From: Gammaproteobacteria bacterium
GTDB lineage: Bacteria > Pseudomonadota > Gammaproteobacteria > JAJPIJ01
Direction: 5' to 3'
NCBI GenBank assembly: GCA_022071965.1
Contig: JAJVIQ010000023.1
Coordinates: 1-64,000 of the forward strand
DNA: 64,000 nt
Positions 1 to 64,000 of this stretch are shown piece by piece. Made by a program: the position numbers and the translations under genes. Below the pieces are notes generated by a model. The model had not been told where the DNA came from. It saw only the letters and a program-made list of their open reading frames with translations, and ran no database searches. Position 1 is the stretch's first letter. Every line of letters starts with the position of its first letter.

Positions 1-284
1 CGCTGGCGCTGCTGGCGCAGTCGCCGCCCACGACCCCGCCGGCGGCGCCGGCGACGGGCGGCGCCGCCGGCTACGGTCTGTGGGTGCTGCTCGCCACGAT
101 CGGCATGCAGTTCGGTGTAACCCACATGGCAGCAGGCCGCGCCTCGATCCTGATCATCCTCGAGCTGCTCGTGGCGGTGCTCTCGGCGGTAATGCTCGGC
201 GAGGACACGCTGACCGCGCGCGAAGCCGCGGGCGTGCTGCTGGTCCTGCTGGCCGCGATTGTCGAGGCGCGGCGCGCGGCGTAG
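1..284 (+). CDS. DMT superfamily (EamA-type) permease, C-terminal fragment
   Basis: Only the last ~93 residues are in the window; the gene begins upstream of base 1. The visible protein has hydrophobic helices and the typical end of the second EamA repeat: a GMQFGVTHMAAGRAS segment, then a helix reading LEPL-like (here LELLVAV), an LGEDTLT turn and a final Leu/Val-rich helix (GVLLVLLAAIV). This is the pattern of drug/metabolite transporters in the inner membrane. The substrate cannot be told from a C-terminus. It ends with a TAG stop, 190 bp before the next start. Confidence 0.8.
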   Translation, partial: LALLAQSPPTTPPAAPATGGAAGYGLWVLLATIGMQFGVTHMAAGRASILIILELLVAVLSAVMLGEDTLTAREAAGVLLVLLAAIVEARRAA

Positions 285-474
285 GCGCGGCGCCGTCCTC
301 CGCGGGGTCGCCGCCGCTTGCATCCGCCCATCACTGCATGGACTCGTTCGGGTGACGGCACGACGCGTGCCGCGCCGGCCGCAAGCCGGCTCCCCCGGGC
401 CGGTGCGCGCCGCTTGCAGCGCGGCGCGAGTTTCGCGAGACTGCGGCGTCGTTCACGGCCCACGTTCAGGCTAC

Positions 475-2142
475 ATGTCCACGCCGCTTCCCGTTCGCCC
501 GCCGGCGTCCCGGCCGACCGGCGCACGATTCATCGCCGTCTGCGCCGTGCTGCTCGCCATCGCCGCCGCCCAGCTCGCCCGGCACTGGCGCAGCGGCCGG
601 CCCGTGACTCTGCCGGACGTGCCCGCAGGCAGGCTCGCCTGCATGTCATACACGCCACGGCAGGGACCGCAGATCACGCCGGGCGGCGTGAGCGCGGCGC
701 GGATCGAGGCCGATCTCGCCGTGTTGGCGGCGGAGACGAGATGCGTGCGCACCTATTCCTCCGTGCGCGGCATGCAGGCGCTGCCGCCGATCGCGCGCAG
801 GCTCGGCCTGCGCGTGCTGCTCGGCATCTGGATAGGTACGGATCCGGCGGCCAACGAAGAGGACGTCGCCACGGGGATCGCCATCGCGAGGCGCGATCGC
901 GACGTCATCGACGGCATCGTGGTCGGCAACGAGGTGCTGCTCCGGCACGAGCAGCCCGTGGAGCTGCTGCGCGCATACCTCGAGCGCGTGCGGCGCGAGA
1001 CGGGGCTGCCGGTCACCTATGCCGACGTCTGGGAGTTCTGGCGCCGCGGCGCCGCGCTCGCCGACGCGGTGGATTTCATCACCATCCACATCCTGCCGTA
1101 CTGGGAGGACGACCCGGTGGCCGTGGAGGCCGCGCTGCAGCACTTGCGCGACGTCCATGCACGGATGCAGCGGGAGTTTCCGGGCAAGCGCCTGTTCATC
1201 GGCGAGACCGGGTGGCCGACGCAGGGCCGCCAGCGCGAGGGCGCCAGGCCCGGCATCGTCAACGCGGCACGCTACGTGCGCGAGTTCGTCGCCTACGCCA
1301 ACGCGCACCAGCTGCCCTACAACATCATCGAGGCCTACGACCAGCCCTGGAAGCGGGCCGCCGAGGGCACGGTCGGCGGCTACTGGGGCCTCTTCGACGC
1401 CGCAGGCCGATCGAAGTATCCATTGCAGGGACCGGTGATCGAGGACGCACACTGGCGCGCCGGCTGGTATGCGGCCATCGCGGGCGCGCTGCTGTTCGCC
1501 GGCGCCGGCGCGGCCTCGCGCGCGACACGTGGCCGCGGACCAGTCCTGTTTGCGATCGCCGGTCTGGCCGGGGGCGCGGTCGCCTACGCCCAGTGGCGTT
1601 ACCATCTGCCCGCCAACCGCAGCGCCGCGGAGTGGGCGTGGTCCCTGGCGGCCATGCTGGGCGGCTGGTGGTTGTACCTGCGCACCGTCGTCAACATCGC
1701 GCTCGAGCACGCGGGGAGCGCGACGACCACGGCTTACCTCCCGGGGGCGCAGGTGCTGCGCGATGCGTGGAGCGGCCGCCGCCCTCTGCGCGGGACCCTG
1801 GCCGGCGCTGGGCTGGACAGCGTGCTCCGCCTGGCGCTGCTGTTCGGCGTCGCCTACGTCAGTCTCGGGCTCGCGCTCGACGGTCGTTTCCGGGACTTCC
1901 CCGTCGCCACCATCCTGCTGCCCGTGACCGCGCTCTGCCTGCAGTACTGGGCGACACTCACGCCGGTCGATGCGCCCGGCATCGAGGAGGCCACGCTCGC
2001 CGCCATCGCGCTGGCGGCCGCGGGGCTCGTCATGGTGCTGGAGGGGCCGCGGAATGGAACGGCGTGGCTATGGTGTCTATCGAGCACCGCTCTCGCGCTG
2101 ACCGTTCTGCACGCGAGGATGCGCGCCCCGCGCCAGCAGTAG
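475..2142 (+). CDS. membrane-anchored GH17 family beta-glucanase/transglycosylase
   Basis: The 555-residue product has an N-terminal signal anchor (residues 17-34), a GH17-like (beta/alpha)8 domain over about residues 50-325, and some seven hydrophobic helices from 330 to the end. The catalytic pair of the clan is visible: E153 in VVGNEVLLR (acid/base) and E244 in FIGETGWP (nucleophile). GH17 enzymes hydrolyse or transglycosylate beta-1,3-glucans; bacterial members often sit near beta-glucan synthases, but none is here, so the substrate is inferred only. I chose the ATG at 475, just before the anchor; the frame stays open upstream, but that part reads as non-coding GC-rich sequence. The C-terminus overlaps the convergent small gene by 66 bp. 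Confidence 0.85.
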   Translation: MSTPLPVRPPASRPTGARFIAVCAVLLAIAAAQLARHWRSGRPVTLPDVPAGRLACMSYTPRQGPQITPGGVSAARIEADLAVLAAETRCVRTYSSVRGMQALPPIARRLGLRVLLGIWIGTDPAANEEDVATGIAIARRDRDVIDGIVVGNEVLLRHEQPVELLRAYLERVRRETGLPVTYADVWEFWRRGAALADAVDFITIHILPYWEDDPVAVEAALQHLRDVHARMQREFPGKRLFIGETGWPTQGRQREGARPGIVNAARYVREFVAYANAHQLPYNIIEAYDQPWKRAAEGTVGGYWGLFDAAGRSKYPLQGPVIEDAHWRAGWYAAIAGALLFAGAGAASRATRGRGPVLFAIAGLAGGAVAYAQWRYHLPANRSAAEWAWSLAAMLGGWWLYLRTVVNIALEHAGSATTTAYLPGAQVLRDAWSGRRPLRGTLAGAGLDSVLRLALLFGVAYVSLGLALDGRFRDFPVATILLPVTALCLQYWATLTPVDAPGIEEATLAAIALAAAGLVMVLEGPRNGTAWLWCLSSTALALTVLHARMRAPRQQ

Positions 2143-2475
2143 CGCCGCCAGGAGCACGCCGGCGCCGGCGGGGTCGAACCGGTAGAGCACGCCGCCGACC
2201 ACGCCGGCCACGAGACCCGGCCAGGCGAGCCCGCGCCAGCCGGTGACGGCCGCGAGCAGCGCCGCGCCCACACTGAGCCAGCCGTAAACGTTGTGCACGA
2301 ACCCCATGACCAGGGCCTGGCGGAGGGCGCACCATGACGGGGCCGAGGCCGCGGTGCAGAGGCGTCCGACGGCATCGGGCTCTATGAGCTGAGTCCTCGC
2401 CACCATGGCCAGGGCGTAGACGAGGACGGCGACCAGAAGCACGCGCGCGATCGATCCGAGAGCGGGCATGGCCAC
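2077..2475 (-). CDS. small integral membrane protein, unknown function
   Basis: A 132-residue protein with about four hydrophobic segments: an N-terminal helix (SIARVLLVAVLVYALAMVA), two in the middle (FVHNVYGWLSVGAALLAAV and LAWPGLVAGVVGGVLY) and one near the C-terminus. Two Cys residues (in RLCTAA and SWCALR) lie in the first exported or cytosolic loop. Translation can start at GTG 2475 or the ATG two codons later. The last 66 bases overlap the GH17 gene on the other strand. I do not recognise the family; location next to the GH17 protein may be incidental. Confidence 0.55.
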   Translation of the reverse strand: MAMPALGSIARVLLVAVLVYALAMVARTQLIEPDAVGRLCTAASAPSWCALRQALVMGFVHNVYGWLSVGAALLAAVTGWRGLAWPGLVAGVVGGVLYRFDPAGAGVLLAALLLARGAHPRVQNGQRESGAR

Positions 2476-2670
2476 ACCCTAGCGGCCGGCGCGGCCTCGA
2501 ACAAGTCCGACGATCGATCGGAAATCCCCGGCGCGCACGGGGCGAGGTGCACGCCTGCCTAAAGTTTGGCCTCCGATCGGCCGAAAAGCTCGCTGGGAAG
2601 AAGACATGCGACGCCGCAGCGACGCTTCCGCGATGCCGGCGCGATGCGAACTCAGCGCGACGAACGATCC

Positions 2671-3243
2671 ATGACACGGCCGTTACAGAAGAACCTGCAG
2701 CTGCCTTGCCCCGATCGCGACGCCGCGGCCCCCGCCCTGGCGCTGCAGCTGCGCATGGAGGGCGATGCCATCGCCAGCGCCGATCCGGTCCCGGCGATCA
2801 TGCAGCTGCTGACGGATACCGCCATTGGCGGGCATCACCGATCCGATGTCTTCGCGATCCTGCGCGAGCTCGTCACCAACGCCATCGATCACGGGCTGCT
2901 GGGCCTGGATTCCTCGATCAAGGCCACCTACGACGGCTTCACGGAGTACTACCGTCTGCGCGAGGCCCGCCTGCGATCGCTGCGCCACGGTCACATCACC
3001 CTGCGCATTACCCGCGAGCGGGGGCCCGCGCCGGGCTGCGATGTGCTGCGCATCGCAATCACCGACAGCGGGCCCGGTTTCGCTCACCCCGGCGCGCTCG
3101 CGTGCACGGCCGATCCGAATTGCGTGAAACATCGCTGGCGCGGACGCGGCATCGCCATGCTGCGCGCCCTGTGCGAGGAGCTGACCTACACCGGCGCGGG
3201 CAACGCCGCCGAGGTCGTCTACCGGCTCACGCCGACGGCGTGA
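2671..3243 (+). CDS. stand-alone GHKL ATPase domain protein (anti-sigma-factor-kinase-like)
   Basis: The 190-residue protein is almost entirely one HATPase fold: N-box E66/N70 in ELVTNAIDHG, G1 box D132/G134/G136 in DSGPGF, and G2 box in RGRGIAML (158-163). There is no H-box, receiver or transmembrane segment. The sequence around ELVTNAIDHGLLGLDSS strongly resembles the ATPase domain that ends many proteobacterial response-regulator/SpoIIE-phosphatase fusions; such domains act as RsbW-like serine kinases of anti-sigma antagonists. Here it is separate, with no phosphatase, STAS protein or sigma factor in the window. The start is uncertain: ATG 2671 or 2644, or TTG 2566; none has a strong ribosome binding site. 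The end overlaps tatD by 25 bp, convergent. Confidence 0.75.
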   Translation: MTRPLQKNLQLPCPDRDAAAPALALQLRMEGDAIASADPVPAIMQLLTDTAIGGHHRSDVFAILRELVTNAIDHGLLGLDSSIKATYDGFTEYYRLREARLRSLRHGHITLRITRERGPAPGCDVLRIAITDSGPGFAHPGALACTADPNCVKHRWRGRGIAMLRALCEELTYTGAGNAAEVVYRLTPTA

Positions 3244-4016
3244 GGCTCTTCGTCCAGACCGAGGACCGCGCGGGCGTTGCGGGTGGTGACGGCCGACAGC
3301 AGTTCGGCGTCCTCGCCGCGCACCACGGCAAGGGCCTCCAGGCAGTGGAACAGATAGGCCGGAGAGTTGCGCTCGCCGCGATGCTGCGAGACGACGATGT
3401 CGGGGGCATCGGTCTCCAGCACGATGGCCTCGAGTGGCAGTTCGCGGGCGAGCGCGCGGATATGGCGTGAGCGCTCGTAGGTGAGCGTTCCGCCGAAACC
3501 GAGCTTGAAGCCCAGATCGATGTACTGAAGCGCCTGCGGCAGACTGCCGTTGTAGGCATGCGCGATGCCGCCCCTGAACCGCATCCGCCTGAGCGTGGCA
3601 AGCACGGCATCGTGCGCCTTGCGTACATGCAGCAGCACCGGCAGCCCCGCATCATGGGCGATCGCGAGCTGCCGCTCGAAGAAACGCCGCTGACGCTCAC
3701 GGTCGAGGTCCTCGACGTGATAATCCAGTCCGATCTCGCCGACGGCGATCACGGCAGGTTCCTCCGCCAGCCGCCGCCCGAGATCCTGCAGGTGTTCCTC
3801 GCGGTGCCGATCGATGTACACGGGATGCATGCCGAGCGCCGGGTACAGGCCCGCCTGCGAGGCGCAGAGCGCCAGCACGCGCTCCCAGTTGCCGCGGTGG
3901 ATGGCCGGCACCGCGATGCCGGTGACATGGTTGGCGCGTGCCGCGGCAATCACTTCGGCGCGGTCGGCGTCGAACTCCTCGACGTCCAGGTGGCAGTGCG
4001 TATCGAAGATCTCCAT
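3219..4016 (-). CDS. TatD family metal-dependent hydrolase
   Basis: A 265-residue TIM-barrel amidohydrolase-like protein. The first metal ligands are H7 and H9 in FDTHCHLD, followed by GMHP, the glutamate of GEIGLDYH, LHVRKAHD, AHAYNGS and the late ETDAPD motif, in the order known for TatD/YjjV/YcfH. Family members are 3'-5' DNA/RNA exonucleases or D-aminoacyl-tRNA deacylases in the cytosol; which activity this copy has is not visible. ATG 4016 gives the usual MEIFDTHCH start; an in-frame ATG three codons upstream (4025) is also possible. Length is normal for the family. Confidence 0.92.
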   Translation of the reverse strand: MEIFDTHCHLDVEEFDADRAEVIAAARANHVTGIAVPAIHRGNWERVLALCASQAGLYPALGMHPVYIDRHREEHLQDLGRRLAEEPAVIAVGEIGLDYHVEDLDRERQRRFFERQLAIAHDAGLPVLLHVRKAHDAVLATLRRMRFRGGIAHAYNGSLPQALQYIDLGFKLGFGGTLTYERSRHIRALARELPLEAIVLETDAPDIVVSQHRGERNSPAYLFHCLEALAVVRGEDAELLSAVTTRNARAVLGLDEEPHAVGVSR

Positions 4017-4092
4017 CGCCGGCATTCTCCCCCGCCTGCGGTCCGCCGCGAAATTCCGCCGTGCCCGTGTTCCTTCCGTCCATTTTTGTTTG

Positions 4093-4124
4093 TTGACATA
4101 TCAAATCCCGTCCATGAACATGGA
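4093..4124 (+). promoter_or_regulatory. putative ArsR operator/promoter region
   Basis: A TTGACA hexamer (4093-4098) that forms an inverted repeat TTGA-N4-TCAA is followed by a perfect palindrome TCCATG-AA-CATGGA (4111-4124), ending four bases before the arsR start. ArsR/SmtB repressors bind such dyads over their own promoters, so autoregulation is likely. No convincing -10 hexamer follows at the right spacing, so the exact promoter is open. Confidence 0.55.
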
Positions 4125-4127
4125 CAT

Positions 4128-4499
4128 ATGGAACTGGCCTCGGCCCTCTGCGCCTTCGATGCCCTGTCGCAGGAGACGCGCCTGCGTGCCTTCCGGCTGC
4201 TGGTGGAGGCCGGCCTCGAGGGCACGCCGGCCGGAACGCTGAGCGAGGCGCTTGGCATCCCGCACAACACGCTGTCCTTCCACCTCGGGCAGCTGCACGG
4301 GGCCGGGCTGGTGAGCTCGCGGCGCACGGGACGCTCGATCATCTATACGGCCAATTTCGCGTTTATCACGGAACTCGTGCGCTTCATGGTCGAGAAGTGC
4401 TGCGCGGTGGAGTTCGCCAGCCTGCGTGAAGGCGCACGCAAGGGTTCGGCGATCATCGAAATTTCGAATTGCTGTGGTGTGAGGGAGAAACGGAAATGA
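4128..4499 (+). CDS. arsR: ArsR/SmtB family transcriptional repressor
   Basis: The 123-residue protein has a compact winged helix-turn-helix: ALSQETRLRAFRLLVEAG, then LSEALGIPHNTLSFHLGQLHGAGLVSSRRTGRSIIYTANF. Candidate metalloid ligands are the vicinal Cys pair in VEKCCAVEF and two near the C-terminus (SNCCGV), similar to C-terminal As(III) sites of some proteobacterial ArsR proteins. It lies in front of arsI with a four-base ATGA overlap, so both are co-translated, and a palindromic operator precedes it. It most likely derepresses arsI on binding trivalent (organo)arsenic. Start chosen at the ATG right after the palindrome. Confidence 0.9.
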   Translation: MELASALCAFDALSQETRLRAFRLLVEAGLEGTPAGTLSEALGIPHNTLSFHLGQLHGAGLVSSRRTGRSIIYTANFAFITELVRFMVEKCCAVEFASLREGARKGSAIIEISNCCGVREKRK

Positions 4500-4984
4500 A
4501 ACGCATGCATATCCACGTCGGTGTCGACAGCATTCCCGAGGCGGTACGTTTCTACAGCGCGCTGTTCGGCGCCGGGCCGACCAAGGTCCAGCCAGACTAC
4601 GCGAAGTGGATGCTCGATGACCCACGGGTCAACTTTGCCGTCTCCACGCGCGTATCGACCCGCGGCGTCGACCACCTCGGCATCCAGGTCGAGGAGGACA
4701 GCGAGTTGCAGGACCTGCGCGCGCGCCTGCGGGCGGCCGACATGACGACCTTCGACGAGGGCGAGACGGTGTGCTGCTATGCGCGGTCGGAGAAGTCCTG
4801 GCTCGAGGATCCCGCCGGCCTGGCCTGGGAGGCCTATCGCACGATGGAGGACGCGCAGGTATTCCACGCTCGTGATCAGGCGGGCAGCGACGCGATCGCC
4901 TGCTGCGCTCCCACCCCTGCGGGCCCGAAAACGGCAGGCGGGACCCTCGACACCCCGGTCAGGCCCGCCGGCTGCTGCGGCTGA
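4496..4984 (+). CDS. arsI: ArsI-like C-As lyase (CadI/ArsI family dioxygenase)
   Basis: A 162-residue vicinal-oxygen-chelate protein. It has the residues known for ArsI: Fe(II) ligands H5, H60 and E112, and the vicinal cysteines C93-C94 in TVCCYARSEKSW that hold trivalent organoarsenicals. The spacing matches the described ArsI (5/62/115 and 96-97). ArsI cleaves the C-As bond of methylarsenite and aromatic trivalent arsenicals, giving As(III). The tail is long and Cys-rich (IACCAPTP and a final CCG), which may add metal binding. It overlaps arsR by ATGA. No ArsM, ArsB/Acr3 or ArsC gene is in the window. The related name CadI (cadmium-induced protein) is the main alternative annotation. Confidence 0.88.
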   Translation: MKRMHIHVGVDSIPEAVRFYSALFGAGPTKVQPDYAKWMLDDPRVNFAVSTRVSTRGVDHLGIQVEEDSELQDLRARLRAADMTTFDEGETVCCYARSEKSWLEDPAGLAWEAYRTMEDAQVFHARDQAGSDAIACCAPTPAGPKTAGGTLDTPVRPAGCCG

Positions 4985-5280
4985 GGCCACGACACGGCCG
5001 TCGACGTCTCCGCGGATCGCCGCGTGCGAGGCGTGTGCCAGCCCCCGCCCGGGCAGGCCGTTCCGCCCGCTGACGGCCGAGGCCCTGTGCAGTGCACGGG
5101 GCAAGGGGCGCCGCCAAGCCTTCACCGCCGACAACTCACCGGCCGGGTTCGTGCCCCCGGGATCGATTGCCACGCTGCAGCGTCGTGGCATCGCCCCCGG
5201 TCGGCCGCGCGGCAAGTCGTGGAATGAGGTTGCCGGCCAGCCGTTCGGTCTCCTCATCACCGTCTGCGACGGGGCCGCGC
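4985..5280. other. intergenic stretch after arsI, no gene seen
   Basis: About 300 GC-rich bases between arsI and the tcdA promoter region. Frames are open on both strands because of the GC content, but none has a start with a ribosome binding site or a protein-like composition. No terminator with a T-run was seen after arsI. Confidence 0.5.
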
Positions 5281-5286
5281 TAGAAT
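5281..5286 (+). promoter_or_regulatory. candidate -10 element (TAGAAT) upstream of tcdA
   Basis: TAGAAT lies seven bases before an ATG at 5294 that opens a 28-codon frame (stop at 5378-5380) overlapping the tcdA start. No good -35 hexamer is seen 17 bases upstream. If used, the transcript would start at or next to that ATG. Confidence 0.3.
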
Positions 5287-5357
5287 CCACGGCATGACAC
5301 GTCCCCCTGCCTGTTGTACGGCCGGGCGTGGCGGGAAGGCCGCGGCCCGGGTGCGCC

Positions 5358-6191
5358 ATGACCGCGACGCACGGCACTGATCGCCGCTTCGGCGGCACGC
5401 GCCGCCTCTACGGCGACGCCGCGTACGCGGCCTTCCGCCGCGCGCACGTCGGCGTCATCGGCGTAGGCGGCGTGGGCTCCTGGGCGGCCGAGGCGCTGGC
5501 GCGCACCGCCATCGGCAGGCTGACGCTGTTCGACATGGATCACATCGTCGAATCCAACGCCAACCGCCAGCTGCACGCGCTGGACGGCGCCTTCGGCAAG
5601 GCGAAGGTGATCGCCATGGCGGAGCGCCTGTGCGCGATCAATCCCGGGTGCGGCGTGACGGCCATCGAGGATTTCGTCACCCCGGTTAATCTCGAGGAGA
5701 TGCTGGAGCACGACTTCGACTGGCTCATCGATTGCGCCGACAACTTCCGGGTGAAGGCCGCCATCATCGCCCACTGCAAGCGCCGCAGGATCCGGATCAT
5801 CACCGTCGGCGCGGCCGGCGGCCTGACCGATCCGCTGGGCGTGAAGATCGTCGACCTCAGCCGCACCGTGCAGGACCCGCTGCTGGCGCGCACGCGCCGG
5901 CAGCTGCGGGCGCGGCATGGCTTCACGCGCAATCTCAAGCGGCGCTTCGACATACCCTGCGTCTGCTCCGAGGCGCAGCCCACCTACTACGCGGCCGACG
6001 GCGGCCTCACCCGCCAGAAGCCCGCGCGCCGCGGCGTGTCGAGCCCGGCGCTCAGCTGCGCGGGAGGCATGGGTTCGGTGATGACCGTGACCGCCACCTT
6101 CGGTCTGGTCGCCGTCTCGCATGTGTTGAAGCGGCTGGCCGCGTCGACGCGGAAGGCGGACACCCGGCAGCAGGAGGTCGCGTGCGTGTAA
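5358..6191 (+). CDS. tcdA: tRNA threonylcarbamoyladenosine dehydratase TcdA
   Basis: A 277-residue E1-like ThiF/MoeB-fold enzyme. Nucleotide-binding glycines are in GVIGVGGVGSWAAEALART, with the R/N ATP-binding segment in FDMDHIVESNANRQ and the acidic DCADNF later. The Cys residues of PCVCSE and LSCAGGMGS are in the position typical of TcdA (CsdL/YgdL). The enzyme uses ATP to cyclise t6A37 of tRNA to ct6A, usually with the CsdA/CsdE sulfur relay, which is not in the window. ATG 5358 was chosen; a GTG at 5328 would add ten residues. Confidence 0.92.
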   Translation: MTATHGTDRRFGGTRRLYGDAAYAAFRRAHVGVIGVGGVGSWAAEALARTAIGRLTLFDMDHIVESNANRQLHALDGAFGKAKVIAMAERLCAINPGCGVTAIEDFVTPVNLEEMLEHDFDWLIDCADNFRVKAAIIAHCKRRRIRIITVGAAGGLTDPLGVKIVDLSRTVQDPLLARTRRQLRARHGFTRNLKRRFDIPCVCSEAQPTYYAADGGLTRQKPARRGVSSPALSCAGGMGSVMTVTATFGLVAVSHVLKRLAASTRKADTRQQEVACV

Positions 6192-6210
6192 AGCGCCGCA
6201 ACGGCTGGGG

Positions 6211-7755
6211 ATGAACGCGGCCAACGCAAGCACTGCACAGACCATCGTCCTTGCGACGCTGAACGCCAGGTACATTCACGCCTCGCTCGGCCTGCGCTAC
6301 CTGCTCGCCAACATGGGCGATCTGGGCGCGCGGACGGTGTTGCGCGAGTACGTGATCGGCCAGCGGCCGATCGACATCGTCGAGGACCTGCTCGCGGGCC
6401 GGCCGCGGATCCTCGGCCTGGGCGTGTACGTCTGGAACGTGGAGGAGGCCGCCAAGGTCGCCGCGCTCGTCAAGGAGATCGCGCCGGAGGTGGTCATGGT
6501 ATTGGGCGGCCCCGAGGTGAGTCACGAGCTCGACGCATCGCCGATCGCGGCACTGGCCGACTACGTCGTCACCGGCTGGGGCGACGCGAGCTTCCCGCGG
6601 CTCTGCCGCTCGCTGCTGCAGGGCGAGCGTCCGCCCGCGCGCGTCATCGCGGGCGAGCAGCCGCCACTGCACGCGATCGCCCTGCCCTACAGGCATTACA
6701 CCGACGCCGACATCGCCCATCGCCTGCTCTACGTGGAGGCATCACGCGGCTGCCCGTTCAAGTGCGAGTTCTGTCTCTCGGCGCTGGACAGGACCGCCTG
6801 GCCCTTCGACCTGGAGCGCTTTCTCGCCGAGATGCAGTCGCTGTACGAGCGCGGCGCGCGGCATTTCAAGTTCGTCGATCGCACTTTCAATTTGAGCGTC
6901 AGGACCAGCCTGCGGATACTCGAGTTCTTCCTCGCCCGCATGGACGATCGGCTCTTCCTGCACTTCGAGCTGGTGCCGGATCACCTGCCCGAGGCCCTGA
7001 AGTCGGCAATCGCGGACTTCCCTCCCGGTTCGCTGCAGTTCGAGATCGGCATCCAGACGCTGAACCCGGAGGTGCAGGCCCTGATCAGCCGCCGCCAGGA
7101 CAACGACCAGGCGCTCGGGAACCTGTGCTGGCTGCGCGAACACACGCACGCGCACATCCATGCCGATCTCATCGCCGGTCTGCCGGGCGAGGACCTCGCG
7201 AGCTTCGCCCGCGGCTTCGACCTGCTCTGCGCCCAGCGGCCGCACGAGATCCAGGTGGGGATCCTGAAGCGGCTGCGCGGCGCCCCCATCGCCCGTCACA
7301 CCGAGGCGTCCGGGATGCGCTACAACCCGCATCCGCCCTACAACGTTCTCGCCACGGACCGCATCGACTTCGCGACCATGCAGCGCCTCGGCCGTTTCGC
7401 GCGTTACTGGGACCTGATCGGCAACTCCGGACGCTTCGTGCATTCCATGGCTGACTTGCTCGGTGACGAGCCGTTCGCGCGCTTCATGCGCCTCACCGAC
7501 TGGCTGTACGCGCGCACCGGGCAGACCCATCAGTTCGCCGTCGATCGCCTCTTCGATCTGGTCGCGGCGTTCCTGACGGAAGAGCTCCGGCTCCCGGAGG
7601 CGGAAGCGCTCGCGCCGCTGGCGCGCGATTACCTCGCGAGCGGCCAGCGGGGGAGCCCGGCCTTTCTCGCGCGCGCCCCCGGGCCGTGCGCGCCGCCTCG
7701 CCACACGCCGCGCCGCGCCGGCAGCGCGCGCCAGGACAGGCACCACCGGCAATGA
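6211..7755 (+). CDS. B12-binding-domain radical SAM protein (DUF4080 type)
   Basis: The 514-residue protein has an N-terminal cobalamin-binding Rossmann-like domain (about 10-135, with LGLGVYVWN and MVLGGPEVSHE), the radical SAM cluster C181-x3-C185-x2-C188 in SRGCPFKCEFCLS, and a C-terminal region of the DUF4080 kind. The B12 domain lacks an obvious DxHxxG motif, so cobalamin, if bound, is probably base-off without the His ligand. Reaction unknown; family members are often methyltransferases or cyclases. The start ATG 6211 is 20 bp after tcdA, so the two may be co-transcribed. The last ~40 residues are low-complexity and Arg/Pro-rich, probably an unstructured tail. Confidence 0.85.
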   Translation: MNAANASTAQTIVLATLNARYIHASLGLRYLLANMGDLGARTVLREYVIGQRPIDIVEDLLAGRPRILGLGVYVWNVEEAAKVAALVKEIAPEVVMVLGGPEVSHELDASPIAALADYVVTGWGDASFPRLCRSLLQGERPPARVIAGEQPPLHAIALPYRHYTDADIAHRLLYVEASRGCPFKCEFCLSALDRTAWPFDLERFLAEMQSLYERGARHFKFVDRTFNLSVRTSLRILEFFLARMDDRLFLHFELVPDHLPEALKSAIADFPPGSLQFEIGIQTLNPEVQALISRRQDNDQALGNLCWLREHTHAHIHADLIAGLPGEDLASFARGFDLLCAQRPHEIQVGILKRLRGAPIARHTEASGMRYNPHPPYNVLATDRIDFATMQRLGRFARYWDLIGNSGRFVHSMADLLGDEPFARFMRLTDWLYARTGQTHQFAVDRLFDLVAAFLTEELRLPEAEALAPLARDYLASGQRGSPAFLARAPGPCAPPRHTPRRAGSARQDRHHRQ

Positions 7756-7844
7756 CACGCGCGCCCAGACCGGCGGAATCGATCGGCCATCGGCTGCCGC
7801 CGGCGCCCGCCGCGGCCGCGCGCCCGCGCGGGAGCTGAAGCAAC

Positions 7845-8339
7845 ATGGGTCGCTGGCGTCCGCCGCCGCCGAAATCCTCGCCCTACGTGACGGCGCAGGG
7901 GTTCGCGACCTTGCAGGAGGAACTGCGCGCGCTCTGGGAGCGGCGCAACGACGTCGTCAGGCATCTCGCCGCGGCGGCTGCCGAAGGCGATCGCTCGGAG
8001 AACGCCGAGTACATCTACCGCAAGAAGGAACTGCGCGAGCTCGACCGCCGCATCGGCTATCTGCAGCGGCGGCTGCCGGCACTGAAGGTGGTGACGCAGG
8101 CGCCCGCTGATCCGGATCGCGTCTTCTTCGGCGCCACGGTCGCGCTGGAAGCCGCGGATGGAACCCTCAGCGCCTACCGGATCGTCGGCCCCGACGAGTC
8201 CGATCCCGACAACGGCTGCATCAGCGTCGACTCACCGATGGCCCGCGCGCTGCTGAAACGCGCCGTCGACGAGGAGGTCGTGCTGCGAACCGGGGCGACG
8301 ACGAGCCGGTACGTCATCATCGACATTCGCTACGAATAG
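7845..8339 (+). CDS. greB: transcription elongation factor GreB
   Basis: The 164-residue product has the coiled-coil hairpin whose tip carries the two acidic residues needed for RNA cleavage in backtracked polymerase (D49 and E52 in EGDRSENAEY), followed by the FKBP-like domain ending DEEVVLRTG. The strongly basic stretch RKKELRELDRR just after the tip favours GreB over GreA. A short Pro-rich N-terminal extension (RWRPPPPKSSP) precedes the fold. A ribosome binding site (GGAG) precedes ATG 7845. The end is ten bases from the convergent nucleoside transporter gene. Confidence 0.92.
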   Translation: MGRWRPPPPKSSPYVTAQGFATLQEELRALWERRNDVVRHLAAAAAEGDRSENAEYIYRKKELRELDRRIGYLQRRLPALKVVTQAPADPDRVFFGATVALEAADGTLSAYRIVGPDESDPDNGCISVDSPMARALLKRAVDEEVVLRTGATTSRYVIIDIRYE

Positions 8340-8349
8340 CGGCGCCGGT

Positions 8350-9594
8350 TCAGATCAAAAGTCCCACGATCGCCGCCGTCAGCAGCGTGGCCAGGGTACC
8401 CGAGAGCACGGAGCGCAGACCCAGCTGCACGATCTCCCCGCGCCGGTCCGGCACCATCGTGCCGAGCCCGCCAATCAGGATCCCGAGGCTGCCGAAGTTG
8501 GCGAAGCCGCACATCGCATAGAGCATGATGGTCCGGCTGCGCGGGCCGAGCGTGCCCTCCGGCAGGGCGGCCATGTCCACGTAGGCGATGAACTCGTTCA
8601 GTATCGTCTTCGTCCCCATGAGCGCGCCGGCCGCGCCGGTCTCCTTCCAGGGGATGCCGATCAGCCACATCACCGGCGCCATCACGACGCCGAGCGTGCG
8701 TTGCAGGGTGACCGGGGCGCCCGACCACGGCGGCAGCAGGCCGAGCACGAGATTGGCGAGATGTACCAGCGCGACGAACACGACCAGCATCGCCACGATG
8801 TTGATGAGCAGCTCCACGCCGGCGATGGTGCCCTTCGTGATTGCATCCATGCCGGAGTCCGCCGGCTGTGGCGGCGTCAGCACGCCGGTGGTGACGCGCT
8901 CGCCGGGCGGCACCATCACCGCCGCGAGCAGTATCGCCCCCGGCGTGCTGACCAGCGAGGCGGTGATGATGTGACCCATCGCCTCCGGCACGGTCCTGGC
9001 GAGAAAGCTCGCGTAGAGGAACATCACCGTGCCGGCGACGGTCGCCATGCCGCAGGTCATGACCGAAAACAGCTCCCCGCGCGTCATCACCTGCAGGTAG
9101 GGCCGGATGAGCAGCGGGGCCTCGATCATGCCGACGAAGACATCGGCGGCGGCCGAGAGCCCGACTGCCCCGCCCACCCCCATGACCCGCTGCAGCACGC
9201 GCGAGATCGCCCGCACGAGCGCCGGCAGCACCCGCCAGTGGAACAGCAGCGAAGACAGCGCGCTCACCACCAGCACCAGCGGCAACGCGCGGAAGGCCAG
9301 CACGAAGCTGCGTCCCGGGGCGGTCTCGGCATAGGGGAGCTCGCCGCCGCCGAGAAAACCGAACACGAAGGTCGTGCCCGCCGCCGTCGCTTGCTCCAGC
9401 GACATGAGCGCCTCGTTCAACGCGAGGAAGACGCCCTTGAACTGCGGAACCTTCAGCAGCACGGCGGCGATGAGGAGCTGCAGCAGCATGCCGGCGATCA
9501 CCGTGCGCCAGGGAAAGGCCCGCCGATCCTCGCTCACCATCCACGCGAACCCCAGTATGGCCGCGATGCCCAAGACGCCCTGCGCAACATGCAT
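8350..9594 (-). CDS. concentrative nucleoside transporter (NupC/CNT family)
   Basis: A 414-residue inner membrane protein with about ten hydrophobic helices. CNT landmarks are in order: the N-terminal gate, KVPQFKGVFLALNEALMSLEQAT, GTTFVFGFLGGGELPYAE, the VGGAVGLSAAADVFVGMIEAPLLIRPYL repeat and the late GTKTILNEFIAYVDMA with a Gly-rich CGFANFGSLGILIGG helix. Such proteins import nucleosides with H+ or Na+. The substrate range (pyrimidine or purine) cannot be read here. ATG 9594 gives a normal family length. Confidence 0.9.
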   Translation of the reverse strand: MHVAQGVLGIAAILGFAWMVSEDRRAFPWRTVIAGMLLQLLIAAVLLKVPQFKGVFLALNEALMSLEQATAAGTTFVFGFLGGGELPYAETAPGRSFVLAFRALPLVLVVSALSSLLFHWRVLPALVRAISRVLQRVMGVGGAVGLSAAADVFVGMIEAPLLIRPYLQVMTRGELFSVMTCGMATVAGTVMFLYASFLARTVPEAMGHIITASLVSTPGAILLAAVMVPPGERVTTGVLTPPQPADSGMDAITKGTIAGVELLINIVAMLVVFVALVHLANLVLGLLPPWSGAPVTLQRTLGVVMAPVMWLIGIPWKETGAAGALMGTKTILNEFIAYVDMAALPEGTLGPRSRTIMLYAMCGFANFGSLGILIGGLGTMVPDRRGEIVQLGLRSVLSGTLATLLTAAIVGLLI

Positions 9595-9733
9595 GTCCCG
9601 TCCTCCCGCGCCTGCCTGCCGGCCACTTTATCGCAAGCGCGGAGTCAGGGTGCCGCTGCGGCCTCTGGCCACCCAATCGGCATCGCCGTTACACTGCAGC
9701 CACCGCCTACGAGCAGACGGGAACGCTGCCGCC

Positions 9734-10117
9734 ATGAACCTCGAGAAAGTCATCTTCGGCTTCTTCATCTTGTTCGCCGCCACGCTCAACTTCGGCTTCG
9801 TGATCGGCGAGATCGGGAACCCCGAGCATCACATGGTCTATGAGCTGTTCGCGGCCATCGTCGTCAACCTGATCGCGACCATACTGAAGTTCGGCGACCG
9901 CACGCAGGTCGGCGCGGTGCATCTGGCCACCAGCCTGGTCGCGGACCTGCAGCTCATCGCCGCGGCGATGGTGTGGGCCTATGCCAACCACCTCGCCGGC
10001 GGGGGGATCACGCCGCAGCAGATGGCCTCGGTCGTGTCGCTGGCCGGCGGCGCGCTGCTCGCCAACGTGGTGTCCGTCATCCTGCTCATCGGCGAGACCC
10101 TGATGCTGCGCCGCTAG
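9734..10117 (+). CDS. DUF6394-like small membrane protein
   Basis: A 127-residue protein with four predicted transmembrane helices: KVIFGFFILFAATLNFGFVIG, HHMVYELFAAIVVNLIATIL, a third around LATSLVADLQLIAAAMVWAYA and a last one LLANVVSVILLIGETL. It resembles the uncharacterised DUF6394 proteins that are repeatedly found directly before an ion channel gene. Here the channel follows after 27 bp, so the protein may be a partner or accessory subunit; that is inference. A TACACT hexamer at 9690-9695 could be the -10 of the pair. Confidence 0.7.
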   Translation: MNLEKVIFGFFILFAATLNFGFVIGEIGNPEHHMVYELFAAIVVNLIATILKFGDRTQVGAVHLATSLVADLQLIAAAMVWAYANHLAGGGITPQQMASVVSLAGGALLANVVSVILLIGETLMLRR

Positions 10118-10144
10118 CCCGTCCCGCCGGCGACAGGCACAACC

Positions 10145-11887
10145 ATGATCGGACCGGGTCACAGCATCCTCTTCCTCATCCTGCGGCGCATGCGCACGCC
10201 GCTCATCGCCCTGGTGCTCATCTACGCCGTGTCGATGCTGGGACTGGTGCTCATCCCCGGCGTCGGGGCCGACGGCGCGCCGGCGCGGCCGATGGGCATC
10301 TTCCACGCCCTGTATTTCGTCAGCTACACGGCAACGACGATCGGCTTCGGCGAGATCCCTTCCGCCTTCAGCGACGCGCAGCGCCTGTGGACGATCGTCA
10401 TCATCCACCTGGCGGTACTCGGCTGGACCTACACGGTGCTCACGCTGCTGGCCCTGATCCAGGATCGCGGATTCCAGGATGCCCTGCGCGCGCTTCGTTT
10501 CCGGCAGAGGGTGCGCGGGCTGCGCGAACCGTTCTACCTCGTCTGCGGCTGCGGCGACACCGGCATGCAGATACTGGCCGCGCTCGATCGTCTCGACCGC
10601 CTCGCCGTCGCCCTGGAGATACAGGAAGGCCGTATCCACGATCTGGCACTGATGGACTTCGGCCGGGACGTGCTCGCCCTGGTCGCGGACGCGCGGTCCC
10701 CCGCGGTGCTGCAGCAGGCGGGCATCGACCACCCTCGATGCCGCGGCGTGATCGCGGTGACCAACGATGACCAGGCCAATCTCGCCGTGGCGATGACGGC
10801 GCACCTGCTCAATCCCCAGGTGCAGGTGCTCGCCCGGACGTCAGCCGTGCGCGTGACGGAGAATCTCGTCTCCATCGGGATCGAACAGATCGTCAATCCG
10901 TTCGAGAGGTTCGCCGACTATCTGCTGCTGGCGATGCGCGAGCCCGGCTGCTATCGGCTGATCGACTGGCTGATCGGAGTGCCGGGCGCGCACCTGAAGC
11001 CGGAGCACACGCCGCCGTGCGGCGACTGGGTGATTTGCGGCTACGGCCGCTTCGGTCGCGCCATCGAGTCACGGCTGCGCGGGGAAAAGATCTCCGTGCG
11101 CATCGTCGAACCCCGCATCGACGAGACCGGGAACCGGGACGCGACCGTCGGCGCCGGTACGGAGCGGCAGATCCTGGAGAGTGCCGGCATCCATCTCGCG
11201 AAGGGACTGGTCATAGGAACGGACGACGACATCGCCAATCTCGCCATCGCGGTGACCGCCCGCGAGGTGAATCCGGGTCTCTTCGTCGTCATCCGCCAGA
11301 ACTCGGTGGCCAACCAGGTCCTGTTCCAGGCCTTCGACGCCGATCTGGTGATGCAGCCGAGCGAGATCATCGCGCGGGCATGCGTGGCGCAACTCTCGAC
11401 GCCCCTGCTCATGCGCTTTCTGCAGCACGTGAAGCGGCAGCGCGATCACTGGGCCGACAACGTCATCCTGCGGCTGCGCGAGCGCATCGGCGAGGCGACG
11501 CCGCTCATCTGGGACGTGCGCGTGGACATGAACGGGGCGGGGGCGATCGTGCCCGGGCCGCGCTCGCGGCCGGCGCCGGTGCGCCTGGCCGACCTGCTCC
11601 GTGACCCGCGTCAGCGGCGCGCTTCCCTGCAATGCGAGGCCCTGCTGCTGCTGCGCGCCGGCAAGGAGGTGGTGCTGCCGGCGCACGAGACCGCGCTGGC
11701 CGAGGACGATCAACTGCTCTTTGCCGGCTCCGCCGGCGCCCGCCTGCTGCAGCGGATGACCCTGCAGGACGCGAACGTGCTGAGCTACGTGCAGACCGGG
11801 CGCGACGTACCCGGCGGCTGGGTCTGGCAGTGGCTTGGCCACGGCCGCGCCCGCGGGGGCGCGACGGCACCGGGCAACCGGGCCTGA
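10145..11887 (+). CDS. two-RCK potassium channel protein
   Basis: The 580-residue protein has two transmembrane helices around a pore loop. The selectivity filter is T65-I-G-F-G-E70 (TTIGFGE), a variant of the canonical TVGYG also seen in other prokaryotic channels. Two TrkA-N/RCK Rossmann domains follow: the first begins at FYLVCGCGDTGMQIL (about 130), the second at DWVICGYGRFGRAI (about 292), whose GxGxxG motif is intact. A TrkA-C-like part lies near 520-550. It probably gates K+ flow by nucleotide or ion binding. The start is 27 bp after the DUF6394-like gene. The C-terminus is Gly/Arg-rich and disordered. Confidence 0.88.
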   Translation: MIGPGHSILFLILRRMRTPLIALVLIYAVSMLGLVLIPGVGADGAPARPMGIFHALYFVSYTATTIGFGEIPSAFSDAQRLWTIVIIHLAVLGWTYTVLTLLALIQDRGFQDALRALRFRQRVRGLREPFYLVCGCGDTGMQILAALDRLDRLAVALEIQEGRIHDLALMDFGRDVLALVADARSPAVLQQAGIDHPRCRGVIAVTNDDQANLAVAMTAHLLNPQVQVLARTSAVRVTENLVSIGIEQIVNPFERFADYLLLAMREPGCYRLIDWLIGVPGAHLKPEHTPPCGDWVICGYGRFGRAIESRLRGEKISVRIVEPRIDETGNRDATVGAGTERQILESAGIHLAKGLVIGTDDDIANLAIAVTAREVNPGLFVVIRQNSVANQVLFQAFDADLVMQPSEIIARACVAQLSTPLLMRFLQHVKRQRDHWADNVILRLRERIGEATPLIWDVRVDMNGAGAIVPGPRSRPAPVRLADLLRDPRQRRASLQCEALLLLRAGKEVVLPAHETALAEDDQLLFAGSAGARLLQRMTLQDANVLSYVQTGRDVPGGWVWQWLGHGRARGGATAPGNRA

Positions 11888-11941
11888 CCGGCCGCGAGCG
11901 CGCGGGCGGCCCGCTGGCGCCTGCCTGCGGCCGGCACGTGC

Positions 11942-12739
11942 TCATTTGCGCAACAACGCGCCGTTCAGGGCAGTCGCGAGCGATCGTGGCGCAAGCTCAC
12001 CGCCGATGGCGAGCAGCTTGTTGAACCAGCCCGGCACGACAACGGTGCGGCCCGTGAGCAGACCGCGCACGCCGGCGGCCGCCACCGCCCTGGGCTCCAT
12101 CAGCGGCAACCAGCGGAACAGGCGCGTCCCGGCCGCGCCGCCGACGGCGTCGAACTCGGTCCGCGTCGGCCCCGGGCGGAGGGCGGGGGCGGTGACGCCG
12201 GTGCCGCGCAATTCGAACGCCAGCGCGCGGGTCAGCGAGAGCACGTAGGCCTTGGTCGCGTAATACACCGCCATGCCGGGTCCTGCCGGTTGAAAGCCCG
12301 CGAGCGAGGCCACGTTCAGGATGCCTCCGCGCCGACGTTGCAGCATGCCCGGCAGCGCGAGCCGGGTCAGCGAGGTGAGCAGTTCCATGTTGAGCCGCAT
12401 CATCCGGGCGACGGACTCCGCGTCGATGTCCGCCAGATTGCCCGCCAGGCCCACGCCGGCATTGTTCACCAGCACGTCGACCTCCCGCGCACCCTGCCCT
12501 AGCATCGCCCAGAGCTCCCGCGCGGCGCCCGCCGCACTCAGATCCGCGGCGACCACCGAGGCCGAGGTCGAGTGCGTGTGCCGCAGTTCCGCGGCCAGCC
12601 GTTCCAGTCTTTCGATCCGCCGTGCCGCCAGGATGAGGTCGTATCCGCGCGCCGCGAACTCGCGTGCGATCTCCGCGCCGATGCCGCTCGAGGCGCCGGT
12701 GATCAATGCGAGGGGGCTGGTGTTCGATCTGTCGCGCAT
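11942..12739 (-). CDS. short-chain dehydrogenase/reductase (SDR)
   Basis: A 265-residue classical SDR. Cofactor motif G15ASSGIG21, NNAG at 92-95, catalytic S145 and the Y159-x3-K163 motif (VYYATK) are all present. The Arg-rich AARRIERL after the second strand suggests NADP(H). The best-resembling group is DltE/YqjQ-like oxidoreductases of unknown substrate. It is divergent from a TetR regulator, with a perfect 6-4-6 palindrome between the genes, so the substrate or a related compound is probably the TetR ligand. Start ATG 12739 is 22 bases from that operator. Confidence 0.9.
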   Translation of the reverse strand: MRDRSNTSPLALITGASSGIGAEIAREFAARGYDLILAARRIERLERLAAELRHTHSTSASVVAADLSAAGAARELWAMLGQGAREVDVLVNNAGVGLAGNLADIDAESVARMMRLNMELLTSLTRLALPGMLQRRRGGILNVASLAGFQPAGPGMAVYYATKAYVLSLTRALAFELRGTGVTAPALRPGPTRTEFDAVGGAAGTRLFRWLPLMEPRAVAAAGVRGLLTGRTVVVPGWFNKLLAIGGELAPRSLATALNGALLRK

Positions 12740-12761
12740 GGACTCTCCCTTCGGACATTAA

Positions 12762-12777
12762 TACACTAAACAGTGTA
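12762..12777. promoter_or_regulatory. palindromic operator between SDR and TetR genes
   Basis: TACACT-AAAC-AGTGTA is a perfect inverted repeat lying in the 77-bp divergent intergenic region, in an AT-rich context that is unusual for this chromosome. It is the natural binding site for the adjacent TetR protein and would cover the SDR promoter. Confidence 0.65.
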
Positions 12778-12816
12778 GTAACTTAGCCGCATGTTTCTAT
12801 ACCGTCAAGTACACAA

Positions 12817-13461
12817 ATGAGCGATCACGCACCCCGGCCCGCGGGACGGCCGAAGGACATGGAAAAGCGCAAGGCGATCCTCGAGGCGGCCGGCAGGCTG
12901 TTCCTCGAGCACGGCTTCGAGCGCACGACCATGGACGCGGTGGCGGCCGCCGCGGGCGTATCCAAGCTCACCGTCTACAGCCACTTTCAGGACAAGGAGG
13001 GCCTGTTCCGCGCTCTCGTCGCCCGCAAGTGCGACCGGTACTTCAAAGGCAGGGACCTCGAGCGACTCGGCGCGCTGCCGCCGAAGGAGGCGCTGACGCG
13101 ACTGGCCAACGGCTTCCTCGGCCTGATGTATCACCCCGACGTACTGTCGCTGTACCGGCTGCTGATCGGGGGCGCGTCGCAGCAGGTGTCGCGGAATCGC
13201 GCCTTCCACGACACCGGGCCGCGCCCCACCATCGAGTCCCTCGCACGGCTGCTGGCCGGTTTTCACGCCCGCGGTCTGCTGCGCGTCGGGGATCCGCAGC
13301 GGGCGGCCGAGCACCTCCTCGCGATGCTCCAGGGCTGCATGCACCAGCGCGTGCTGCTGAACGTCGAGCCCCCGCCGGCGGCCAGGGCGCTGAAGGAACA
13401 CATCGAGGACGTCGTCGCCGTCTTCCTGCGCGCCTACGCGCCCCCCGTCGTTCAGCGCTGA
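12817..13461 (+). CDS. TetR/AcrR family transcriptional regulator
   Basis: The 214-residue protein has the TetR N-terminal DNA-binding domain: RKAILEAAGRLFLEHGFERTTMDAVAAAAGVSKLTVYSHFQDKEGLFRALV (about residues 17-68). The ligand domain is of the AefR-like type (LANGFLGLMYHPDVLSLYRLLIG, later LLAMLQGCMHQRVLL). The divergent SDR gene is the likely target. The effector is not deducible. Confidence 0.9.
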   Translation: MSDHAPRPAGRPKDMEKRKAILEAAGRLFLEHGFERTTMDAVAAAAGVSKLTVYSHFQDKEGLFRALVARKCDRYFKGRDLERLGALPPKEALTRLANGFLGLMYHPDVLSLYRLLIGGASQQVSRNRAFHDTGPRPTIESLARLLAGFHARGLLRVGDPQRAAEHLLAMLQGCMHQRVLLNVEPPPAARALKEHIEDVVAVFLRAYAPPVVQR

Positions 13462-13720
13462 CGCTCTGAGAGCGCGACGGCGTCACACACGCGGGCGTTG
13501 CCGCGTCGCTGCGGCACGATCTGAGCTGGAGGATGCCTACGCCATGCGTGCGCCCGCGCCGTGGGGCGTCGATGATGCGGCGCGTAATCGGGCGCGCGCA
13601 CGCCCTCGGCGGTGAATCGGCGCTGCGCACCCGCGAGCGTCGCAGCGCGGGCCCTGGACAGCCGCCTGCCGCGCGCGGACGTGTTCGGCAAGGACGCCAA
13701 GAACAGGCACAATGCCGGGC

Positions 13721-14203
13721 ATGCGCTTCGAGCACCTGGTGCAGGTCAACGACCCGCTGATGCCGCTCCTCGACCCCCTGTCGCGCGCGCAGGTCTGGCG
13801 CGGGCTGGTGCTACGGGTCGCCGATCCGGTCCAGTTCCTGCCCGGCCTGCTGCATTGTTCCATCGGCAAGCGCGCCGTGCACGGCGATACGATCACCTTC
13901 GATCGCACGCTGGACTTCGGCAGTTTCGAGGTTCATGACCAGGTCACCCTCACGACGCTGGATCACATCGAGGTGCGTGCGCAGGCGGGCGACACCTTTC
14001 CCGCCGGCCGCCTCACGATGCGGATCGAGGAACCCAACAGCGACGTGCTGTTCGTGCGTTTCGTCTATGAGATGGCCGGCGACCGGCGCGAGGACGGGCT
14101 CGACGCGATGATCGACGGCGCGCGCCGCAAGGCCTATGAGTTGTCGGACATCGACACCATACGCCACATACGCGCGCTGGCCGAACGCGGCGCCCTCGAC
14201 TGA
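13721..14203 (+). CDS. SRPBCC/AtaL-like protein (DUF1857)
   Basis: A 160-residue protein with the AtaL-like motif FEHLVQVNDPLMPLLDPLSRAQVWRGLVLRV and the later DQVTL and EEPNSDVLFVRFVYE strands of the START/SRPBCC ligand-binding fold. Fungal and bacterial members are mostly uncharacterised; a hydrophobic cavity for a small molecule is expected. ATG 13712 and 13721 are both possible; the second matches the family start. A CACAAT hexamer ends seven bases before it. The end lies 19 bases from the convergent recQ stop, and a perfect 7-bp hairpin (GCGGCCG / CGGCCGC) spans the junction. Confidence 0.75.
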   Translation: MRFEHLVQVNDPLMPLLDPLSRAQVWRGLVLRVADPVQFLPGLLHCSIGKRAVHGDTITFDRTLDFGSFEVHDQVTLTTLDHIEVRAQAGDTFPAGRLTMRIEEPNSDVLFVRFVYEMAGDRREDGLDAMIDGARRKAYELSDIDTIRHIRALAERGALD

Positions 14204-14222
14204 CGGCGCCCGTTGCGGCCGC

Positions 14223-16103
14223 TCAGCCGGCCGCTTCCCCGACGATCCGCAGCAGTTCCTCCCCGTAGCGTTCCAGCTTCCTGGCGCCGATGCCGGGAAG
14301 CCCCGCCAGCGCGTCGAGATCGCGCGGCGCGGCAGCCGCGATCGCGGCGAGCGTGCTGTCGTGGAAGATGACGTAGGCGGGGAGGGCCTGCGCCCTGGCC
14401 TGTTCGGCGCGCCAGGCCTTCAGCCGCAACAGCAGATCCCCTGCCGCGCCCGTGAGCGAGGCCTGCGTGAAGCCCGGGCGCCCACGCTGCCGTGCGTCGT
14501 GGCGCCGGGCGGCGTGGCGCAGTGCGACGCGCTGCTCGCCCTTCAACACCGGCCTGCTCGACTCGGCAAGCTGCAGTGCGCCGTGGCGACCATGATCCGG
14601 GCGCGCCAGACCCAGCGCGACCAGCTGGCGGAACACGCCGCGCCAGGCCGCCTCATCGAGGCCGGCGCCGATGCCGAACACCGACAACGACTGGTGCCCC
14701 CATCGCCGCACGCGCTCCGTGTCGCGACCCCGCAGCACGTCGATGAGGTGCACGGCGCCGAAGCGCTGGCCGGTGCGGTAGATGGCCGACAGCGCCATGC
14801 GCGCGGCCTCGGTTGCGTCCCAGGTCGCGGGCGGAGCGCGACAGGTGTCGCAGTTGCCGCAGGCCGCCGCCGTCTCGCCGAAGTACTCCAGCAGGCGCAC
14901 GCGGCGACAGCCGGCGGTCTCGCACAGCCCGAGCAGCGCATCGAGCTTCGCGGCAGCGATGCGGCGAAATGCCTCGTCACCCTCCGATGTGTCGATCAGA
15001 CGCCGCTGCTGCACGGCATCACCGAGTCCGTAGACCATCCAGGCATCCGCCGGCGCGCCATCGCGACCGGCCCGGCCGGTCTCCTGGTAATAGGCCTCTA
15101 TGCTGCGCGGCAGATCCAGGTGCGCGACGAAGCGCACGTCGGGTTTGTCGATACCCATTCCGAAGGCGATGGTGGCGACCATGACCGCGCCCTCCTCGTT
15201 CTGGAACCGCGCCTGATGCGCCGCGCGCATGGCACTGTCCATGCCGGCATGGTAAGGGAGCGAGCGCACCCCCTCGGCGGCGAGCCAGGCGGAGATCGTC
15301 TCGACCTTGCGTCGCGAGAGGCAATACACGATGCCCGCCTCCCCGGGATGCTCCTCGCGTATGAAATTCAGCAGCTGGCCGCGCGCATCCCGCTTCTCGA
15401 CAATGGTGTAGCGGATGTTCGGCCGATCGAAACTCGAGATGAACACGCGCGCCCGCCCCAGCGCGAGCCGCGCAAGGATCTCCTCGCGCGTCTGCGGATC
15501 GGCCGTTGCGGTGAGCGCGATCCTCGGTACCTCGGCGAAGCGCTCGTGCAGCATCGACAACTGCAGGTACTCGGGGCGGAAATCATGACCCCATTGGGAG
15601 ACGCAGTGCGCCTCGTCGATGGCGAACAGGGCGATCTGTGCCCGCGCGAGGAGTTCCAGCATGCGCGGCGTGAGCAGCCGCTCCGGCGCGACGTAGAGCA
15701 GATCGAGCTCGCCATGACTGAAGGCGCGTTCCGTCGACGACGATTCGCTCGCGCCCTGGGAGGAGTTGAGAAACGCCGCACGCACCCCGAGCTGCCGCAG
15801 CGCCGCCACCTGGTCCTGCATAAGGGCGATCAGCGGGGAGACCACGACCGCGGTGCCCGGCCGCAGCAACGCCGGCAGCTGATAGCACAGTGACTTGCCG
15901 CCGCCCGTGGGCATCAGTACCAGCGCGTCGCCGCCACCGGCGACATGCACGAGGATCTCGCGCTGCGCGCCCCGGAAGTCGGCGTGCCCGAACACCCGCC
16001 GCAACACCTCGAGCGCGGCGACCTCCGTCGCCGGGGCGTTCAACGCAGCGTCGCCGGACTGCCGCAACAGTGCTTGAACTTCCTGCCGCTGCCGCACGGA
16101 CAT
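14223..16103 (-). CDS. recQ: ATP-dependent DNA helicase RecQ
   Basis: A 3'-5' DNA helicase of repair and recombination. Visible in order: Q-motif region [10 protein letters not shown], Walker [13 protein letters not shown] box in [33 protein letters not shown], the zinc-binding Cys cluster ([11 protein letters not shown] then CGNCDTC), and a C-terminal HRDC domain ending [22 protein letters not shown] 16103 gives 626 residues and a 64-bp overlap with the upstream SEC-C gene. A TTG at 16043, joined as TTGA to that gene's stop, would give 606 residues, closer to E. coli RecQ, and is a serious alternative start. Confidence 0.93.
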
Positions 16104-16786
16104 GGCGCGTCGCGGTCGATCCGGATGGCCTGCGGATCCGCATCGGTGAAGATCTCGCCCTCGGCCTGCGCCCCCTGCAGCGCGCGCCCGACCCGGGCAT
16201 AGGCGCGCATCGCCTCCGGCAGCGCCGGCAGTATGCTGCCCGCGAAGGTCTCGACGCTGCTGTCGGGACGCACCGATTCCTTCACGAGCGTCTCGGCGAA
16301 GTCCCGGCTCGAGAAGAACATCAGCATCATCGTCAGCGCCCCGAGCTCCTTGTCCAGTTCGCTGCCTTCCTTCACGAACGGATCCCAGAGCTCGAGCAGG
16401 TAGTGGTAGCCCTCGGCGAATCCGCTCGCCCACTGCCGCAGCGGTGCGGCGTCCGCGAGGTTGGCCACCGGCTCGGCGCGGGGTTCGCACCCCGTCGGGA
16501 GATCCGGGGTGCCCGCCGCAACGCCATCGTTGATGTGGCTGTAGAGGGCCATCATCGATTCCACGATGACGTTGGCCTCGTCCTCCGTCGCGTACATCGG
16601 CTCACCGTCGTTGAACACCAGCGGCAGCCATTCCGAAGGCATGATGAGCTCCGGGGCGCAGCAGACCGCGAACAGAAAACCGGCGAGCTCCGGGTACGTC
16701 ATCGTGCCTTCGGGATTCCCCGGCAGGGACAGAAACCGCTGCAGCCGCCGCGCGTGTCCGCGCGAGAATCTCTCGGAACTATGCAT
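16040..16786 (-). CDS. UPF0149 (YecA/YgfB) family protein with SEC-C zinc motif
   Basis: A 248-residue protein with the UPF0149 fold ([26 protein letters not shown], later [16 protein letters not shown]) and a C-terminal SEC-C motif [13 protein letters not shown], the CxCx8CC zinc ligand set found at the end of SecA. E. coli YecA with this architecture binds ribosomes or metal, but its job is unsettled. It overlaps recQ, so the two are probably co-transcribed; no functional link is known to me. Confidence 0.85.
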
Positions 16787-16831
16787 ACGCCGGCCGCGCC
16801 ACGGCCACGAGTCGCGGTGATCCGTGGGTTG

Positions 16832-17410
16832 TCACGACAGCAGGGGCACCCCGATCAAGGCGCCATGGAGATAGAGGACGAAGAGCGCCCAGCCCGCAAT
16901 CCCGATCACGGCGGCCAGCACGCTGCCCGTCGCGGTGACGGGCGGGGACACGGCGCCGGCGGCCCGATCACGCCTGGCTCCGGCGCGGTAATCCAGCACT
17001 GCCCATGCCAGGAAGCCGCCGAACAGCAGCAGATCGGCAAGCGCCCCGTTGGCCAGAAGGTGCGTGAACGCCCAGATCGTCACCCCGGCCAGCATCGGGT
17101 GGCCAAGGCGCGCCCTGAAGTGATTGCCGGGCACATACGCGGCAGCGACCAGGACCATGGCGGGCAGCATCAGCAGGCCCGCGGCGCGGGGGGCCCACGC
17201 CGGCGCCATCCACAACTGGAGGGGCTGTGCGCGCGCCGTGCCGTAGCCGTAGACGATCAATGCCAGCCCGATGGCGGACAACAGCGAACAGGCGCCCTTC
17301 CAGCCGCCGGTGCCGATCCGGGCGATCTGCCGGGTGCGCCAGTCCTCCGCGAAGATGCGCACGGAGTGCGTACCGAGAAACACGATGAGCCCCAGGATCA
17401 ACGGCGCCAT
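16832..17410 (-). CDS. NnrU family membrane protein
   Basis: A 192-residue protein with six or seven hydrophobic helices and the NnrU signature: GLIVFLGTHSVRIF at the N-terminus, RIGTGGWKGACSLLSAIGLALIVYGYG, and RARLGHPMLAGVTIWAFTHLLANG. NnrU was described in denitrifiers, and the fold is close to isoprenylcysteine methyltransferase-like proteins; the chemical role is unknown. It follows the BLUF gene by 18 bp on the same strand, so folE, BLUF and this gene look like one transcript. Confidence 0.85.
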   Translation of the reverse strand: MAPLILGLIVFLGTHSVRIFAEDWRTRQIARIGTGGWKGACSLLSAIGLALIVYGYGTARAQPLQLWMAPAWAPRAAGLLMLPAMVLVAAAYVPGNHFRARLGHPMLAGVTIWAFTHLLANGALADLLLFGGFLAWAVLDYRAGARRDRAAGAVSPPVTATGSVLAAVIGIAGWALFVLYLHGALIGVPLLS

Positions 17411-17428
17411 GGACGATGCTCCTTGCCG

Positions 17429-17857
17429 TCAGCAGGCGCGGCCGATGATCTGCGCGGTGACGATCATCTCCTTCAGCAGCGACAGCGATCCGCCGCCCGG
17501 CACGGCGTACGGATCGAGCACCGCCTTCTCCGAGTACTTCAGCAGCATCCCGGGATTGACCTTGGCAAGATCGACCAGCCCCATGGTCCAGCCCGCGAAG
17601 CATCGCTCGGAGATGTCCTCGAAACCCAGTATGGTCACCCGCTCGTGGCGGGGATCCGCCGCGATACGGTTGTAGAGCGCGCTGACGGGTTCGCGTCCGC
17701 CCTCGAGCACCTGCATGAAGACCGATCCGTCATGGCAGAGCAGGCCGGTGATGCCGAGCACCGGGTTCTTGACCCGCGACTGTTGCAGGATCGAGTCCAC
17801 GACATTGGCGGCGGCACCCTTGGCGAGACGGCTGGCATAGAGCAGGCGCACTAGCAT
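17429..17857 (-). CDS. BLUF-domain blue-light sensor protein
   Basis: A 142-residue single-domain BLUF protein. All residues of the flavin photocycle are present with the spacing of AppA: Y7, N31 and Q49 around the flavin, plus W90 and M92 on strand five (GWTMG). It should therefore bind FAD and be photoactive. No output domain is attached, so it must act through a partner. It lies 13 bp after folE and 18 bp before the NnrU gene. A GGGGGAC ribosome binding site precedes ATG 17857. Confidence 0.93.
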   Translation of the reverse strand: MLVRLLYASRLAKGAAANVVDSILQQSRVKNPVLGITGLLCHDGSVFMQVLEGGREPVSALYNRIAADPRHERVTILGFEDISERCFAGWTMGLVDLAKVNPGMLLKYSEKAVLDPYAVPGGGSLSLLKEMIVTAQIIGRAC

Positions 17858-17870
17858 GAGGTCCCCCCTT

Positions 17871-18614
17871 CTAGGTGCGAGTATCGTCGAGGAGCGCGAG
17901 GAATTCCCGGCGCAGGACCGCGTCCTTGAGGAAGGAGCCGCGCATCACGCTGTTGGTCATCCGCGCACCGTTGTCCTTCACCCCTCGCCATTGCATGCAG
18001 AGGTGATCGGCCTCCATGACGATCGCCAGCCCGTCGGGCTGCATGTGTTCCTGAAGCAGGTCGGCGAGACGCGCCACCGCCTCCTCCTGGATCTGCGGCC
18101 GGCTCATCACCCAGTCGGCGAGCCGCGCGTACTTCGACAAGCCGATGAGATTGGAGTGCTCGTTCGGCATGACGCCGACCCACAGCCTGCCGATGATGGG
18201 GCACAGGTGGTGCGAGCAGGCGCTGCGCACGGTCAGCGGTCCGACGATCATCAGCTCGTTGAGATGCTCGACGTTGGGAAAGTCGGTGACGTCCGGCGGC
18301 GGCGTGTAGCGCCCGCGGAACACTTCCTGCAGATACATCCTGGCCACGCGGCGCGCGGTCTCCTGCGTGTTGTGATCGTTGTCGGTATCGATGACGAGGC
18401 TGTCGAGCAGCGCGACCACTTTCGCCTCGACCTCCGACTGCAGCAGCTCGAGCTCACCGCTCCCGATGTAATTGGCGATGTTGTCGTTGGCGTGGAAGCG
18501 CGCCGCCGCCGCGCACAGCCGATCGCGGATGCGGCGGGATATCGGTGCGTCCGCGCCGGCAATTTCGCTGGCCGGGTGCTCGCCCGTCTGCGGGCTCGCC
18601 GGTGTCTGCCTCAT
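17871..18614 (-). CDS. folE: GTP cyclohydrolase I (FolE)
   Basis: The 247-residue enzyme converts GTP to 7,8-dihydroneopterin triphosphate, the entry to folate and pterin synthesis. Zinc ligands C133, H136 and C206 are intact, with NVEHLNELMIVGPL and the late HLCMQWRGVKD. The usual CEHH is CSHH here and is followed by LCPI, a distinct subgroup rather than the housekeeping E. coli type; an extra 40-residue N-terminal extension is present. It heads the folE-BLUF-nnrU run, which hints at a specialised, perhaps light-linked pterin function. Confidence 0.9.
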   Translation of the reverse strand: MRQTPASPQTGEHPASEIAGADAPISRRIRDRLCAAAARFHANDNIANYIGSGELELLQSEVEAKVVALLDSLVIDTDNDHNTQETARRVARMYLQEVFRGRYTPPPDVTDFPNVEHLNELMIVGPLTVRSACSHHLCPIIGRLWVGVMPNEHSNLIGLSKYARLADWVMSRPQIQEEAVARLADLLQEHMQPDGLAIVMEADHLCMQWRGVKDNGARMTNSVMRGSFLKDAVLRREFLALLDDTRT

Positions 18615-18767
18615 CTTGCTGCCCTGTCGCCGGACTCAGCCGGCATGTTAGAACCATTCCCCGGCGAGATCGACCTTGGTGCCGGCGCATGCGGATGCCG
18701 TCTCTGCCCGACCCCATGCCCGGCCCGAAAGCCGGCCCCCGAGGCCGATCGAGAACCGCGCAGCCGG

Positions 18768-19379
18768 CTACCGCGGTGGCGGCGTCAGCCGCGCGTGGCG
18801 CCAGATCAACGTGCGATTGTTGGCCGGCATGGCGCAATCCTGATGGAGCGTCAGACCGGCGGCCCGCGCCAGCGCGTCGACGGCCTCGAAGTCGCGGATG
18901 CCCTCATGTTCGCCCTGCTCCTTCAACCAGCGATCGAAGGCCGCATTGCTGTCGCTGGTGTAGCGACCGCCGTAATTGAAGGGACCATAGACGGCCACCA
19001 CGGCGTCGTCGGTGAGCACCCCGGGCAATGCCGCGAACAGGGCGCGCACGCGCTCCCAGCTCATGATGTGCAGGGTGTTGGCCGAGAAGACCGCGTCATA
19101 CTCCCCGGCCGGCCAGGCGCCGCCGACATCCAGTTCGATCGGCGGCGGCGTGTTCGGCAGACTCGCCTCGCCCAACCAGGCGCGTACGCCGGGGAGGTTC
19201 TCCGGCAGGTCCGTGGCCTGCCATTCCAGGTGCGGCATGGCCGCGGCGAAGTGCACCGCATGCTGGCCGGTGCCGGATCCCACCTCCAGGACCCGGCGAC
19301 AGCGGGCGAAATGCGGTCTCAGCACGGCCAGTAGCGGACCGCGGTTGCGCTCGCACGAGGGCGAGCAGGGTTTGTTCAC
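18768..19379 (-). CDS. DUF938 SAM-dependent methyltransferase
   Basis: A 203-residue class I methyltransferase-like protein of the DUF938 family: NKPCSPSCERNRGPLL at the start, SAM motif I in VLEVGSGTGQHAVHFA, and the family's conserved YGPFNYGGRYTSDSNAAFDRWLK. The substrate is unknown. GTG 19379 gives the start common to the family; a second GTG at 19418 would add 13 residues of unlikely sequence. Confidence 0.85.
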   Translation of the reverse strand: MNKPCSPSCERNRGPLLAVLRPHFARCRRVLEVGSGTGQHAVHFAAAMPHLEWQATDLPENLPGVRAWLGEASLPNTPPPIELDVGGAWPAGEYDAVFSANTLHIMSWERVRALFAALPGVLTDDAVVAVYGPFNYGGRYTSDSNAAFDRWLKEQGEHEGIRDFEAVDALARAAGLTLHQDCAMPANNRTLIWRHARLTPPPR

Positions 19380-19669
19380 GTGCTCTGGATCCCGGTCTCG
19401 TGATCCTCCGCGTCGCACGCGCCCTCCGGCCGCCGCGACGCGCTGATTGCCGGCACCGAGGCCGGGTGCGACCGCCTCACCACCGGGCGGTCGCCCGCGG
19501 ATTATGCGGCTCCCGGGGCCCGGCCCGCCTGCAACCCCGCTCCGCGGGCATGGTCTGAAGGGAGCGGAACGCCGCCGGCGATGACGGAGGCGTTAAGATA
19601 CCAGACCGCGGCCGGCGCCGCCGCACGGTGCCCGCCGGTACGGCAATCAACACGAAGAGACCCTCGATC

Positions 19670-22315
19670 ATGCGTGAAGGCACCCCTCAGACGATATATC
19701 TCAAGGACTACCAGCCGCCCGCATTTCTGATCGACAGCGTCGATCTGGACATCGATCTCCGCGACGAACAGGCGACCGTGCGTGCGGTGCTGGCAGTGCG
19801 CCGCAATCGCGCGTGCGCAGGCGGCCCGGCACCGCTGGTGCTGGACGGCGATGATCTGCAGTTCGTATCGGCCGTCCTCGACGGCACGCCGCTTCCGGCG
19901 CGGGCATTCGAGGCGACCGCACAGCGTTTCCTCCTGCCCGACGCGCCCGATGTGTTCACGCTGGAGACGACGGTACGCATCAGCCCCAGGACCAACACCA
20001 CGCTGAGCGGCCTGTACTGCTCGAAAGACGGCTACTTCACGCAATGCGAAGCCGAGGGCTTCCGCCGCATCACCTATTTCATCGATCGCCCGGACGTGAT
20101 GGCCCGCTATGCGACCACCATCCACGCCGATCGGCGCCGCTATCCGCTGCTGCTCTCCAACGGCAACCTCGCCGACAGCGGCGAGGAGGACACGGGCCGG
20201 CATTGGGCGCGCTGGGTCGACCCGCATCCCAAGCCGAGCTACCTGTTCGCGATGGTGGCGGCGAACCTCGAGGTGCTGGCGGACACCTACCGCACCGTCT
20301 CCGGCCGCACGGTGCAACTGGCCATATATGTGGAACCCGGCAAGCTCGATCAATGCGGATGGGCGATGCAGGCCCTGAAGAAGGCGATGAAATGGGACGA
20401 GGAGGTCTTCGGCCTGGAGGTCGATCTCGACCAGTACATGATCGTGGCCGTCGGCGACTTCAACATGGGGGCGATGGAGAACAAGGGACTCAACATCTTC
20501 AACACCAAGTACGTGCTGGCCCGGCCCGATGTCGCCACGGATCTCGACTATCACAAGATAGACCGCGTGGTGGGGCACGAGTACTTCCACAACTGGACCG
20601 GCAACCGGGTCACCTGCCGCGACTGGTTCCAGCTCTCGCTGAAGGAAGGGCTGACCGTGTTTCGCGACCAGGAGTTCGGCGCCGATCTGTATTCGCGCGG
20701 GGTGGCGCGCGTCCAGCAGGTGCGCGGGCTGCGCACGGTGCAGTTCCCGGAGGACGCCGGGACGATGGCGCACCCGGTGCGGCCGGCCTCCTACATGGAG
20801 ATCAACAATTTCTATACGCCGACCGTCTACGAGAAGGGCGCGGAGGTGGTCCGCATGATTCACACGCTCATCGGCCCGGCCCGCTTCCGCGACGGCATGG
20901 ATATCTACTTCCGGCGACACGACGGCCAGGCGGTCACCTGCGAGGAGTTCGTGCGCGCGATGCAGGATGCCTCGGGGGTGGACCTGGGGCAGTTCATGCG
21001 CTGGTACGACCAGGCCGGCACACCGACGCTGCACGTCACCGACGAGTATGATCGTCACAGCGGTCGCTATACGCTGCGGGTGCGCCAGTCCTGCCCGTCC
21101 ACGCCGGGCCAGGCCGAAAAGCTCCCGTTCCACATTCCATTCACCGTCGCCCTGCTGGGCGGCGATGGCGCGATGCTGCCGCTGCAGGTCGCGGGCGAAC
21201 CCCACGCCGCGGACCGGGAGCGCGTGTTGTCGGTGACGCAGGCCGAGCAGTTGATCGTATTCGAGAACGTCGCGGAACGGCCGGTTCCGTCGCTGCTGCG
21301 GCGCTTCTCCGCGCCGGTCAGGCTCGAGTACGAATACACCGACGAACAACTCACCCTGCTGATGAGCCATGACAGCGATCCGTTCAGCCGCTGGGAGGCC
21401 GGGCAGCGGCTCGCCACCGGTATGCTGCTGCGCGGCGCGGAGACCGTGCGCAGCGGCGGCGAGGCCGCCGTGCCGCATCGGATCATCGACGCCTTCCGCC
21501 GGATGCTCGCCGGCGCAGAGGCCGATCCCGCGTTCGCCGCCGAGGCCATCTCCCTGCCGGCCGAAAGCGTGCTCGCCGAACAGATGCAGATGGTCGATCC
21601 GGACGCGCTGCACGCCGCGTGCCGCCAGGTACGCGCGGCGCTCGCGCACTCGCTGCGCGCGCAGTGGCTGGCGACCTACGAATCCTGCCGGCTCACGGGC
21701 GCGTACAGTCCGGACGCCGCGTCGGCCGGACGGCGCGCCCTGCGCAACACCTGCCTCGGCTACCTGGCGGAGCTCCAGGATCCGTCGATCTACGCGCTCT
21801 GCCTGAGGCAGTTCGAGGAGGCAGACAACATGACCGACACGATGGCGGCGCTGTCGATCCTCGCCAACCATGACTGCGCCGAGCGCGTCCACGCGCTGGG
21901 CGCGTTCTACGAGCGCTGGAAGGCGGAGGCGCTGATCGTGGACAAATGGCTGTCGGTGCAGGCGACCTCGCGGCTGCCCGACACGCTCGATCGCGTCCGG
22001 CGGCTGCTGTCGCATCCGGCCTTCGAACTGCGCAATCCCAACAAGGTCTATTCGCTGATCCGCGGCTTCACCGGCGCCAATCACGTACGGTTTCACGCGC
22101 GGGACGGCCGCGGTTACGCGTTCGCCGCCGATCAGATCATCGCCCTGGACCGGATCAATCCCCAGGTCGCCGCGCGGATTGCGCGCTGCTTCGATCGCTG
22201 GAAGCGCTTCGACGGCGCACGCCAGGGCAGTGCGCGCGCGCAACTCGAGCGCATCCGCGCGGTCCCCGGCCTGTCCCGCGACGTCGGGGAGGTCGTCGCG
22301 CGCGCGCTCGCCTGA
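19670..22315 (+). CDS. pepN: aminopeptidase N (M1 family, PepN)
   Basis: An 881-residue cytosolic zinc aminopeptidase. The exopeptidase motif G267AMEN271 and the zinc site H303-E304-x2-H307 with E326 eighteen residues later are intact (HEYFHNWTGNRVTCRDWFQLSLKEG split at positions 303-327). The length and C-terminal helical domain match proteobacterial PepN. Start chosen at ATG 19670; a TAAGAT hexamer at 19594-19599 could be its -10. Confidence 0.95.
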   Translation: MREGTPQTIYLKDYQPPAFLIDSVDLDIDLRDEQATVRAVLAVRRNRACAGGPAPLVLDGDDLQFVSAVLDGTPLPARAFEATAQRFLLPDAPDVFTLETTVRISPRTNTTLSGLYCSKDGYFTQCEAEGFRRITYFIDRPDVMARYATTIHADRRRYPLLLSNGNLADSGEEDTGRHWARWVDPHPKPSYLFAMVAANLEVLADTYRTVSGRTVQLAIYVEPGKLDQCGWAMQALKKAMKWDEEVFGLEVDLDQYMIVAVGDFNMGAMENKGLNIFNTKYVLARPDVATDLDYHKIDRVVGHEYFHNWTGNRVTCRDWFQLSLKEGLTVFRDQEFGADLYSRGVARVQQVRGLRTVQFPEDAGTMAHPVRPASYMEINNFYTPTVYEKGAEVVRMIHTLIGPARFRDGMDIYFRRHDGQAVTCEEFVRAMQDASGVDLGQFMRWYDQAGTPTLHVTDEYDRHSGRYTLRVRQSCPSTPGQAEKLPFHIPFTVALLGGDGAMLPLQVAGEPHAADRERVLSVTQAEQLIVFENVAERPVPSLLRRFSAPVRLEYEYTDEQLTLLMSHDSDPFSRWEAGQRLATGMLLRGAETVRSGGEAAVPHRIIDAFRRMLAGAEADPAFAAEAISLPAESVLAEQMQMVDPDALHAACRQVRAALAHSLRAQWLATYESCRLTGAYSPDAASAGRRALRNTCLGYLAELQDPSIYALCLRQFEEADNMTDTMAALSILANHDCAERVHALGAFYERWKAEALIVDKWLSVQATSRLPDTLDRVRRLLSHPAFELRNPNKVYSLIRGFTGANHVRFHARDGRGYAFAADQIIALDRINPQVAARIARCFDRWKRFDGARQGSARAQLERIRAVPGLSRDVGEVVARALA

Positions 22316-22345
22316 GCCGCGGGCGATCGATCGCCGCCGGCTTGC

Positions 22346-23971
22346 TCAGGCGCTGCGGAAGCGCGTGACGCGCGAGAACAGGATCGCGGCGAACGGGACC
22401 AGCAGATAGATCCCCATCTGCACCAGCATCAGCTCCCCGAGCCGGCTGTAGTCCTCCGGAACCTGTACGGCGCCGGTCGCCGGGTCGGTGATCTCGCGGG
22501 TGACGACGAAGATCTCGTTGAGGTACTTGGTGCCGAGCTGGCTCGCCGACAGCGCAAGGTTGGTGAACGACGCCATGACCGCAAAGTAGGTCGCCTTCAG
22601 ATTGGCGGGCGCGGAGTTGGCGATCCAGGCCAGCATCGGAATCATGGAGATCTGACCGAGCGGTGATTCCAGCGCCGTGTTCACCAGCGCGATGAACCTC
22701 GCGTCCACCACCCCGCCGGTATGGGCGGCGGTCCACTCGTGCAGGCCGTAATACATGGCCACCATGGGCAGCGAGAGCAGGAAGCCCACCAGCGTGAGGA
22801 AACCGATGACATAGGCGATGGAGCGCTCGGCCATGAAGCGGCGGAAGATGAACATCCCCACGAGCGTCAGCGTGCTGCCTATGAGATCGAGCACCGAGAA
22901 GAAGTGCTGATCGAACTTCAGCTTGTCGATCATCCACCAGCTCACTCCCGGACCGACCCCTGGCGTGGCGCGAAACATGAAAATGACCACCGCAGTGCCG
23001 ATGAGCGTGGCCCGCGCCGCGGGCGCGAGCGCACGGGTGAGCCGGACGATGAGAAACATCACGATCGCGAGCGAACCGAGGAAGACGATCTCCTCCTTGT
23101 AGGAGTTGCCGCCGAGACCGGTCGAGAGAGTGAAGATCACGAACACGAGGCTGCCGCCGAGGATCATCCAGTTGGGCGTGGTGGGTTCGCCGCGGTCGCT
23201 CAGTTTCGCCTCCACCTGGCGTTCGTCGAAACCCAATGCCCGCAGCCGCGCGCGTTGGCGCCGCTTCAGCACGCCGGCGGCGACGACACCGAGCACCGAG
23301 ATGAGCGGGATCACCATCGCCATCCAGTACACCTGCTCGTAGATCTTCACGACCTCCCCGACGGGCTTCTCGGTGACGCCGGAGAACATCCACAGGTTGA
23401 TGAACGACACCAGCACGCTGCCCCCGATGATGGCGACGCGGCCCAGGGTCTGCATGGTGGTGTGCATGAGCTTGCGCGCGCCGGCCTCCACCGGGTGCCC
23501 CCGCTCGTCCACGAACGGCACCGCCTCGACCGTCATCGCGTCGGCCACCGCATCCTGGATCACGTAGCCGACGGGCGCGAGCAGCGCGCCGATGACGTAC
23601 CAGACGTTGGCGGGGAGGATCGCCGTCATGGCCTCGCGGTGGCCGATCAAACCCACCATGACGAGCAGGCTGCAGGCGATGAGACTCGCCCCGAGGTAGA
23701 CGAGCAGGCCTTTCCAGCGCCAGATGAGGTCGACGAGGTGCCCGAGCGGCATCTTCAGCGCCCAGGGAATGCCGGCCCAGAACCCCAGCGCTGCCAGGAA
23801 CTCCGCCGAGAGACTCAGGTAATCCTTGACGAAGAATCCGGTGACGATGCCGGTCAGCCCCGACACGCCCGCCGCCATGTAGACCATCAACGGCGGCAGA
23901 TATGACAGGCGCATGTCGCGCCCGAGGGAGAGTATGTTGCGGTCTATCCAGTCATACGTCGCGCGAAGCAT
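22346..23971 (-). CDS. multi-spanning MFS-like transporter, possibly folate/biopterin-transporter-like
   Basis: A 541-residue protein with about twelve hydrophobic helices. The first part reads GFFVKDYLSLSAEFLAALGFWAGIPW, then LKMPLGHLVDLIWRWKGLLVYLGA, which resembles the N-terminal half of BT1/FBT-type folate-pteridine carriers, with the PW and K-(P) signature; the remainder is less typical and has longer loops. I am confident of a transporter in the inner membrane, not of its substrate. It is convergent to pepN. A pterin role would fit the folE gene 4 kb away but is not shown. Confidence 0.65.
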   Translation of the reverse strand: MLRATYDWIDRNILSLGRDMRLSYLPPLMVYMAAGVSGLTGIVTGFFVKDYLSLSAEFLAALGFWAGIPWALKMPLGHLVDLIWRWKGLLVYLGASLIACSLLVMVGLIGHREAMTAILPANVWYVIGALLAPVGYVIQDAVADAMTVEAVPFVDERGHPVEAGARKLMHTTMQTLGRVAIIGGSVLVSFINLWMFSGVTEKPVGEVVKIYEQVYWMAMVIPLISVLGVVAAGVLKRRQRARLRALGFDERQVEAKLSDRGEPTTPNWMILGGSLVFVIFTLSTGLGGNSYKEEIVFLGSLAIVMFLIVRLTRALAPAARATLIGTAVVIFMFRATPGVGPGVSWWMIDKLKFDQHFFSVLDLIGSTLTLVGMFIFRRFMAERSIAYVIGFLTLVGFLLSLPMVAMYYGLHEWTAAHTGGVVDARFIALVNTALESPLGQISMIPMLAWIANSAPANLKATYFAVMASFTNLALSASQLGTKYLNEIFVVTREITDPATGAVQVPEDYSRLGELMLVQMGIYLLVPFAAILFSRVTRFRSA

Positions 23972-24086
23972 GCGGCTTTCCCGTTGTTGCCGGCCTGAGT
24001 GTAACCCACGGCAACTGGGCGCGCCGGGGCGCCGCCCGGCCACCTCCGGCGCGCCCCGCATTCGGCCGGCGGGCGGCGGCCGGGAT

Positions 24087-24746
24087 TCACACCCGGCGCA
24101 GCCGCCACGCCGTCTCGGCGAGGGAGGTCAGACCGCGGCTGCGGAATTTCGGCTCGTCCTGGATGATCTCCTCGCTCTGCAGCAATTCCACCCGGTTCGA
24201 ACCGGCATACAACGCGCGCACCTCCGCGGCGGTGACCGGGAACGGCGGCCCGTCCATCTGCGCCTGGTCGTAATCGAGGGTCACCAGCAGGGTCTGCGCG
24301 CCGGCCGGCAGCAGCGCCGCCATGTGCGCCGCGTAGGCGGCACGCGCCGGCGCAGGCAGCGCGACCAGGGCGGCACGGTCGAACGCCGCCGCCACGCCGT
24401 CAATGTGGCCCGGCCGCAGATCGAAGAAATCGCCGACGAGCAGCGAGATCCCGCCGCCGTGGAAATGCTCGAAGTCGCCCTCGCGACGGCGTGACATCGC
24501 CGTGAGTCCGTTCTCTTCGGCAAAGGCCTGCGCCGCCTTGCGGGAGAGCTCGACCCCTGTGACCTCGAAGCCCGCATCACGCAGCCAGAGCATGTCGCGG
24601 CTCTTGCCGCAGAGCGGGACGAAGACGCCCGCGCCCGGGGGCAATGCCAGCGACGGCCAATAGCGGGGAAGATAGCGATGGACCGCCTGCTGATGGAAGC
24701 CGGTCTCGCCGCGTTCCCACCGCTCCAGCCAGAACTCGTGATTCAT
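24087..24746 (-). CDS. tpm: thiopurine S-methyltransferase (TPMT family)
   Basis: A 219-residue class I methyltransferase. The family start FWLERWERGETGFHQQAVHRYL, the SAM-binding VFVPLCGKSRDMLWLRDAGFEVTGVELS and the later FDRAALVALP are characteristic of bacterial Tpm. In bacteria such enzymes methylate selenium, tellurium or sulfur compounds and thiopurines. ATG 24746 was preferred over the in-frame ATG three codons upstream. Confidence 0.9.
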   Translation of the reverse strand: MNHEFWLERWERGETGFHQQAVHRYLPRYWPSLALPPGAGVFVPLCGKSRDMLWLRDAGFEVTGVELSRKAAQAFAEENGLTAMSRRREGDFEHFHGGGISLLVGDFFDLRPGHIDGVAAAFDRAALVALPAPARAAYAAHMAALLPAGAQTLLVTLDYDQAQMDGPPFPVTAAEVRALYAGSNRVELLQSEEIIQDEPKFRSRGLTSLAETAWRLRRV

Positions 24747-24851
24747 GCCGCGCAACTCCGGGTGGATTTACGCGCTGCCGGTGACTCGACCAGCGCTCGC
24801 GGGCCCGGCCGAGGCGTGACGATCGTACTCGCGGCGCCCGCCGGCCGAAAC

Positions 24852-24876
24852 AAAAACCCCGCCGTGGGGCGGGGTC
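24852..24876 (-). terminator. Rho-independent terminator of the cold-shock gene
   Basis: On the minus strand a CCCCGCC / GGCGGGG stem with a four-base loop is followed by TTTTTG, about 50 bases after the csp stop. It ends the csp transcript and separates it from tpm. Confidence 0.85.
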
Positions 24877-24923
24877 TCAACTCGACTCTCTGCGTTTGAA
24901 CCTATTTGCGCTGTTCTTCTGTG

Positions 24924-25127
24924 TCAGGCAGCTTGGACGTTCTCGGCAGAGGGACCCTTCGGGGTTTGCTTGAGTTCGAAAGTGACCTGCTGGCCCTCAC
25001 TCAACGTCCGGAAACCCGTTCCCTTGATGGCGGTGTGATGCACGAAAACATCCTTGCCGCCATTGGACGGAGTAATGAAGCCAAAGCCCTTTGCGTCATT
25101 GAACCACTTCACGGTGCCTGTCAGCAT
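24924..25127 (-). CDS. CspA family cold-shock protein
   Basis: A 67-residue single-domain OB-fold RNA chaperone: [18 protein letters not shown] carries RNP1 (KGFGFI), and DVFVHHTAI carries RNP2 (VFVHH). It binds single-stranded RNA/DNA and melts mRNA structure. A good ribosome binding site (GAGGTAAG) precedes the ATG, and a strong terminator follows. The 386-bp upstream region is less GC-rich than the surroundings and could hold a long, structured leader as in other csp genes, though no cold box was identified. Confidence 0.95.
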
Positions 25128-25497
25128 GAAACTTACCTCACGTTGTTGAACTGAACTGAAACGGCAGGTCGTACCTGACTAGAGCAATGACCGGGAGTGA
25201 CTGCCGTTCCAACGGAGGGACTTCCGAACATGACCGCAAGGACGCACTGCTGGAAAAAAGATACACCACTTGAAATCACAGTTCCACACCTTTTCTGCGT
25301 GACTCCTTGATCGCCGGCCGGAAAGGCGGAGGGGTCGAGGTGCCGGCGGCCGGTCTCGGGCTCCCTCGATGGATCCATCGATTCCGAATGCTCTCGACAT
25401 AATTTTTCGGATTTTTCGAAGCCCGGGGGGCCGATTTCGAGGTTCGCGCCGATGGCGGGCGGCACGCCGGACGGTCATACTGCACATAGCCCACATC
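25128..25497. promoter_or_regulatory. divergent csp / Bax-inhibitor intergenic region
   Basis: About 370 bases with mixed composition. The minus strand likely carries the csp promoter and leader; the plus strand has CATAAT at 25398-25403 that may be the -10 of the Bax inhibitor gene. Short open frames here on the minus strand lack ribosome binding sites and are not considered genes. Confidence 0.4.
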
Positions 25498-25513
25498 AAG
25501 GAGGCCATCAGCC

Positions 25514-26200
25514 ATGGCAACCCCCTACCGTGCGCCCGGGCGGGTCATCACCGCACCGGCGCCGTCCGTTCTCAGCACCAACCGGGTGCTGCGCAACACC
25601 TACCTGCTGCTGGCGCTGACGCTCGGCTTCAGCGCCGTGACCGCCGGGGTGGCGATGTCCACCAACATGCGGCCGCTCGGCCTGCTGCCAACGCTGCTCG
25701 GCTATTTCGGGCTGCTGTTCCTCACCCAGTACCTGCGCAACAGCGCATGGGGACTGCTGTCCGTGTTCGCCCTGACGGGCTTCATGGGGCTGACCCTGGG
25801 TCCCCTGCTCAATGCGTACATGGGCGCGTTCGCCAACGGCCCGCAGCTGGTCGCGATGGCCTTCGGCGGCACCGCCGCGGTGTTTGTCGGCCTCTCGGCC
25901 TACGCCCTGACCACCCGCCGCGACTTCAGCTTCATGGGCGGTCTGCTGTTCGCGGGCATACTCGTCGCCTTCCTCGCCGGTCTGGCGGCGTATTTCTTCG
26001 AGATGCCGGCCCTGTCGCTGGCGGTCTCCGCGCTCTTCGTGATGCTCATGGCCGGTCTCATCCTGTTCGAGACCAGCGCCATCGTGCACGGCGGCGAGAC
26101 CAACTACATCATGGCCACGGTGAGCCTGTACGTGGCCCTCTACAACATGTTCACCAGCCTGCTGCACCTGCTCGGCTTCTTCGGGGGCGGCGAGGAGTAG
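25514..26200 (+). CDS. Bax inhibitor-1/YccA family membrane protein
   Basis: A 228-residue protein with seven hydrophobic helices and BI-1 motifs: LRNTYLLLALTLGFSAVTAGVA, the FMGLTLGPLL and the C-terminal ETNYIMATVSLYVALYNMFTSLLHLLG. The acidic pore residues expected of TMBIM channels are present near FETSAIVHGGE. E. coli YccA modulates FtsH; YbhL and related proteins are Ca2+-leak-channel-like. It has the clear ribosome binding site AAGGAGG (25498-25504) and its own terminator, so it is a single-gene unit. Confidence 0.92.
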   Translation: MATPYRAPGRVITAPAPSVLSTNRVLRNTYLLLALTLGFSAVTAGVAMSTNMRPLGLLPTLLGYFGLLFLTQYLRNSAWGLLSVFALTGFMGLTLGPLLNAYMGAFANGPQLVAMAFGGTAAVFVGLSAYALTTRRDFSFMGGLLFAGILVAFLAGLAAYFFEMPALSLAVSALFVMLMAGLILFETSAIVHGGETNYIMATVSLYVALYNMFTSLLHLLGFFGGGEE

Positions 26201-26231
26201 GCAGTAGCCGTACCTTCTCTCCAGCATTGAA

Positions 26232-26261
26232 CGGCCGGCCGTCGCGCCGGCCGCTTTTTTT
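26232..26261 (+). terminator. Rho-independent terminator of the Bax inhibitor gene
   Basis: A perfect 8-bp stem CGGCCGGC / GCCGGCCG with a six-base loop is followed by a run of seven T, 31 bases after the stop codon. Confidence 0.9.
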
Positions 26262-26450
26262 GCCACTGCCGGGATCGTCCGTGGCCAGCCGGGACGGAAC
26301 GGACACCGCGCCGGCCACCCCATGCATGGATGCACGCGCGGCCATCTCGCTCGGCTCAGGGCCATCAGCCAGCCTGCCGGCAGCGGGTCGGCGCGCGACG
26401 ATGCGCTAAGATCCGCGGGTTCCCCGTCCTGGCCCCGTCGCCTTGCGATA

Positions 26451-28982
26451 TTGACCATCTCCGCGCCTTCGCTGCCCATCGACGCCGCGCTGCCGGCACT
26501 GCTGGAGGCGCTGTCGCGCGCGCGTATCGCGGTGGTGCAGGCGCCCCCGGGTGCCGGCAAGAGCACGCGCACCCCCCTTGCACTGCGGGATGCACCCTGG
26601 CGCAAGGGCAGGAAGATCCTGATGCTGGAGCCTCGGCGGCTGGCTGCGCGCTCCGTGGCCTTCTGGATGGCGCGGCTGCTGGGTGAGGAGGTCGGCCAGT
26701 TCGTCGGCTACCGCATGCGGCTGGAGAACCGCGTCAGCGCGGCGACCCGTATCGAGGTGGTGACCGAGGGCGTGCTGACGCGCATGCTGCAGAACGACCC
26801 CGCGCTGGAGGACACCGCCTGCGTCATCTTCGATGAATTCCACGAGCGCAGCCTGCACGCGGACCTGGGCCTGGCCCTGTGCCTGGACGCGCAGAACCAG
26901 TTGCGCGACGACCTGCGCCTCGTGGTGATGTCGGCGACCCTGGATGCCGGGCCGATCGCGGCGTGGCTGGGCGGCGCGCCGATCATCACCGCGCAAGGGC
27001 TCAGCTTCCCGGTCGAGACCCGCCACCTCCCGCGCCGCGCCGCGGTCCGCATCGAGGCCGCAGTCGCCGACGTGGTAAAGCGCGCCGCGCGCGAGGCGGC
27101 GGGCGACATGCTCGTATTCCTGCCCGGCGCCGGGGAGATCCGCAGGGTCGCACAACTGCTGCAGGAACAGCCCGGCGGCGACATGGAGGTGCTGCCCCTG
27201 TACGGCGATCTGCCGCCGGCCGAGCAGGAACGGGCGATCGCGCCGGGCGGGCCCGGCCGCCGCAAGGTGGTGCTGGCCACCTCGATTGCCGAGACCAGCC
27301 TCACCATCGAAGGCGTGCGCATCGTCGTCGACAGCGGCCTCGCGCGCCGCGCGCGTTTCGATCCGCGCAGCGGGATGACACGGCTGGTGACGACCCGCGT
27401 CTCGCGGGCGGCCGCGGATCAGAGGCGCGGCCGCGCCGGACGCGTGGCGCCCGGCGTCTGCTACCGGCTGTGGAGCGAGGAGGCGGGAAGGTCGCTCGTC
27501 GCCTGGACGCCGCCGGAGATCCTCGAGGCGGACCTGTGTCCACTGGTGCTCGAACTCGCGCGATGGGGCGTGCGCGATCCAGCGCAGTTGCGCTGGCTGT
27601 CCGCACCCCCGCCCGCGGCCTACACGCAGGCGGGCGATCTGCTGCGGTCTCTCGGCGCGCTCGACGCCTCGGGCCTCGTCACCGCTCACGGCCGCGCCAT
27701 GAGCGAGCTGGGCACGCACCCCCGGCTGGCGCACATGCTGCTGCGCGCCCGCGACCTCGACGCGGCGGCGCTGGCCTGCGAACTGGCCGCGCTGCTCGGC
27801 GAGCGCGACCTGCTGCGCTGGCCCGTGCGGGCCCGCGAGGTCGACATGCGCATGCGCGTGGAGGCGCTGCGCGGCATCCGGGAGCACCTGCCCGTGGCGG
27901 CGGAGGTCGACCGGGGGGTGCGCGAGCGCGCCCGCAGGCTGGCCGAGGGCTGGCGCACTCAGCTCCGCCCGGGGAGCGAGGCCGGGGAGAGCGCCTCCAT
28001 CGACACACACACCGGGATCCTGCTCGCACTCGCGTACCCCGACCGCGTCGCCCGCCGGCGGGACAGCCAGGCGGGGCGCTTTCAGCTCAGCAACGGCCGC
28101 GGCGCGGTGATCGCGGAGCAGGATCCCCTTGCGCGGGCGGATTTTCTCGCCATCGCGGACCTCGACGCCGGCGAACGGGAGGCCCGCGTATTCCTGGCGG
28201 CACCGCTCGAGCTCGTGCAGCTGCAAGACGTATTCGCCGCACGGATCACCACGACCGAGACCGTCGCATGGGATCGGCGCGCCGAGGCGGTAGTCGCCCG
28301 GCGCGAGCAACGCCTCGGCAACCTCGTCATCGCCGAGTCCGCCCTGGAGTCGGTGGATCCCCGGGTCGCCGGCGATGCCATGCTGGAGGGCATTCGCGCC
28401 CTTGGGATCGGCGCGTTGCCCTGGAACGACGCGGCGCGGGCCTGGCAGGCACGCGTGATGTTCATGCGCCGGCACGAACCCGAGGGCTGGCCGGATGTCT
28501 CCGACCACCACCTCATGGCCACAGTCGAGGCCTGGCTCGCACCGTTCCTCGCCGGGATGACCCGCCGCGAACACCTCGCACGCCTGGACCTGCCCACCGC
28601 CCTTCGCAGCCTGCTCACCCGGCAACAGCAGCGCGACCTCGATGAGCAGGGTCCGACGCACATCACCGTCCCGAGCGGTTCGCGCATAGTCCTCGATTAC
28701 AGGGCGGGCGAGGCGCCGGTGCTGGCGGCGCGGCTGCAGGAGATGTTCGGGCTGCGCGAGACGCCACGGCTCGCCCACGGCCGCGCGGCGGTCCTCATAC
28801 ACCTGCTGTCCCCCGCCGGCCGGCCCGTGCAGGTGACCCGCGACCTGGCCAGTTTCTGGTCAACCGGCTACCAGGAGGTCCGCAAGGAACTCAAGGGCCG
28901 CTATCCCCGGCACTACTGGCCCGAGGACCCGCTCACCGCCGTCGCCACGCGCAGGTCGAAGCCCCCGGCGCGGCGACCATGA
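26451..28982 (+). CDS. hrpB: ATP-dependent RNA helicase HrpB
   Basis: A DEAH-box protein of about 843 residues. Walker A QAPPGAGKST, the DEFHER box, SATLD, ATSIAETSLTIEGVRIVVDSG and DQRRGRAGRVAPG are in order, followed by the HA2, OB and HrpB-specific C-terminal domain (ending RYPRHYWPEDPLTA). The cellular role in E. coli is unclear; in Lyme spirochetes HrpA-type paralogues act on mRNA. Homologues begin near LPIDAALPALLEAL, so I chose TTG 26451; no in-frame ATG lies close, and ATG 26322 would add 43 unlikely residues. The end overlaps the next gene by ATGA. Confidence 0.93.
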   Translation: MTISAPSLPIDAALPALLEALSRARIAVVQAPPGAGKSTRTPLALRDAPWRKGRKILMLEPRRLAARSVAFWMARLLGEEVGQFVGYRMRLENRVSAATRIEVVTEGVLTRMLQNDPALEDTACVIFDEFHERSLHADLGLALCLDAQNQLRDDLRLVVMSATLDAGPIAAWLGGAPIITAQGLSFPVETRHLPRRAAVRIEAAVADVVKRAAREAAGDMLVFLPGAGEIRRVAQLLQEQPGGDMEVLPLYGDLPPAEQERAIAPGGPGRRKVVLATSIAETSLTIEGVRIVVDSGLARRARFDPRSGMTRLVTTRVSRAAADQRRGRAGRVAPGVCYRLWSEEAGRSLVAWTPPEILEADLCPLVLELARWGVRDPAQLRWLSAPPPAAYTQAGDLLRSLGALDASGLVTAHGRAMSELGTHPRLAHMLLRARDLDAAALACELAALLGERDLLRWPVRAREVDMRMRVEALRGIREHLPVAAEVDRGVRERARRLAEGWRTQLRPGSEAGESASIDTHTGILLALAYPDRVARRRDSQAGRFQLSNGRGAVIAEQDPLARADFLAIADLDAGEREARVFLAAPLELVQLQDVFAARITTTETVAWDRRAEAVVARREQRLGNLVIAESALESVDPRVAGDAMLEGIRALGIGALPWNDAARAWQARVMFMRRHEPEGWPDVSDHHLMATVEAWLAPFLAGMTRREHLARLDLPTALRSLLTRQQQRDLDEQGPTHITVPSGSRIVLDYRAGEAPVLAARLQEMFGLRETPRLAHGRAAVLIHLLSPAGRPVQVTRDLASFWSTGYQEVRKELKGRYPRHYWPEDPLTAVATRRSKPPARRP

Positions 28983-29836
28983 ACGCCCTGATCATCGGCT
29001 GTGGCTATCTCGGCCGGGCCCTGGCGGCGCGGTTGCTGGCGGCCGGATACTCCGTGCACGGGACCGTACGCGAGGGGACCGGCGTGGAACGCCTGCGCAC
29101 GCTGGGCGTATCACCGCTCGTGCTGCAGGTGGGCGATCCGCACAGCTACGGGCCGCTGCGCACGACGCTGTACGCCCATGGCCCCTGGCACGTGTATTAC
29201 TGCGTGCCGCCCGGCACTGGGCCGGACCCGCCCGCCGACATCGCGCGGCTCGCCGCCGTACTGGCGGAGCACGGTCCGCGGCGTGCGGTGCTGGCCTCCT
29301 CGATCGCGGTGTACGGCGATCGCGGCGGTGATTCGGTGGATGCCGCCACCCCGGCGGTGCCGACCAACGGCCGCGGCCAGTGCCTGAAGCACATCGAGGA
29401 CGCCTGGCTGCCGCTGGGCGGCGGTGCCCGCATCGTGAGGCTGGCCGGTCTGTACGGGCCGGGACGCATCATCGGCATGACTACGCTGCTGCACGGGCAG
29501 TGCGTGGCCGGCGACCCCGAGGACCTCCTGAACCTCATACACGTGGATGACGCCGCCGCGCTGCTGCAGGCGGTGGCGGAAGGCGGCGGTGCCGCCACCA
29601 TCGAGCTGGGTGCGGACGGTCTCCCCCTGCGGCGACGGGACTACTTCGAACACCTCGCCGCGCGGCTTGGACTGCCCTGCCAGTTTGGACGAGCAGAGGG
29701 GACGGTCGGGCTCGTACCGCACCACCGCCGCTCGCGCGCGTGCCGCATCGATCCGACCTGCGCGCGCACAGGCTGGCAGCCTCGCCACCGCGACGCGCTG
29801 CGCGCGCTCGACCATCTGCTGGCATTGCGGCAGTGA
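28979..29836 (+). CDS. NAD(P)-dependent epimerase/dehydratase-like protein (extended SDR, YeeZ type)
   Basis: A 285-residue Rossmann protein with N-terminal IIGCGYLGRALAARLLAAGY (GxxGxxG variant), SSIAVYGD and RLAGLYGPGR strands. The usual YxxxK catalytic pair is replaced (QCLKHIEDAWL), as in the YeeZ-type atypical SDRs, so catalysis is uncertain and it may be a binding protein. It is joined to hrpB by a four-base overlap. Confidence 0.8.
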   Translation: MNALIIGCGYLGRALAARLLAAGYSVHGTVREGTGVERLRTLGVSPLVLQVGDPHSYGPLRTTLYAHGPWHVYYCVPPGTGPDPPADIARLAAVLAEHGPRRAVLASSIAVYGDRGGDSVDAATPAVPTNGRGQCLKHIEDAWLPLGGGARIVRLAGLYGPGRIIGMTTLLHGQCVAGDPEDLLNLIHVDDAAALLQAVAEGGGAATIELGADGLPLRRRDYFEHLAARLGLPCQFGRAEGTVGLVPHHRRSRACRIDPTCARTGWQPRHRDALRALDHLLALRQ

Positions 29837-30041
29837 GGCCTCCGGCCGCCGCGGGCAGCGGGCGTCGCCGGCAACACGGGACGCGCCCGCGGGCGTAAGC
29901 CGTCCCCGCGGCGCGGTGTGAGTCATGCCGCATGTTTCCTCGCCCCGGCGGCGCGACCTCCGCCCGCCGCCCGCGCGCGCCGCTCAAGCCCTTCCCTGCT
30001 CCCGCCGATACCAAAGTCTGGAAGAGCGATCCGGTAACCGC

Positions 30042-31076
30042 ATGAGCCCGCACGAGATCACCCGCAACGAGCACACGGCACAGAGCGATCGGCGCGCCCG
30101 CCGCCGGTACGCAATCCAGGTCGACGCCCTGCTGACCGGCCTGGGCCAGCGCGCCTACGCCTGCACCATACGCGACTGCTGCAGCCGCGGGCTGCGCCTG
30201 GCCTTCGGCCCGTCCATGCTCGACTCCCGTCCGGCCGAGCTCGAGCACGACATCCGTGTCGGCGTGCATTTCCTGGTACCCGTCGACGAGAAGATGAAGC
30301 ACATCGACCTTCACGGCCGGGTCGCACGCGTGTTCAGCAATGGATTGGGCGTGGAGTTGCTCGAGGTGACCCCGAAGGTGATCGCCGCGCTGCGCACCAT
30401 CGTCCTTTCAGCCGTCGCCGAGCAGCGCCTGCGCGCCGGTACCGAGCCGGTCCGCACCCTCTCCAGCGCGGCCAAGAACGAATACGAGCGGCGGCTGTCG
30501 TTGTGCTGCGAGACGCTCGACCGCGAGGCCGGGACGCTGGCCAACACGCTGCTCAACGTGCTCGACGAGAAGATGGCCGACGCGCTTGACCGCACCGATC
30601 GCGCCTTTGATCGCAACCAGCATGTGCTCGCCATCAGTGCGCTGAAGCAGTCGCGCGCGAACGTCGCGACCCAGTTGCAGGTGCTGCTGCTCGGGGAATT
30701 CTTCACATTCACACAGCCGGCGCCGGAGCCCGACGGAGCGGTGTCGTCCGGCGAGGGCGACGACGCCGGCAGGCCGGAAGCCGCGGATCTGAGCGTCTTT
30801 CTCGCCCTCGGCGAGATCATCGCGCACCTCGAGGTACGGCTTCAGGGCAGGGCGGAGGCGCTGGAAGGAGCGCTGGGACAGTTGCTCGGCCGCAGAGTCA
30901 ATCACCAGAACAACCCCCTGAGCGCCGAGAACGTCTGCCGCGTCGTCTTCGACCTGCTGATCTCGATCTGGCCGAACAAGCCCAATGCCGACGTACTGCG
31001 GGACGCCCTGCGCGATGGGCTGGGCGTTGCGCTGCCCGAACTCTACGACCGGCTCAACGAAGTGCTGACGGCCTGA
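30042..31076 (+). CDS. PilZ domain / DUF1631-type protein, short form
   Basis: The 344-residue protein starts with a PilZ-like domain: the arginine motif RRARRR (17-22, RxxxR twice) and, after strand two, D45-C-C-S-R-G50 where the consensus is (D/N)xSxxG, i.e. Ser replaced by Cys. The rest (SAAKNEYERRLSLCCETLDREAG, LSAENVCRVVFDLLI and a C-terminal DALRDGLGVALPELYDRLNEVL) resembles the first part of DUF1631 proteins, which normally run to ~750 residues. It could bind c-di-GMP and is convergent with the HDOD gene, nine bases apart. Confidence 0.7.
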   Translation: MSPHEITRNEHTAQSDRRARRRYAIQVDALLTGLGQRAYACTIRDCCSRGLRLAFGPSMLDSRPAELEHDIRVGVHFLVPVDEKMKHIDLHGRVARVFSNGLGVELLEVTPKVIAALRTIVLSAVAEQRLRAGTEPVRTLSSAAKNEYERRLSLCCETLDREAGTLANTLLNVLDEKMADALDRTDRAFDRNQHVLAISALKQSRANVATQLQVLLLGEFFTFTQPAPEPDGAVSSGEGDDAGRPEAADLSVFLALGEIIAHLEVRLQGRAEALEGALGQLLGRRVNHQNNPLSAENVCRVVFDLLISIWPNKPNADVLRDALRDGLGVALPELYDRLNEVLTA

Positions 31077-31084
31077 GGAGCGCC

Positions 31085-31948
31085 TCACGCGACCCTGGAT
31101 GCGCCGTCGGCGAGCATCGCGAGCGTCTCGGCGAACTGCGCATCGGCCTGCATGCGCACCAGGGAGAAACACTCCGCCGTCAGACCCGTGGCCGCCCACG
31201 CGGCGGGACTGAGGCTGCGCGCCCAGGCATCCTGCGCGAGCCCGTCCTGCGCGGCGCGCATCACCCAGTATCCGATATGCACGATCGACTCGATCACCGC
31301 CGGCGGCTCGGCCGCGCCGGGCTGCAGGTGATGGGCGATCGCCGAGCACAGGTTCGAGGGCAGGCTCCATCGGCGCGCGAGCAGGGCGCCGACCGCCGCG
31401 TAATCGCAACCTATCAGCGCGCGCTGCGCCTCGAGGATGGACCGCGCGCCCTGCGCCGCCTGGCGCGCTGCCTCCGCCGCCTCCTGGGGCGCCCGATCGA
31501 ACAGGACCAGTGTGCCAAGTCCGTGCAGCAACCCGGCCACGAACAACCGCTCGCTGTCCAGCACATTGCAGAGCTTGGCCACGGAACGCGCCGCCAGCGC
31601 GCAGTAGACGCTCTCGCGCCAGAAGCGCTCCATGTCCAGCCGCTGCGGCCGGGCAGACTTGAAGACGGCGGCCACCGACGTCGCCAGCGCAAGATCGTGG
31701 ATCTGCTGTATCCCCAGGACCACGAGCGCCCGAGAAACCGTTTCGATCTTCGAGCTGAAGCCGTAGAGGGGGCTGTTCACCAGCCGCAGCACGCGGGCCG
31801 TCAACGCGGGATCGGAGCTGATGGCCCTGGCGAGATCGTTGGTGGAGGAACGCGGATCGTCGATCACGCGCTTGATGTGCAGATAGGCGGAGGGCAGCGA
31901 CCTCAGGGTTTCAACCCCCTCGACGAGTTGTGCAGCGGTGTGTGGCAT
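31085..31948 (-). CDS. HDOD domain protein
   Basis: A 287-residue protein that is essentially one HDOD domain: LRSLPSAYLHIKRVIDDPRSSTNDLARAISSDPALTARVLRLVNSPLYGFSSKIETVSRALVVLGIQQIHDLALATSV, then the helical remainder with GLLHGLGTLVL. HDOD proteins are regulators, often in c-di-GMP or stress signalling, with no known catalytic site. The start at ATG 31948 matches the family; a longer frame upstream runs through GC-poor intergenic sequence. Confidence 0.9.
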   Translation of the reverse strand: MPHTAAQLVEGVETLRSLPSAYLHIKRVIDDPRSSTNDLARAISSDPALTARVLRLVNSPLYGFSSKIETVSRALVVLGIQQIHDLALATSVAAVFKSARPQRLDMERFWRESVYCALAARSVAKLCNVLDSERLFVAGLLHGLGTLVLFDRAPQEAAEAARQAAQGARSILEAQRALIGCDYAAVGALLARRWSLPSNLCSAIAHHLQPGAAEPPAVIESIVHIGYWVMRAAQDGLAQDAWARSLSPAAWAATGLTAECFSLVRMQADAQFAETLAMLADGASRVA

Positions 31949-32445
31949 GCTCGGCACGCGCCCCTGATCGCGTTGAATCTCTCCCTTCCCCTGATGCCGG
32001 CCCGGGCCTTTCCCGCGAGGCGAGTCGACGATCCGCTTTAATCCATTGAGCAAAGGGAATTTCTCCACAACAGGGGTGATCAACACCACACCCGTGATGA
32101 GACCTGTATCACAGCCAGCGCACCGGGCGTCAAAAAAATGTCGATCGCGCCCCTTTCCGCGAACCGATGCCACGACGCCGGAAATCGTATTGCACTTCAT
32201 CTCACCGCGCGGCGCATGAGAACGCCCGCTTCAACGCACGCCGTTCGGGCGCATCGTCCGACAACCATCGATACTTCCTGCAGACGAGCGGCGCGTTCGA
32301 TTCGCATTTCTTGACGTGTCTTGCCACCGGCGGGGGTGATCGTTGTAAACTTCGCCACGCCGGCACCGGTTCTGCCCGAGGGCGGAATCCATCCGGGGCG
32401 GCGGCAAGGATCGCGTTTCAATCTATCGGACAAAGGAGGTCCGCC
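31949..32445. other. divergent intergenic region, no gene seen
   Basis: Nearly 500 bases between the HDOD gene and the VPLPA-CTERM gene, less GC-rich than its surroundings. It must contain both promoters. Frames run through it on both strands but without start signals. TAAACT around 32346 is a possible -10 on the plus strand; I see no clear sigma-54 site. Confidence 0.5.
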
Positions 32446-33321
32446 ATGTCACTTTCCTGCATTTCCTCTTCCAGCAATCGGCACCCGCTCCGCGGTCGCG
32501 GTGCTCTGTCGGCGCGAGCCGGCATCTGCATCGTGGCGGCATTGGTCATGAGCAGCGGCGCCCGCGCCGCGTCGGTGACCTATGACTTCGATTCGGTCGG
32601 CGTCCCGGGCGCCAGCGATACCATCGATGTGTGCCAGCCGAGCTGTCCGCTCGGCGTCGTCACCGGACTTCCCGGCGGTGACGACGGCGTTCGCGCGAGC
32701 TCCGGCTCTACCGCCGCCGCGCGCGTCAACGTGCGCAACGCGGGCAATCCGATCAACGGCAGCGATGCGGTCACGGACGCCGCGACGTTCAACGGCTACT
32801 TCGGCGCGGCGGGCGCTCCGCTGCCGAACAATTTCCTCGTTCTCGGCGACAACGATGGCCCGATCTTCGGCACCGGTACCGTTTCGCCGGGAACCGGGCA
32901 GTCCTTCGTCCGCCTGCCGTTCCTCCTCCCGGTCGGCACCGCGACCGTCCGGTTCGCCTTCGACATGGCCTTCAACGGCAGCGACACCAGCGACTCGGCG
33001 GAGGACGTGTTCAACGTGAAGGTGACCAATGCGGGTGGTACCGTGTCCGCCCTGCAACTCGCCTCGCTGGGCAGCGACTCCGGATTCCAGTCGCGGCGGT
33101 TCCTCGCCGGCGATCTGCCCGCCTGGACTCCTGCCGCCGGGCAAACCGGCGTGACGTGGTGGCTGGAATTCGAACTGCTGGAGGGCGGTGATGGCACCCA
33201 GTCGGCCATCGGCCTGGACAACGTCAGCATCGCGACGGTACCCGTCCCGCTGCCGGCGCCGGTGCTGATGCTGGGTTCGGCCCTGATTGGCATGACCCTC
33301 GTCAGACGACGGACGGAATAG
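32446..33321 (+). CDS. exported protein with VPLPA-CTERM sorting signal
   Basis: The 291-residue protein has a signal peptide (basic start, hydrophobic AGICIVAALVMSSGARA, cleavage near residue 41) and ends with the sorting tail VPLPAPVLMLGSALIGM then VRRRTE (267-291), i.e. VPLPA motif, membrane helix and basic end. The middle is a beta-rich domain of unknown function, with a CQPSCPLG pair near the N-terminus. Such tails are processed by exosortase-type transpeptidases and the proteins are thought to go to the exopolysaccharide matrix; no exosortase gene is in the window. A perfect AAGGAGG ribosome binding site precedes ATG 32446. Confidence 0.88.
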   Translation: MSLSCISSSSNRHPLRGRGALSARAGICIVAALVMSSGARAASVTYDFDSVGVPGASDTIDVCQPSCPLGVVTGLPGGDDGVRASSGSTAAARVNVRNAGNPINGSDAVTDAATFNGYFGAAGAPLPNNFLVLGDNDGPIFGTGTVSPGTGQSFVRLPFLLPVGTATVRFAFDMAFNGSDTSDSAEDVFNVKVTNAGGTVSALQLASLGSDSGFQSRRFLAGDLPAWTPAAGQTGVTWWLEFELLEGGDGTQSAIGLDNVSIATVPVPLPAPVLMLGSALIGMTLVRRRTE

Positions 33322-33414
33322 TCCTCGCAGTCGCGATTGCAGCGCCCCCGGGGTGATTCGTGTGCCATGCCGGAGAGCACGCACGTTTCGCCCCGGCGGC
33401 TCCGGGGACGTTGA

Positions 33415-33423
33415 TGCTATACT
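33415..33423 (+). promoter_or_regulatory. extended -10 promoter element (TGCTATACT)
   Basis: TG-n-TATACT lies 23 bases before the start of the DUF4124-like gene, a typical extended -10 without need of a -35. Confidence 0.5.
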
Positions 33424-33446
33424 GCATCCGTCGGACGCCGAGTCGA

Positions 33447-34028
33447 ATGAAATCACGAAGCCTCATTCCGGTATTGCTCGTGGCCGCCTGCGCCGCCCTG
33501 CCTGCGCAGGCGCGCATGTATCAGTGGGTCAATCCCCAGTCCGGACGCACGCAGATGTCCGGCAAGCCGCCGGCCTGGTACCGCAGCGACAAGCCCGGTC
33601 CGCGCGTTTTCGTCTTCGAGAATGGCCGCCTGATCGATGACACCGCCCGGGCGGTGGGCATCGAGGAGCGCGCCGCCCTGCGCGCTACCGCATTCGCCGA
33701 GACGCCGGCCCCGGCGGGCCCGCAGGCTGAGGCACCGGAGGGCGAACCGGCAACGCAGGGGGCTGCGGAGGCCAAGCCCGGCACGAGCGTACTGGAGCGC
33801 GGCTTCGGTGAAACCGATGGCACCGCGTCGACCGCCCCGGCGGAACCCCCGGATGCCACGATCGCCCGGCTGAAGAGCATCATCGATGCATGGGAGCAGC
33901 AGCAGACTGCCGAGGCCAGACGCCTGCTCGAGCAGAAATCCGTCGTCGCCCCGATCTCACCGCCCGCGGCCGGCACCACCGCAGATCAGGAAGGCACCTC
34001 ACCGGCGCCCGCCGCGACGCCGCGGTAG
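33447..34028 (+). CDS. exported DUF4124-like protein
   Basis: A 193-residue protein with a signal peptide (MKSRSLIPVLLVAACAALPAQA, cut at about residue 22) followed by RMYQWVNPQSGRTQMSGKPPAWY, the short beta motif of DUF4124 proteins. The remainder is low-complexity, rich in Ala/Pro/Glu, with a helix near DATIARLKSIIDAWEQQQT. A periplasmic location is expected. Function unknown. An extended -10 precedes it. Confidence 0.7.
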   Translation: MKSRSLIPVLLVAACAALPAQARMYQWVNPQSGRTQMSGKPPAWYRSDKPGPRVFVFENGRLIDDTARAVGIEERAALRATAFAETPAPAGPQAEAPEGEPATQGAAEAKPGTSVLERGFGETDGTASTAPAEPPDATIARLKSIIDAWEQQQTAEARRLLEQKSVVAPISPPAAGTTADQEGTSPAPAATPR

Positions 34029-34078
34029 CCGCGAGCACGACAGCCGCGGCAGGCCACACCCAGCCGGAGACCGGCACG

Positions 34079-35536
34079 CTAGGAGGTGGCCTTGTCGTTG
34101 CCCGCCAGGGCGCGAATGATGGTGTCGAACAATCCCTCTGCGCGTGGCCTGGTCAGCTCGCGCAGCTCCCGTAGTGCCTCGTTGTTCGGATCGAGCTGCA
34201 GACCGATCGTCACGTAATTTCTTGCCGCCCGCTCGTCACTGCGAGCCATCTCCTTCTCGGCCAGGACCGCAAAGCGTTCGGCGATACGCTTGAACCCGTC
34301 CTCCGCGAGCCTGCTCTCCGGATCGATGTCCCGCAGCCGGGAGAAATAGAAGTACGCGTTGTCGTTCGGCGGCGCGACCAGCCGATAGTCATCCAGACTC
34401 TTCTGCGCCAGCCAGATGAGCGCCTTGCGCACGTCGTCACTGGCGGGCGTCAGCGGCGCCGCCCCGTGCGTGCCCGCCTGCCCGTTGCTGAGCGCCGCCT
34501 CGACGTACACGCGCGGCAACAGGCCCTCGACCGGACGTATCGGCGCGTCGGCCAGACGCCGCGCGTAGTACTGCAGCATGCCGAAGCCGGCGGCCGCAAC
34601 CACCAACAGCAGCAGCAGGGCGGAATGTATGCGCGTCTTCTTCGGGCTGTCCTGCCGGGCGCTGGTCCACGTCGGCATGCGCGATGTGGCGCCGGTGGTC
34701 TCGCCGATCGCCGCGGCCCTTCCCGGTGCCGCAGGACGCAACGCGGCGCGCTGTTCCATGTCGCGCATGTAATGCAGCAGGCTTTCGGCATCACGAAACC
34801 GATCTTTCGGCTTCTTCGCGATCATCAGGTACAACAGCGGTTCGAGCATGCGCAGGTCATTCGGCAGCCGCGGCAACGCCCCCTGGCGATGCTTCAGGAT
34901 GATATCCACCACCGAATCGGCCTGGTACGGTTTGTTCCCCGTCAGCATCTCGTAAAGAATGATGCCCAGGGAATAGATGTCGGCACGGCCGTCGATGGGC
35001 ACGTCCTCGGCCTGCTCCGGGGCCATGTAGTTGGGACTGCCGAGAAAGATCCCCGTCGACGTAAGATCGTGGTCGATGGTGAGCTTCTTGGCGATGCCGA
35101 AGTCCGTCAGCAGCGGCGTGCCGTCCTTGCGGAAGAGGATGTTGGCCGGTTTCACGTCGCGGTGTATGACGCCGCTCTTGTGCGCACAGTCGAGCGCGCT
35201 GGCAATCCGGGCGATGATGTCGAGGGCCTCGTGCGCCGCGATGCCATCGGCCATGCGAGCCTTCAGGTCGCCACCCTCGATGTACTCCATCGAGATGTAG
35301 ATGAGGTCGCCCTGGCGACCGACGTCATAGATGGTGATGATGTTGGGGTGGCGCAGGGAGGCGACGATGCGCGCCTCGTTCATGAAGCGCTCGACGTTCT
35401 TGGAGGTGACGTCATTCGTGGTGTCCAGCACCTTCAGGACGACCTGCCTGCCCAGGGACGCCTGCGTAGCGAGATAGGCGGTGGCCATCCCGCCGACGCC
35501 GATCGCCCGAATGATTTCGTATCCTGGGATTTCCAT
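34079..35536 (-). CDS. membrane-anchored Ser/Thr protein kinase
   Basis: A 485-residue bacterial Hanks-type kinase. The Gly-rich loop is GVGGMATAY, catalytic Lys K35, HRDVKPAN with D127, DFG 145-147 and APE 172-174, all intact, so it should be active. A juxtamembrane Arg/Pro stretch leads to one transmembrane helix (about 303-324) and a C-terminal, probably periplasmic, domain with TPR-like helices (SRLAEDGFKRIAERFAVLAEKEMARSDERAARNYVTIGLQLDP split in two). No cognate phosphatase lies beside it. A TATAAT element sits seven bases before ATG 35536. Confidence 0.93.
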   Translation of the reverse strand: MEIPGYEIIRAIGVGGMATAYLATQASLGRQVVLKVLDTTNDVTSKNVERFMNEARIVASLRHPNIITIYDVGRQGDLIYISMEYIEGGDLKARMADGIAAHEALDIIARIASALDCAHKSGVIHRDVKPANILFRKDGTPLLTDFGIAKKLTIDHDLTSTGIFLGSPNYMAPEQAEDVPIDGRADIYSLGIILYEMLTGNKPYQADSVVDIILKHRQGALPRLPNDLRMLEPLLYLMIAKKPKDRFRDAESLLHYMRDMEQRAALRPAAPGRAAAIGETTGATSRMPTWTSARQDSPKKTRIHSALLLLLVVAAAGFGMLQYYARRLADAPIRPVEGLLPRVYVEAALSNGQAGTHGAAPLTPASDDVRKALIWLAQKSLDDYRLVAPPNDNAYFYFSRLRDIDPESRLAEDGFKRIAERFAVLAEKEMARSDERAARNYVTIGLQLDPNNEALRELRELTRPRAEGLFDTIIRALAGNDKATS

Positions 35537-35543
35537 GTTCTTG

Positions 35544-35549
35544 ATTATA
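35544..35549 (-). promoter_or_regulatory. TATAAT -10 element of the kinase gene
   Basis: On the minus strand TATAAT is followed by seven bases and then the ATG. A transcript starting at normal distance would have almost no leader. No -35 match is seen. Confidence 0.5.
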
Positions 35550-35620
35550 GCGGCGCCCCACTCACGCTCCCGGGGCGGCCGGGCCGTCCTGCAGGGCTGC
35601 TCTCCTGCACGCACGGCCGA

Positions 35621-35626
35621 TATAAT
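35621..35626 (+). promoter_or_regulatory. TATAAT -10 element of the lipoprotein gene
   Basis: A consensus TATAAT ends eight bases before the ATG of the downstream lipoprotein gene, in the 98-bp divergent region shared with the kinase gene. It suggests a leaderless message. Confidence 0.5.
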
Positions 35627-35634
35627 TGCGCCGA

Positions 35635-36327
35635 ATGAAACATCGTAGCTACGGGCGTGGCCCCGTGGGTGTGACCGCCTTGGCGTTGCTTGTCTCGCTG
35701 CACGCCTGCAGCGGCGGGCGGGCGGCGCGACGAGCGCCGCCCCCCGTGTCGGCAACCAACAATCTGACGGGAGGAACGGGCTTCCGGATTCAGCTTCCTG
35801 CCTTCGTCGAGCGCCCGCGTCCGGGCGATTTCTCCATATGCCACGGCAACACCTGCGCGGAGCGTGCCAGAATAAGCCTTTCTGATTCCGATTGGGATCA
35901 AGTCCGCGCGGTTCTGAAGCAACCGCCCCCCGACGCCAGCATGGAGCGGGTGAACATCGCCGCGGCCGTGGCCCTGCTCGAAAACCTGGTCGGACGGATG
36001 ACCGGAACCGATGTCGATCTGGGCAAGGATGACGGCATGGGTCGCCCAGGGCAACTCGATTGTATCGATGAGTCAGTCAACACAACGGTTTACCTTACCA
36101 TGCTGCAGAACGACGGTCTGCTGCGGTTCCACAGCGTGGGGGGGCAGGCCACCCGCGGACCGTTCACCGGACTGCTGACCCAGTGGCCACATTCCACGTC
36201 CGTCATGCGCGACACGGAGTCCGGCACCGAATACGCGGTGGATTCCTGGTTCCTGGCGAACGGCGAACCGCCCTTCATCGTGCCGATGTCGGAATGGTGG
36301 CGGGGCTGGCGCCCTCCGGGACTGTGA
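35635..36327 (+). CDS. predicted lipoprotein, unknown function
   Basis: A 230-residue protein with a type II signal peptide: hydrophobic TALALLVSLHAC, lipobox LHA-C around residue 25, followed by SGGR (no Asp at +2, so outer membrane expected). The mature part has paired Cys residues (FSICHGNTCAER and DCIDES) and a conserved-looking C-terminal region (GTEYAVDSWFLANGEPPFIVPMSEWWRGW). I do not recognise the family with certainty. It is divergent from the kinase gene. Confidence 0.65.
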   Translation: MKHRSYGRGPVGVTALALLVSLHACSGGRAARRAPPPVSATNNLTGGTGFRIQLPAFVERPRPGDFSICHGNTCAERARISLSDSDWDQVRAVLKQPPPDASMERVNIAAAVALLENLVGRMTGTDVDLGKDDGMGRPGQLDCIDESVNTTVYLTMLQNDGLLRFHSVGGQATRGPFTGLLTQWPHSTSVMRDTESGTEYAVDSWFLANGEPPFIVPMSEWWRGWRPPGL

Positions 36328-36438
36328 GCGGCCCCACCGGGTACACGATCGCGAGGTGTTCCGCACCCGTTTTTCCCGCCTGATGTGGCCCGTGCACCAG
36401 TTCGCGTTCGTGCGGATGACCGCGTTGGTGGCAGGCAC

Positions 36439-36444
36439 TAGAAT
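36439..36444 (+). promoter_or_regulatory. candidate -10 element (TAGAAT) before rsd
   Basis: TAGAAT lies 94 bases before the rsd start, in the only gap between the lipoprotein gene and rsd; the -35 region is poor. Confidence 0.3.
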
Positions 36445-36538
36445 TGCACAGCGTCTCGGGGAGTTCGCGGCCGAATGCGGCCAGCGGTGGGATACCGACC
36501 GGACCTGCCCCGGTGTCGACCTACAAGGACCAGATACC

Positions 36539-37036
36539 ATGAAAGAGAAGAACGAAGCCCTGCGCCGCCGCAAAGGTTCGCGCCAGATCATCGACAAGCT
36601 GATTGCGGAAAGGCAGCGCGTGCTGGTGTTGATGTGCGAAGTACTGGGCCTGAAGCCATTCACCGCCGACAAGCCGGTCAAGGACGTGCTCGGGGAATTC
36701 AACTCGGTGCTCGTCGACTACATCGCGGCCGGCCACTTCGGACTGTACCACCGCATCATCGAAGGCACGGAGCGCCGTCAGGCGGTCGTCGCCACCGCCA
36801 GCAAGGCGTACCCTCGCATCGCCGCCTCCACCGACGCTGCCGTGGACTTCAACGACAAGTATGGTGGCGAGTGGAACTTCCATTTCATGGACACGCTCGC
36901 CGATGACCTCTCGAAGCTCGGCGAGAAGCTGGCCACACGCATCGAACTCGAGGATCGCATCATCGCCGCGATGCTCGGCGAGCCCGTACTCAGGGAGTCC
37001 GCCCCCGCTCCGAAGATCCGCGCCCAGGCGAAATAG
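36539..37036 (+). CDS. rsd: Rsd/AlgQ family anti-sigma-70 regulator
   Basis: The 165-residue helical protein has the Rsd pattern: GSRQIIDKLIAERQRVLVLMCEVLGLKPF, then DVLGEFNSVLVDYIAAGHFGLYHRIIEG, and the C-terminal DDLSKLGEKLATRIELEDRIIAAML, matching E. coli Rsd and P. aeruginosa AlgQ in order and length. Family members bind region 4 of the housekeeping sigma factor in stationary phase. It stands alone between the lipoprotein gene and bioA. Confidence 0.85.
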   Translation: MKEKNEALRRRKGSRQIIDKLIAERQRVLVLMCEVLGLKPFTADKPVKDVLGEFNSVLVDYIAAGHFGLYHRIIEGTERRQAVVATASKAYPRIAASTDAAVDFNDKYGGEWNFHFMDTLADDLSKLGEKLATRIELEDRIIAAMLGEPVLRESAPAPKIRAQAK

Positions 37037-37156
37037 CCCGCATCATCGTCGCTTTCCCACCAGCCGCCCGGATCTTTCCGCAGGCGGTGTTTTCGCGTAC
37101 CCTCGGCAGCAACCCGGCAAGCCGCAAGCCGTCCCTTCCCCCGGCGCGTCTCTGAC

Positions 37157-38512
37157 ATGAGCTCCATCAATCAGCTGCTCGCGGACCGCGATCGCGCGGT
37201 GCTGTGGCATCCGTGCACGCAGATGCAGGACCACGAGTGGCTGCCGCTCGTGCCCATACGGCGCGGCGAGGGCGTCTGGCTGGAAGATCATGACGGGCGG
37301 CGCTACCTCGATGCCATCAGCTCGTGGTGGGTGAACCTGTTCGGTCACGCGAATCCGCGCATCGGCGCGGCGGTCACCGGGCAGGCACGACGCCTGGAGC
37401 ACGTGCTGCTCGCCGGATTCACGCACGAGCCTGCGATCGAGCTGGCCGAACGCCTCGTCGCGCTGGCGCCACCGGGACTCAGCCGCTGCTTCTACGCCGA
37501 CAGCGGGTCATCGGCGGTGGAAGTCGCCCTGAAGATGAGCTTTCACTACTGGCGAAACAGCGGCCGGCCTGCAAAGACGCGATTCATCTGCCTCGAGAAC
37601 GGCTATCACGGCGAAACCCTGGGCGCGCTGGCCGTCGGCGGCCTGCCCCTTTACAAGGAGGCATACGGGCCGCTGCTCATGCAGGCGCTGGTGGCGCCCT
37701 CACCGGACTGCTATCAGCGCGCGGACGGCGAGTCGTGGATGGATCATTCGCGCCGCAGCTTCGAGTCCATGGCGCGACTCATCGCCGAGCACGCGCATCA
37801 GACCTGCGCCGTCATCGTCGAGCCGCTGGTGCAGTGTGCGGGCAACATGCGCATGTACCACCCCGTCTACCTGCGCCTGCTGCGCGAGTATTGCGATCGG
37901 CACCAGGTCCACCTGATCGCCGATGAGGTCGCCGTCGGATTCGGCCGCACCGGCACGCTGTTCGCGTGCGAACAGGCCGGAGTCTCCCCGGACTTCCTCT
38001 GTCTCGGCAAGGGTCTGACCGGCGGCTACCTGCCGCTGTCCGCCGTGCTGACCACCGAGAACGTCTACTCGGCCTTCTACGACCGGTACACCTCCCTCAA
38101 GGCATTTCTGCATTCCCACAGCTACACCGGCAACCCGCTGGCCTGCGCCGCCGCGCTCGCGACGCTCGACATTTTCGAGGAGGAGCCGGTGATCGAACGC
38201 AACCGGGAGCTCGCCAGCCGCATGGGCGAGGCGGTCGCACACCTCGCCAACCACCCGCATGTGGCCGAGGTGCGCCAGACGGGCATGATCCTGGCCATCG
38301 AGATGGTCCGCGACAAGGCAAGCCGTACGCCATTCCCCTGGCAGGAACGGCGCGGACTGAAGGTCTACCGCCATGGGCTGGAGCGAGGCGCGCTGCTGCG
38401 CCCGTTGGGCAACGTCGTCTACTTCATGCCTCCGTATGTCATCGCTCCGGAGGAGATCGATTTCCTGGCATCGGTGGCCGGCGAAGGCATCGAAATCGCC
38501 GTGGCGGAGTGA
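37157..38512 (+). CDS. bioA: adenosylmethionine-8-amino-7-oxononanoate transaminase (BioA)
   Basis: A 451-residue class III PLP aminotransferase of biotin synthesis, making 7,8-diaminopelargonate with SAM as amino donor. BioA-specific LWHPCTQM near the start, SSWWVNLFGHANP, YADSGSSAVEVALKMS, the PLP-Asp region LIADEVAVGFGRTGTLFACE and the catalytic Lys in GKGLTGGYLPLSAVLTT are present. No other bio gene is in the window. rsmE follows after 4 bp. Confidence 0.95.
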   Translation: MSSINQLLADRDRAVLWHPCTQMQDHEWLPLVPIRRGEGVWLEDHDGRRYLDAISSWWVNLFGHANPRIGAAVTGQARRLEHVLLAGFTHEPAIELAERLVALAPPGLSRCFYADSGSSAVEVALKMSFHYWRNSGRPAKTRFICLENGYHGETLGALAVGGLPLYKEAYGPLLMQALVAPSPDCYQRADGESWMDHSRRSFESMARLIAEHAHQTCAVIVEPLVQCAGNMRMYHPVYLRLLREYCDRHQVHLIADEVAVGFGRTGTLFACEQAGVSPDFLCLGKGLTGGYLPLSAVLTTENVYSAFYDRYTSLKAFLHSHSYTGNPLACAAALATLDIFEEEPVIERNRELASRMGEAVAHLANHPHVAEVRQTGMILAIEMVRDKASRTPFPWQERRGLKVYRHGLERGALLRPLGNVVYFMPPYVIAPEEIDFLASVAGEGIEIAVAE

Positions 38513-38516
38513 AGGC

Positions 38517-39239
38517 ATGCGCACCCCCCGCGTCCACGTCGCCAGTCCTCCCGCGGCCGGCGCATCGATGACACTGGATGCGGAGGCGGCGCACCACGTG
38601 ACCACGGTCCTGCGTTTGCGCGCGGACGATCCGATCTGCCTGTTCCATGACGGAGTGGAGTGCCAGGGGCTGGTCGAGAGCGTCGGCAGGCGGGCCGTGA
38701 CCGTGCGGCTCGGTGACTGCCGGCCGGTCAGCCGCGAGTCGCCGCTCGCCATCACGCTGGCGCAGGGCATCTCGCGCGGCGAGCGCATGGACTACACCAT
38801 CCAGAAGGCCGTTGAACTGGGTGTCGCCGCCATCGCTCCGCTCGTCACCGAACGGACCACCGTGAAGCTGGACGGTGTCCGCGCCGCAAGGCGGGCGGAG
38901 CACTGGCACCGTGTGATCGTCAACGCCTGCGAACAATGCGGACGCAACCGGCTGCCGGAACTGTTGCCGGTCACGGAACTGCACGACTGGCTGGTGCCGC
39001 CGCGCGAGGGCGCGAAGTTGCTGTTGCGCGGCGACGCCGAGCTTCCCTGGTCGGCGATCCAGCCGGAATCCCGGGTGACCCTGCTCATCGGCCCGGAGGG
39101 CGGACTGGCGCCGACAGAGGCGGCCCTCGCGGAGGCGGCCGGCTACACCGCCGTGCGCATGGGCCCGCGCATACTTCGTACCGAGACCGCGGCCCTGGCC
39201 GCCATCGCCGCCCTGCAGTCCGGCCACGGCGACTGGTAG
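38517..39239 (+). CDS. rsmE: 16S rRNA m3U1498 methyltransferase RsmE
   Basis: A 240-residue SPOUT methyltransferase with an N-terminal PUA-like domain (AAHHVTTVLRLRADDPICLFHDG) and the knotted SAM site LLIGPEGGLAPTEAALAEAAGYTAVRMGPRILRTETA split across 190-230. It methylates the 30S decoding region. It follows bioA by four bases and is likely translated from the same message. Confidence 0.95.
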   Translation: MRTPRVHVASPPAAGASMTLDAEAAHHVTTVLRLRADDPICLFHDGVECQGLVESVGRRAVTVRLGDCRPVSRESPLAITLAQGISRGERMDYTIQKAVELGVAAIAPLVTERTTVKLDGVRAARRAEHWHRVIVNACEQCGRNRLPELLPVTELHDWLVPPREGAKLLLRGDAELPWSAIQPESRVTLLIGPEGGLAPTEAALAEAAGYTAVRMGPRILRTETAALAAIAALQSGHGDW

Positions 39240-39275
39240 CCAGGGGTGCCACGCCGCCGATCGGGGTCCTTGGTG

Positions 39276-39281
39276 TAGAAT
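39276..39281 (+). promoter_or_regulatory. candidate -10 element (TAGAAT) of gshA
   Basis: TAGAAT ends nine bases before the gshA ATG. As with the kinase and lipoprotein genes, a start at the usual distance would leave almost no leader. Confidence 0.35.
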
Positions 39282-39290
39282 CCGCTGACC

Positions 39291-40580
39291 ATGGCCGCCC
39301 AGATCAGCCCGGTCCCCAACCTGACGACCGCCTCGAGCCGCCCGCTCGACAACATTGAGCGGCACCTGCTCGATCACCAGTCCTCGATCGAGACCTGGTT
39401 CCGCGGCCAATGGCGCCACACGCCGGCGCCGTTCTATGCGTCGGTCGATCTGCGCCACGCCGGCTACAAGATCGCGCCCGTGGACACCAACCTGTTTCCG
39501 GCGGGGTTCAACAATCTCAACCCCGTCTTCATGCCGCTTTGCATACAGGCCGTGCAGGGCGCGGTGGAGCGCTTCGAAGGCGATGTCAGCCGCATCGCCA
39601 TCGTCCCGGAGAGCCACACCCGCAACCTCTTCTATCTCGAGAGCCTCGCGGTGCTGCGCACCATCACCGAGAAGGCCGGGTTCGAGGTACGCATCGGCTC
39701 GCTCATCCCGGATCTGCGTGAACCGATGACGGTGGACCTGCCCTCGGGCCGCAGCGTCTTGCTCGAACCACTGCGGCGCGCGGGCAATCGCGTGCACATC
39801 GGGGATTTCACGCCGGATCTGATACTGCTCAACAACGACCTCTCCGGCGGGCAGCCCGAGATCCTGCAGGAGATCGCGCAACCGATGGTGCCGCCGGCGG
39901 CGCTGGGATGGTCATCGCGCCTCAAGTCCTCGCACTTCCGCCATTACAAGGCCGTGGCCGAGGAATTCAGCCGCTGCGTCGAGCTCGATCCGTGGTGTTT
40001 CGATCCGCTGTTCCGGAACTGCGGCGAGGTGAATTTCATGGAGGGCAGCGGCATGAACTGCCTGCGCCGGAACACGGGCGAGCTGCTCGAGGCGATCCGG
40101 CAGAAATATGCCGCCTATGGCATCACCTGCAAGCCGTTCGTGATCGTCAAGGCCGATTCCGGGACCTACGGCATGGGCGTGATGACAGTCTTCGACCCGG
40201 AGGAGGTCATGAGCCTGAGCCGCAAGGAACGCACGCGGATGTCGACCTCCAAGGGGGGCATGGCCATACGCAACGTGATTGTGCAGGAAGGCGTCTACAC
40301 GCACGAGACCTGGGGCACGCCGCCCGCCGTGGCGGAACCCGTCGTCTACATGATCGATCGGCACGTCGTCGGCGGCTTCTATCGGGTGCACACGGAACGA
40401 TCCGCGGTGGAGAATCTCAACGCCCCGGGCATGCGATTCGAACCGCTCGCATTCGCGGAGTGCTGCATCTCCCCGGATCGCAGGCTCGGACCTGACGCAC
40501 ATCCGAATCGCTTCTATGCCTACGGCGTGGTCGCGCGCCTGGCGCTGGTCGCCGCCGCGCGCGAGATGGCCGCGGTTTGA
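39291..40580 (+). CDS. gshA: glutamate-cysteine ligase GshA (Thiobacillus/Nitrosomonas type)
   Basis: The 429-residue protein belongs to the small, E. coli-unlike GshA family of some proteobacteria: YASVDLRHAGYKIAPVDTNLFPAGFNNLN near the start, RIAIVPESHTRNLFYLESL, DLILLNNDLSGG, KADSGTYGMGVMTV and the C-terminal DRHVVGGFYRVHTERS. It makes gamma-glutamylcysteine, the first step of glutathione synthesis. gshB is not in the window. This enzyme type favours a gamma- or betaproteobacterium related to chemolithotrophs. Confidence 0.93.
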   Translation: MAAQISPVPNLTTASSRPLDNIERHLLDHQSSIETWFRGQWRHTPAPFYASVDLRHAGYKIAPVDTNLFPAGFNNLNPVFMPLCIQAVQGAVERFEGDVSRIAIVPESHTRNLFYLESLAVLRTITEKAGFEVRIGSLIPDLREPMTVDLPSGRSVLLEPLRRAGNRVHIGDFTPDLILLNNDLSGGQPEILQEIAQPMVPPAALGWSSRLKSSHFRHYKAVAEEFSRCVELDPWCFDPLFRNCGEVNFMEGSGMNCLRRNTGELLEAIRQKYAAYGITCKPFVIVKADSGTYGMGVMTVFDPEEVMSLSRKERTRMSTSKGGMAIRNVIVQEGVYTHETWGTPPAVAEPVVYMIDRHVVGGFYRVHTERSAVENLNAPGMRFEPLAFAECCISPDRRLGPDAHPNRFYAYGVVARLALVAAAREMAAV

Positions 40581-40714
40581 GCGCGGAATTGCCGGTCGGC
40601 GTACCGGCGCATCGCTTCCCCGCGACCCGCTCTTCCAAGTCTCTGCGGGCCGGCCGTACACTTCCGCGCTGTCGCGGCCTGCGGGCTGTCACTTCCATGC
40701 GAAAGGAGTTCACG

Positions 40715-40984
40715 ATGCCGTCGCGCAAGATTCTCGCACTCTGCCTGACCCTGGTCGCGCCGTTGGCCGCCGCGGAGGGGCGTTACCAGGCCGTACCCAT
40801 CTACAACCCCTCGGACGGGTCGAGCAAGATCTTCATCCTCGACACGCAGAACGGCCAGATGTGGACCTGGATGGAGGTCGGCGCCTCATCGAGCGGGGCC
40901 GCGGGCCGCTTCCTCATCTACCAGGGCCAGGTGCGCCCGGGCAAGCGCATGGGCGAGATCGTCGACGAAGCCGGCAGCCGCTGA
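40715..40984 (+). CDS. small exported protein, unknown function
   Basis: An 89-residue protein with a clear signal peptide (RKILALCLTLVAPLAAAEG, cut near residue 19), then a short beta-rich domain (YQAVPIYNPSDGSSKIFILDTQNGQMWTW is the recognisable part, 23-50). The ILDTQNGQMWTW stretch resembles repeats in periplasmic beta proteins. ATG 40715 has the ribosome binding site AAAGGAG; an ATG 18 bases upstream is less likely. Confidence 0.65.
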   Translation: MPSRKILALCLTLVAPLAAAEGRYQAVPIYNPSDGSSKIFILDTQNGQMWTWMEVGASSSGAAGRFLIYQGQVRPGKRMGEIVDEAGSR

Positions 40985-41017
40985 TCCGGCACTGGGTACG
41001 CCGGGCTTCACGCCGCG

Positions 41018-41947
41018 CTATCGCGCCAGCCAGTGCCCGTGGATCCACTCCGCGCAGCGTGACGCCTCGTCCAGGGGCGTGCGCGCCGGGTGCAGTTTCC
41101 GATCGACACGCCATTGCGAGTATCGCCGGACATCGCCCCGCTCGATGAGCGGCGCGAGACCCCGGTCTACCCGCGACCGCCCGCGCGCCGGCAGTTCCAG
41201 CAGGCCGACCGCGGCGCCCGCCGTCAACGCCTCGTAGAGCATGGATACGCTGTCCTGGGTGACCCACACGGTGGCGGCCCGCGAGAGGGTCTCGCGCAAC
41301 CAGTCCCCCGCGACGTCCTCATGGTGTGTGAACTCCGCGTTGCGGAGCCTCAGCGCGCGCAGTGCCTCCTGCATGGTGGCTGGCGTGCGCCGCGAGTCGG
41401 CGATCTGCCAGGCAATCGCCGGGCACCGGCCCACCACGTCGGTGAGTTGTCGCAGCACCCCGGCATCGTTCCATCGATAGTGTGGGGATTCTCCGCCGAT
41501 GAGTATGAGGCCGCGTCCTGCATCGGGCGTCATCGAGCGCACCACGCGATTCAAGGCTCCCCGCGTGAGGATCACGCCGTCACCGGGCGGGAGCGCGTCG
41601 TGCTCCGGGATGACGCAGAGATTGAACCATCGGCGCGGCAGGCTGGGTTTCATCAGCACGACGACCCGGCCGCCGCAGGCGCGCCGCGCGGCCAGCATGG
41701 GCCAGTGCGTGGCACGGCCAGCTCCGATCAGCAGCGTCGGTCGTGGCAACGCCGCGCCCGGCGCGTAACGTTTCGTCAGCAGGGCGCGGACCAGCGCTCC
41801 GCCGGACGGCACCCCCAGGGTGTACAGCTGCAAGGCCACGCGACGCGCGAGCGCGTCGGCCAGGCCCAGCGATTGATTGTCGTGACCTTGCCGGCCGTCG
41901 CTGAAACGCCAGAGGACGACGGGCGATGCGGGACTGCTATTCGACAA
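41018..41947 (-). CDS. ELM1/GtrOC1 family protein
   Basis: A 309-residue protein of the family named after plant mitochondrial fission factor ELM1: WRFSDGRQGHDNQSLGLADAL near the start, LLIGAGRATHWPMLAARRACGGRVVVLMKPSLP, and TQDSVSMLYEALTAGAAVGLLELP. The fold is that of GT-B glycosyltransferases, and the bacterial role is unknown, perhaps in envelope glycan synthesis. It is downstream of, and overlaps by 11 bases, the zinc-finger gene. Confidence 0.85.
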   Translation of the reverse strand: MSNSSPASPVVLWRFSDGRQGHDNQSLGLADALARRVALQLYTLGVPSGGALVRALLTKRYAPGAALPRPTLLIGAGRATHWPMLAARRACGGRVVVLMKPSLPRRWFNLCVIPEHDALPPGDGVILTRGALNRVVRSMTPDAGRGLILIGGESPHYRWNDAGVLRQLTDVVGRCPAIAWQIADSRRTPATMQEALRALRLRNAEFTHHEDVAGDWLRETLSRAATVWVTQDSVSMLYEALTAGAAVGLLELPARGRSRVDRGLAPLIERGDVRRYSQWRVDRKLHPARTPLDEASRCAEWIHGHWLAR

Positions 41948-42134
41948 GCCGGTACTCGGTGCCGCAATAAGGGCACTTGGCCTTGCCGGTCTCCTCGATC
42001 GGCAGAAACACGCGCGGGTGGGAATTCCACAGCGAGGTGCCGGCCGTCGGGCAGTGCAGGGGCAGATCCTTGCGTGTCACCTCCTGGACGGTTTGCGCGT
42101 TGGGCAGCGCCGTAGCGGATGCCTGCTTCGCCAT
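41937..42134 (-). CDS. small zinc-finger (CHCC) protein
   Basis: A 65-residue protein with one zinc site, LHCPTAGTSLWNSHPRVFLP then KCPYCGTEYRLVE, i.e. Cys, His and a CxxC pair, the pattern of zf-CHCC proteins related to the NDUFS6 subunit of complex I. Such proteins are very common in proteobacteria before glycan or ilvE genes. It overlaps the ELM1-like gene, and ilvE lies upstream on the same strand. Confidence 0.85.
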   Translation of the reverse strand: MAKQASATALPNAQTVQEVTRKDLPLHCPTAGTSLWNSHPRVFLPIEETGKAKCPYCGTEYRLVE

Positions 42135-42220
42135 ATCATTTTCCCCCTTCGCTGGCGGGCATGCGGCATGCCCGGTGGTCAATCGCATACTGCTTCCCGT
42201 GCCGCTCCGGCGGCTCCGTG

Positions 42221-43141
42221 CTAGGCATAGGTCAGCCAGGATTGCCGATCCGCACTCCGGCCGTGCACCACGTCGAAGTACAGCGCCTGCAGCCTGGCGG
42301 TGATCGGTCCGCGCGTGCCGCTGCCGATGCGCCGCCCGTCGAGCTCGCGTATCGGAGTCACCTCCGCGGCGGTACCGGTGAAGAATGCCTCGTCGGCGAT
42401 ATACACTTCGTCGCGCGTGATGCGGCGCTCCTTGACCGTGAGGCCTGTATCGGCGGCCAGCCTCATGATCGTCTCGCGCGTGATGCCTTCCAGCGCCGAG
42501 GTCGCGTCAGGCGTCCGCAGCTCGCCGTTTCGAACGATGAAAATGTTCTCGCCGCTGCCTTCGGACACGTAGCCCTCCGTATCGAGCAACAACGCCTCGT
42601 CGTAGCCGCATTCGATCGCCTCGCGCAGCGCCAGCATGGAGTTCATGTAATTGCCGTTGGCTTTCGCCTTGCACATGGTGATGTTGGCGTGGTGGCGCGT
42701 GTAGGAGGAGGTGCGGATGCGTATGCCCTGCTGCATGCCGTCCTCGCCCAGATAGGAGCCCCACGACCACGCGGCGACCATCACGTGCGTCCTGAGGTTG
42801 TCGGCGCGCAGACCCATGCCTTCGGACCCGAGGAAACACATCGGGCGGATGTAGGCGGACTCGAGCTTGTTCTCCCGCACCGCCGCCCGGCACGCCTCGG
42901 TGATCTGCGCCTGATCGTAGGGCATCTCCATGCGCAGGATGTGGGCGGAATTGAACAGGCGCTGCACATGCTCGGGCAGGCGGAAGATGGCCGCTCCGCG
43001 CTCGGTCCTGTAGGCGCGTATGCCCTCGAAGACCCCCAACCCATAGTGCAGCGTATGCGTCAGCACATGCGTCTTGGCCTCGCGCCACGGCACCTGTTTG
43101 CCGTCGAGCCAGATCACGCCGTCACGATCATCCATCCCCAT
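42221..43141 (-). CDS. ilvE: branched-chain amino acid aminotransferase IlvE
   Basis: A 306-residue class IV PLP aminotransferase: DRDGVIWLDGKQVPW, the HTLHYGLGVFEGIRAY signature, KANGNYMNSMLAL with the catalytic Lys, and the late VYIADEAFFTGTAAEVTPI. It interconverts Ile/Leu/Val and their keto acids. ATG 43141 fits the family start; ATG 43135 is two codons on. The start lies inside the end of glnE (14-bp overlap), so glnE and ilvE are translationally coupled. Confidence 0.95.
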   Translation of the reverse strand: MGMDDRDGVIWLDGKQVPWREAKTHVLTHTLHYGLGVFEGIRAYRTERGAAIFRLPEHVQRLFNSAHILRMEMPYDQAQITEACRAAVRENKLESAYIRPMCFLGSEGMGLRADNLRTHVMVAAWSWGSYLGEDGMQQGIRIRTSSYTRHHANITMCKAKANGNYMNSMLALREAIECGYDEALLLDTEGYVSEGSGENIFIVRNGELRTPDATSALEGITRETIMRLAADTGLTVKERRITRDEVYIADEAFFTGTAAEVTPIRELDGRRIGSGTRGPITARLQALYFDVVHGRSADRQSWLTYA

Positions 43142-46055
43142 CTTCGGAGCCTTTCGATACGTCATCCAACAGAAATTCGCGCCATAGCCCGATCACCAGG
43201 CGACGCTGATCCCGGAACTCGCTATCGGGCACGCGGGCGGGCTGTTCCTGCAGCGCGCAGCGGTGGATGCGGTGGCGCATCGCGAAATACGCCTCGCGCA
43301 GTTCCGCACAGGCCGTCGCCGGCAGTACCCCACAATCGCTGAAGACCTCGAGCAGCCGCTTGTTGTCCGTCCACGTGAGAAGGGCGGGCTGATCCGCCGC
43401 GCAGGCGAGCACGCCATATTGCACCATAAATTCGATATCCGTGATACCGCCCGGATCCTGCTTGAGATCGAATACGCCTGGCTCCGCCGAGGCATGCTCC
43501 GCGCGCATGCGCGCGCGCATCTCGATGATCTCCTGCCTCAGGCTCGCGCGTTCGCGGCGCCGACCGAGCACCTCGCGCCGGACCGCCTCGAACTGATCGC
43601 CCACCCCGGTGTGGCCGGCGACGCAGCGCGCCCGCACGAGCGCCTGATGCTCCCACGTCCACGCCTGCTCGCGCTGGTACTTGCCGTAGGCCTCGATGCT
43701 GCTCACGAGCAGGCCGGCAGCGCCGCTCGGCCGCAGGCGGGTGTCGACCTCGTAGGCAACTCCGGCCGGCGTCAGGGTCGCGATGAGATGGATGATGCGC
43801 TGCCCCAGGCGGGTGAAAAAGGTGGCGTTGTCGAGCGCGCGCTCGCCATCGGTATTCTGATCCTCGCCGGCGCTGTCATGCAGGAAGACGAGATCGAGGT
43901 CCGAGCCGTAACCGAGCTCCAGGCCGCCCAGCTTGCCGTAGGCGATGATGGCGAAACCGGCCGGCCGCCGCGCCGCGGGCGGGCCGCACAGAGGCCGGCC
44001 GTGGCGAACCACGAGATGCCCCCAGGCCAGTTCCAGGGCCACACGCAACACCGTCTCGGCGACCCACGAGAGGTGGTTGCTGACCTCCGGCAGCGGCAGA
44101 TGCCCGGTCAGATCGGAGGCCGCCACGCGCAGTACCTCCGCCTGCCGGAAATGCCGCAGCACCTCCATCTGGCGCTCGAGATCCTCCGGCGGATGCTTGG
44201 CGATCTCGTTGCGCAGGGTCTGCCCCAGCAGGGGCGCGGACGGCGGCGCGTAGAGCGCGCGCGGATCGAGCAACTCATCGAGCAGTATGGGCTGGCGGGC
44301 TATGCAGCCGGCTATCCACGGGCTGGCGGCCACGAGCCGCGCCAGCTGCCGCAGCGCCTGCGGCTGCTCGGCCAGCAGCGCGAGGTAGACGCTGCGGCGG
44401 GCGACCGTCTCGAGCAGCTGAAAGATGCGCTGCAACGCGACCCGCTCACCGGCATGCCCGGCAACGGTCCGCAGGATCATCGGCAGCAGGCGCTGCATGC
44501 GTTCCTGTCCATGCCGGCTCAGCCGGCCGATGTCCGGCGCGCCGCGCAATCCCTCGATGTCCTGCAGCACCCCGGCGGGATCGGTGAAACCGATGCCGGC
44601 GAGCGCTCTCCTGGCCCCCTCGCCGCTCAACTGCCCGGACCAGATCGCATCCACGCCGCCGTCCTCACCCGACGGCGTGCTCGCGGCCTTGGCCGATTCC
44701 GGCACCTCCAGCAGCCGCGCGAAGTGGCTCTCCACATTGCCGCGATGCCGCGCGAGCTCCGCGGCGAAGGCCTGCCAGGAGTCAAAACCCATGCCCAGCG
44801 CGACGCGCGCCCGGTCCTCCTGCGTCTCCGGCAGGGTCTGCGTCTGCTGATCGTCGATCTGCTGCAGCCGGTGCTCGGTGTTGCGCAGGAAGCGATAGGC
44901 CTCGATGAGCTCCGCCACCGTCCGTGCCGGCAGCTCGTTCATGGCCTCGAGGGCGAGGAGAACCTCGCAGGTCGGCCGCACCCTCAGCGCCGGTTCGCGG
45001 CCGCCGCGGATCAACTGGAACATCTGGGCGATGAATTCGATCTCGCGTATGCCGCCGCGACCGCGCTTCACGTCGTCACGCAAATCCGCACGCGCCACCT
45101 CGGTGTCGATCAATGCCTTCATCTCACGCAGGGCCTGCAATGCACCGAAATCGATGTAACGACGGTAGACGAACGGACGCAGGCCCTGCAGGAAGGCCTC
45201 GCCGGCCTCGCGATCGCCGGCGCAGATGCGCGCCTTGATCATCGCGTAGCGCTCCCAGTCGCGCGCGTGAGTGGTGTAGTAGCTCTCCATCGCCGCGACG
45301 CTCTGGGTGAGGGCGCCGCTGTCGCCGAACGGACGCAGGCGCATGTCGACCCGAAACACGAAGCCCTCCTCGCCCGGCTCCTGCAGCAGCTTGCCCAGCC
45401 GGCGTCCCAGGCGATCGAAGAACTCCTGGTTGGAGACGCTGCGCGCGCCGCCGCCGGTCTCGCCGCCGCGCGGGTAGCCGTAGATGAGATCGATATCGGA
45501 GGAGAAATTCAGCTCACCTCCGCCGAGCTTGCCCATGGCGATGACGAAGAGCCGCTGCGGCACGCCGCGATCGTCGCGTGGCTCGCCATGGCTGACTGCC
45601 TGTTCGCGATACAGCCACTCCAGTGCCGCGTCCGTGAGTGCGTCCGCGAGCCGGGACGTCTCGAGCAGGGTCGCGTCGAGATCGGCCAGCCCGCCGATGT
45701 CCCGCCACGCGATCCGAACCATCTCCCGGTGACGGAACCGCCGCAGAGCGACCGCGAGCGAGCGATCGTCCTCGACGGTGGCCAGCGCCGCCCGTATCCG
45801 CTCCCGCAACTCGCCTTCCCCATAGGTGCGCTCGATGTCCCCGCTGCCGGCGAGATCCTGAATCAGGTGGGGATTTCGCAGGCACTGCCCGGCGACATAC
45901 CGGCTCGCGCCCAGGACTTTCGGCAGCGCCATGATCGCGGCGGAATCCGCGCCGGCCAGCACACCGGTACGGGCAATCTCCCCCCAGGTCCGCTCCACCT
46001 CGGCACGCAGGACCTGCGGAATGCCCGCCAGCGCGTCAAACACGCCTTCATTCAT
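43128..46055 (-). CDS. glnE: bifunctional glutamine synthetase adenylyltransferase/deadenylase GlnE
   Basis: A 975-residue two-catalytic-domain enzyme. The N-terminal deadenylylase domain has the FSSDIDLIYGYP metal motif and the C-terminal adenylyltransferase domain has YGSDLDLVFLHD, with a helical linker and the PII-responsive regions between. It modifies and restores glutamine synthetase in response to nitrogen status. The start ATG 46055 faces the S51 peptidase gene. Confidence 0.95.
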   Translation of the reverse strand: MNEGVFDALAGIPQVLRAEVERTWGEIARTGVLAGADSAAIMALPKVLGASRYVAGQCLRNPHLIQDLAGSGDIERTYGEGELRERIRAALATVEDDRSLAVALRRFRHREMVRIAWRDIGGLADLDATLLETSRLADALTDAALEWLYREQAVSHGEPRDDRGVPQRLFVIAMGKLGGGELNFSSDIDLIYGYPRGGETGGGARSVSNQEFFDRLGRRLGKLLQEPGEEGFVFRVDMRLRPFGDSGALTQSVAAMESYYTTHARDWERYAMIKARICAGDREAGEAFLQGLRPFVYRRYIDFGALQALREMKALIDTEVARADLRDDVKRGRGGIREIEFIAQMFQLIRGGREPALRVRPTCEVLLALEAMNELPARTVAELIEAYRFLRNTEHRLQQIDDQQTQTLPETQEDRARVALGMGFDSWQAFAAELARHRGNVESHFARLLEVPESAKAASTPSGEDGGVDAIWSGQLSGEGARRALAGIGFTDPAGVLQDIEGLRGAPDIGRLSRHGQERMQRLLPMILRTVAGHAGERVALQRIFQLLETVARRSVYLALLAEQPQALRQLARLVAASPWIAGCIARQPILLDELLDPRALYAPPSAPLLGQTLRNEIAKHPPEDLERQMEVLRHFRQAEVLRVAASDLTGHLPLPEVSNHLSWVAETVLRVALELAWGHLVVRHGRPLCGPPAARRPAGFAIIAYGKLGGLELGYGSDLDLVFLHDSAGEDQNTDGERALDNATFFTRLGQRIIHLIATLTPAGVAYEVDTRLRPSGAAGLLVSSIEAYGKYQREQAWTWEHQALVRARCVAGHTGVGDQFEAVRREVLGRRRERASLRQEIIEMRARMRAEHASAEPGVFDLKQDPGGITDIEFMVQYGVLACAADQPALLTWTDNKRLLEVFSDCGVLPATACAELREAYFAMRHRIHRCALQEQPARVPDSEFRDQRRLVIGLWREFLLDDVSKGSEDGDG

Positions 46056-46120
46056 GGCAGAATGCGCGCGGTTCGCCGCGCCCCGTGGTGCGATTCATAA
46101 AGGGGTCGTCTCTCCAACAC

Positions 46121-46903
46121 ATGCCCAACAAAGGCTCCACCCGTCGAATCGTCGCCATCGGCGGCGGCCGCGTGCGCACGGCCACACCGCAGACGACCGG
46201 CATCGATCGCGAAATAGTCCGGCTCGCCGGCCGGCGGCGCCCGCGTCTCCTCTTCCTGCCGACGGCCAGTCTGGACGCCGCCGACTACTGCGAGGCCATT
46301 ATCCGGCATTTTGGCGGCACGCTGGGCTGCCGCGTGGACACCCTGCTGCTCTACCGCGACCGCCCGGGACCGCGCGGGCGCGCGGCGCGCATCGCCGCGG
46401 CCGATGTCATCTACGTCGGCGGCGGCAACACGCTGCGGATGATGCGATTGTGGCGGCGGCTCGGCGTCGATCGGCTGCTCGAGGAGGCACGGCGCCGCGG
46501 GGCCGTCCTCGCCGGACTGAGCGCCGGCGCCATCTGCTGGTTTCGCGCCGGCAACAGCGATGCGCGCAAGTTCAGCAATCCCGGAGACAGGACGCTCGTC
46601 CGGGTGCGCGGGCTGAATTTTGTCGACGCCATGGTCTGCCCCCACTACGACTCGGAGCATCACCGGCGCCCGGCGCTGAAGGCCATGATGCGGACCACCC
46701 CGGGCGTGGCCATCGCCCTGGAGGACTGCGTGGCGATCGAGATCGTGGATGATCGATACCGGTTCCTCGCTGCGAGGCGCGGCGCGCGGGCCTATCGCGC
46801 GTACTGGCGCTCGGGGCATTATCACTGCGACGAGCTTCGCCCGCATGGCGACTTTCGGCAACTGGCCGATCTGCTCGACAAGTACACCGATCTCGGGACC
46901 TGA
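46121..46903 (+). CDS. peptidase S51 (dipeptidase E/cyanophycinase-like)
   Basis: The 260-residue protein has the S51 order of motifs: RIVAIGGG, RLLFLPTASLDAADY, ADVIYVGGGNT, the nucleophile Ser in AGLSAGAICWF, and a late HYDSEHH. Ser/Glu/His proteases of this family act on Asp-containing dipeptides or cyanophycin. No cyanophycin synthetase is seen. ATG 46121 was chosen; a GTG at 46085 would add 12 residues. The Dabb gene follows after 2 bp. Confidence 0.85.
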   Translation: MPNKGSTRRIVAIGGGRVRTATPQTTGIDREIVRLAGRRRPRLLFLPTASLDAADYCEAIIRHFGGTLGCRVDTLLLYRDRPGPRGRAARIAAADVIYVGGGNTLRMMRLWRRLGVDRLLEEARRRGAVLAGLSAGAICWFRAGNSDARKFSNPGDRTLVRVRGLNFVDAMVCPHYDSEHHRRPALKAMMRTTPGVAIALEDCVAIEIVDDRYRFLAARRGARAYRAYWRSGHYHCDELRPHGDFRQLADLLDKYTDLGT

Positions 46904-46905
46904 AT

Positions 46906-47205
46906 ATGCTCAAACACATCGTCATGTGGCGTGTGCGCGCCACCGCGGAACGAACCCAGGCGGAGAACGCCGCCGAGATGAAGCGCGCGCTGGAGGCGCT
47001 CCGCGGCCGCGTCCCGGGGCTGCTCGCCATCGAGGTCGGCATCAACACCATCCCCGGCAGTGACTCCAGCGACGTCGTCCTTTATTCCGAGTTCGCCGAC
47101 CGCGGGACTCTCGCCGCCTATCAGAACCACCCGGAGCACGAGCGTGTGGCGGAGTTCGTGAAGGAGGTGCGCGTGGAACGCCGTGTGGTCGACTACGAGA
47201 CCTGA
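46906..47205 (+). CDS. Dabb family stress-responsive protein
   Basis: A 99-residue ferredoxin-like alpha/beta-barrel protein: LKHIVMWRVR at the start and SSDVVLYSEFADRGTLAAYQNHPEHERVAEFV in the middle. Family members form dimers and are often called stress-responsive A/B barrel; the reaction is usually unknown. It is co-transcribed with the S51 peptidase gene and ends 7 bases from the convergent membrane operon. Confidence 0.88.
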   Translation: MLKHIVMWRVRATAERTQAENAAEMKRALEALRGRVPGLLAIEVGINTIPGSDSSDVVLYSEFADRGTLAAYQNHPEHERVAEFVKEVRVERRVVDYET

Positions 47206-47212
47206 GCGCGGG

Positions 47213-47926
47213 TCATTTCCCGCCGGATTGCTCCAGTTCCTCCAGACGCCGCATCAGGAATCGCCGCTCGGCGGGGTCGGCGATCCGGCCGCTCTCGAGC
47301 AGCCCGCCGAGCAGGACTTTGGCGGCCTCGACCTCACCCATGTCGACCCGCACGAAGATGTTCATCTGCGTGACCCAGGATGGAACGCCCGGATCGGTCA
47401 CGTGCGTGGCCAGGGCGTCGGCGTACCGCAATGCCAGCGGCATGTCATGGAGCCGGTGGCGCGCCACGAAGACGGCATGTGCCATCCACGGCCAGCGCCG
47501 GTTGGGGTCCTTCAGGAACTCCCGGTGAACGAACTCCAACATCATCCGCTGCTTCGCGGGCTCGGATACCTCGCCGTAGAGGCGGGCGGCGGCGAGCAGG
47601 GGGTAGGAGGCGCGTTCGTCGAGTCGCAGTATCGCGCTCAGCCAGGCGATGACACGGCGGTAGTCGAGGGCGCGGAACGGAATGCTGATGCCCGGCTGAT
47701 TGTCGAAACCCTGCAGGCGCAGCATCAGCACCTTCGCCAACGAGACCCGGTCGCCGGCGGCGACGACCTCGAGCACGGGTTGAGGCGGAGGTGCCGCGAG
47801 CTCGTTCGCGGAGGCGCTGGGCGCCGGCAGTCGATGATGCCAATACAGCTGCGCCGCCAATGCCAGCGGCAACAGCGCCAGCACAGACATGGGCACGGCC
47901 GCGATAGAGCGCTCCCTCGCGCCCAT
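47213..47926 (-). CDS. membrane-anchored helical (TPR-like) protein, unknown
   Basis: A 237-residue protein with one N-terminal transmembrane helix (MSVLALLPLALAAQLYW) and a helical body with repeat-like helix pairs (RRWPWMAHAVFVARHRLHDMPLALRYADALATH, then VEAAKVLLGGLLESGR and FLMRRLEELEQ). Periplasmic orientation is likely. Its ATG shares one base with the stop of the upstream permease-like gene (TGATG), so the two are coupled. I do not recognise the family. Confidence 0.6.
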   Translation of the reverse strand: MGARERSIAAVPMSVLALLPLALAAQLYWHHRLPAPSASANELAAPPPQPVLEVVAAGDRVSLAKVLMLRLQGFDNQPGISIPFRALDYRRVIAWLSAILRLDERASYPLLAAARLYGEVSEPAKQRMMLEFVHREFLKDPNRRWPWMAHAVFVARHRLHDMPLALRYADALATHVTDPGVPSWVTQMNIFVRVDMGEVEAAKVLLGGLLESGRIADPAERRFLMRRLEELEQSGGK

Positions 47927-48696
47927 CAGAAGTTGCGCCGATAGAGATCGAACAGACCCGCGGCGATGAGCAACGCAAGGTAGATGGCGCTCTGCGCCGC
48001 GATGCCGGCGAGTTCGCCGATGCCGCCGGAATGGTAGATCAGCCACTCGGTGGGCGTGAATCGATCCAGGTTGGGCAGAACGTATGCGATTCCGTCGACG
48101 ATGCCGGCAATCAGCCTGGACGACGGCTCCGTGGTGTCCACCAGCGGCCCCCGGCTCATCAGGCGAATGGCCTCCATGGTCCGTGACAGGAGGTAGAACG
48201 CCGCGACCGCGCTCAGGATCACGGGCACCTGCGCGAAGGTAAAGCTGCACAGCAGCGTGAGCGCGACGATGACGAGCAGTTCGCACAGCAGGGAGCACGC
48301 CCACAGCAACGTCTGCGTGAACGGCGAATGCAGTGCCACCAGCGCCGCGTAGAGCGCGACGATGACGACCGCGATGACGGCGAAGCCGGCGAGCTTGCCC
48401 AGGTAGTACACATAGCGTGGGAGCGGCAGGGAGAGGACCATCTCGCTGCCCTTGTCGGCCTGCTCCCGGGTGATGCTCCCGGCGATGAACGAGGCGATGA
48501 GGAAGACCGCCGCCACGCGCAGCGTCGCGGCCAGGAACGCCAGCCTGATGGCGTTGCTCTCGGTGACCGCGGCCGCCGCCGCGATCTCGCTGAGCAGAAA
48601 GGCGGCAAGCAGAGTCGCCGCCATTAGGCGCAGCAGGCGGCCGCGCCTGGCCTCCAGCGCCGTGAACCATGCGATGGTTTTGGTTTGTCTCCACAT
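47926..48696 (-). CDS. ABC-2-like membrane protein without an adjacent ATPase
   Basis: A 256-residue protein with about six hydrophobic helices. A short cytosolic start (MWRQTKTIAWFTALEARRGRLLRLMAATLL) and SFIAGSITREQADKGSEMVLSLPLPRYVYYLGKLAG are typical of ABC-2-type permeases (NosY/CcmB-like), where the coupling helix follows EMVLSLP. No ABC ATPase gene is next to it; upstream is a divergent histidine kinase. The downstream partner is the TPR-like protein with a one-base overlap. ATG 48696 was preferred over ATG 48732. Confidence 0.65.
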   Translation of the reverse strand: MWRQTKTIAWFTALEARRGRLLRLMAATLLAAFLLSEIAAAAAVTESNAIRLAFLAATLRVAAVFLIASFIAGSITREQADKGSEMVLSLPLPRYVYYLGKLAGFAVIAVVIVALYAALVALHSPFTQTLLWACSLLCELLVIVALTLLCSFTFAQVPVILSAVAAFYLLSRTMEAIRLMSRGPLVDTTEPSSRLIAGIVDGIAYVLPNLDRFTPTEWLIYHSGGIGELAGIAAQSAIYLALLIAAGLFDLYRRNF

Positions 48697-48828
48697 ACGG
48701 TAGGCTGGCCTCTGCAATGAATCATACCGCAATTCATTCCGGCTGCCGGGCGCCGTTCATGGCGGATCGGCCCCGTTGCGCCGGACGTGCGACCCGCTTC
48801 CCGGCGGCCCGGCCCGCGGGTCGGCATC

Positions 48829-50679
48829 ATGATTGGAACGATGGAATCGCTACCGGATTCGCGCTGGAGTAAACGGCGGCGTCCGGCGACCAGCCTGGTG
48901 CTGCGCTTCGTCGCCCGGTACGAGAACGTGCTGCTCGGGGCGATGCTGCTTTTCCTGCACGTCGCCACCTCCTGGGGTTTCGCCAGTCCCCTCTCACGCT
49001 CGTTGATGCTCGTGCATCTCGGGCTGTTCATGCTGTGGCAGCCCATCTGGCGCGGTGACCGCCGGCTCGACCTCGTGGACGCGGCCGTGTTCATGGCTTT
49101 CACCACCGGCTTCGTCATGCTGTTGAACGGCTGGCTGCTGGCCTGCTGGCTGATCCTCATCATCGGCCTGGTCGGCGGCCGCACGCTCACCTCGCAATCC
49201 GAACGCCTCGTCTACATGCTGACGCTGCTGTTCCTCATCTCCAAGCTGCTGGTGGTCGTGGTGCCGCTGCTGTTCCCCGCGCGCAGCATGCCGGAGACTG
49301 TCACCTCGATATTCCTCTATGGGCTGCTCCTGCTGCCGATGGTGATCGCCGCCGTGCGATCGGGGCCGGCCGGAATGCGCAGCTCTCACTCCGTGGATCT
49401 CTTCCGCGGCGTGACCGCCTCGCTGATGGCGGCGCTGGTCGCGCTGGGCAGCGTCGTCACGATGTATCGAAACGACGCCGACTACACCGACGCCCTGATA
49501 GCGGCCAGCCTGGCACTGGGCGCCTTCCTGTTCGCGATCAGCTGGCTGCTCACCCCCGGCACGGGCGCGGGCGGACTGGCTGCCCTCTGGGAGCGCTCGC
49601 TGCTGAACATCGGCACGCCGTTCGAGGAGTGGCTCGCGGACCTCGCCGACATCGCCGACGAGCAGCGCACCCCCGCGCAATTCCTTACGGCGGCGATGCG
49701 TGCGCTGGTCGGGCTGCCGTGGGTGAGTGGCGTGGAGTGGGAGGCCGAGGAGAGCGAGGGCCTGGCCGGCCAGCGCACGCGCCACGCCATGGATCTGAAC
49801 ACCCCCGGCATCTCGATGCGGCTGTACGTGCGGCGCGAGCCCAGCCCGACGCTGCTGCTGCACGGCAGGCTGCTGGTGCAGCTGCTGGGACACTTCCATA
49901 TCGCCAAGCAGCGCGAGCAGGAACTCTCCAGGCAGGCGCATCTGCAGGCCATCTACGAGACCGGCGCGCGCGTAACGCACGACATCAAGAACCTGCTGCA
50001 GTCGCTGCAGACGATGACGCTGGTGATCAGCCAGGAGCAGGCGACGCTGAAGGACGGCGAGCGCCGGCGCTCGGTGCGCACGCAGCACTTCATCGAGCAG
50101 CAGTTGCCGGTGGTGACGCAGCGGCTGCAGCTCGCTCTCGACAAGCTGCAGTCGCCCACCAAGGTAGGCCTGGAACAGCAGCCCCTCAGCGCGTGGTGGG
50201 ACGCCCTGCAGGCGCGGCACCAGGGGACCGGGGTGGAGCTGCAGGGACGTATCACCCGCGACCCGCTCGTGCCCGTGGACCTGTTCGACAGCGTGGTCGA
50301 GAACCTGCTGGAGAACGCGCGCCAGAAGCGGCAGCTCGAGCCGAACGTGGAGTTGAGCGTGGTCATCGAGAGCGGCGAGTCGGACCTGCGGGTGACGGTC
50401 ACGGACAGCGGCGAGCGCGTGCCCGATGACATCGCGCAGGGACTGCTGCGCCGGCCGGTGCCCTCACGCACCGGGTTGGGGATAGGGTTGTACCAGTCCG
50501 CCCGGCAGGCGGAGATGCTCGGCTACGTGTTGACGCTGGCTCACAACGAGGACGGGTTCGTCAGCTTCGAACTGCGCCGGCGGCCGGACCTCTCCGCGAC
50601 CGATCAATACAGCCTGTTCGTGGGAGAAAGTGGTGGCCGTACTGCGGATGGTCGGGGAGGAACGGTCCCCGGCCAATAG
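48829..50679 (+). CDS. integral-membrane sensor histidine kinase
   Basis: The 616-residue protein has an N-terminal half with some seven transmembrane helices and no periplasmic domain, a poorly defined cytosolic linker (GAF-like in size), then a DHp motif with H384 in GARVTHDIKNLLQSLQ and an HATPase: N496 in ENLLENARQKRQ, the DSGERVPDD G1 region and GLGIGLYQS. The HDIKNLLQ type resembles the PrsK-like kinases of PEP-CTERM exopolysaccharide regulation, but this is only a resemblance. No response regulator lies beside it. ATG 48829 (or 48841) is the start. Confidence 0.85.
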   Translation: MIGTMESLPDSRWSKRRRPATSLVLRFVARYENVLLGAMLLFLHVATSWGFASPLSRSLMLVHLGLFMLWQPIWRGDRRLDLVDAAVFMAFTTGFVMLLNGWLLACWLILIIGLVGGRTLTSQSERLVYMLTLLFLISKLLVVVVPLLFPARSMPETVTSIFLYGLLLLPMVIAAVRSGPAGMRSSHSVDLFRGVTASLMAALVALGSVVTMYRNDADYTDALIAASLALGAFLFAISWLLTPGTGAGGLAALWERSLLNIGTPFEEWLADLADIADEQRTPAQFLTAAMRALVGLPWVSGVEWEAEESEGLAGQRTRHAMDLNTPGISMRLYVRREPSPTLLLHGRLLVQLLGHFHIAKQREQELSRQAHLQAIYETGARVTHDIKNLLQSLQTMTLVISQEQATLKDGERRRSVRTQHFIEQQLPVVTQRLQLALDKLQSPTKVGLEQQPLSAWWDALQARHQGTGVELQGRITRDPLVPVDLFDSVVENLLENARQKRQLEPNVELSVVIESGESDLRVTVTDSGERVPDDIAQGLLRRPVPSRTGLGIGLYQSARQAEMLGYVLTLAHNEDGFVSFELRRRPDLSATDQYSLFVGESGGRTADGRGGTVPGQ

Positions 50680-50681
50680 AG

Positions 50682-50758
50682 TTGCACTTTGCCGGCCCGT
50701 GCCACTGCCTCGGTGAACAGGAGTGCACTTGCCGGTCCGGGCCACTGCATTGGCGAAT
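50682..50758 (+). repeat. imperfect tandem repeat, two ~37-bp copies
   Basis: Just after the kinase stop, TGCACTTTGCCGGCCCG... (50682-50718) is repeated as TGCACTTGCCGGTCCGG... (50723-50758) with a period of about 41 bases and a shared GCCACTGC core. No function is seen; it may be a relic duplication or a short regulatory repeat. Confidence 0.55.
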
Positions 50759-50806
50759 CTTGCAAGGGACTGTTCGCCGGAAGTGGAGCGCCCGGATTGT
50801 GACGCA

Positions 50807-51535
50807 TCACGGCAGCCGCCCCGCGGAGATGAGTTTTTCGAACAGCACCGGCCTCGAGATCCATATGGTCAGATCGTCGAACGTGGCGGTCGGCGTACCT
50901 CCCGTGTAGATCGCGTTGGGCGTTCCGTTCGCATCAGGATCGCCGTCCGTGTTCTCGGCATCGGCTGCAATGCCGGCGCCGTCGTCGTCGGCATTCGAAG
51001 GACCCGTGGAGTACACGATCGCAACGGGCGGCTCCGTGCCGGACGATAGCACGTTTCCGGCAGCGTTCCTGACGACCAATAGCGTGCCGCTGGTCGCAAC
51101 CGTCGTCAAGGCAATGGCCTTCACGCTGTTGCTGAAATTGGGATGAACGCGAAAGCGCAAATACCCTGACCAGTTGTCCGCCGCCGCGCCCCTTGCGCGA
51201 CCCCAGGCATCGAACTCCACGAGTCCCAGCGTGCGCCAGGGCAGCAGGCCCGAGTCCAAAGGACAGCGCCCCGCAACTCGCGCGTCTTCTTCGCCGTACT
51301 GCGCGCTCGATGGATCTTCCTCAGTGGACGGGCAGGGCAGGTAACCATATGCCGCGGCATAGCCGAGCAATGCCTCGCGACCGTCCTCCAGTATCTGCTC
51401 GGTCTGGCCGCGGTTTCGCTGCTCCATCTGCGTCCGCAGCGGATACAGCACACCGCCCAGCATGATCCCGATGAGCACAAGGACGACGGCGAGCTCGATG
51501 AGCGAGAATCCGGATTCGTTGATGGTTCGTTCCAT
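50807..51535 (-). CDS. type IV pilin-like protein with LPCP motif (1)
   Basis: A 242-residue protein with a class III prepilin signal: a short leader, cleavage after G9, then FSLIELAVVLVLIG with Glu at +5 and a hydrophobic helix. The globular part has LPCPSTEED, GLLPWRTLGLVEFDAWG and a disulfide pair (PCP and GRCPL). It is the second gene of a minus-strand pair; the start is 21 bases after the stop of the larger pilin-like gene. It is probably a minor pilin/pseudopilin assembled by the MSHA-type machinery. Confidence 0.82.
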   Translation of the reverse strand: MERTINESGFSLIELAVVLVLIGIMLGGVLYPLRTQMEQRNRGQTEQILEDGREALLGYAAAYGYLPCPSTEEDPSSAQYGEEDARVAGRCPLDSGLLPWRTLGLVEFDAWGRARGAAADNWSGYLRFRVHPNFSNSVKAIALTTVATSGTLLVVRNAAGNVLSSGTEPPVAIVYSTGPSNADDDGAGIAADAENTDGDPDANGTPNAIYTGGTPTATFDDLTIWISRPVLFEKLISAGRLP

Positions 51536-51556
51536 GTTCCACCACTCCCGAGGTGA

Positions 51557-53143
51557 TCAAGGCCAAACAGCACGCAGGAAATCGTTGCTCTGTTCCGTTC
51601 TCTGAGCGGGCACATAGGCATCGTCGGCGTCCGTGTTCTGTTCGCTGTCGAGAAGATCACAGACGTTGGAATCGGCAGTGGGCCGTACCTGATCACGTGT
51701 GATGCCGTTGCAGGCGGTCGCCGGTAGGGGCGCGCCCGCCGCGGCGACCAGCGCGCCGATGCCTTGGTTCTGTCCGAGGATGAGTTGTGGCTCGGCCGCG
51801 CAACCCGCTCCGTCCGGCGGCGCGCGGCATTGCTCCGACAACGAGTAATAGATCAACTGTTCCCAGTCATTCGCGTCGAACCACGTCGGCAGACCTGACA
51901 GGCTGTTGTTGGCGTGCTGACTCGTCTGCACGCTGCACGCGCCCTCGCCGGTGCATGCGCACTTCGTAGTGAAACCCTGCGGCTGCCCCGGAGGCGGCAA
52001 TGCGCACGCCCCGCTGCTGCCGGTGAAGACGGCCAGCCCCCCCTCCCTCCGGACGGAGAGCTGTGTGGGCGCCGCGCTGACGATGCACGCGTCGGTGCCG
52101 GTGCCAGTGCATACGCAGGAGCTCGACCCGGCCGCCTTGCAGATGCCCGGGACAGCGTCATCGGAGAAGATCACGGTATTGTCGGTGAACTCGTACCTGA
52201 CAGTCCCCCCGGTGCAGGTGCAGGAGAACTCGCTGGTCGCTTGGAGGTATCTGCATTGGCAACCGTCTCCGGCAGGATCCAGTGGCAGCGCCCCGCGCCG
52301 AAGTCCTTGCCAGCCGACACGATGAGGACCCTCCATCCCCAGGAGCGAGGCATAGGGAAAGTATCTCGCCGCAGAGGTCGAGGCGCTGGCCTGATAGTAA
52401 CGGCGCAAAGCCTCGCGCGCGGTGCCGGCAACTCGCTTTTCCACGACGGCCATCAGCTCCGCTCGCGTTATCGCAACCAACCGATCATTGAAGTCGCCGG
52501 ATGCGCCGCTGACGAAGACTTTGTCGTTCGGGGTGGCCGTCTCGCCGTTTTCGCCTTCGAGATAGTTGCGGACGTCGTTCGCATTGGCAGCATTCCGCAC
52601 CTGGGAACCGACCGGCTCGCCCGGCGCGATGATCACGGCTACGACATCACCTTGCCTCTCGATTGCAAGGTCGCCGGGGGTCTGGCTGTTCAGGGGAACG
52701 GTGTAGATCCCGCCGCCCTGGTGAAAGCTGTAGTTGTCGGCCACCGCGTACCACAGGCGCTCGCCGGCGCTGTCGCGAAGGTCGGACAGTCCCAGGTATC
52801 GCCAGGGGAGTCGTCCCACCGTTCTCGCCGTGACACTCTTGCTCGAGCACGAACCCTCGGTAAGTAGTAGCCCATCGTTGTTTCGGTCCGGGCACGGCAG
52901 GAACCCCGGGCCGCGGGTGGGGTTGATCAAATCCGGGTAGGCCGCCGCGTAGCCGAGCAGGGCCTCCTTGGCCTGGGCGAGCGCGGCCGCGTCGTGTTGC
53001 AGCCGATGCGCGCGGATGGCGCCGAGGCCCCCGTTCAGGCCCCTCAGCAGCGTGAAGGACCCCGCCAGGGTGACGAACAGCAGGACGAGCAGCAGCACCG
53101 CGCCGCCCTGCCTGCGTGAGGGGATTGGCGTCGTAGCCGACAT
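51557..53143 (-). CDS. PilX-like pilin-like protein with LPCP motif and CxCTG repeats
   Basis: The 528-residue protein has a PilX/GspK-like N-terminus: a basic start, then GGAVLLLVLLFVTLAGSF with no Glu at +5. ALLGYAAAY and LPCPDRNNDG with RLPWRYLGLSDLRDSAG (82-125) match the neighbouring pilin. A Cys-rich block at 295-403 holds CQC and three CxCTG motifs (308, 343, 395), an unusual insertion that could form disulfide knots or carry ligands. It is long for a minor pilin. It may cap the pilus tip; that is inference. Confidence 0.75.
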   Translation of the reverse strand: MSATTPIPSRRQGGAVLLLVLLFVTLAGSFTLLRGLNGGLGAIRAHRLQHDAAALAQAKEALLGYAAAYPDLINPTRGPGFLPCPDRNNDGLLLTEGSCSSKSVTARTVGRLPWRYLGLSDLRDSAGERLWYAVADNYSFHQGGGIYTVPLNSQTPGDLAIERQGDVVAVIIAPGEPVGSQVRNAANANDVRNYLEGENGETATPNDKVFVSGASGDFNDRLVAITRAELMAVVEKRVAGTAREALRRYYQASASTSAARYFPYASLLGMEGPHRVGWQGLRRGALPLDPAGDGCQCRYLQATSEFSCTCTGGTVRYEFTDNTVIFSDDAVPGICKAAGSSSCVCTGTGTDACIVSAAPTQLSVRREGGLAVFTGSSGACALPPPGQPQGFTTKCACTGEGACSVQTSQHANNSLSGLPTWFDANDWEQLIYYSLSEQCRAPPDGAGCAAEPQLILGQNQGIGALVAAAGAPLPATACNGITRDQVRPTADSNVCDLLDSEQNTDADDAYVPAQRTEQSNDFLRAVWP

Positions 53144-53770
53144 GGCGGCTGGACTAGGACGGTGGTCAAGTATGGCCCAAGTGGATCCCCTCGTTCCCGC
53201 GACTGGCCCCAGTCGCCCTTCGAACCTCGGGCAGGGACCAGCCAGGGAACGAGAGATCCGGTCCGGAACTAGTCCGCCCGCGCCCTCAGCGCGGAACTGT
53301 CCAGTTCGCGCACGGCGCTAAAGCGGAGAACTACACGGGGAGCAACTGGGAGTGTCATAGGCGTCCTTTCCTTAAAGGCATATCCACGGGGCAGGTCCTC
53401 TGCCGAGATGAGAAAAATACCGACGCACACCGGTCCCGGCCACGAGGAGGAATCCAACCTGCGCGCTGATTCACAATCGCGAGAGTCCTTTGGCGCCACC
53501 GCCAGTCTCTGGCTAACCTTATGCTGACTCCACATGCGACGAGTCCAGGTTTCCGCCATCAGGTGCTCCGAGGAACGGTGACCTTTCGTTCCATCAGCCG
53601 GACGGGCAGGGACCGAAAGGCAATTGCGGGTCTTCGTGGCGATCAGCACCCGCCAAGTTGCCGCGCCTCCAAGAATCTGCGGACCTCTCCTAACCTATTG
53701 GTTTTTCGGTACCTCGGATCAATCAGATGGAGTAGACTTATGAATTAAGGGGTATCGAGGAAATCACCAC
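53144..53770. other. unexplained intergenic block between divergent pilin pairs
   Basis: About 630 bases with intermediate GC (roughly 55-60 %). A 126-codon open frame on the minus strand (53269-53649) has no ribosome binding site and an odd Ser/Arg/Lys-rich composition, so I do not call a gene. The region must contain both promoters. The ribosome binding site GAGGAA before the next gene lies at its right end. Confidence 0.5.
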
Positions 53771-54949
53771 ATGCAACGGTTCGCACATCGTCAGCGCCAT
53801 GCTGGGTTTACGCTCATTGAGCTTGCCGTCGTTCTGCTCATTGTGACCATCCTAATTGCTCTGGGCATTGGTGCGTTCAGTACGGCGATTCGTGCAAGGC
53901 ACTACACGACCACTGCGGTGCGGATTGAATCCATTCGTGATGCGCTGTCAAATTACCTTCGAACGCATCATCACCTCCCATGCCCGGACAGAGATTTCAA
54001 CGCCCCCGACGGCGAAGGCGAAGAGCACCGTGTGACGCCGGGTGACGCTGCTACTGCCTGCCCCCCCCAGAACTTTGGGATTGTGCCATTCCGAGACCTC
54101 GGAATTAATCGAGACGACGCTCTGGACGGATGGGACAACTTCTTTTCGTACAAGGTTTCTAATGTCAATCTCTCTGTCCCGCCCCCAAGGACAAACAAGA
54201 ACTGGACAGTTTACTCGACCAACGACGCTGTCAATGAGATGTGGGTCGGAAACGATGGGGCATTATCGGATACTGGCGGGGCTCTCGGAAGCGGAGTAAC
54301 AAATGCGGTCGTTGTCATCATTTCGCACGGACCTAATGGATACGGCGCATATACCACCGCAGGCACACGAAACGTCTTGCCAACCGCAGCCGATGCGGCT
54401 CTGACTGACGAACAAGTTAATACGACAGTAGGTTTAAACTTCGTTGATCGCCCAGCTACCGACGTGCCGCCCGCTGGCGGAGGCGGAACGTTCGATGATG
54501 TCGTCAGCAGGATGCTACCCCTAGACCTGCTAGCTCCCTTGATCAAGGACGGTTCGCGGAAGTCTGCCGACGGTCTATTGGAAGAGCTATTTGCTCAGGA
54601 AAGATCGGTAATTGTTGGACAGATTCTCGCTGGCGTCGATTATGCTTCCGGCCTATGCTCCGATGGAACCGCACCTCCGTGCACCCCCCCAGCAAGGCAG
54701 GAGAATACCTATGACCTTCCGCCAAGTGGGTTACTACAAGCAAGGGATCCGTGGGGTATGCGGCTTGAGTACATCCAGGACACGGGCAACATTGCGTTAA
54801 CCGATCCTTCCCCCCCACCACCGCCCCCGGTGAATGCGTTTCGCATACGCTCTTTTGGGCCAGATCGGATGCAGGGCAACGCAGATGATAAAGTCACTAT
54901 CATGACCGTGGATGAACTTCGAGGGATCCTCGGTAAGACCGGATTTTAA
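53771..54949 (+). CDS. type IV pilin-like protein with LPCP motif (2)
   Basis: The 392-residue protein has a class III signal (cleavage after G12, then FTLIELAVVLLIVTILIALG, Glu at +5). The body has ALSNYLRTHHHLPCPDRDF and VPFRDLGINRDDALDGWD, the same motif as the two minus-strand pilin-like proteins. A Pro-rich run (PSPPPPPPVNAF) precedes the C-terminus. GC content is clearly lower than the neighbours, with codons such as TTA, CTA and ATA. It has a ribosome binding site (GAGGAA) before ATG 53771. Confidence 0.85.
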   Translation: MQRFAHRQRHAGFTLIELAVVLLIVTILIALGIGAFSTAIRARHYTTTAVRIESIRDALSNYLRTHHHLPCPDRDFNAPDGEGEEHRVTPGDAATACPPQNFGIVPFRDLGINRDDALDGWDNFFSYKVSNVNLSVPPPRTNKNWTVYSTNDAVNEMWVGNDGALSDTGGALGSGVTNAVVVIISHGPNGYGAYTTAGTRNVLPTAADAALTDEQVNTTVGLNFVDRPATDVPPAGGGGTFDDVVSRMLPLDLLAPLIKDGSRKSADGLLEELFAQERSVIVGQILAGVDYASGLCSDGTAPPCTPPARQENTYDLPPSGLLQARDPWGMRLEYIQDTGNIALTDPSPPPPPPVNAFRIRSFGPDRMQGNADDKVTIMTVDELRGILGKTGF

Positions 54950-54954
54950 GTGCC

Positions 54955-55635
54955 GTGATAACGCGTACGCGGTCCAAGAATCATGAGTTCGGCTTCACTC
55001 TCGTCGAATTGGCCATTGCTTTAGTCATCATTGGCCTGCTCCTTGCGGTGGTGCTGCGCGCCACAGTCTTTGTGCCGAAAGCACAACTCAAGGAGCTGAT
55101 GAGTATCGCCAATCAACTAAAGGTTGCCGTGAGTACCTTCAAGCAAACGTACCATATGCTCCCTGGTGATATGCCAAACGCCACCAATGAGTTTCAGAAT
55201 TTGATGGGCCTTCCAAATTCAGACGACGAAATCCTTGGCACAACGGACTGCAATTACTCCGGCGGCTCGAGCGGTAATGGGCTTATAGGTGATGGTGGAA
55301 GCGAGATCGACTGCGTGATGGTGCATCTCAATCGTGCAGGCTTGATTGTCGATGGCGCGATGGCTGGAGCAATCTTACGCCGATACCAGAACGAAAAGAT
55401 AAAGATCTATGTCGTTGCCTTTCGCAACTCGCAATTCGGGCTCAATGCAGCGGCGGACGCACGGTATGTATTAGGCAATCAAAGGCCACAGCATGTCGTG
55501 GAGTACCGGAAACTCCCGCTGGATTTTGCAAAAGAGATAGACCGCAATATTGATGACGGTATTCTGACTTCGGGGAAAATCCAAGCTATCGACGGAGTCT
55601 CCGATCCAAGCACCCTGATCATTCCTTTGAGTTAG
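54955..55635 (+). CDS. type IV pilin-like protein with LPGD motif
   Basis: The 226-residue protein has a class III signal (cleavage after G13, then FTLVELAIALVIIGLLLAVVL, Glu at +5). The globular part starts YHMLPGDMPNATNEF, a motif common in pseudopilins of gammaproteobacteria, and has two Cys residues (TDCNYSGG and DCVMVHL) that may pair. A GTG five bases after the previous stop is the start; there is no clear ribosome binding site, so coupling to the upstream gene is likely. GC is low (45 % in the 60 bases from 55141). Confidence 0.82.
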   Translation: MITRTRSKNHEFGFTLVELAIALVIIGLLLAVVLRATVFVPKAQLKELMSIANQLKVAVSTFKQTYHMLPGDMPNATNEFQNLMGLPNSDDEILGTTDCNYSGGSSGNGLIGDGGSEIDCVMVHLNRAGLIVDGAMAGAILRRYQNEKIKIYVVAFRNSQFGLNAAADARYVLGNQRPQHVVEYRKLPLDFAKEIDRNIDDGILTSGKIQAIDGVSDPSTLIIPLS

Positions 55636-55864
55636 CTGGGAAAATGCGATCACTCCAGATCAGCACCAGCCCCAGTTCACTCCCGGCGTCAGAACCGATG
55701 CCGTGCCCGCAGTGTCAGTCGGTGGTCAAATCACACCGGGCACTACACATCGAGGATCGAAATCCGTATCTGTCCGAGAGTTCTTGTTTCCGCTGCGATG
55801 CTTTCGCGACGGTCGAATTGTTACCTCACTTGAGGGCAGCGCGACGAGCGCAACCGATTCAATC

Positions 55865-56398
55865 TCACGGAGATTGTGCAGCGGCGTCGATGATGGTATT
55901 GGTGCCGGGGTCGTAGGTCTGGCCGGGTTTCAAAGTCACGTCGGGCAGGTGCTCGGGGGTGATGATGCGCACCGACTCGCCGCGCGGGCGGACGACGCGG
56001 ATGTTCTCGCGGCTGAAGTCGCCCTCCAGCGTGTTCTGGCCGTTCACCCATGCGGTGCTCTCGCCGTTGGAGCGTATCACCACGCCGTTGACCGTGATCG
56101 GCGGCACGATCGGCGGCGGGGCGGGCGGCAGCATTTCTTCGCGTGACAGCTCGGTCACCGGCGGGGGCAGATCGGCCTCGACCACCGGTGGCGGAGCGGG
56201 CGGCGTGACGGGTGCCGGCGGCGCGTGGCGCAGGCGTTCGAGCTCGACCCTCTGCTCCGGCGTGAGAAAGAAGCGGCCCAGCGGTTCCGCGGCGGCGGCC
56301 GGGTTCCAGGCGCTGGCGGCGGCCATCGACAACGCGAGGAGCATCCCCGCGCCCCCGGCGTTGATGCATCGCATCGAATTCCCGTCCCGTCGCGTCAT
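55865..56398 (-). CDS. mshK: PilP/MshK-like pilus assembly protein
   Basis: A 177-residue protein at the end of the assembly operon. It has a signal-like N-terminus (MLLALSMAAASAW), a Pro-rich linker (HAPPAPVTPPAPPPVVE) and a C-terminal domain with ITVNGVVIRSNGESTAWVNG and DVTLKPGQTYDP, the MshK/GspC-like pattern of periplasmic secretin-binding pilot segments. The ATG overlaps the upstream stop by ATGA. Confidence 0.75.
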   Translation of the reverse strand: MTRRDGNSMRCINAGGAGMLLALSMAAASAWNPAAAAEPLGRFFLTPEQRVELERLRHAPPAPVTPPAPPPVVEADLPPPVTELSREEMLPPAPPPIVPPITVNGVVIRSNGESTAWVNGQNTLEGDFSRENIRVVRPRGESVRIITPEHLPDVTLKPGQTYDPGTNTIIDAAAQSP

Positions 56399-57030
56399 TG
56401 CTTCAGCGCCAGCCCCTCGCCGGGGAGATTGAGCGTGTACCAGTCGAGACTGCACGCTGCCTTGATATTGTCCGCCTTGGGCTCCATGCGGATCTCGGGA
56501 CTGGTTCGCGACATCGTGCACTGGCTCACGCTGTAGAGGCCCGTGGCGTTCCTGTTCAGGTCGTCGAGAAGGGTCGCAAGGTCATATTCATGCAGCAGGC
56601 CCAGATCGAGCTGCATCCTGGTCGTGTACACCGTGAAGCCGCCCTTGTCGACATTCGACAGATATGGCGGAGCGACCGGTTCCTGCGAGTTGATCTGGTA
56701 GCGCAGGCTCGGCATCCGTATCGACGCACCCGCCGCGCGCAGGGTCTCGAGCCAGTTCAGTCGGTTCTCCCCGCCCAGCACGCCGCGGTCGCGCAGCTCC
56801 AGGAATCGCGGGTACATGTCGCGAATGATGCGCGCCTCGTCGTCGATCGACAGGTACCGCTCGCTGGTCTGGCGGAATTCCGCCTGGCTGGACTTGAAGT
56901 CCTGCTCATAGCCCTGCTTGAAGTGCAGGCTGTACCAGACCATGAGCGCGCCCACGACGCCGCACGCCAGCAACGCCAGCAGGGCGTCGCCCAGAAACCG
57001 CCAATCGACGTCAGCCTTCTTGATTGCCAT
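56395..57030 (-). CDS. mshJ: PilO/MshJ-like inner-membrane pilus protein
   Basis: The 211-residue bitopic protein has one N-terminal helix (LGDALLALLACGVVGALMVWY), a coiled-coil-prone part (QDFKSSQAEFRQTSERYLSI) and a C-terminal ferredoxin-like part with QLDLGLLHEYDLATLLDDLNRNATGLYSVSQCTMS, as in PilO-type proteins. It is inferred to be the periplasmic scaffold that links the platform with the secretin. It overlaps the next gene by ATGA and the PilM/PilN-like gene by 20 bases. Confidence 0.75.
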   Translation of the reverse strand: MAIKKADVDWRFLGDALLALLACGVVGALMVWYSLHFKQGYEQDFKSSQAEFRQTSERYLSIDDEARIIRDMYPRFLELRDRGVLGGENRLNWLETLRAAGASIRMPSLRYQINSQEPVAPPYLSNVDKGGFTVYTTRMQLDLGLLHEYDLATLLDDLNRNATGLYSVSQCTMSRTSPEIRMEPKADNIKAACSLDWYTLNLPGEGLALKQ

Positions 57031-58633
57031 TGCTTTCTATACCCATCACGAGGCGTACCGCGAAATCGGCGTTGGTCGCATCGAGTCGGTCCTCGGCGGA
57101 GCCCTGCAGACTGCCGCTGGAATCGACATTCAGCGGGCGCCTGACGACCTCCACCCTGTAGGCCCGTCCGGACTTGCGCAGCGCCTCGGCGAAGCCGTCT
57201 ATCAGCGCCAGGGCTTCGCGATAATCGCCGTCGAAGGGTGCGATGTGGCCCTCGATATCGGCGATCTGATAGTAGAGATAGCTCTTCGCCCCGGGCTCGG
57301 CCGGCAGCGGCATCGCCTCGGCCGGCGCTGGCGGGGTGCCCGGTCCCGGTGTCGCATCCGGATCCGCCCCCGTGCGCCAGTCGAGCTTGTCCAACTGCAG
57401 CGAGGGGAACTGATCCAGCGCGTGGCTGATGAGACGCATGCTCTCCAGCGGACTGGATTTGTACTGCTCCAGCAGGTCGACGACGTTGACCGCGGCCTCG
57501 ATGTCGCGCGGACCCACGGCCGTGGGCGGCAGGCGCTTGTGGGCGACTTCGTACCGGGCGCGGTAGAAATCCGCCTTCCTGCTGGCCTCGATGGACTGCT
57601 GGCGCATCGACAGGCCCTGGATGAAATTCACGCCGCTCCAGATGGTGGCGCCAAAGAGCATGAGCGCCGCGGCCGCCAGCATCCCGAGACGCGTGCGATG
57701 CATGCGGTAATAGCGCGTCTGGTGCCGCGGCGCGTACTGGTTCTTCGGCTGGCTCTCGAGCAGCAGGTGCGCGAACACGACGTCGCTGTAAGGCGTCGTC
57801 AGCGCGCCGCTGATGCCGAGACGCTGGCCGAGATCGGCGACGTTCACCAGGTGGTAGCGCACGAGGTCCTGCGGCTTGGCCTGGTGGCGCAGCTCCCCGA
57901 TCAGGTTGCCGCCGGTGACAATGAATACGTCGATCGGCAGCTCCGGGCTGGCGAGCCGCAGGCTGACGAGGTAGCGCCGGAACTTGTCGAGCTCGCCGAT
58001 GATGTGCGGCCCGTAGGAGACCGACCCGTAGCGCGGCATCTTGGCCAGACGACTGACCTTCAGCGCATTGTCGTGCAGGAACGTCTGCCGCAATCCGCTC
58101 GCGCCGTGCAGTGTGACGAGCAGGACGTTCGCGGCCTTCGCATCGATGGCCGCGAGCAGCCGTTCGCTCAGCATCGGCAAGGAAAAGATCCCCGCCAAAG
58201 GCACCTTGTTGTCGGTGAACAGCCGGATGATCGGGTCGAGCTGATCCGGATTCGTCAGCGCCGTGAGCAGCAGACGATCGTCCTTGCGCCCCTCTTTCTC
58301 CCGCCCCTGGACCCTGGCGAACTGGTAGGGCGTGTTGCGGAACAGGCGCGCCAGCTTGCGATCGATGAGGGCACGGCGATCCCCGCCGCGCGCGTGCGGA
58401 ATCATGTCCTGCCGATATTCCTCCTCGACGACATCCACCACGAGGTAGACCGGGTGCGGGGGCGACTCCTCGAGGTAGCGTGCGAACTGCGCGAAGCCGG
58501 AATCGTTCGCCTCGAACAGGAAACCGTCCGCCAGGCCGCCGCCGCGCCAGTGGTACACCGCGATCTTGTCGCCGGTTATGAAGACCGCGCGGCGATCGAA
58601 GACGTCAAACCTTGATCTTAGAAATGAGGTCAT
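57011..58633 (-). CDS. mshI: fused PilM/PilN-like (MshI) pilus protein
   Basis: The 540-residue protein combines a cytosolic N-terminal domain of degenerate actin/PilM type (about 1-310, with DVFIVTGGNLIGEL but no clear phosphate motifs) and, after a single transmembrane helix (315-340), a periplasmic PilN-like half (FYRARYEVAHKRLPPT, LLEQYKSSPLESM and a C-terminal beta domain). MSHA operons usually have the two parts as separate genes, so this looks like a fusion. ATG 58633 is preferred over the upstream TTG 58645. It overlaps the platform gene by 29 bases. Confidence 0.75.
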   Translation of the reverse strand: MTSFLRSRFDVFDRRAVFITGDKIAVYHWRGGGLADGFLFEANDSGFAQFARYLEESPPHPVYLVVDVVEEEYRQDMIPHARGGDRRALIDRKLARLFRNTPYQFARVQGREKEGRKDDRLLLTALTNPDQLDPIIRLFTDNKVPLAGIFSLPMLSERLLAAIDAKAANVLLVTLHGASGLRQTFLHDNALKVSRLAKMPRYGSVSYGPHIIGELDKFRRYLVSLRLASPELPIDVFIVTGGNLIGELRHQAKPQDLVRYHLVNVADLGQRLGISGALTTPYSDVVFAHLLLESQPKNQYAPRHQTRYYRMHRTRLGMLAAAALMLFGATIWSGVNFIQGLSMRQQSIEASRKADFYRARYEVAHKRLPPTAVGPRDIEAAVNVVDLLEQYKSSPLESMRLISHALDQFPSLQLDKLDWRTGADPDATPGPGTPPAPAEAMPLPAEPGAKSYLYYQIADIEGHIAPFDGDYREALALIDGFAEALRKSGRAYRVEVVRRPLNVDSSGSLQGSAEDRLDATNADFAVRLVMGIESNGNQEG

Positions 58634-59810
58634 AAATCGGTCCAAGCACGGAGAGCATGACCCAGCCCAGCAGCACGCCCAACACCACGGTGATCCCCGG
58701 CCCCATCACTTTCTGCATGCGCTCGACGGCCTCCCTCACCTCGCGGGTGTAGAAGTAGCCGACGTTGGCCAGCGCCGTCTCCAGCGAGCCGGTGTTCTCG
58801 CCCACGCGCAGCATGCGCAGCACCAGCGGCGGAAAGAGGTCGGATTCGGAAAAGCTTGTGGCAATTCCCGAGCCCTCCGCCATCTGCTTGCCGGCGTTGA
58901 GCACCGCCTCTTCGACCGCCGTATTCCCCACGACCCCGGAGCTCAGCCGTATGCTCTCGAGCACCGTGATGCCGGAAGCGTACATCAGCGCGAAATTGCT
59001 GGTGAACCGGGTCAGGATGATCTTCTTGAGAATGGGACCGATGACCGGAAGATCGAGCTTGAAGGCGTCCCACCGGCGTCTGAAGGCCGGGTTCGTCCGG
59101 AGCAGCACCTGCATGACGATGACGGCCAGCACCGGTATCGCCAGGATCACGTACCAGTAGTTCGCGAACGCGTTCGACACGGCGATGAGGGCCTTGGTGT
59201 GCCACGGCAGCGTTCCGCCCATCGACTTGACGAACTTGAGCAGCTCCGGCACCACGTTCACCATGAGCACGACCACCGCGACGCCGACGACCAGCAGGAC
59301 CAGGCTCGGGTAGATGAGCAGCATCTTGATCTGGGCGGCCTGCTCGTCCTGCCATTTCAGATTCTCGCCGATCTCGTGCAGGACATGCGGCAGCTGACCC
59401 GCCTCCTCGCCGGCGCGCACCAGATTCACGAACGTGGTGTCGAACACGTACGGAAACTCGCTGAGCGCCTGGGAGAGGTTCTTGCCGCCCTGTATCGACT
59501 CGATGACGACGGCGATGACGTCCCTGAAGCGGGGATGCTCGAGCGAGTCGCGCAGATCGCTCAGTCCGTCCAGCATCGGCACGCCGGCGCGCAGAAGCTG
59601 CTCCAGGTGCACGCAGAAATTGATGAGATCCACGCGCTTGATCGGCCGGCCGCCGCCGCCGCGATGCTTGCCGCCGACCTTCCGGTAGCTGATGAGATCC
59701 AGGCCCATGCGCCCGAGGCGCGATTCCAGGTCGCTCGGGTTCATGGCGTCGAGGCGGCTGCGCTTGACGCGGCCCTCGGCGGTCATCGCCTTGTAGCGAT
59801 ACAGCTCCAT
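58605..59810 (-). CDS. mshG: type II secretion F-family platform protein (MshG)
   Basis: A 401-residue GspF/PilC-type inner-membrane platform protein: MELYRYKAMTAEGRVKRSRLDA start, two T2SSF domains (VHLEQLLRAGVPMLDGLSDLRDSLEHPRFR and FTSNFALMYASGITVLESIRLSSGVVGN) and three transmembrane segments. It binds the assembly ATPase. Its start shares one base with the mshE stop. It is long-conserved in type IV pilus and type II secretion systems. Confidence 0.93.
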   Translation of the reverse strand: MELYRYKAMTAEGRVKRSRLDAMNPSDLESRLGRMGLDLISYRKVGGKHRGGGGRPIKRVDLINFCVHLEQLLRAGVPMLDGLSDLRDSLEHPRFRDVIAVVIESIQGGKNLSQALSEFPYVFDTTFVNLVRAGEEAGQLPHVLHEIGENLKWQDEQAAQIKMLLIYPSLVLLVVGVAVVVLMVNVVPELLKFVKSMGGTLPWHTKALIAVSNAFANYWYVILAIPVLAVIVMQVLLRTNPAFRRRWDAFKLDLPVIGPILKKIILTRFTSNFALMYASGITVLESIRLSSGVVGNTAVEEAVLNAGKQMAEGSGIATSFSESDLFPPLVLRMLRVGENTGSLETALANVGYFYTREVREAVERMQKVMGPGITVVLGVLLGWVMLSVLGPIYDLISKIKV

Positions 59811-61516
59811 CAGTGGAGTCTCTCGGTCAGATCGACCACGCGCGAGACCTCGTCGATGCTGGTCACGCCCTCGATGACCCGCTTGCCGGCGGCATCGGCG
59901 AGGGGCGCGAAGCCCTTGGCCGTGGCGGTGGCGTCGATCTCGCTCAAGGTGGCGCTGCGCGCGATGAGGGCGTCGATCTCCCGATCGAACCGCAGCAGCT
60001 CCATCACGGCGATGCGGCCGCGATAACCCTGATTGTCGCAGTGTATGCAGCCCTTGGCGCGGTAGATGAGCGGCGGCGGATCGGTGGCGGTAATGCCCAG
60101 CACCCGCAGCTCCAGATCGCTCGGCTCGTAGGCCTCCTTGCACTGGTTGCAGAGCTTGCGCACCAGGCGCTGGGCGATGACGCCGATGATGTTGCCCGCC
60201 ATGATGTCCGGGCGGATGCCGAGATCGAGCAGGCGCGGGATGGCCCCCAGCGCGTTGTTGGTGTGCAGGGTGGCGAACACCTGATGGCCGGTCATGGCGG
60301 CGCGGAAGGCCATCGAGGCGGTCTCCTCGTCGCGCACCTCGCCGATGAGGATGATGTCCGGGTCCTGGCGCAGGATGGCGCGCACGCCGGTGGCGAAATC
60401 CAGCCGCACCGCCTCGTTGATGGAGGTCTGCCGGATCTGGCCCATCGGGTACTCGACCGGGTCCTCCAGCGTCATGATGTTGACCGTCTCGGTGTTCAGA
60501 TGGCTGAGCACCGAATACAGGGTGGTGGTCTTGCCGCTGCCGGTCGGGCCGGTCACGAGGATGATGCCCTCGGGCCGCGCCACCATGAGCCGCAGGCTGC
60601 CGAGCACGCTCTCCTCCAGTCCGAGCTGCGGGAGCTCCACCAGGCCCTTCTGACGATCGAGGATGCGCAGGACGAGGTTCTCGCCGTGAACCGTCGGCAT
60701 GGTCGAGACGCGGAAGTCGATCTGTCGGCCGGACAGCGAGAGCGAGATGCGGCCGTCCTGCGGCGCGCGCGTCTCGGCGATATCCATGCCGGCCATTACC
60801 TTCACGCGCACGGCGACGGCAGACCAGTATTTCTTGTGCAGGCTGCGGATCTGCCGCAGCACGCCGTCGATGCGATACCGGAAGCGCATGAAGCCCTGCT
60901 CCGGTTCGAGGTGAATGTCCGAGGCGCCGCGCTTGACGGCGTCGGCGATGAGGGCGTTGACGAGGCGTACGACCGGCTGACTGTATTCGCCGCTGTCTTC
61001 CTCGAGACTGGCGTAGTCGATCTCGCCGGTCTCGATCTCCTGGATGATGCCGTCGACCGAAAGCTCGAAGCCGTAGAACTGATCAATCGCCTTATCGACG
61101 TCCGCCTCGGTCGCAAGCAGCGGGACGACCTCCACGTCGCCGCCGAGCAGGGCGTTGATCTGATCGATGGTGACGACGTTCAGCGTGTCCGCCATCGCCA
61201 CGGTCAGGCGATTGCGGTTCAGCTCATAGGTCAGCGGGAGTATGCGATAACGGCGGGCGAAATCCTTTGGAATGAGGCGCACGGCCTCGCTGTCGACCAC
61301 GACCTTCGAGAGGTCGATGCTCTGCTGCCCGAGGGCGCCGCCGAGGACGTCGAGTACGACCGCCTCGGTCGCGAAGCCGAGGCGCACGAGGATCTTTCCC
61401 AGGTGTTCCTTCTGCTTCTTCTGCTCGGTGAGCGCGATGCGGATCTGGTCCTGGCTGATGATACCCTTCTGGACCAGCAACTCACCGAGACGGAGCGGCG
61501 TTTTCGTGGCATTCAC
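59810..61516 (-). CDS. mshE: MshEN-domain pilus assembly ATPase (MshE)
   Basis: A 568-residue GspE/PilB-type ATPase. The N-terminal MshEN c-di-GMP motif is exact at residues 9-32 (RLG.LL..G.I...QI..AL..Q), and a second, looser copy (HLGKILVRLGF) follows. Walker A GPTGSGKTTT, Asp box RILRQDPDI, Walker B ILIGEVRDEETA and the tetra-Cys zinc site (CNQC and CIHC) are intact. It powers pilus extension and should be activated by c-di-GMP. It starts with GTG, overlapping the TPR gene stop. Confidence 0.94.
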   Translation of the reverse strand: MNATKTPLRLGELLVQKGIISQDQIRIALTEQKKQKEHLGKILVRLGFATEAVVLDVLGGALGQQSIDLSKVVVDSEAVRLIPKDFARRYRILPLTYELNRNRLTVAMADTLNVVTIDQINALLGGDVEVVPLLATEADVDKAIDQFYGFELSVDGIIQEIETGEIDYASLEEDSGEYSQPVVRLVNALIADAVKRGASDIHLEPEQGFMRFRYRIDGVLRQIRSLHKKYWSAVAVRVKVMAGMDIAETRAPQDGRISLSLSGRQIDFRVSTMPTVHGENLVLRILDRQKGLVELPQLGLEESVLGSLRLMVARPEGIILVTGPTGSGKTTTLYSVLSHLNTETVNIMTLEDPVEYPMGQIRQTSINEAVRLDFATGVRAILRQDPDIILIGEVRDEETASMAFRAAMTGHQVFATLHTNNALGAIPRLLDLGIRPDIMAGNIIGVIAQRLVRKLCNQCKEAYEPSDLELRVLGITATDPPPLIYRAKGCIHCDNQGYRGRIAVMELLRFDREIDALIARSATLSEIDATATAKGFAPLADAAGKRVIEGVTSIDEVSRVVDLTERLH

Positions 61517-63360
61517 GGTGCACTTCCGCTCGCCACCGCGAGCGCCTGAATGCGTGACTGCGCGGCGACGGCGGCAAACCGCGCCGGACGCTGGCGCGCG
61601 AGATCGACCGCCTTGCGGTAGTGATCCAGCGCCGCTGCGTGCTGTCCGAGGTTGTCCAGGCTGACAGCCAGGTTGTAGGCCACGTCCGGATTGGTCTTGT
61701 CGCGCGTGAAGGCGTCGAAATAGGCCTGCTGCGCCTCCGGCCAACGCTGCTGGCGCGCATAGATGTTCCCGAGCACGAAGCGAAGCTGCGCGGACTCGGG
61801 CTCCCGGTGCAGCAGCAGCTTGACGGTGCTCTCGTCGACGACGGGATTCTTGTCCCTCTGCAGGGTGAGGAGGGCCGAACGCGCCGTGGCGTCGCTTGGA
61901 TTGGCCTGCAGCAGCCGCTGGTAGATGCCGGCCGCACCGGCCCGGTCGCCGCTGCGCCAGCTCAATGCCGCGATGCCGAGCAACGCGTCACGATTGCCGG
62001 GATAGCGCGCCAGTGCCGTGCGGTAAAGGGTCTCGGCCCGACCGTAGTCGCCGCGCTGGTACGCATCGTAGGCCTCCTGGACCTGGCCGGGGACGAACGG
62101 CTGCGTTGCGCGTGCGCGCGAGATGCGGATCTCCCCGGGCATGACGCTGCCATCCACGGCGGAGCTCACTTTCGGGGCGGGCAGCTCGGACTTCGGCTTT
62201 GGCGCCGGGGCCGCCTGCAGCCGCTCGACCTCCGCGGTGGAGGGCGGTTCGACCATGGCCGTCTGCACCGGGGCCTGGCGCTCGATCGCGGCCTCGGGGG
62301 CCGCTGGCGCAGGTGCGGCCGGGGCGGCCGATTCGCCCGGCGAGCCAGCCGCTGCCGTGGCCTCCGCCAGCGGCGCAGTCGGGGCGGGTGCCGGTGCCGC
62401 GGCCGGGGCTACCGCCGCCCCGGGGGCGGGCGCGATCGGTTCGGCGGGTACCTCGGCCTTTGGCTCCACCGCGGCCACGGGCTCCGCTGGCGGTGCCGGG
62501 GTCGGCTCGGCCGCCGTTACCGGTGGCGTCGGCTCCGTGGCCGCTGTCGTCGTGGCAGTCTCAAGCCGTGCGCCAACGGTCTCACCGGGCGCCTCGGCCG
62601 GCGGTGCGACCGACACGGGCGGCACTTCGACCGCCGGGGTGCGGATGGCCTCGACGCGCTGCGCCACCGCCGGCGGCGGAACGAGCTGCACTGAACGCGA
62701 CTGCGTATACCAGTAGTACGCGCCAACAGCCCCCAGGCCCGCCGCGGCGAGCAGGAGCAGGGAAGCTGCCGCGCTGAATGCCGAGCCGCCGCGTCCGCGG
62801 CGCTTGGCCGAGAAGACCGTCTGCGCGGTGATGGGGCCGGAGTCGGCGCCGACCGGCGCCGCGGCCTCGTCCTGAGCCTCGGCAGCCCGCGGGCCTTCAT
62901 ACGAGCGCGTCGGCTCGAAATACTCCTCGAGCGACCGCTTGAGCATGCGCCTGGAGGGGACCGTCGCATCGAAGTCCTGTTCGCCCTCGAACGCGCCGGT
63001 GGCCTCGTTGCGCCGCGGCACACCCAGGGCGTCGAAAACGTCGCGCTGCGCCGCCGTCAACCGCATCTTGGTGGTGTCGCCGAACGGCTCCGCCACCTCG
63101 CCGGTCGTCGTCCTGCTCCCGGGGGCCGTGGTGCTGGCCGGCTCCGCCGCCGCTCCCTCGATCGGCTCCAGACGCAGATTGTCCGCGGTGTGCTCGCCGG
63201 TCCGGCTGGCTGCCTCGGGGCCGGGGGTCTCCGGGGGGAATGTCGAGGCGAGCTGATCGGGCGCGGCCGCGCCGGCGGCGCCCGCCTCGCCTTTCTTTTC
63301 CAGGGCGGCGCGACGCTTTTCTTCTTCCGCCTTTCGCAACGCATCCATCAACAGACTCAT
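61513..63360 (-). CDS. mshN: MshN-like TPR protein
   Basis: The 615-residue protein begins MSLLMDALRKAEEEKRR, the typical start of MshN/GspB-type operon partners, then a long Pro/Ala-rich region and one transmembrane helix (about 196-217), a very long Ala/Pro/Glu linker, and C-terminal tetratricopeptide repeats (AYDAYQRGDYGRAETLYRTAL, LGNIYARQQRWPEAQQAYFDAF, LAVSLDNLGQHAAALDHYRKAV). It probably links the inner-membrane machinery to the secretin through the periplasm. It is 23 bases after the secretin stop. Confidence 0.85.
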   Translation of the reverse strand: MSLLMDALRKAEEEKRRAALEKKGEAGAAGAAAPDQLASTFPPETPGPEAASRTGEHTADNLRLEPIEGAAAEPASTTAPGSRTTTGEVAEPFGDTTKMRLTAAQRDVFDALGVPRRNEATGAFEGEQDFDATVPSRRMLKRSLEEYFEPTRSYEGPRAAEAQDEAAAPVGADSGPITAQTVFSAKRRGRGGSAFSAAASLLLLAAAGLGAVGAYYWYTQSRSVQLVPPPAVAQRVEAIRTPAVEVPPVSVAPPAEAPGETVGARLETATTTAATEPTPPVTAAEPTPAPPAEPVAAVEPKAEVPAEPIAPAPGAAVAPAAAPAPAPTAPLAEATAAAGSPGESAAPAAPAPAAPEAAIERQAPVQTAMVEPPSTAEVERLQAAPAPKPKSELPAPKVSSAVDGSVMPGEIRISRARATQPFVPGQVQEAYDAYQRGDYGRAETLYRTALARYPGNRDALLGIAALSWRSGDRAGAAGIYQRLLQANPSDATARSALLTLQRDKNPVVDESTVKLLLHREPESAQLRFVLGNIYARQQRWPEAQQAYFDAFTRDKTNPDVAYNLAVSLDNLGQHAAALDHYRKAVDLARQRPARFAAVAAQSRIQALAVASGSAP

Positions 63361-63383
63361 GGCGGCTTACCCTGCAATCCGGA

Positions 63384-64000
63384 TCACTGACACCAGTCGC
63401 CGTGGCACACGCGGTTCTGGTCGCAGCCGGGATCATCCCGGTAGCACGGCGGCTGCTGGCCATTCAGCGGTGGCGGAAATCCCTGATCCGGCACCGGCGA
63501 CAGGTACTGGTTGTAGTCCTTGAAGTCCCCCTGCAGGCCCGGGTTCTTGATGACGGTCGGGCGCAGGAATATGACCAGCTCGCTCTTCGCGTACTGGTTG
63601 TTCCGGTACTTGAACAGCTCTCCCACGCCCGGGATGCTCTGCAGGCCCGGTGTGCCGTCGGTGGCGATGTCGGTGCTGTCCTGCATCAGTCCGCCGAGCA
63701 CGGCGGTCTGGCCGCTCGGCACCTTCAGAAGCGATTCGAGCTCACGGGTCTGAATGATCGGTATCTGATTCGCCGGCAAGCCGACGGTGATCGGTGCCGG
63801 ATTGGGATCGGTAGCGAAACCGTTGATACGCGAAATCGTCGGGCGAACGTTGAGCATGACCGTGTCATCGGAGTTGATCTGAGGCGTCACGTTCATCACC
63901 AGGCCGACCGCCACGGAGTGGGGAGTCGTCGTCACCGTGGTTGTCGTCTGGTTGGTATTCTGGGTGGTGTCGGCCTCGATGGTGAAAAACACCTGATTGT
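63384..64000 (-). CDS. mshL: MSHA-type secretin (MshL), C-terminal part
   Basis: About 205 residues of the C-terminus; the gene continues past the right edge. The secretin domain is recognised by VGLVMNVTPQINSDDTVMLNVRPTISRI, then LLKVPSGQTAVLGGLMQD and GVGELFKYRNNQYAKSELVIFLRPTVIKNPG. It forms the outer-membrane pore for the pilus. An unusual Cys-containing tail (CYRDDPGCDQNRVCHGDWCQ) follows the usual end; it may be a lineage-specific extension. Confidence 0.88.
   Translation of the reverse strand, partial: NQVFFTIEADTTQNTNQTTTTVTTTPHSVAVGLVMNVTPQINSDDTVMLNVRPTISRINGFATDPNPAPITVGLPANQIPIIQTRELESLLKVPSGQTAVLGGLMQDSTDIATDGTPGLQSIPGVGELFKYRNNQYAKSELVIFLRPTVIKNPGLQGDFKDYNQYLSPVPDQGFPPPLNGQQPPCYRDDPGCDQNRVCHGDWCQ

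Follow-up and report, generated by a model that had tools for sequence, protein, structure and literature searches.

Gene content and organisation of the locus

The window is the whole stretch of DNA analysed here; it makes up bases 1-64000 of a contig of 65509 bases, from a genome of 3.56 Mb. Its right end is occupied by a minus-strand assembly operon, mshL-N-E-G-I-J-K (Table 1). Two plus-strand pilin genes, P1 and P2, face this operon and are convergent with it, as the original prediction had stated. Just left of them lie pilX and pilH (50807-53143, minus strand), which have near-normal G+C and were absent from that prediction. The names pilX, pilH, P1 and P2 were coined here; the msh letters were assigned from gene order and family matches.

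Table 1. Features at and around the low-GC block (positions in the window)
Feature	Position	Strand	Basis and remarks
Sensor histidine kinase, accompanies pilX-pilH loci in relatives	48787..50679	+	HATPase_c; weakly PrsK-like (40 vs cut-off 300); synteny
Native pilH, 242-aa pilin	50807..51535	-	PF07963 25.3 bits; groups with G002 and G003 pilH; GC3 0.76
Native pilX, 528 aa	51557..53143	-	Homologue directly 3' of mshK in relatives; GC3 0.79
Low-GC inserted block, between mshK and pilX	53300..55865		Left edge approximate, right edge is mshK stop codon; GC profile in 100-base steps, synteny, tetranucleotides
P1, 392-aa type IV pilin-like protein	53771..54949	+	PF07963; homologues in G136, G131, G307, G055
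P2, 226-aa pilin	54955..55635	+	PF07963; 34 % to own C37 pilin; P2 tree
mshK, last assembly-operon gene, adjoins insertion site	55865..56440	-	Synteny; weak T2SSB-like match below cut-off
mshJ	56395..57030	-	Synteny
mshI, source of machinery tree	57011..58645	-	Synteny, tree
mshG, inner-membrane platform protein	58605..59837	-	T2SSF family, GspF-like
mshE, extension ATPase with MshE-type c-di-GMP motif	59810..61512	-	NF053729 60.3 bits vs cut-off 38; MshEN domain
mshN, TPR protein	61513..63360	-	TPR families
mshL secretin, 3' part; gene continues to C17:65390	63384..64000	-	Full length TIGR02519 262 vs 250.2 bits

The secretin and the ATPase carry MSHA signatures: MshL scores above the TIGR02519 cut-off, and the N-terminal MshE domain is found both by NF053729 and by PF05157 (66.4 vs 23.1 bits). 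The GspF-like match of mshG is below the equivalog cut-off, and the model lists hold no MshG profile. There is no mshM gene between mshL and mshN, and the contig ends 119 bases past the mshL frame.

P1 and P2 are intact open reading frames, with the P2 start 5 bases past the P1 stop codon. Both products have the type IV prepilin leader, with Glu at +5 and a hydrophobic helix (PF07963, 26.4 and 29.1 bits vs cut-off 21.2). P1 is 32 % identical to the native PilH, and this kinship suggests a minor or initiator-type pilin. P2 is, by sequence comparison, homologous to the free-standing major-type pilin of the system. The latter is encoded on contig C37 of the same genome (L107:2245-3000), unlinked to the operon; it has a GC3 of 0.87, is near-identical in the sole congener, and is probably the normal major pilin. 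Structures predicted from shallow alignments have a mean pLDDT of 44.9 (P1) and 48.3 (P2), with appreciable confidence mainly in the N-terminal helix. Plasmid and phage collections searched with P1 and P2 gave no match, nor did an Rfam search of positions 50500-57000.

Composition and codon use

The low-GC island is genuine and sharp. It was proposed on the basis of two 60-base counts, 27 G+C at 55141-55200 and 45 at 43981-44040, both of which are exact. The G+C of 53771-55635 is 0.536; among 1153 windows of equal size (step 50) elsewhere in the 64,000 bases, the mean is 0.681 (sd 0.023, minimum 0.631), giving z = -6.35. The shift covers both pilin genes, as claimed, but its extent is slightly wider than was thought: the dip starts near 53300, includes the intergenic regions 53144-53770 (0.596) and 55636-55864 (0.568), and extends to about 55865, where mshK has its stop codon. 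GC3 is 0.55 in P1 and 0.58 in P2, compared with a mean of 0.854 (sd 0.042, minimum 0.73) in the 45 other called genes, a set which may include two or three shadow frames. The tetranucleotide profile of the 2.5-kb block correlates with that of the window at 0.543; none of 242 other 2.5-kb windows, taken from 141 kb of the same genome, is as low (mean 0.943, minimum 0.631).

A match of codon use to highly expressed genes had been named as a possible reason to abandon the cassette proposal. Measured against the ribosomal gene cluster, the codon adaptation index is 0.349 for P1 and 0.396 for P2, compared with 0.669 ± 0.083 for 80 genes (minimum 0.358); the composition is therefore not accounted for by high expression. 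Nor is it by pilin nature as such, since five other pilin-like genes of the genome have a GC3 of 0.74-0.87 and a sixth, on contig C6, has 0.70. The C6 gene lies in a second low-GC pilin neighbourhood of this genome, where two adjoining TPR-containing genes (632 and 637 aa; L125:1166-5617) have a GC3 of 0.60-0.61.

It should be noted that native pilins of related operons can also be AT-rich and diverge rapidly. The native pilX and pilH genes of G002 and G003, and of G157 and G267, have a GC3 of 0.54-0.68. Between G157 and G267, mshG is 97 % identical and pilX 32 % (pilX GC3 0.58 and 0.64). The excess divergence of pilins correlates with their GC3 deficit (Spearman 0.81 over 13 comparisons, which are drawn from 5 genome pairs and are non-independent). 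Either pilins are generally exchanged between lineages, or loose constraint causes both divergence and low GC. Low GC alone is thus weak evidence for acquisition; the case for it is made by the synteny and the tree test.

Insertion site and synteny

In related operons, pilX and pilH usually come immediately after mshK and share its strand. In the window, P1-P2 lies directly after mshK in inverted orientation and separates it from pilX-pilH. Both genes can be seen at 19 loci, and pilX adjoins mshK at 16 of them (G002, G003, G014, G031, L085, L087, G157, G215, G243, G094, G251, G267, G200, G369, G248 and G343); A-type loci in which mshK was unrecognised or the contig was cut (L068, L074, L078, L080, L088 and L158) fall outside this count. 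The three interrupted loci are the window's own and those of G136 (L109) and G370 (L124), and each has an inverted P1-P2 pair after mshK. G136 and G370 are members of one genus in a family other than that of the window. The contiguous set includes G002 and G003, from the family of the window, and G369, G248 and G343, from that of G136. The cassette of G136 is also G+C-poor: P1 and P2 have a GC3 of 0.67 and 0.70, compared with 0.91-0.96 for most of the machinery and 0.87 and 0.91 for the native pilins.

The presence of the same genes in all close relatives would have spoken against a cassette exchange; G002 and G003, the family members with the site in view, lack P1-P2. The sole congener, G001, says nothing on the site because its contig breaks inside mshN. 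Its mshL is 95 % identical, and a look at both ends of its 21 largest contigs, apart from the far end of C14, did not locate the remainder of its site. Loss of the operon from G001, which has no match to mshI or P1, is ruled out by that mshL together with the break inside mshN. In Undibacterium seohonense (L083:13986-15867), two minor-pilin-like genes are convergent to mshK with no drop in G+C; this locus was not scored as a cassette, as its gene groups with a pilH-type protein.

The block does not resemble a classical integrative island: there is no tRNA, no end repeat of note and no integrase-like ORF, and scans for repeats, tRNAs, promoters and terminators revealed no sign of an insertion event around it.

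Gene trees and turnover at the site

The machinery and the cassette have separate histories. In the mshI tree, the operon of the window is sister to those of G002 and G003 (96/96), and G136 and G370 are placed with their own family. A constraint that unites the three cassette-bearing loci in one mshI clade lowers the log-likelihood by 75.8 units and is rejected (p-AU 0.00015). The P1 and P2 proteins of these loci nevertheless lie close to one another in their trees, next to those from a Herminiimonas MAG (L081) and from G131 (L110). In the latter two operons, P1-P2 comes right after mshK in the same direction and constitutes the operon's own pilin set. When more sequences are sampled, support for the P1 grouping is weak (72/41 in one tree, 88/59 in another), and the P2 tree does not unite all three loci (G136 with G370, 99/99). 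Within the three, P1 of the window branches with that of G370 in one tree (93/86), and the order is not settled in two others. Given the weak P1 grouping and the divided P2 tree, two acquisitions from related but different sources appear more likely than one shared cassette. The P1 clade is distinct from pilH, and the native pilH falls inside the pilH clade (97/87); the P1/pilH tree with the 93/86 placement omitted five L120/L121 rows, rows of 150 residues or fewer, and rows with no recognised leader motif. The C37 pilin groups with those of the congener and other relatives, apart from P2.

Variable pilin content at a fixed site was to be looked for in related genomes, and it is seen between the congeners G136 and G370, in the other family. 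Their mshG, mshI and mshJ are 92-96 % identical, the kinase 93 %, pilH 85 % and pilX 78 %, whereas P1 is 33 % and P2 45 % identical. DNA outside the block is 84-95 % identical, and blastn of L109:8063-11193 against L124:6505-12093 (from mshK to the genes upstream of pilX) found no similarity. As native pilins diverge fast in place, part of this contrast could be rapid evolution.

Other genes share the block in these genomes. In G370, ParDE, Phd antitoxin and Uma2-family genes lie between mshK and P2 (L124:6505-8433), in the same block as P1-P2. A PEP-CTERM-like ORF is found upstream of P1 in both (L109:10440-11180 and L124:11173-11913, 30 % identical); it has a VPLPA tail in L109 that scores below cut-off, and no counterpart was found in the window.

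P1-P2 in other genomes and on a phage

Of 398 genomes searched across the phylum, 32 (own genome included) encode P1-type proteins at E 1e-25 or better; 29 of the 32 lie outside the class, and a genome often has several. Loci were fetched for 15 of the 16 strongest among 54 places besides the window. P2 is directly beside P1 in 12 of these 15; it is absent in two, and one stretch ends too soon. Most of the fetched pairs in other classes have no msh gene within the stretch examined. In L081, L110 and L148, however, P1-P2 lies directly after mshK on the same strand. By its distribution the pair is a travelling module, which occurs as the operon's own pilins, in multiple copies in other classes, and on one phage.

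On the phage, the pair comes after the last of the structural genes (L176:10001-11609, IMGVR_UViG_3300047477_000152). The IMG/VR contigs L176 and L177 are identical over 15402 bases and were counted as one phage. Its P1-like (282 aa) and P2-like (188 aa) genes follow the virion structural genes and precede genes for DNA ligase and dCMP deaminase. The products are 30 % (P1) and 33 % (P2) identical to those of the window over the aligned parts. The phage P1 has a long branch and is nested within the P1 clade (97/97); the phage P2 is unplaced in its tree. Five scans of viral contigs recovered only this phage, with the other matches amounting to the leader motif alone or nearly so, and the phage pair had no match in the phage collection.

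Probable origin and proposed role of the cassette

We consider the island to be an acquired two-gene pilin cassette, inserted inverted 3' of mshK, which adds a subunit set that the resident machinery could use (probability about 0.77). Its abnormal composition, its intact genes, its site, its absence from related loci, the separate histories of cassette and machinery, and the turnover seen elsewhere all point to acquisition. The proposal of a cassette exchange beside conserved machinery therefore holds for an acquired cassette at a fixed site but not for the exchange: the native pilX-pilH and the unlinked C37 pilin are retained, which makes this an insertion, or addition, in this genome. A minor-type P1 and a major-type P2 would have entered immediately 3' of mshK, probably by recombination through conserved flanks. 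P1 may help to start a filament that P2 builds, with assembly by MshE, MshG and MshI-L, and this would give the cell a second pilus surface alongside its native subunits. P1 and P2 would act as alternative filament subunits. Selection may have come from phages or from attachment surfaces; phage or host pressure behind the cassette is only suggested.

The pair could instead be an old vertical resident lost in most relatives, with its low GC resulting from loose constraint on pilins. It occupies the same site in the same orientation in two families, and several relatives have AT-rich, fast-evolving pilins. This reading is unlikely, as several independent losses would be needed on the mshI tree, on which a single holder clade is rejected; the other pilins of the genome are not comparably AT-rich, and the congeners G136 and G370 share no alignable DNA in the block. 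Much less probable still is an origin of P1 and P2 by duplication of pilin genes already in the genome, namely pilH and the one on C37. The identities of 32 % and 34 % are what suggests it, and the trees, in which neither native gene groups with its supposed copy, reject it. An invertible segment that switches pilin expression is the least credible of the explanations. The orientation is opposite to that of the operon in all three loci, but it is also the same in all three, and neither a long inverted repeat bracketing the block nor a recombinase-like ORF within it was found.

Acquired genes might also be silent cargo, or might work for the cell's type IVa pilus or its type II secretion system rather than for the MSHA machinery. 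A consensus scan upstream of P1 found no sigma-70-like site, further type IV filament loci exist in the genome (L072, L073, L125), and most fetched pairs in other classes have no msh neighbour. Against this, the frames and leader motifs of P1 and P2 are intact, and the three same-strand loci (L081, L110, L148) pair the module with such machinery elsewhere. We regard this as unlikely, and use by the MSHA machinery as the better account. A broader and rather speculative extension is that P1-P2 is a mobile filament coat, travelling partly by phage and acquired at the 3' end of mshK, whose altered surface would exclude phages that bind the pilus. On this view, the position after mshK would receive interchangeable pilin pairs, in inverted orientation, in different bacterial families.

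Comparison with known systems

In Pseudomonas and Neisseria, the replacement of pilins beside constant machinery is already known (PMC11841053, PMC4023411). The literature searches made for this analysis listed no paper that describes P1-P2, whether at an MSHA locus or on a phage. That phages can carry pilins is in itself no novelty, since PHROGs already has a pilin family in the category moron (PHROG 3433), which the proteins of the window match weakly. The phage described here is like these in carrying pilin genes; it differs in having P1-P2 itself, placed behind a run of structural genes.

The locus resembles an MSHA locus in its MshL and MshE signatures above curated cut-offs, its single msh operon and its free-standing major pilin elsewhere; in the published MSH model, mshA is treated as a loner and MshM is mandatory (PMC6668835). 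It differs in the inverted foreign P1-P2 between mshK and the native pilins, and in that mshM is not seen between mshL and mshN.

In Pseudomonas aeruginosa, cassettes of pilin and accessory genes (the pilin island) likewise place a variable pilin beside conserved machinery, and the authors suggest that some pilins were possibly acquired horizontally to evade phages (PMC11841053). Here, no accessory gene or tRNA adjoins the pair, the pilus is of the MSHA type, and the native pilins are retained. Class II pilE of Neisseria meningitidis is also a pilin of likely horizontal origin served by conserved machinery; the class I and class II genes have distinct contexts and were never found together (PMC4023411). 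In the window, by contrast, the foreign pair has joined the native pilins at a single site. The locus offers a comparative case of an MSHA-type filament whose subunits would be replaced two genes at a time at one defined place, with the motor itself passed on by descent. Unit, site and genomes for testing such turnover are now named, and the same pair on a phage ties the re-skinning of the pilus to phage pressure in a testable way.
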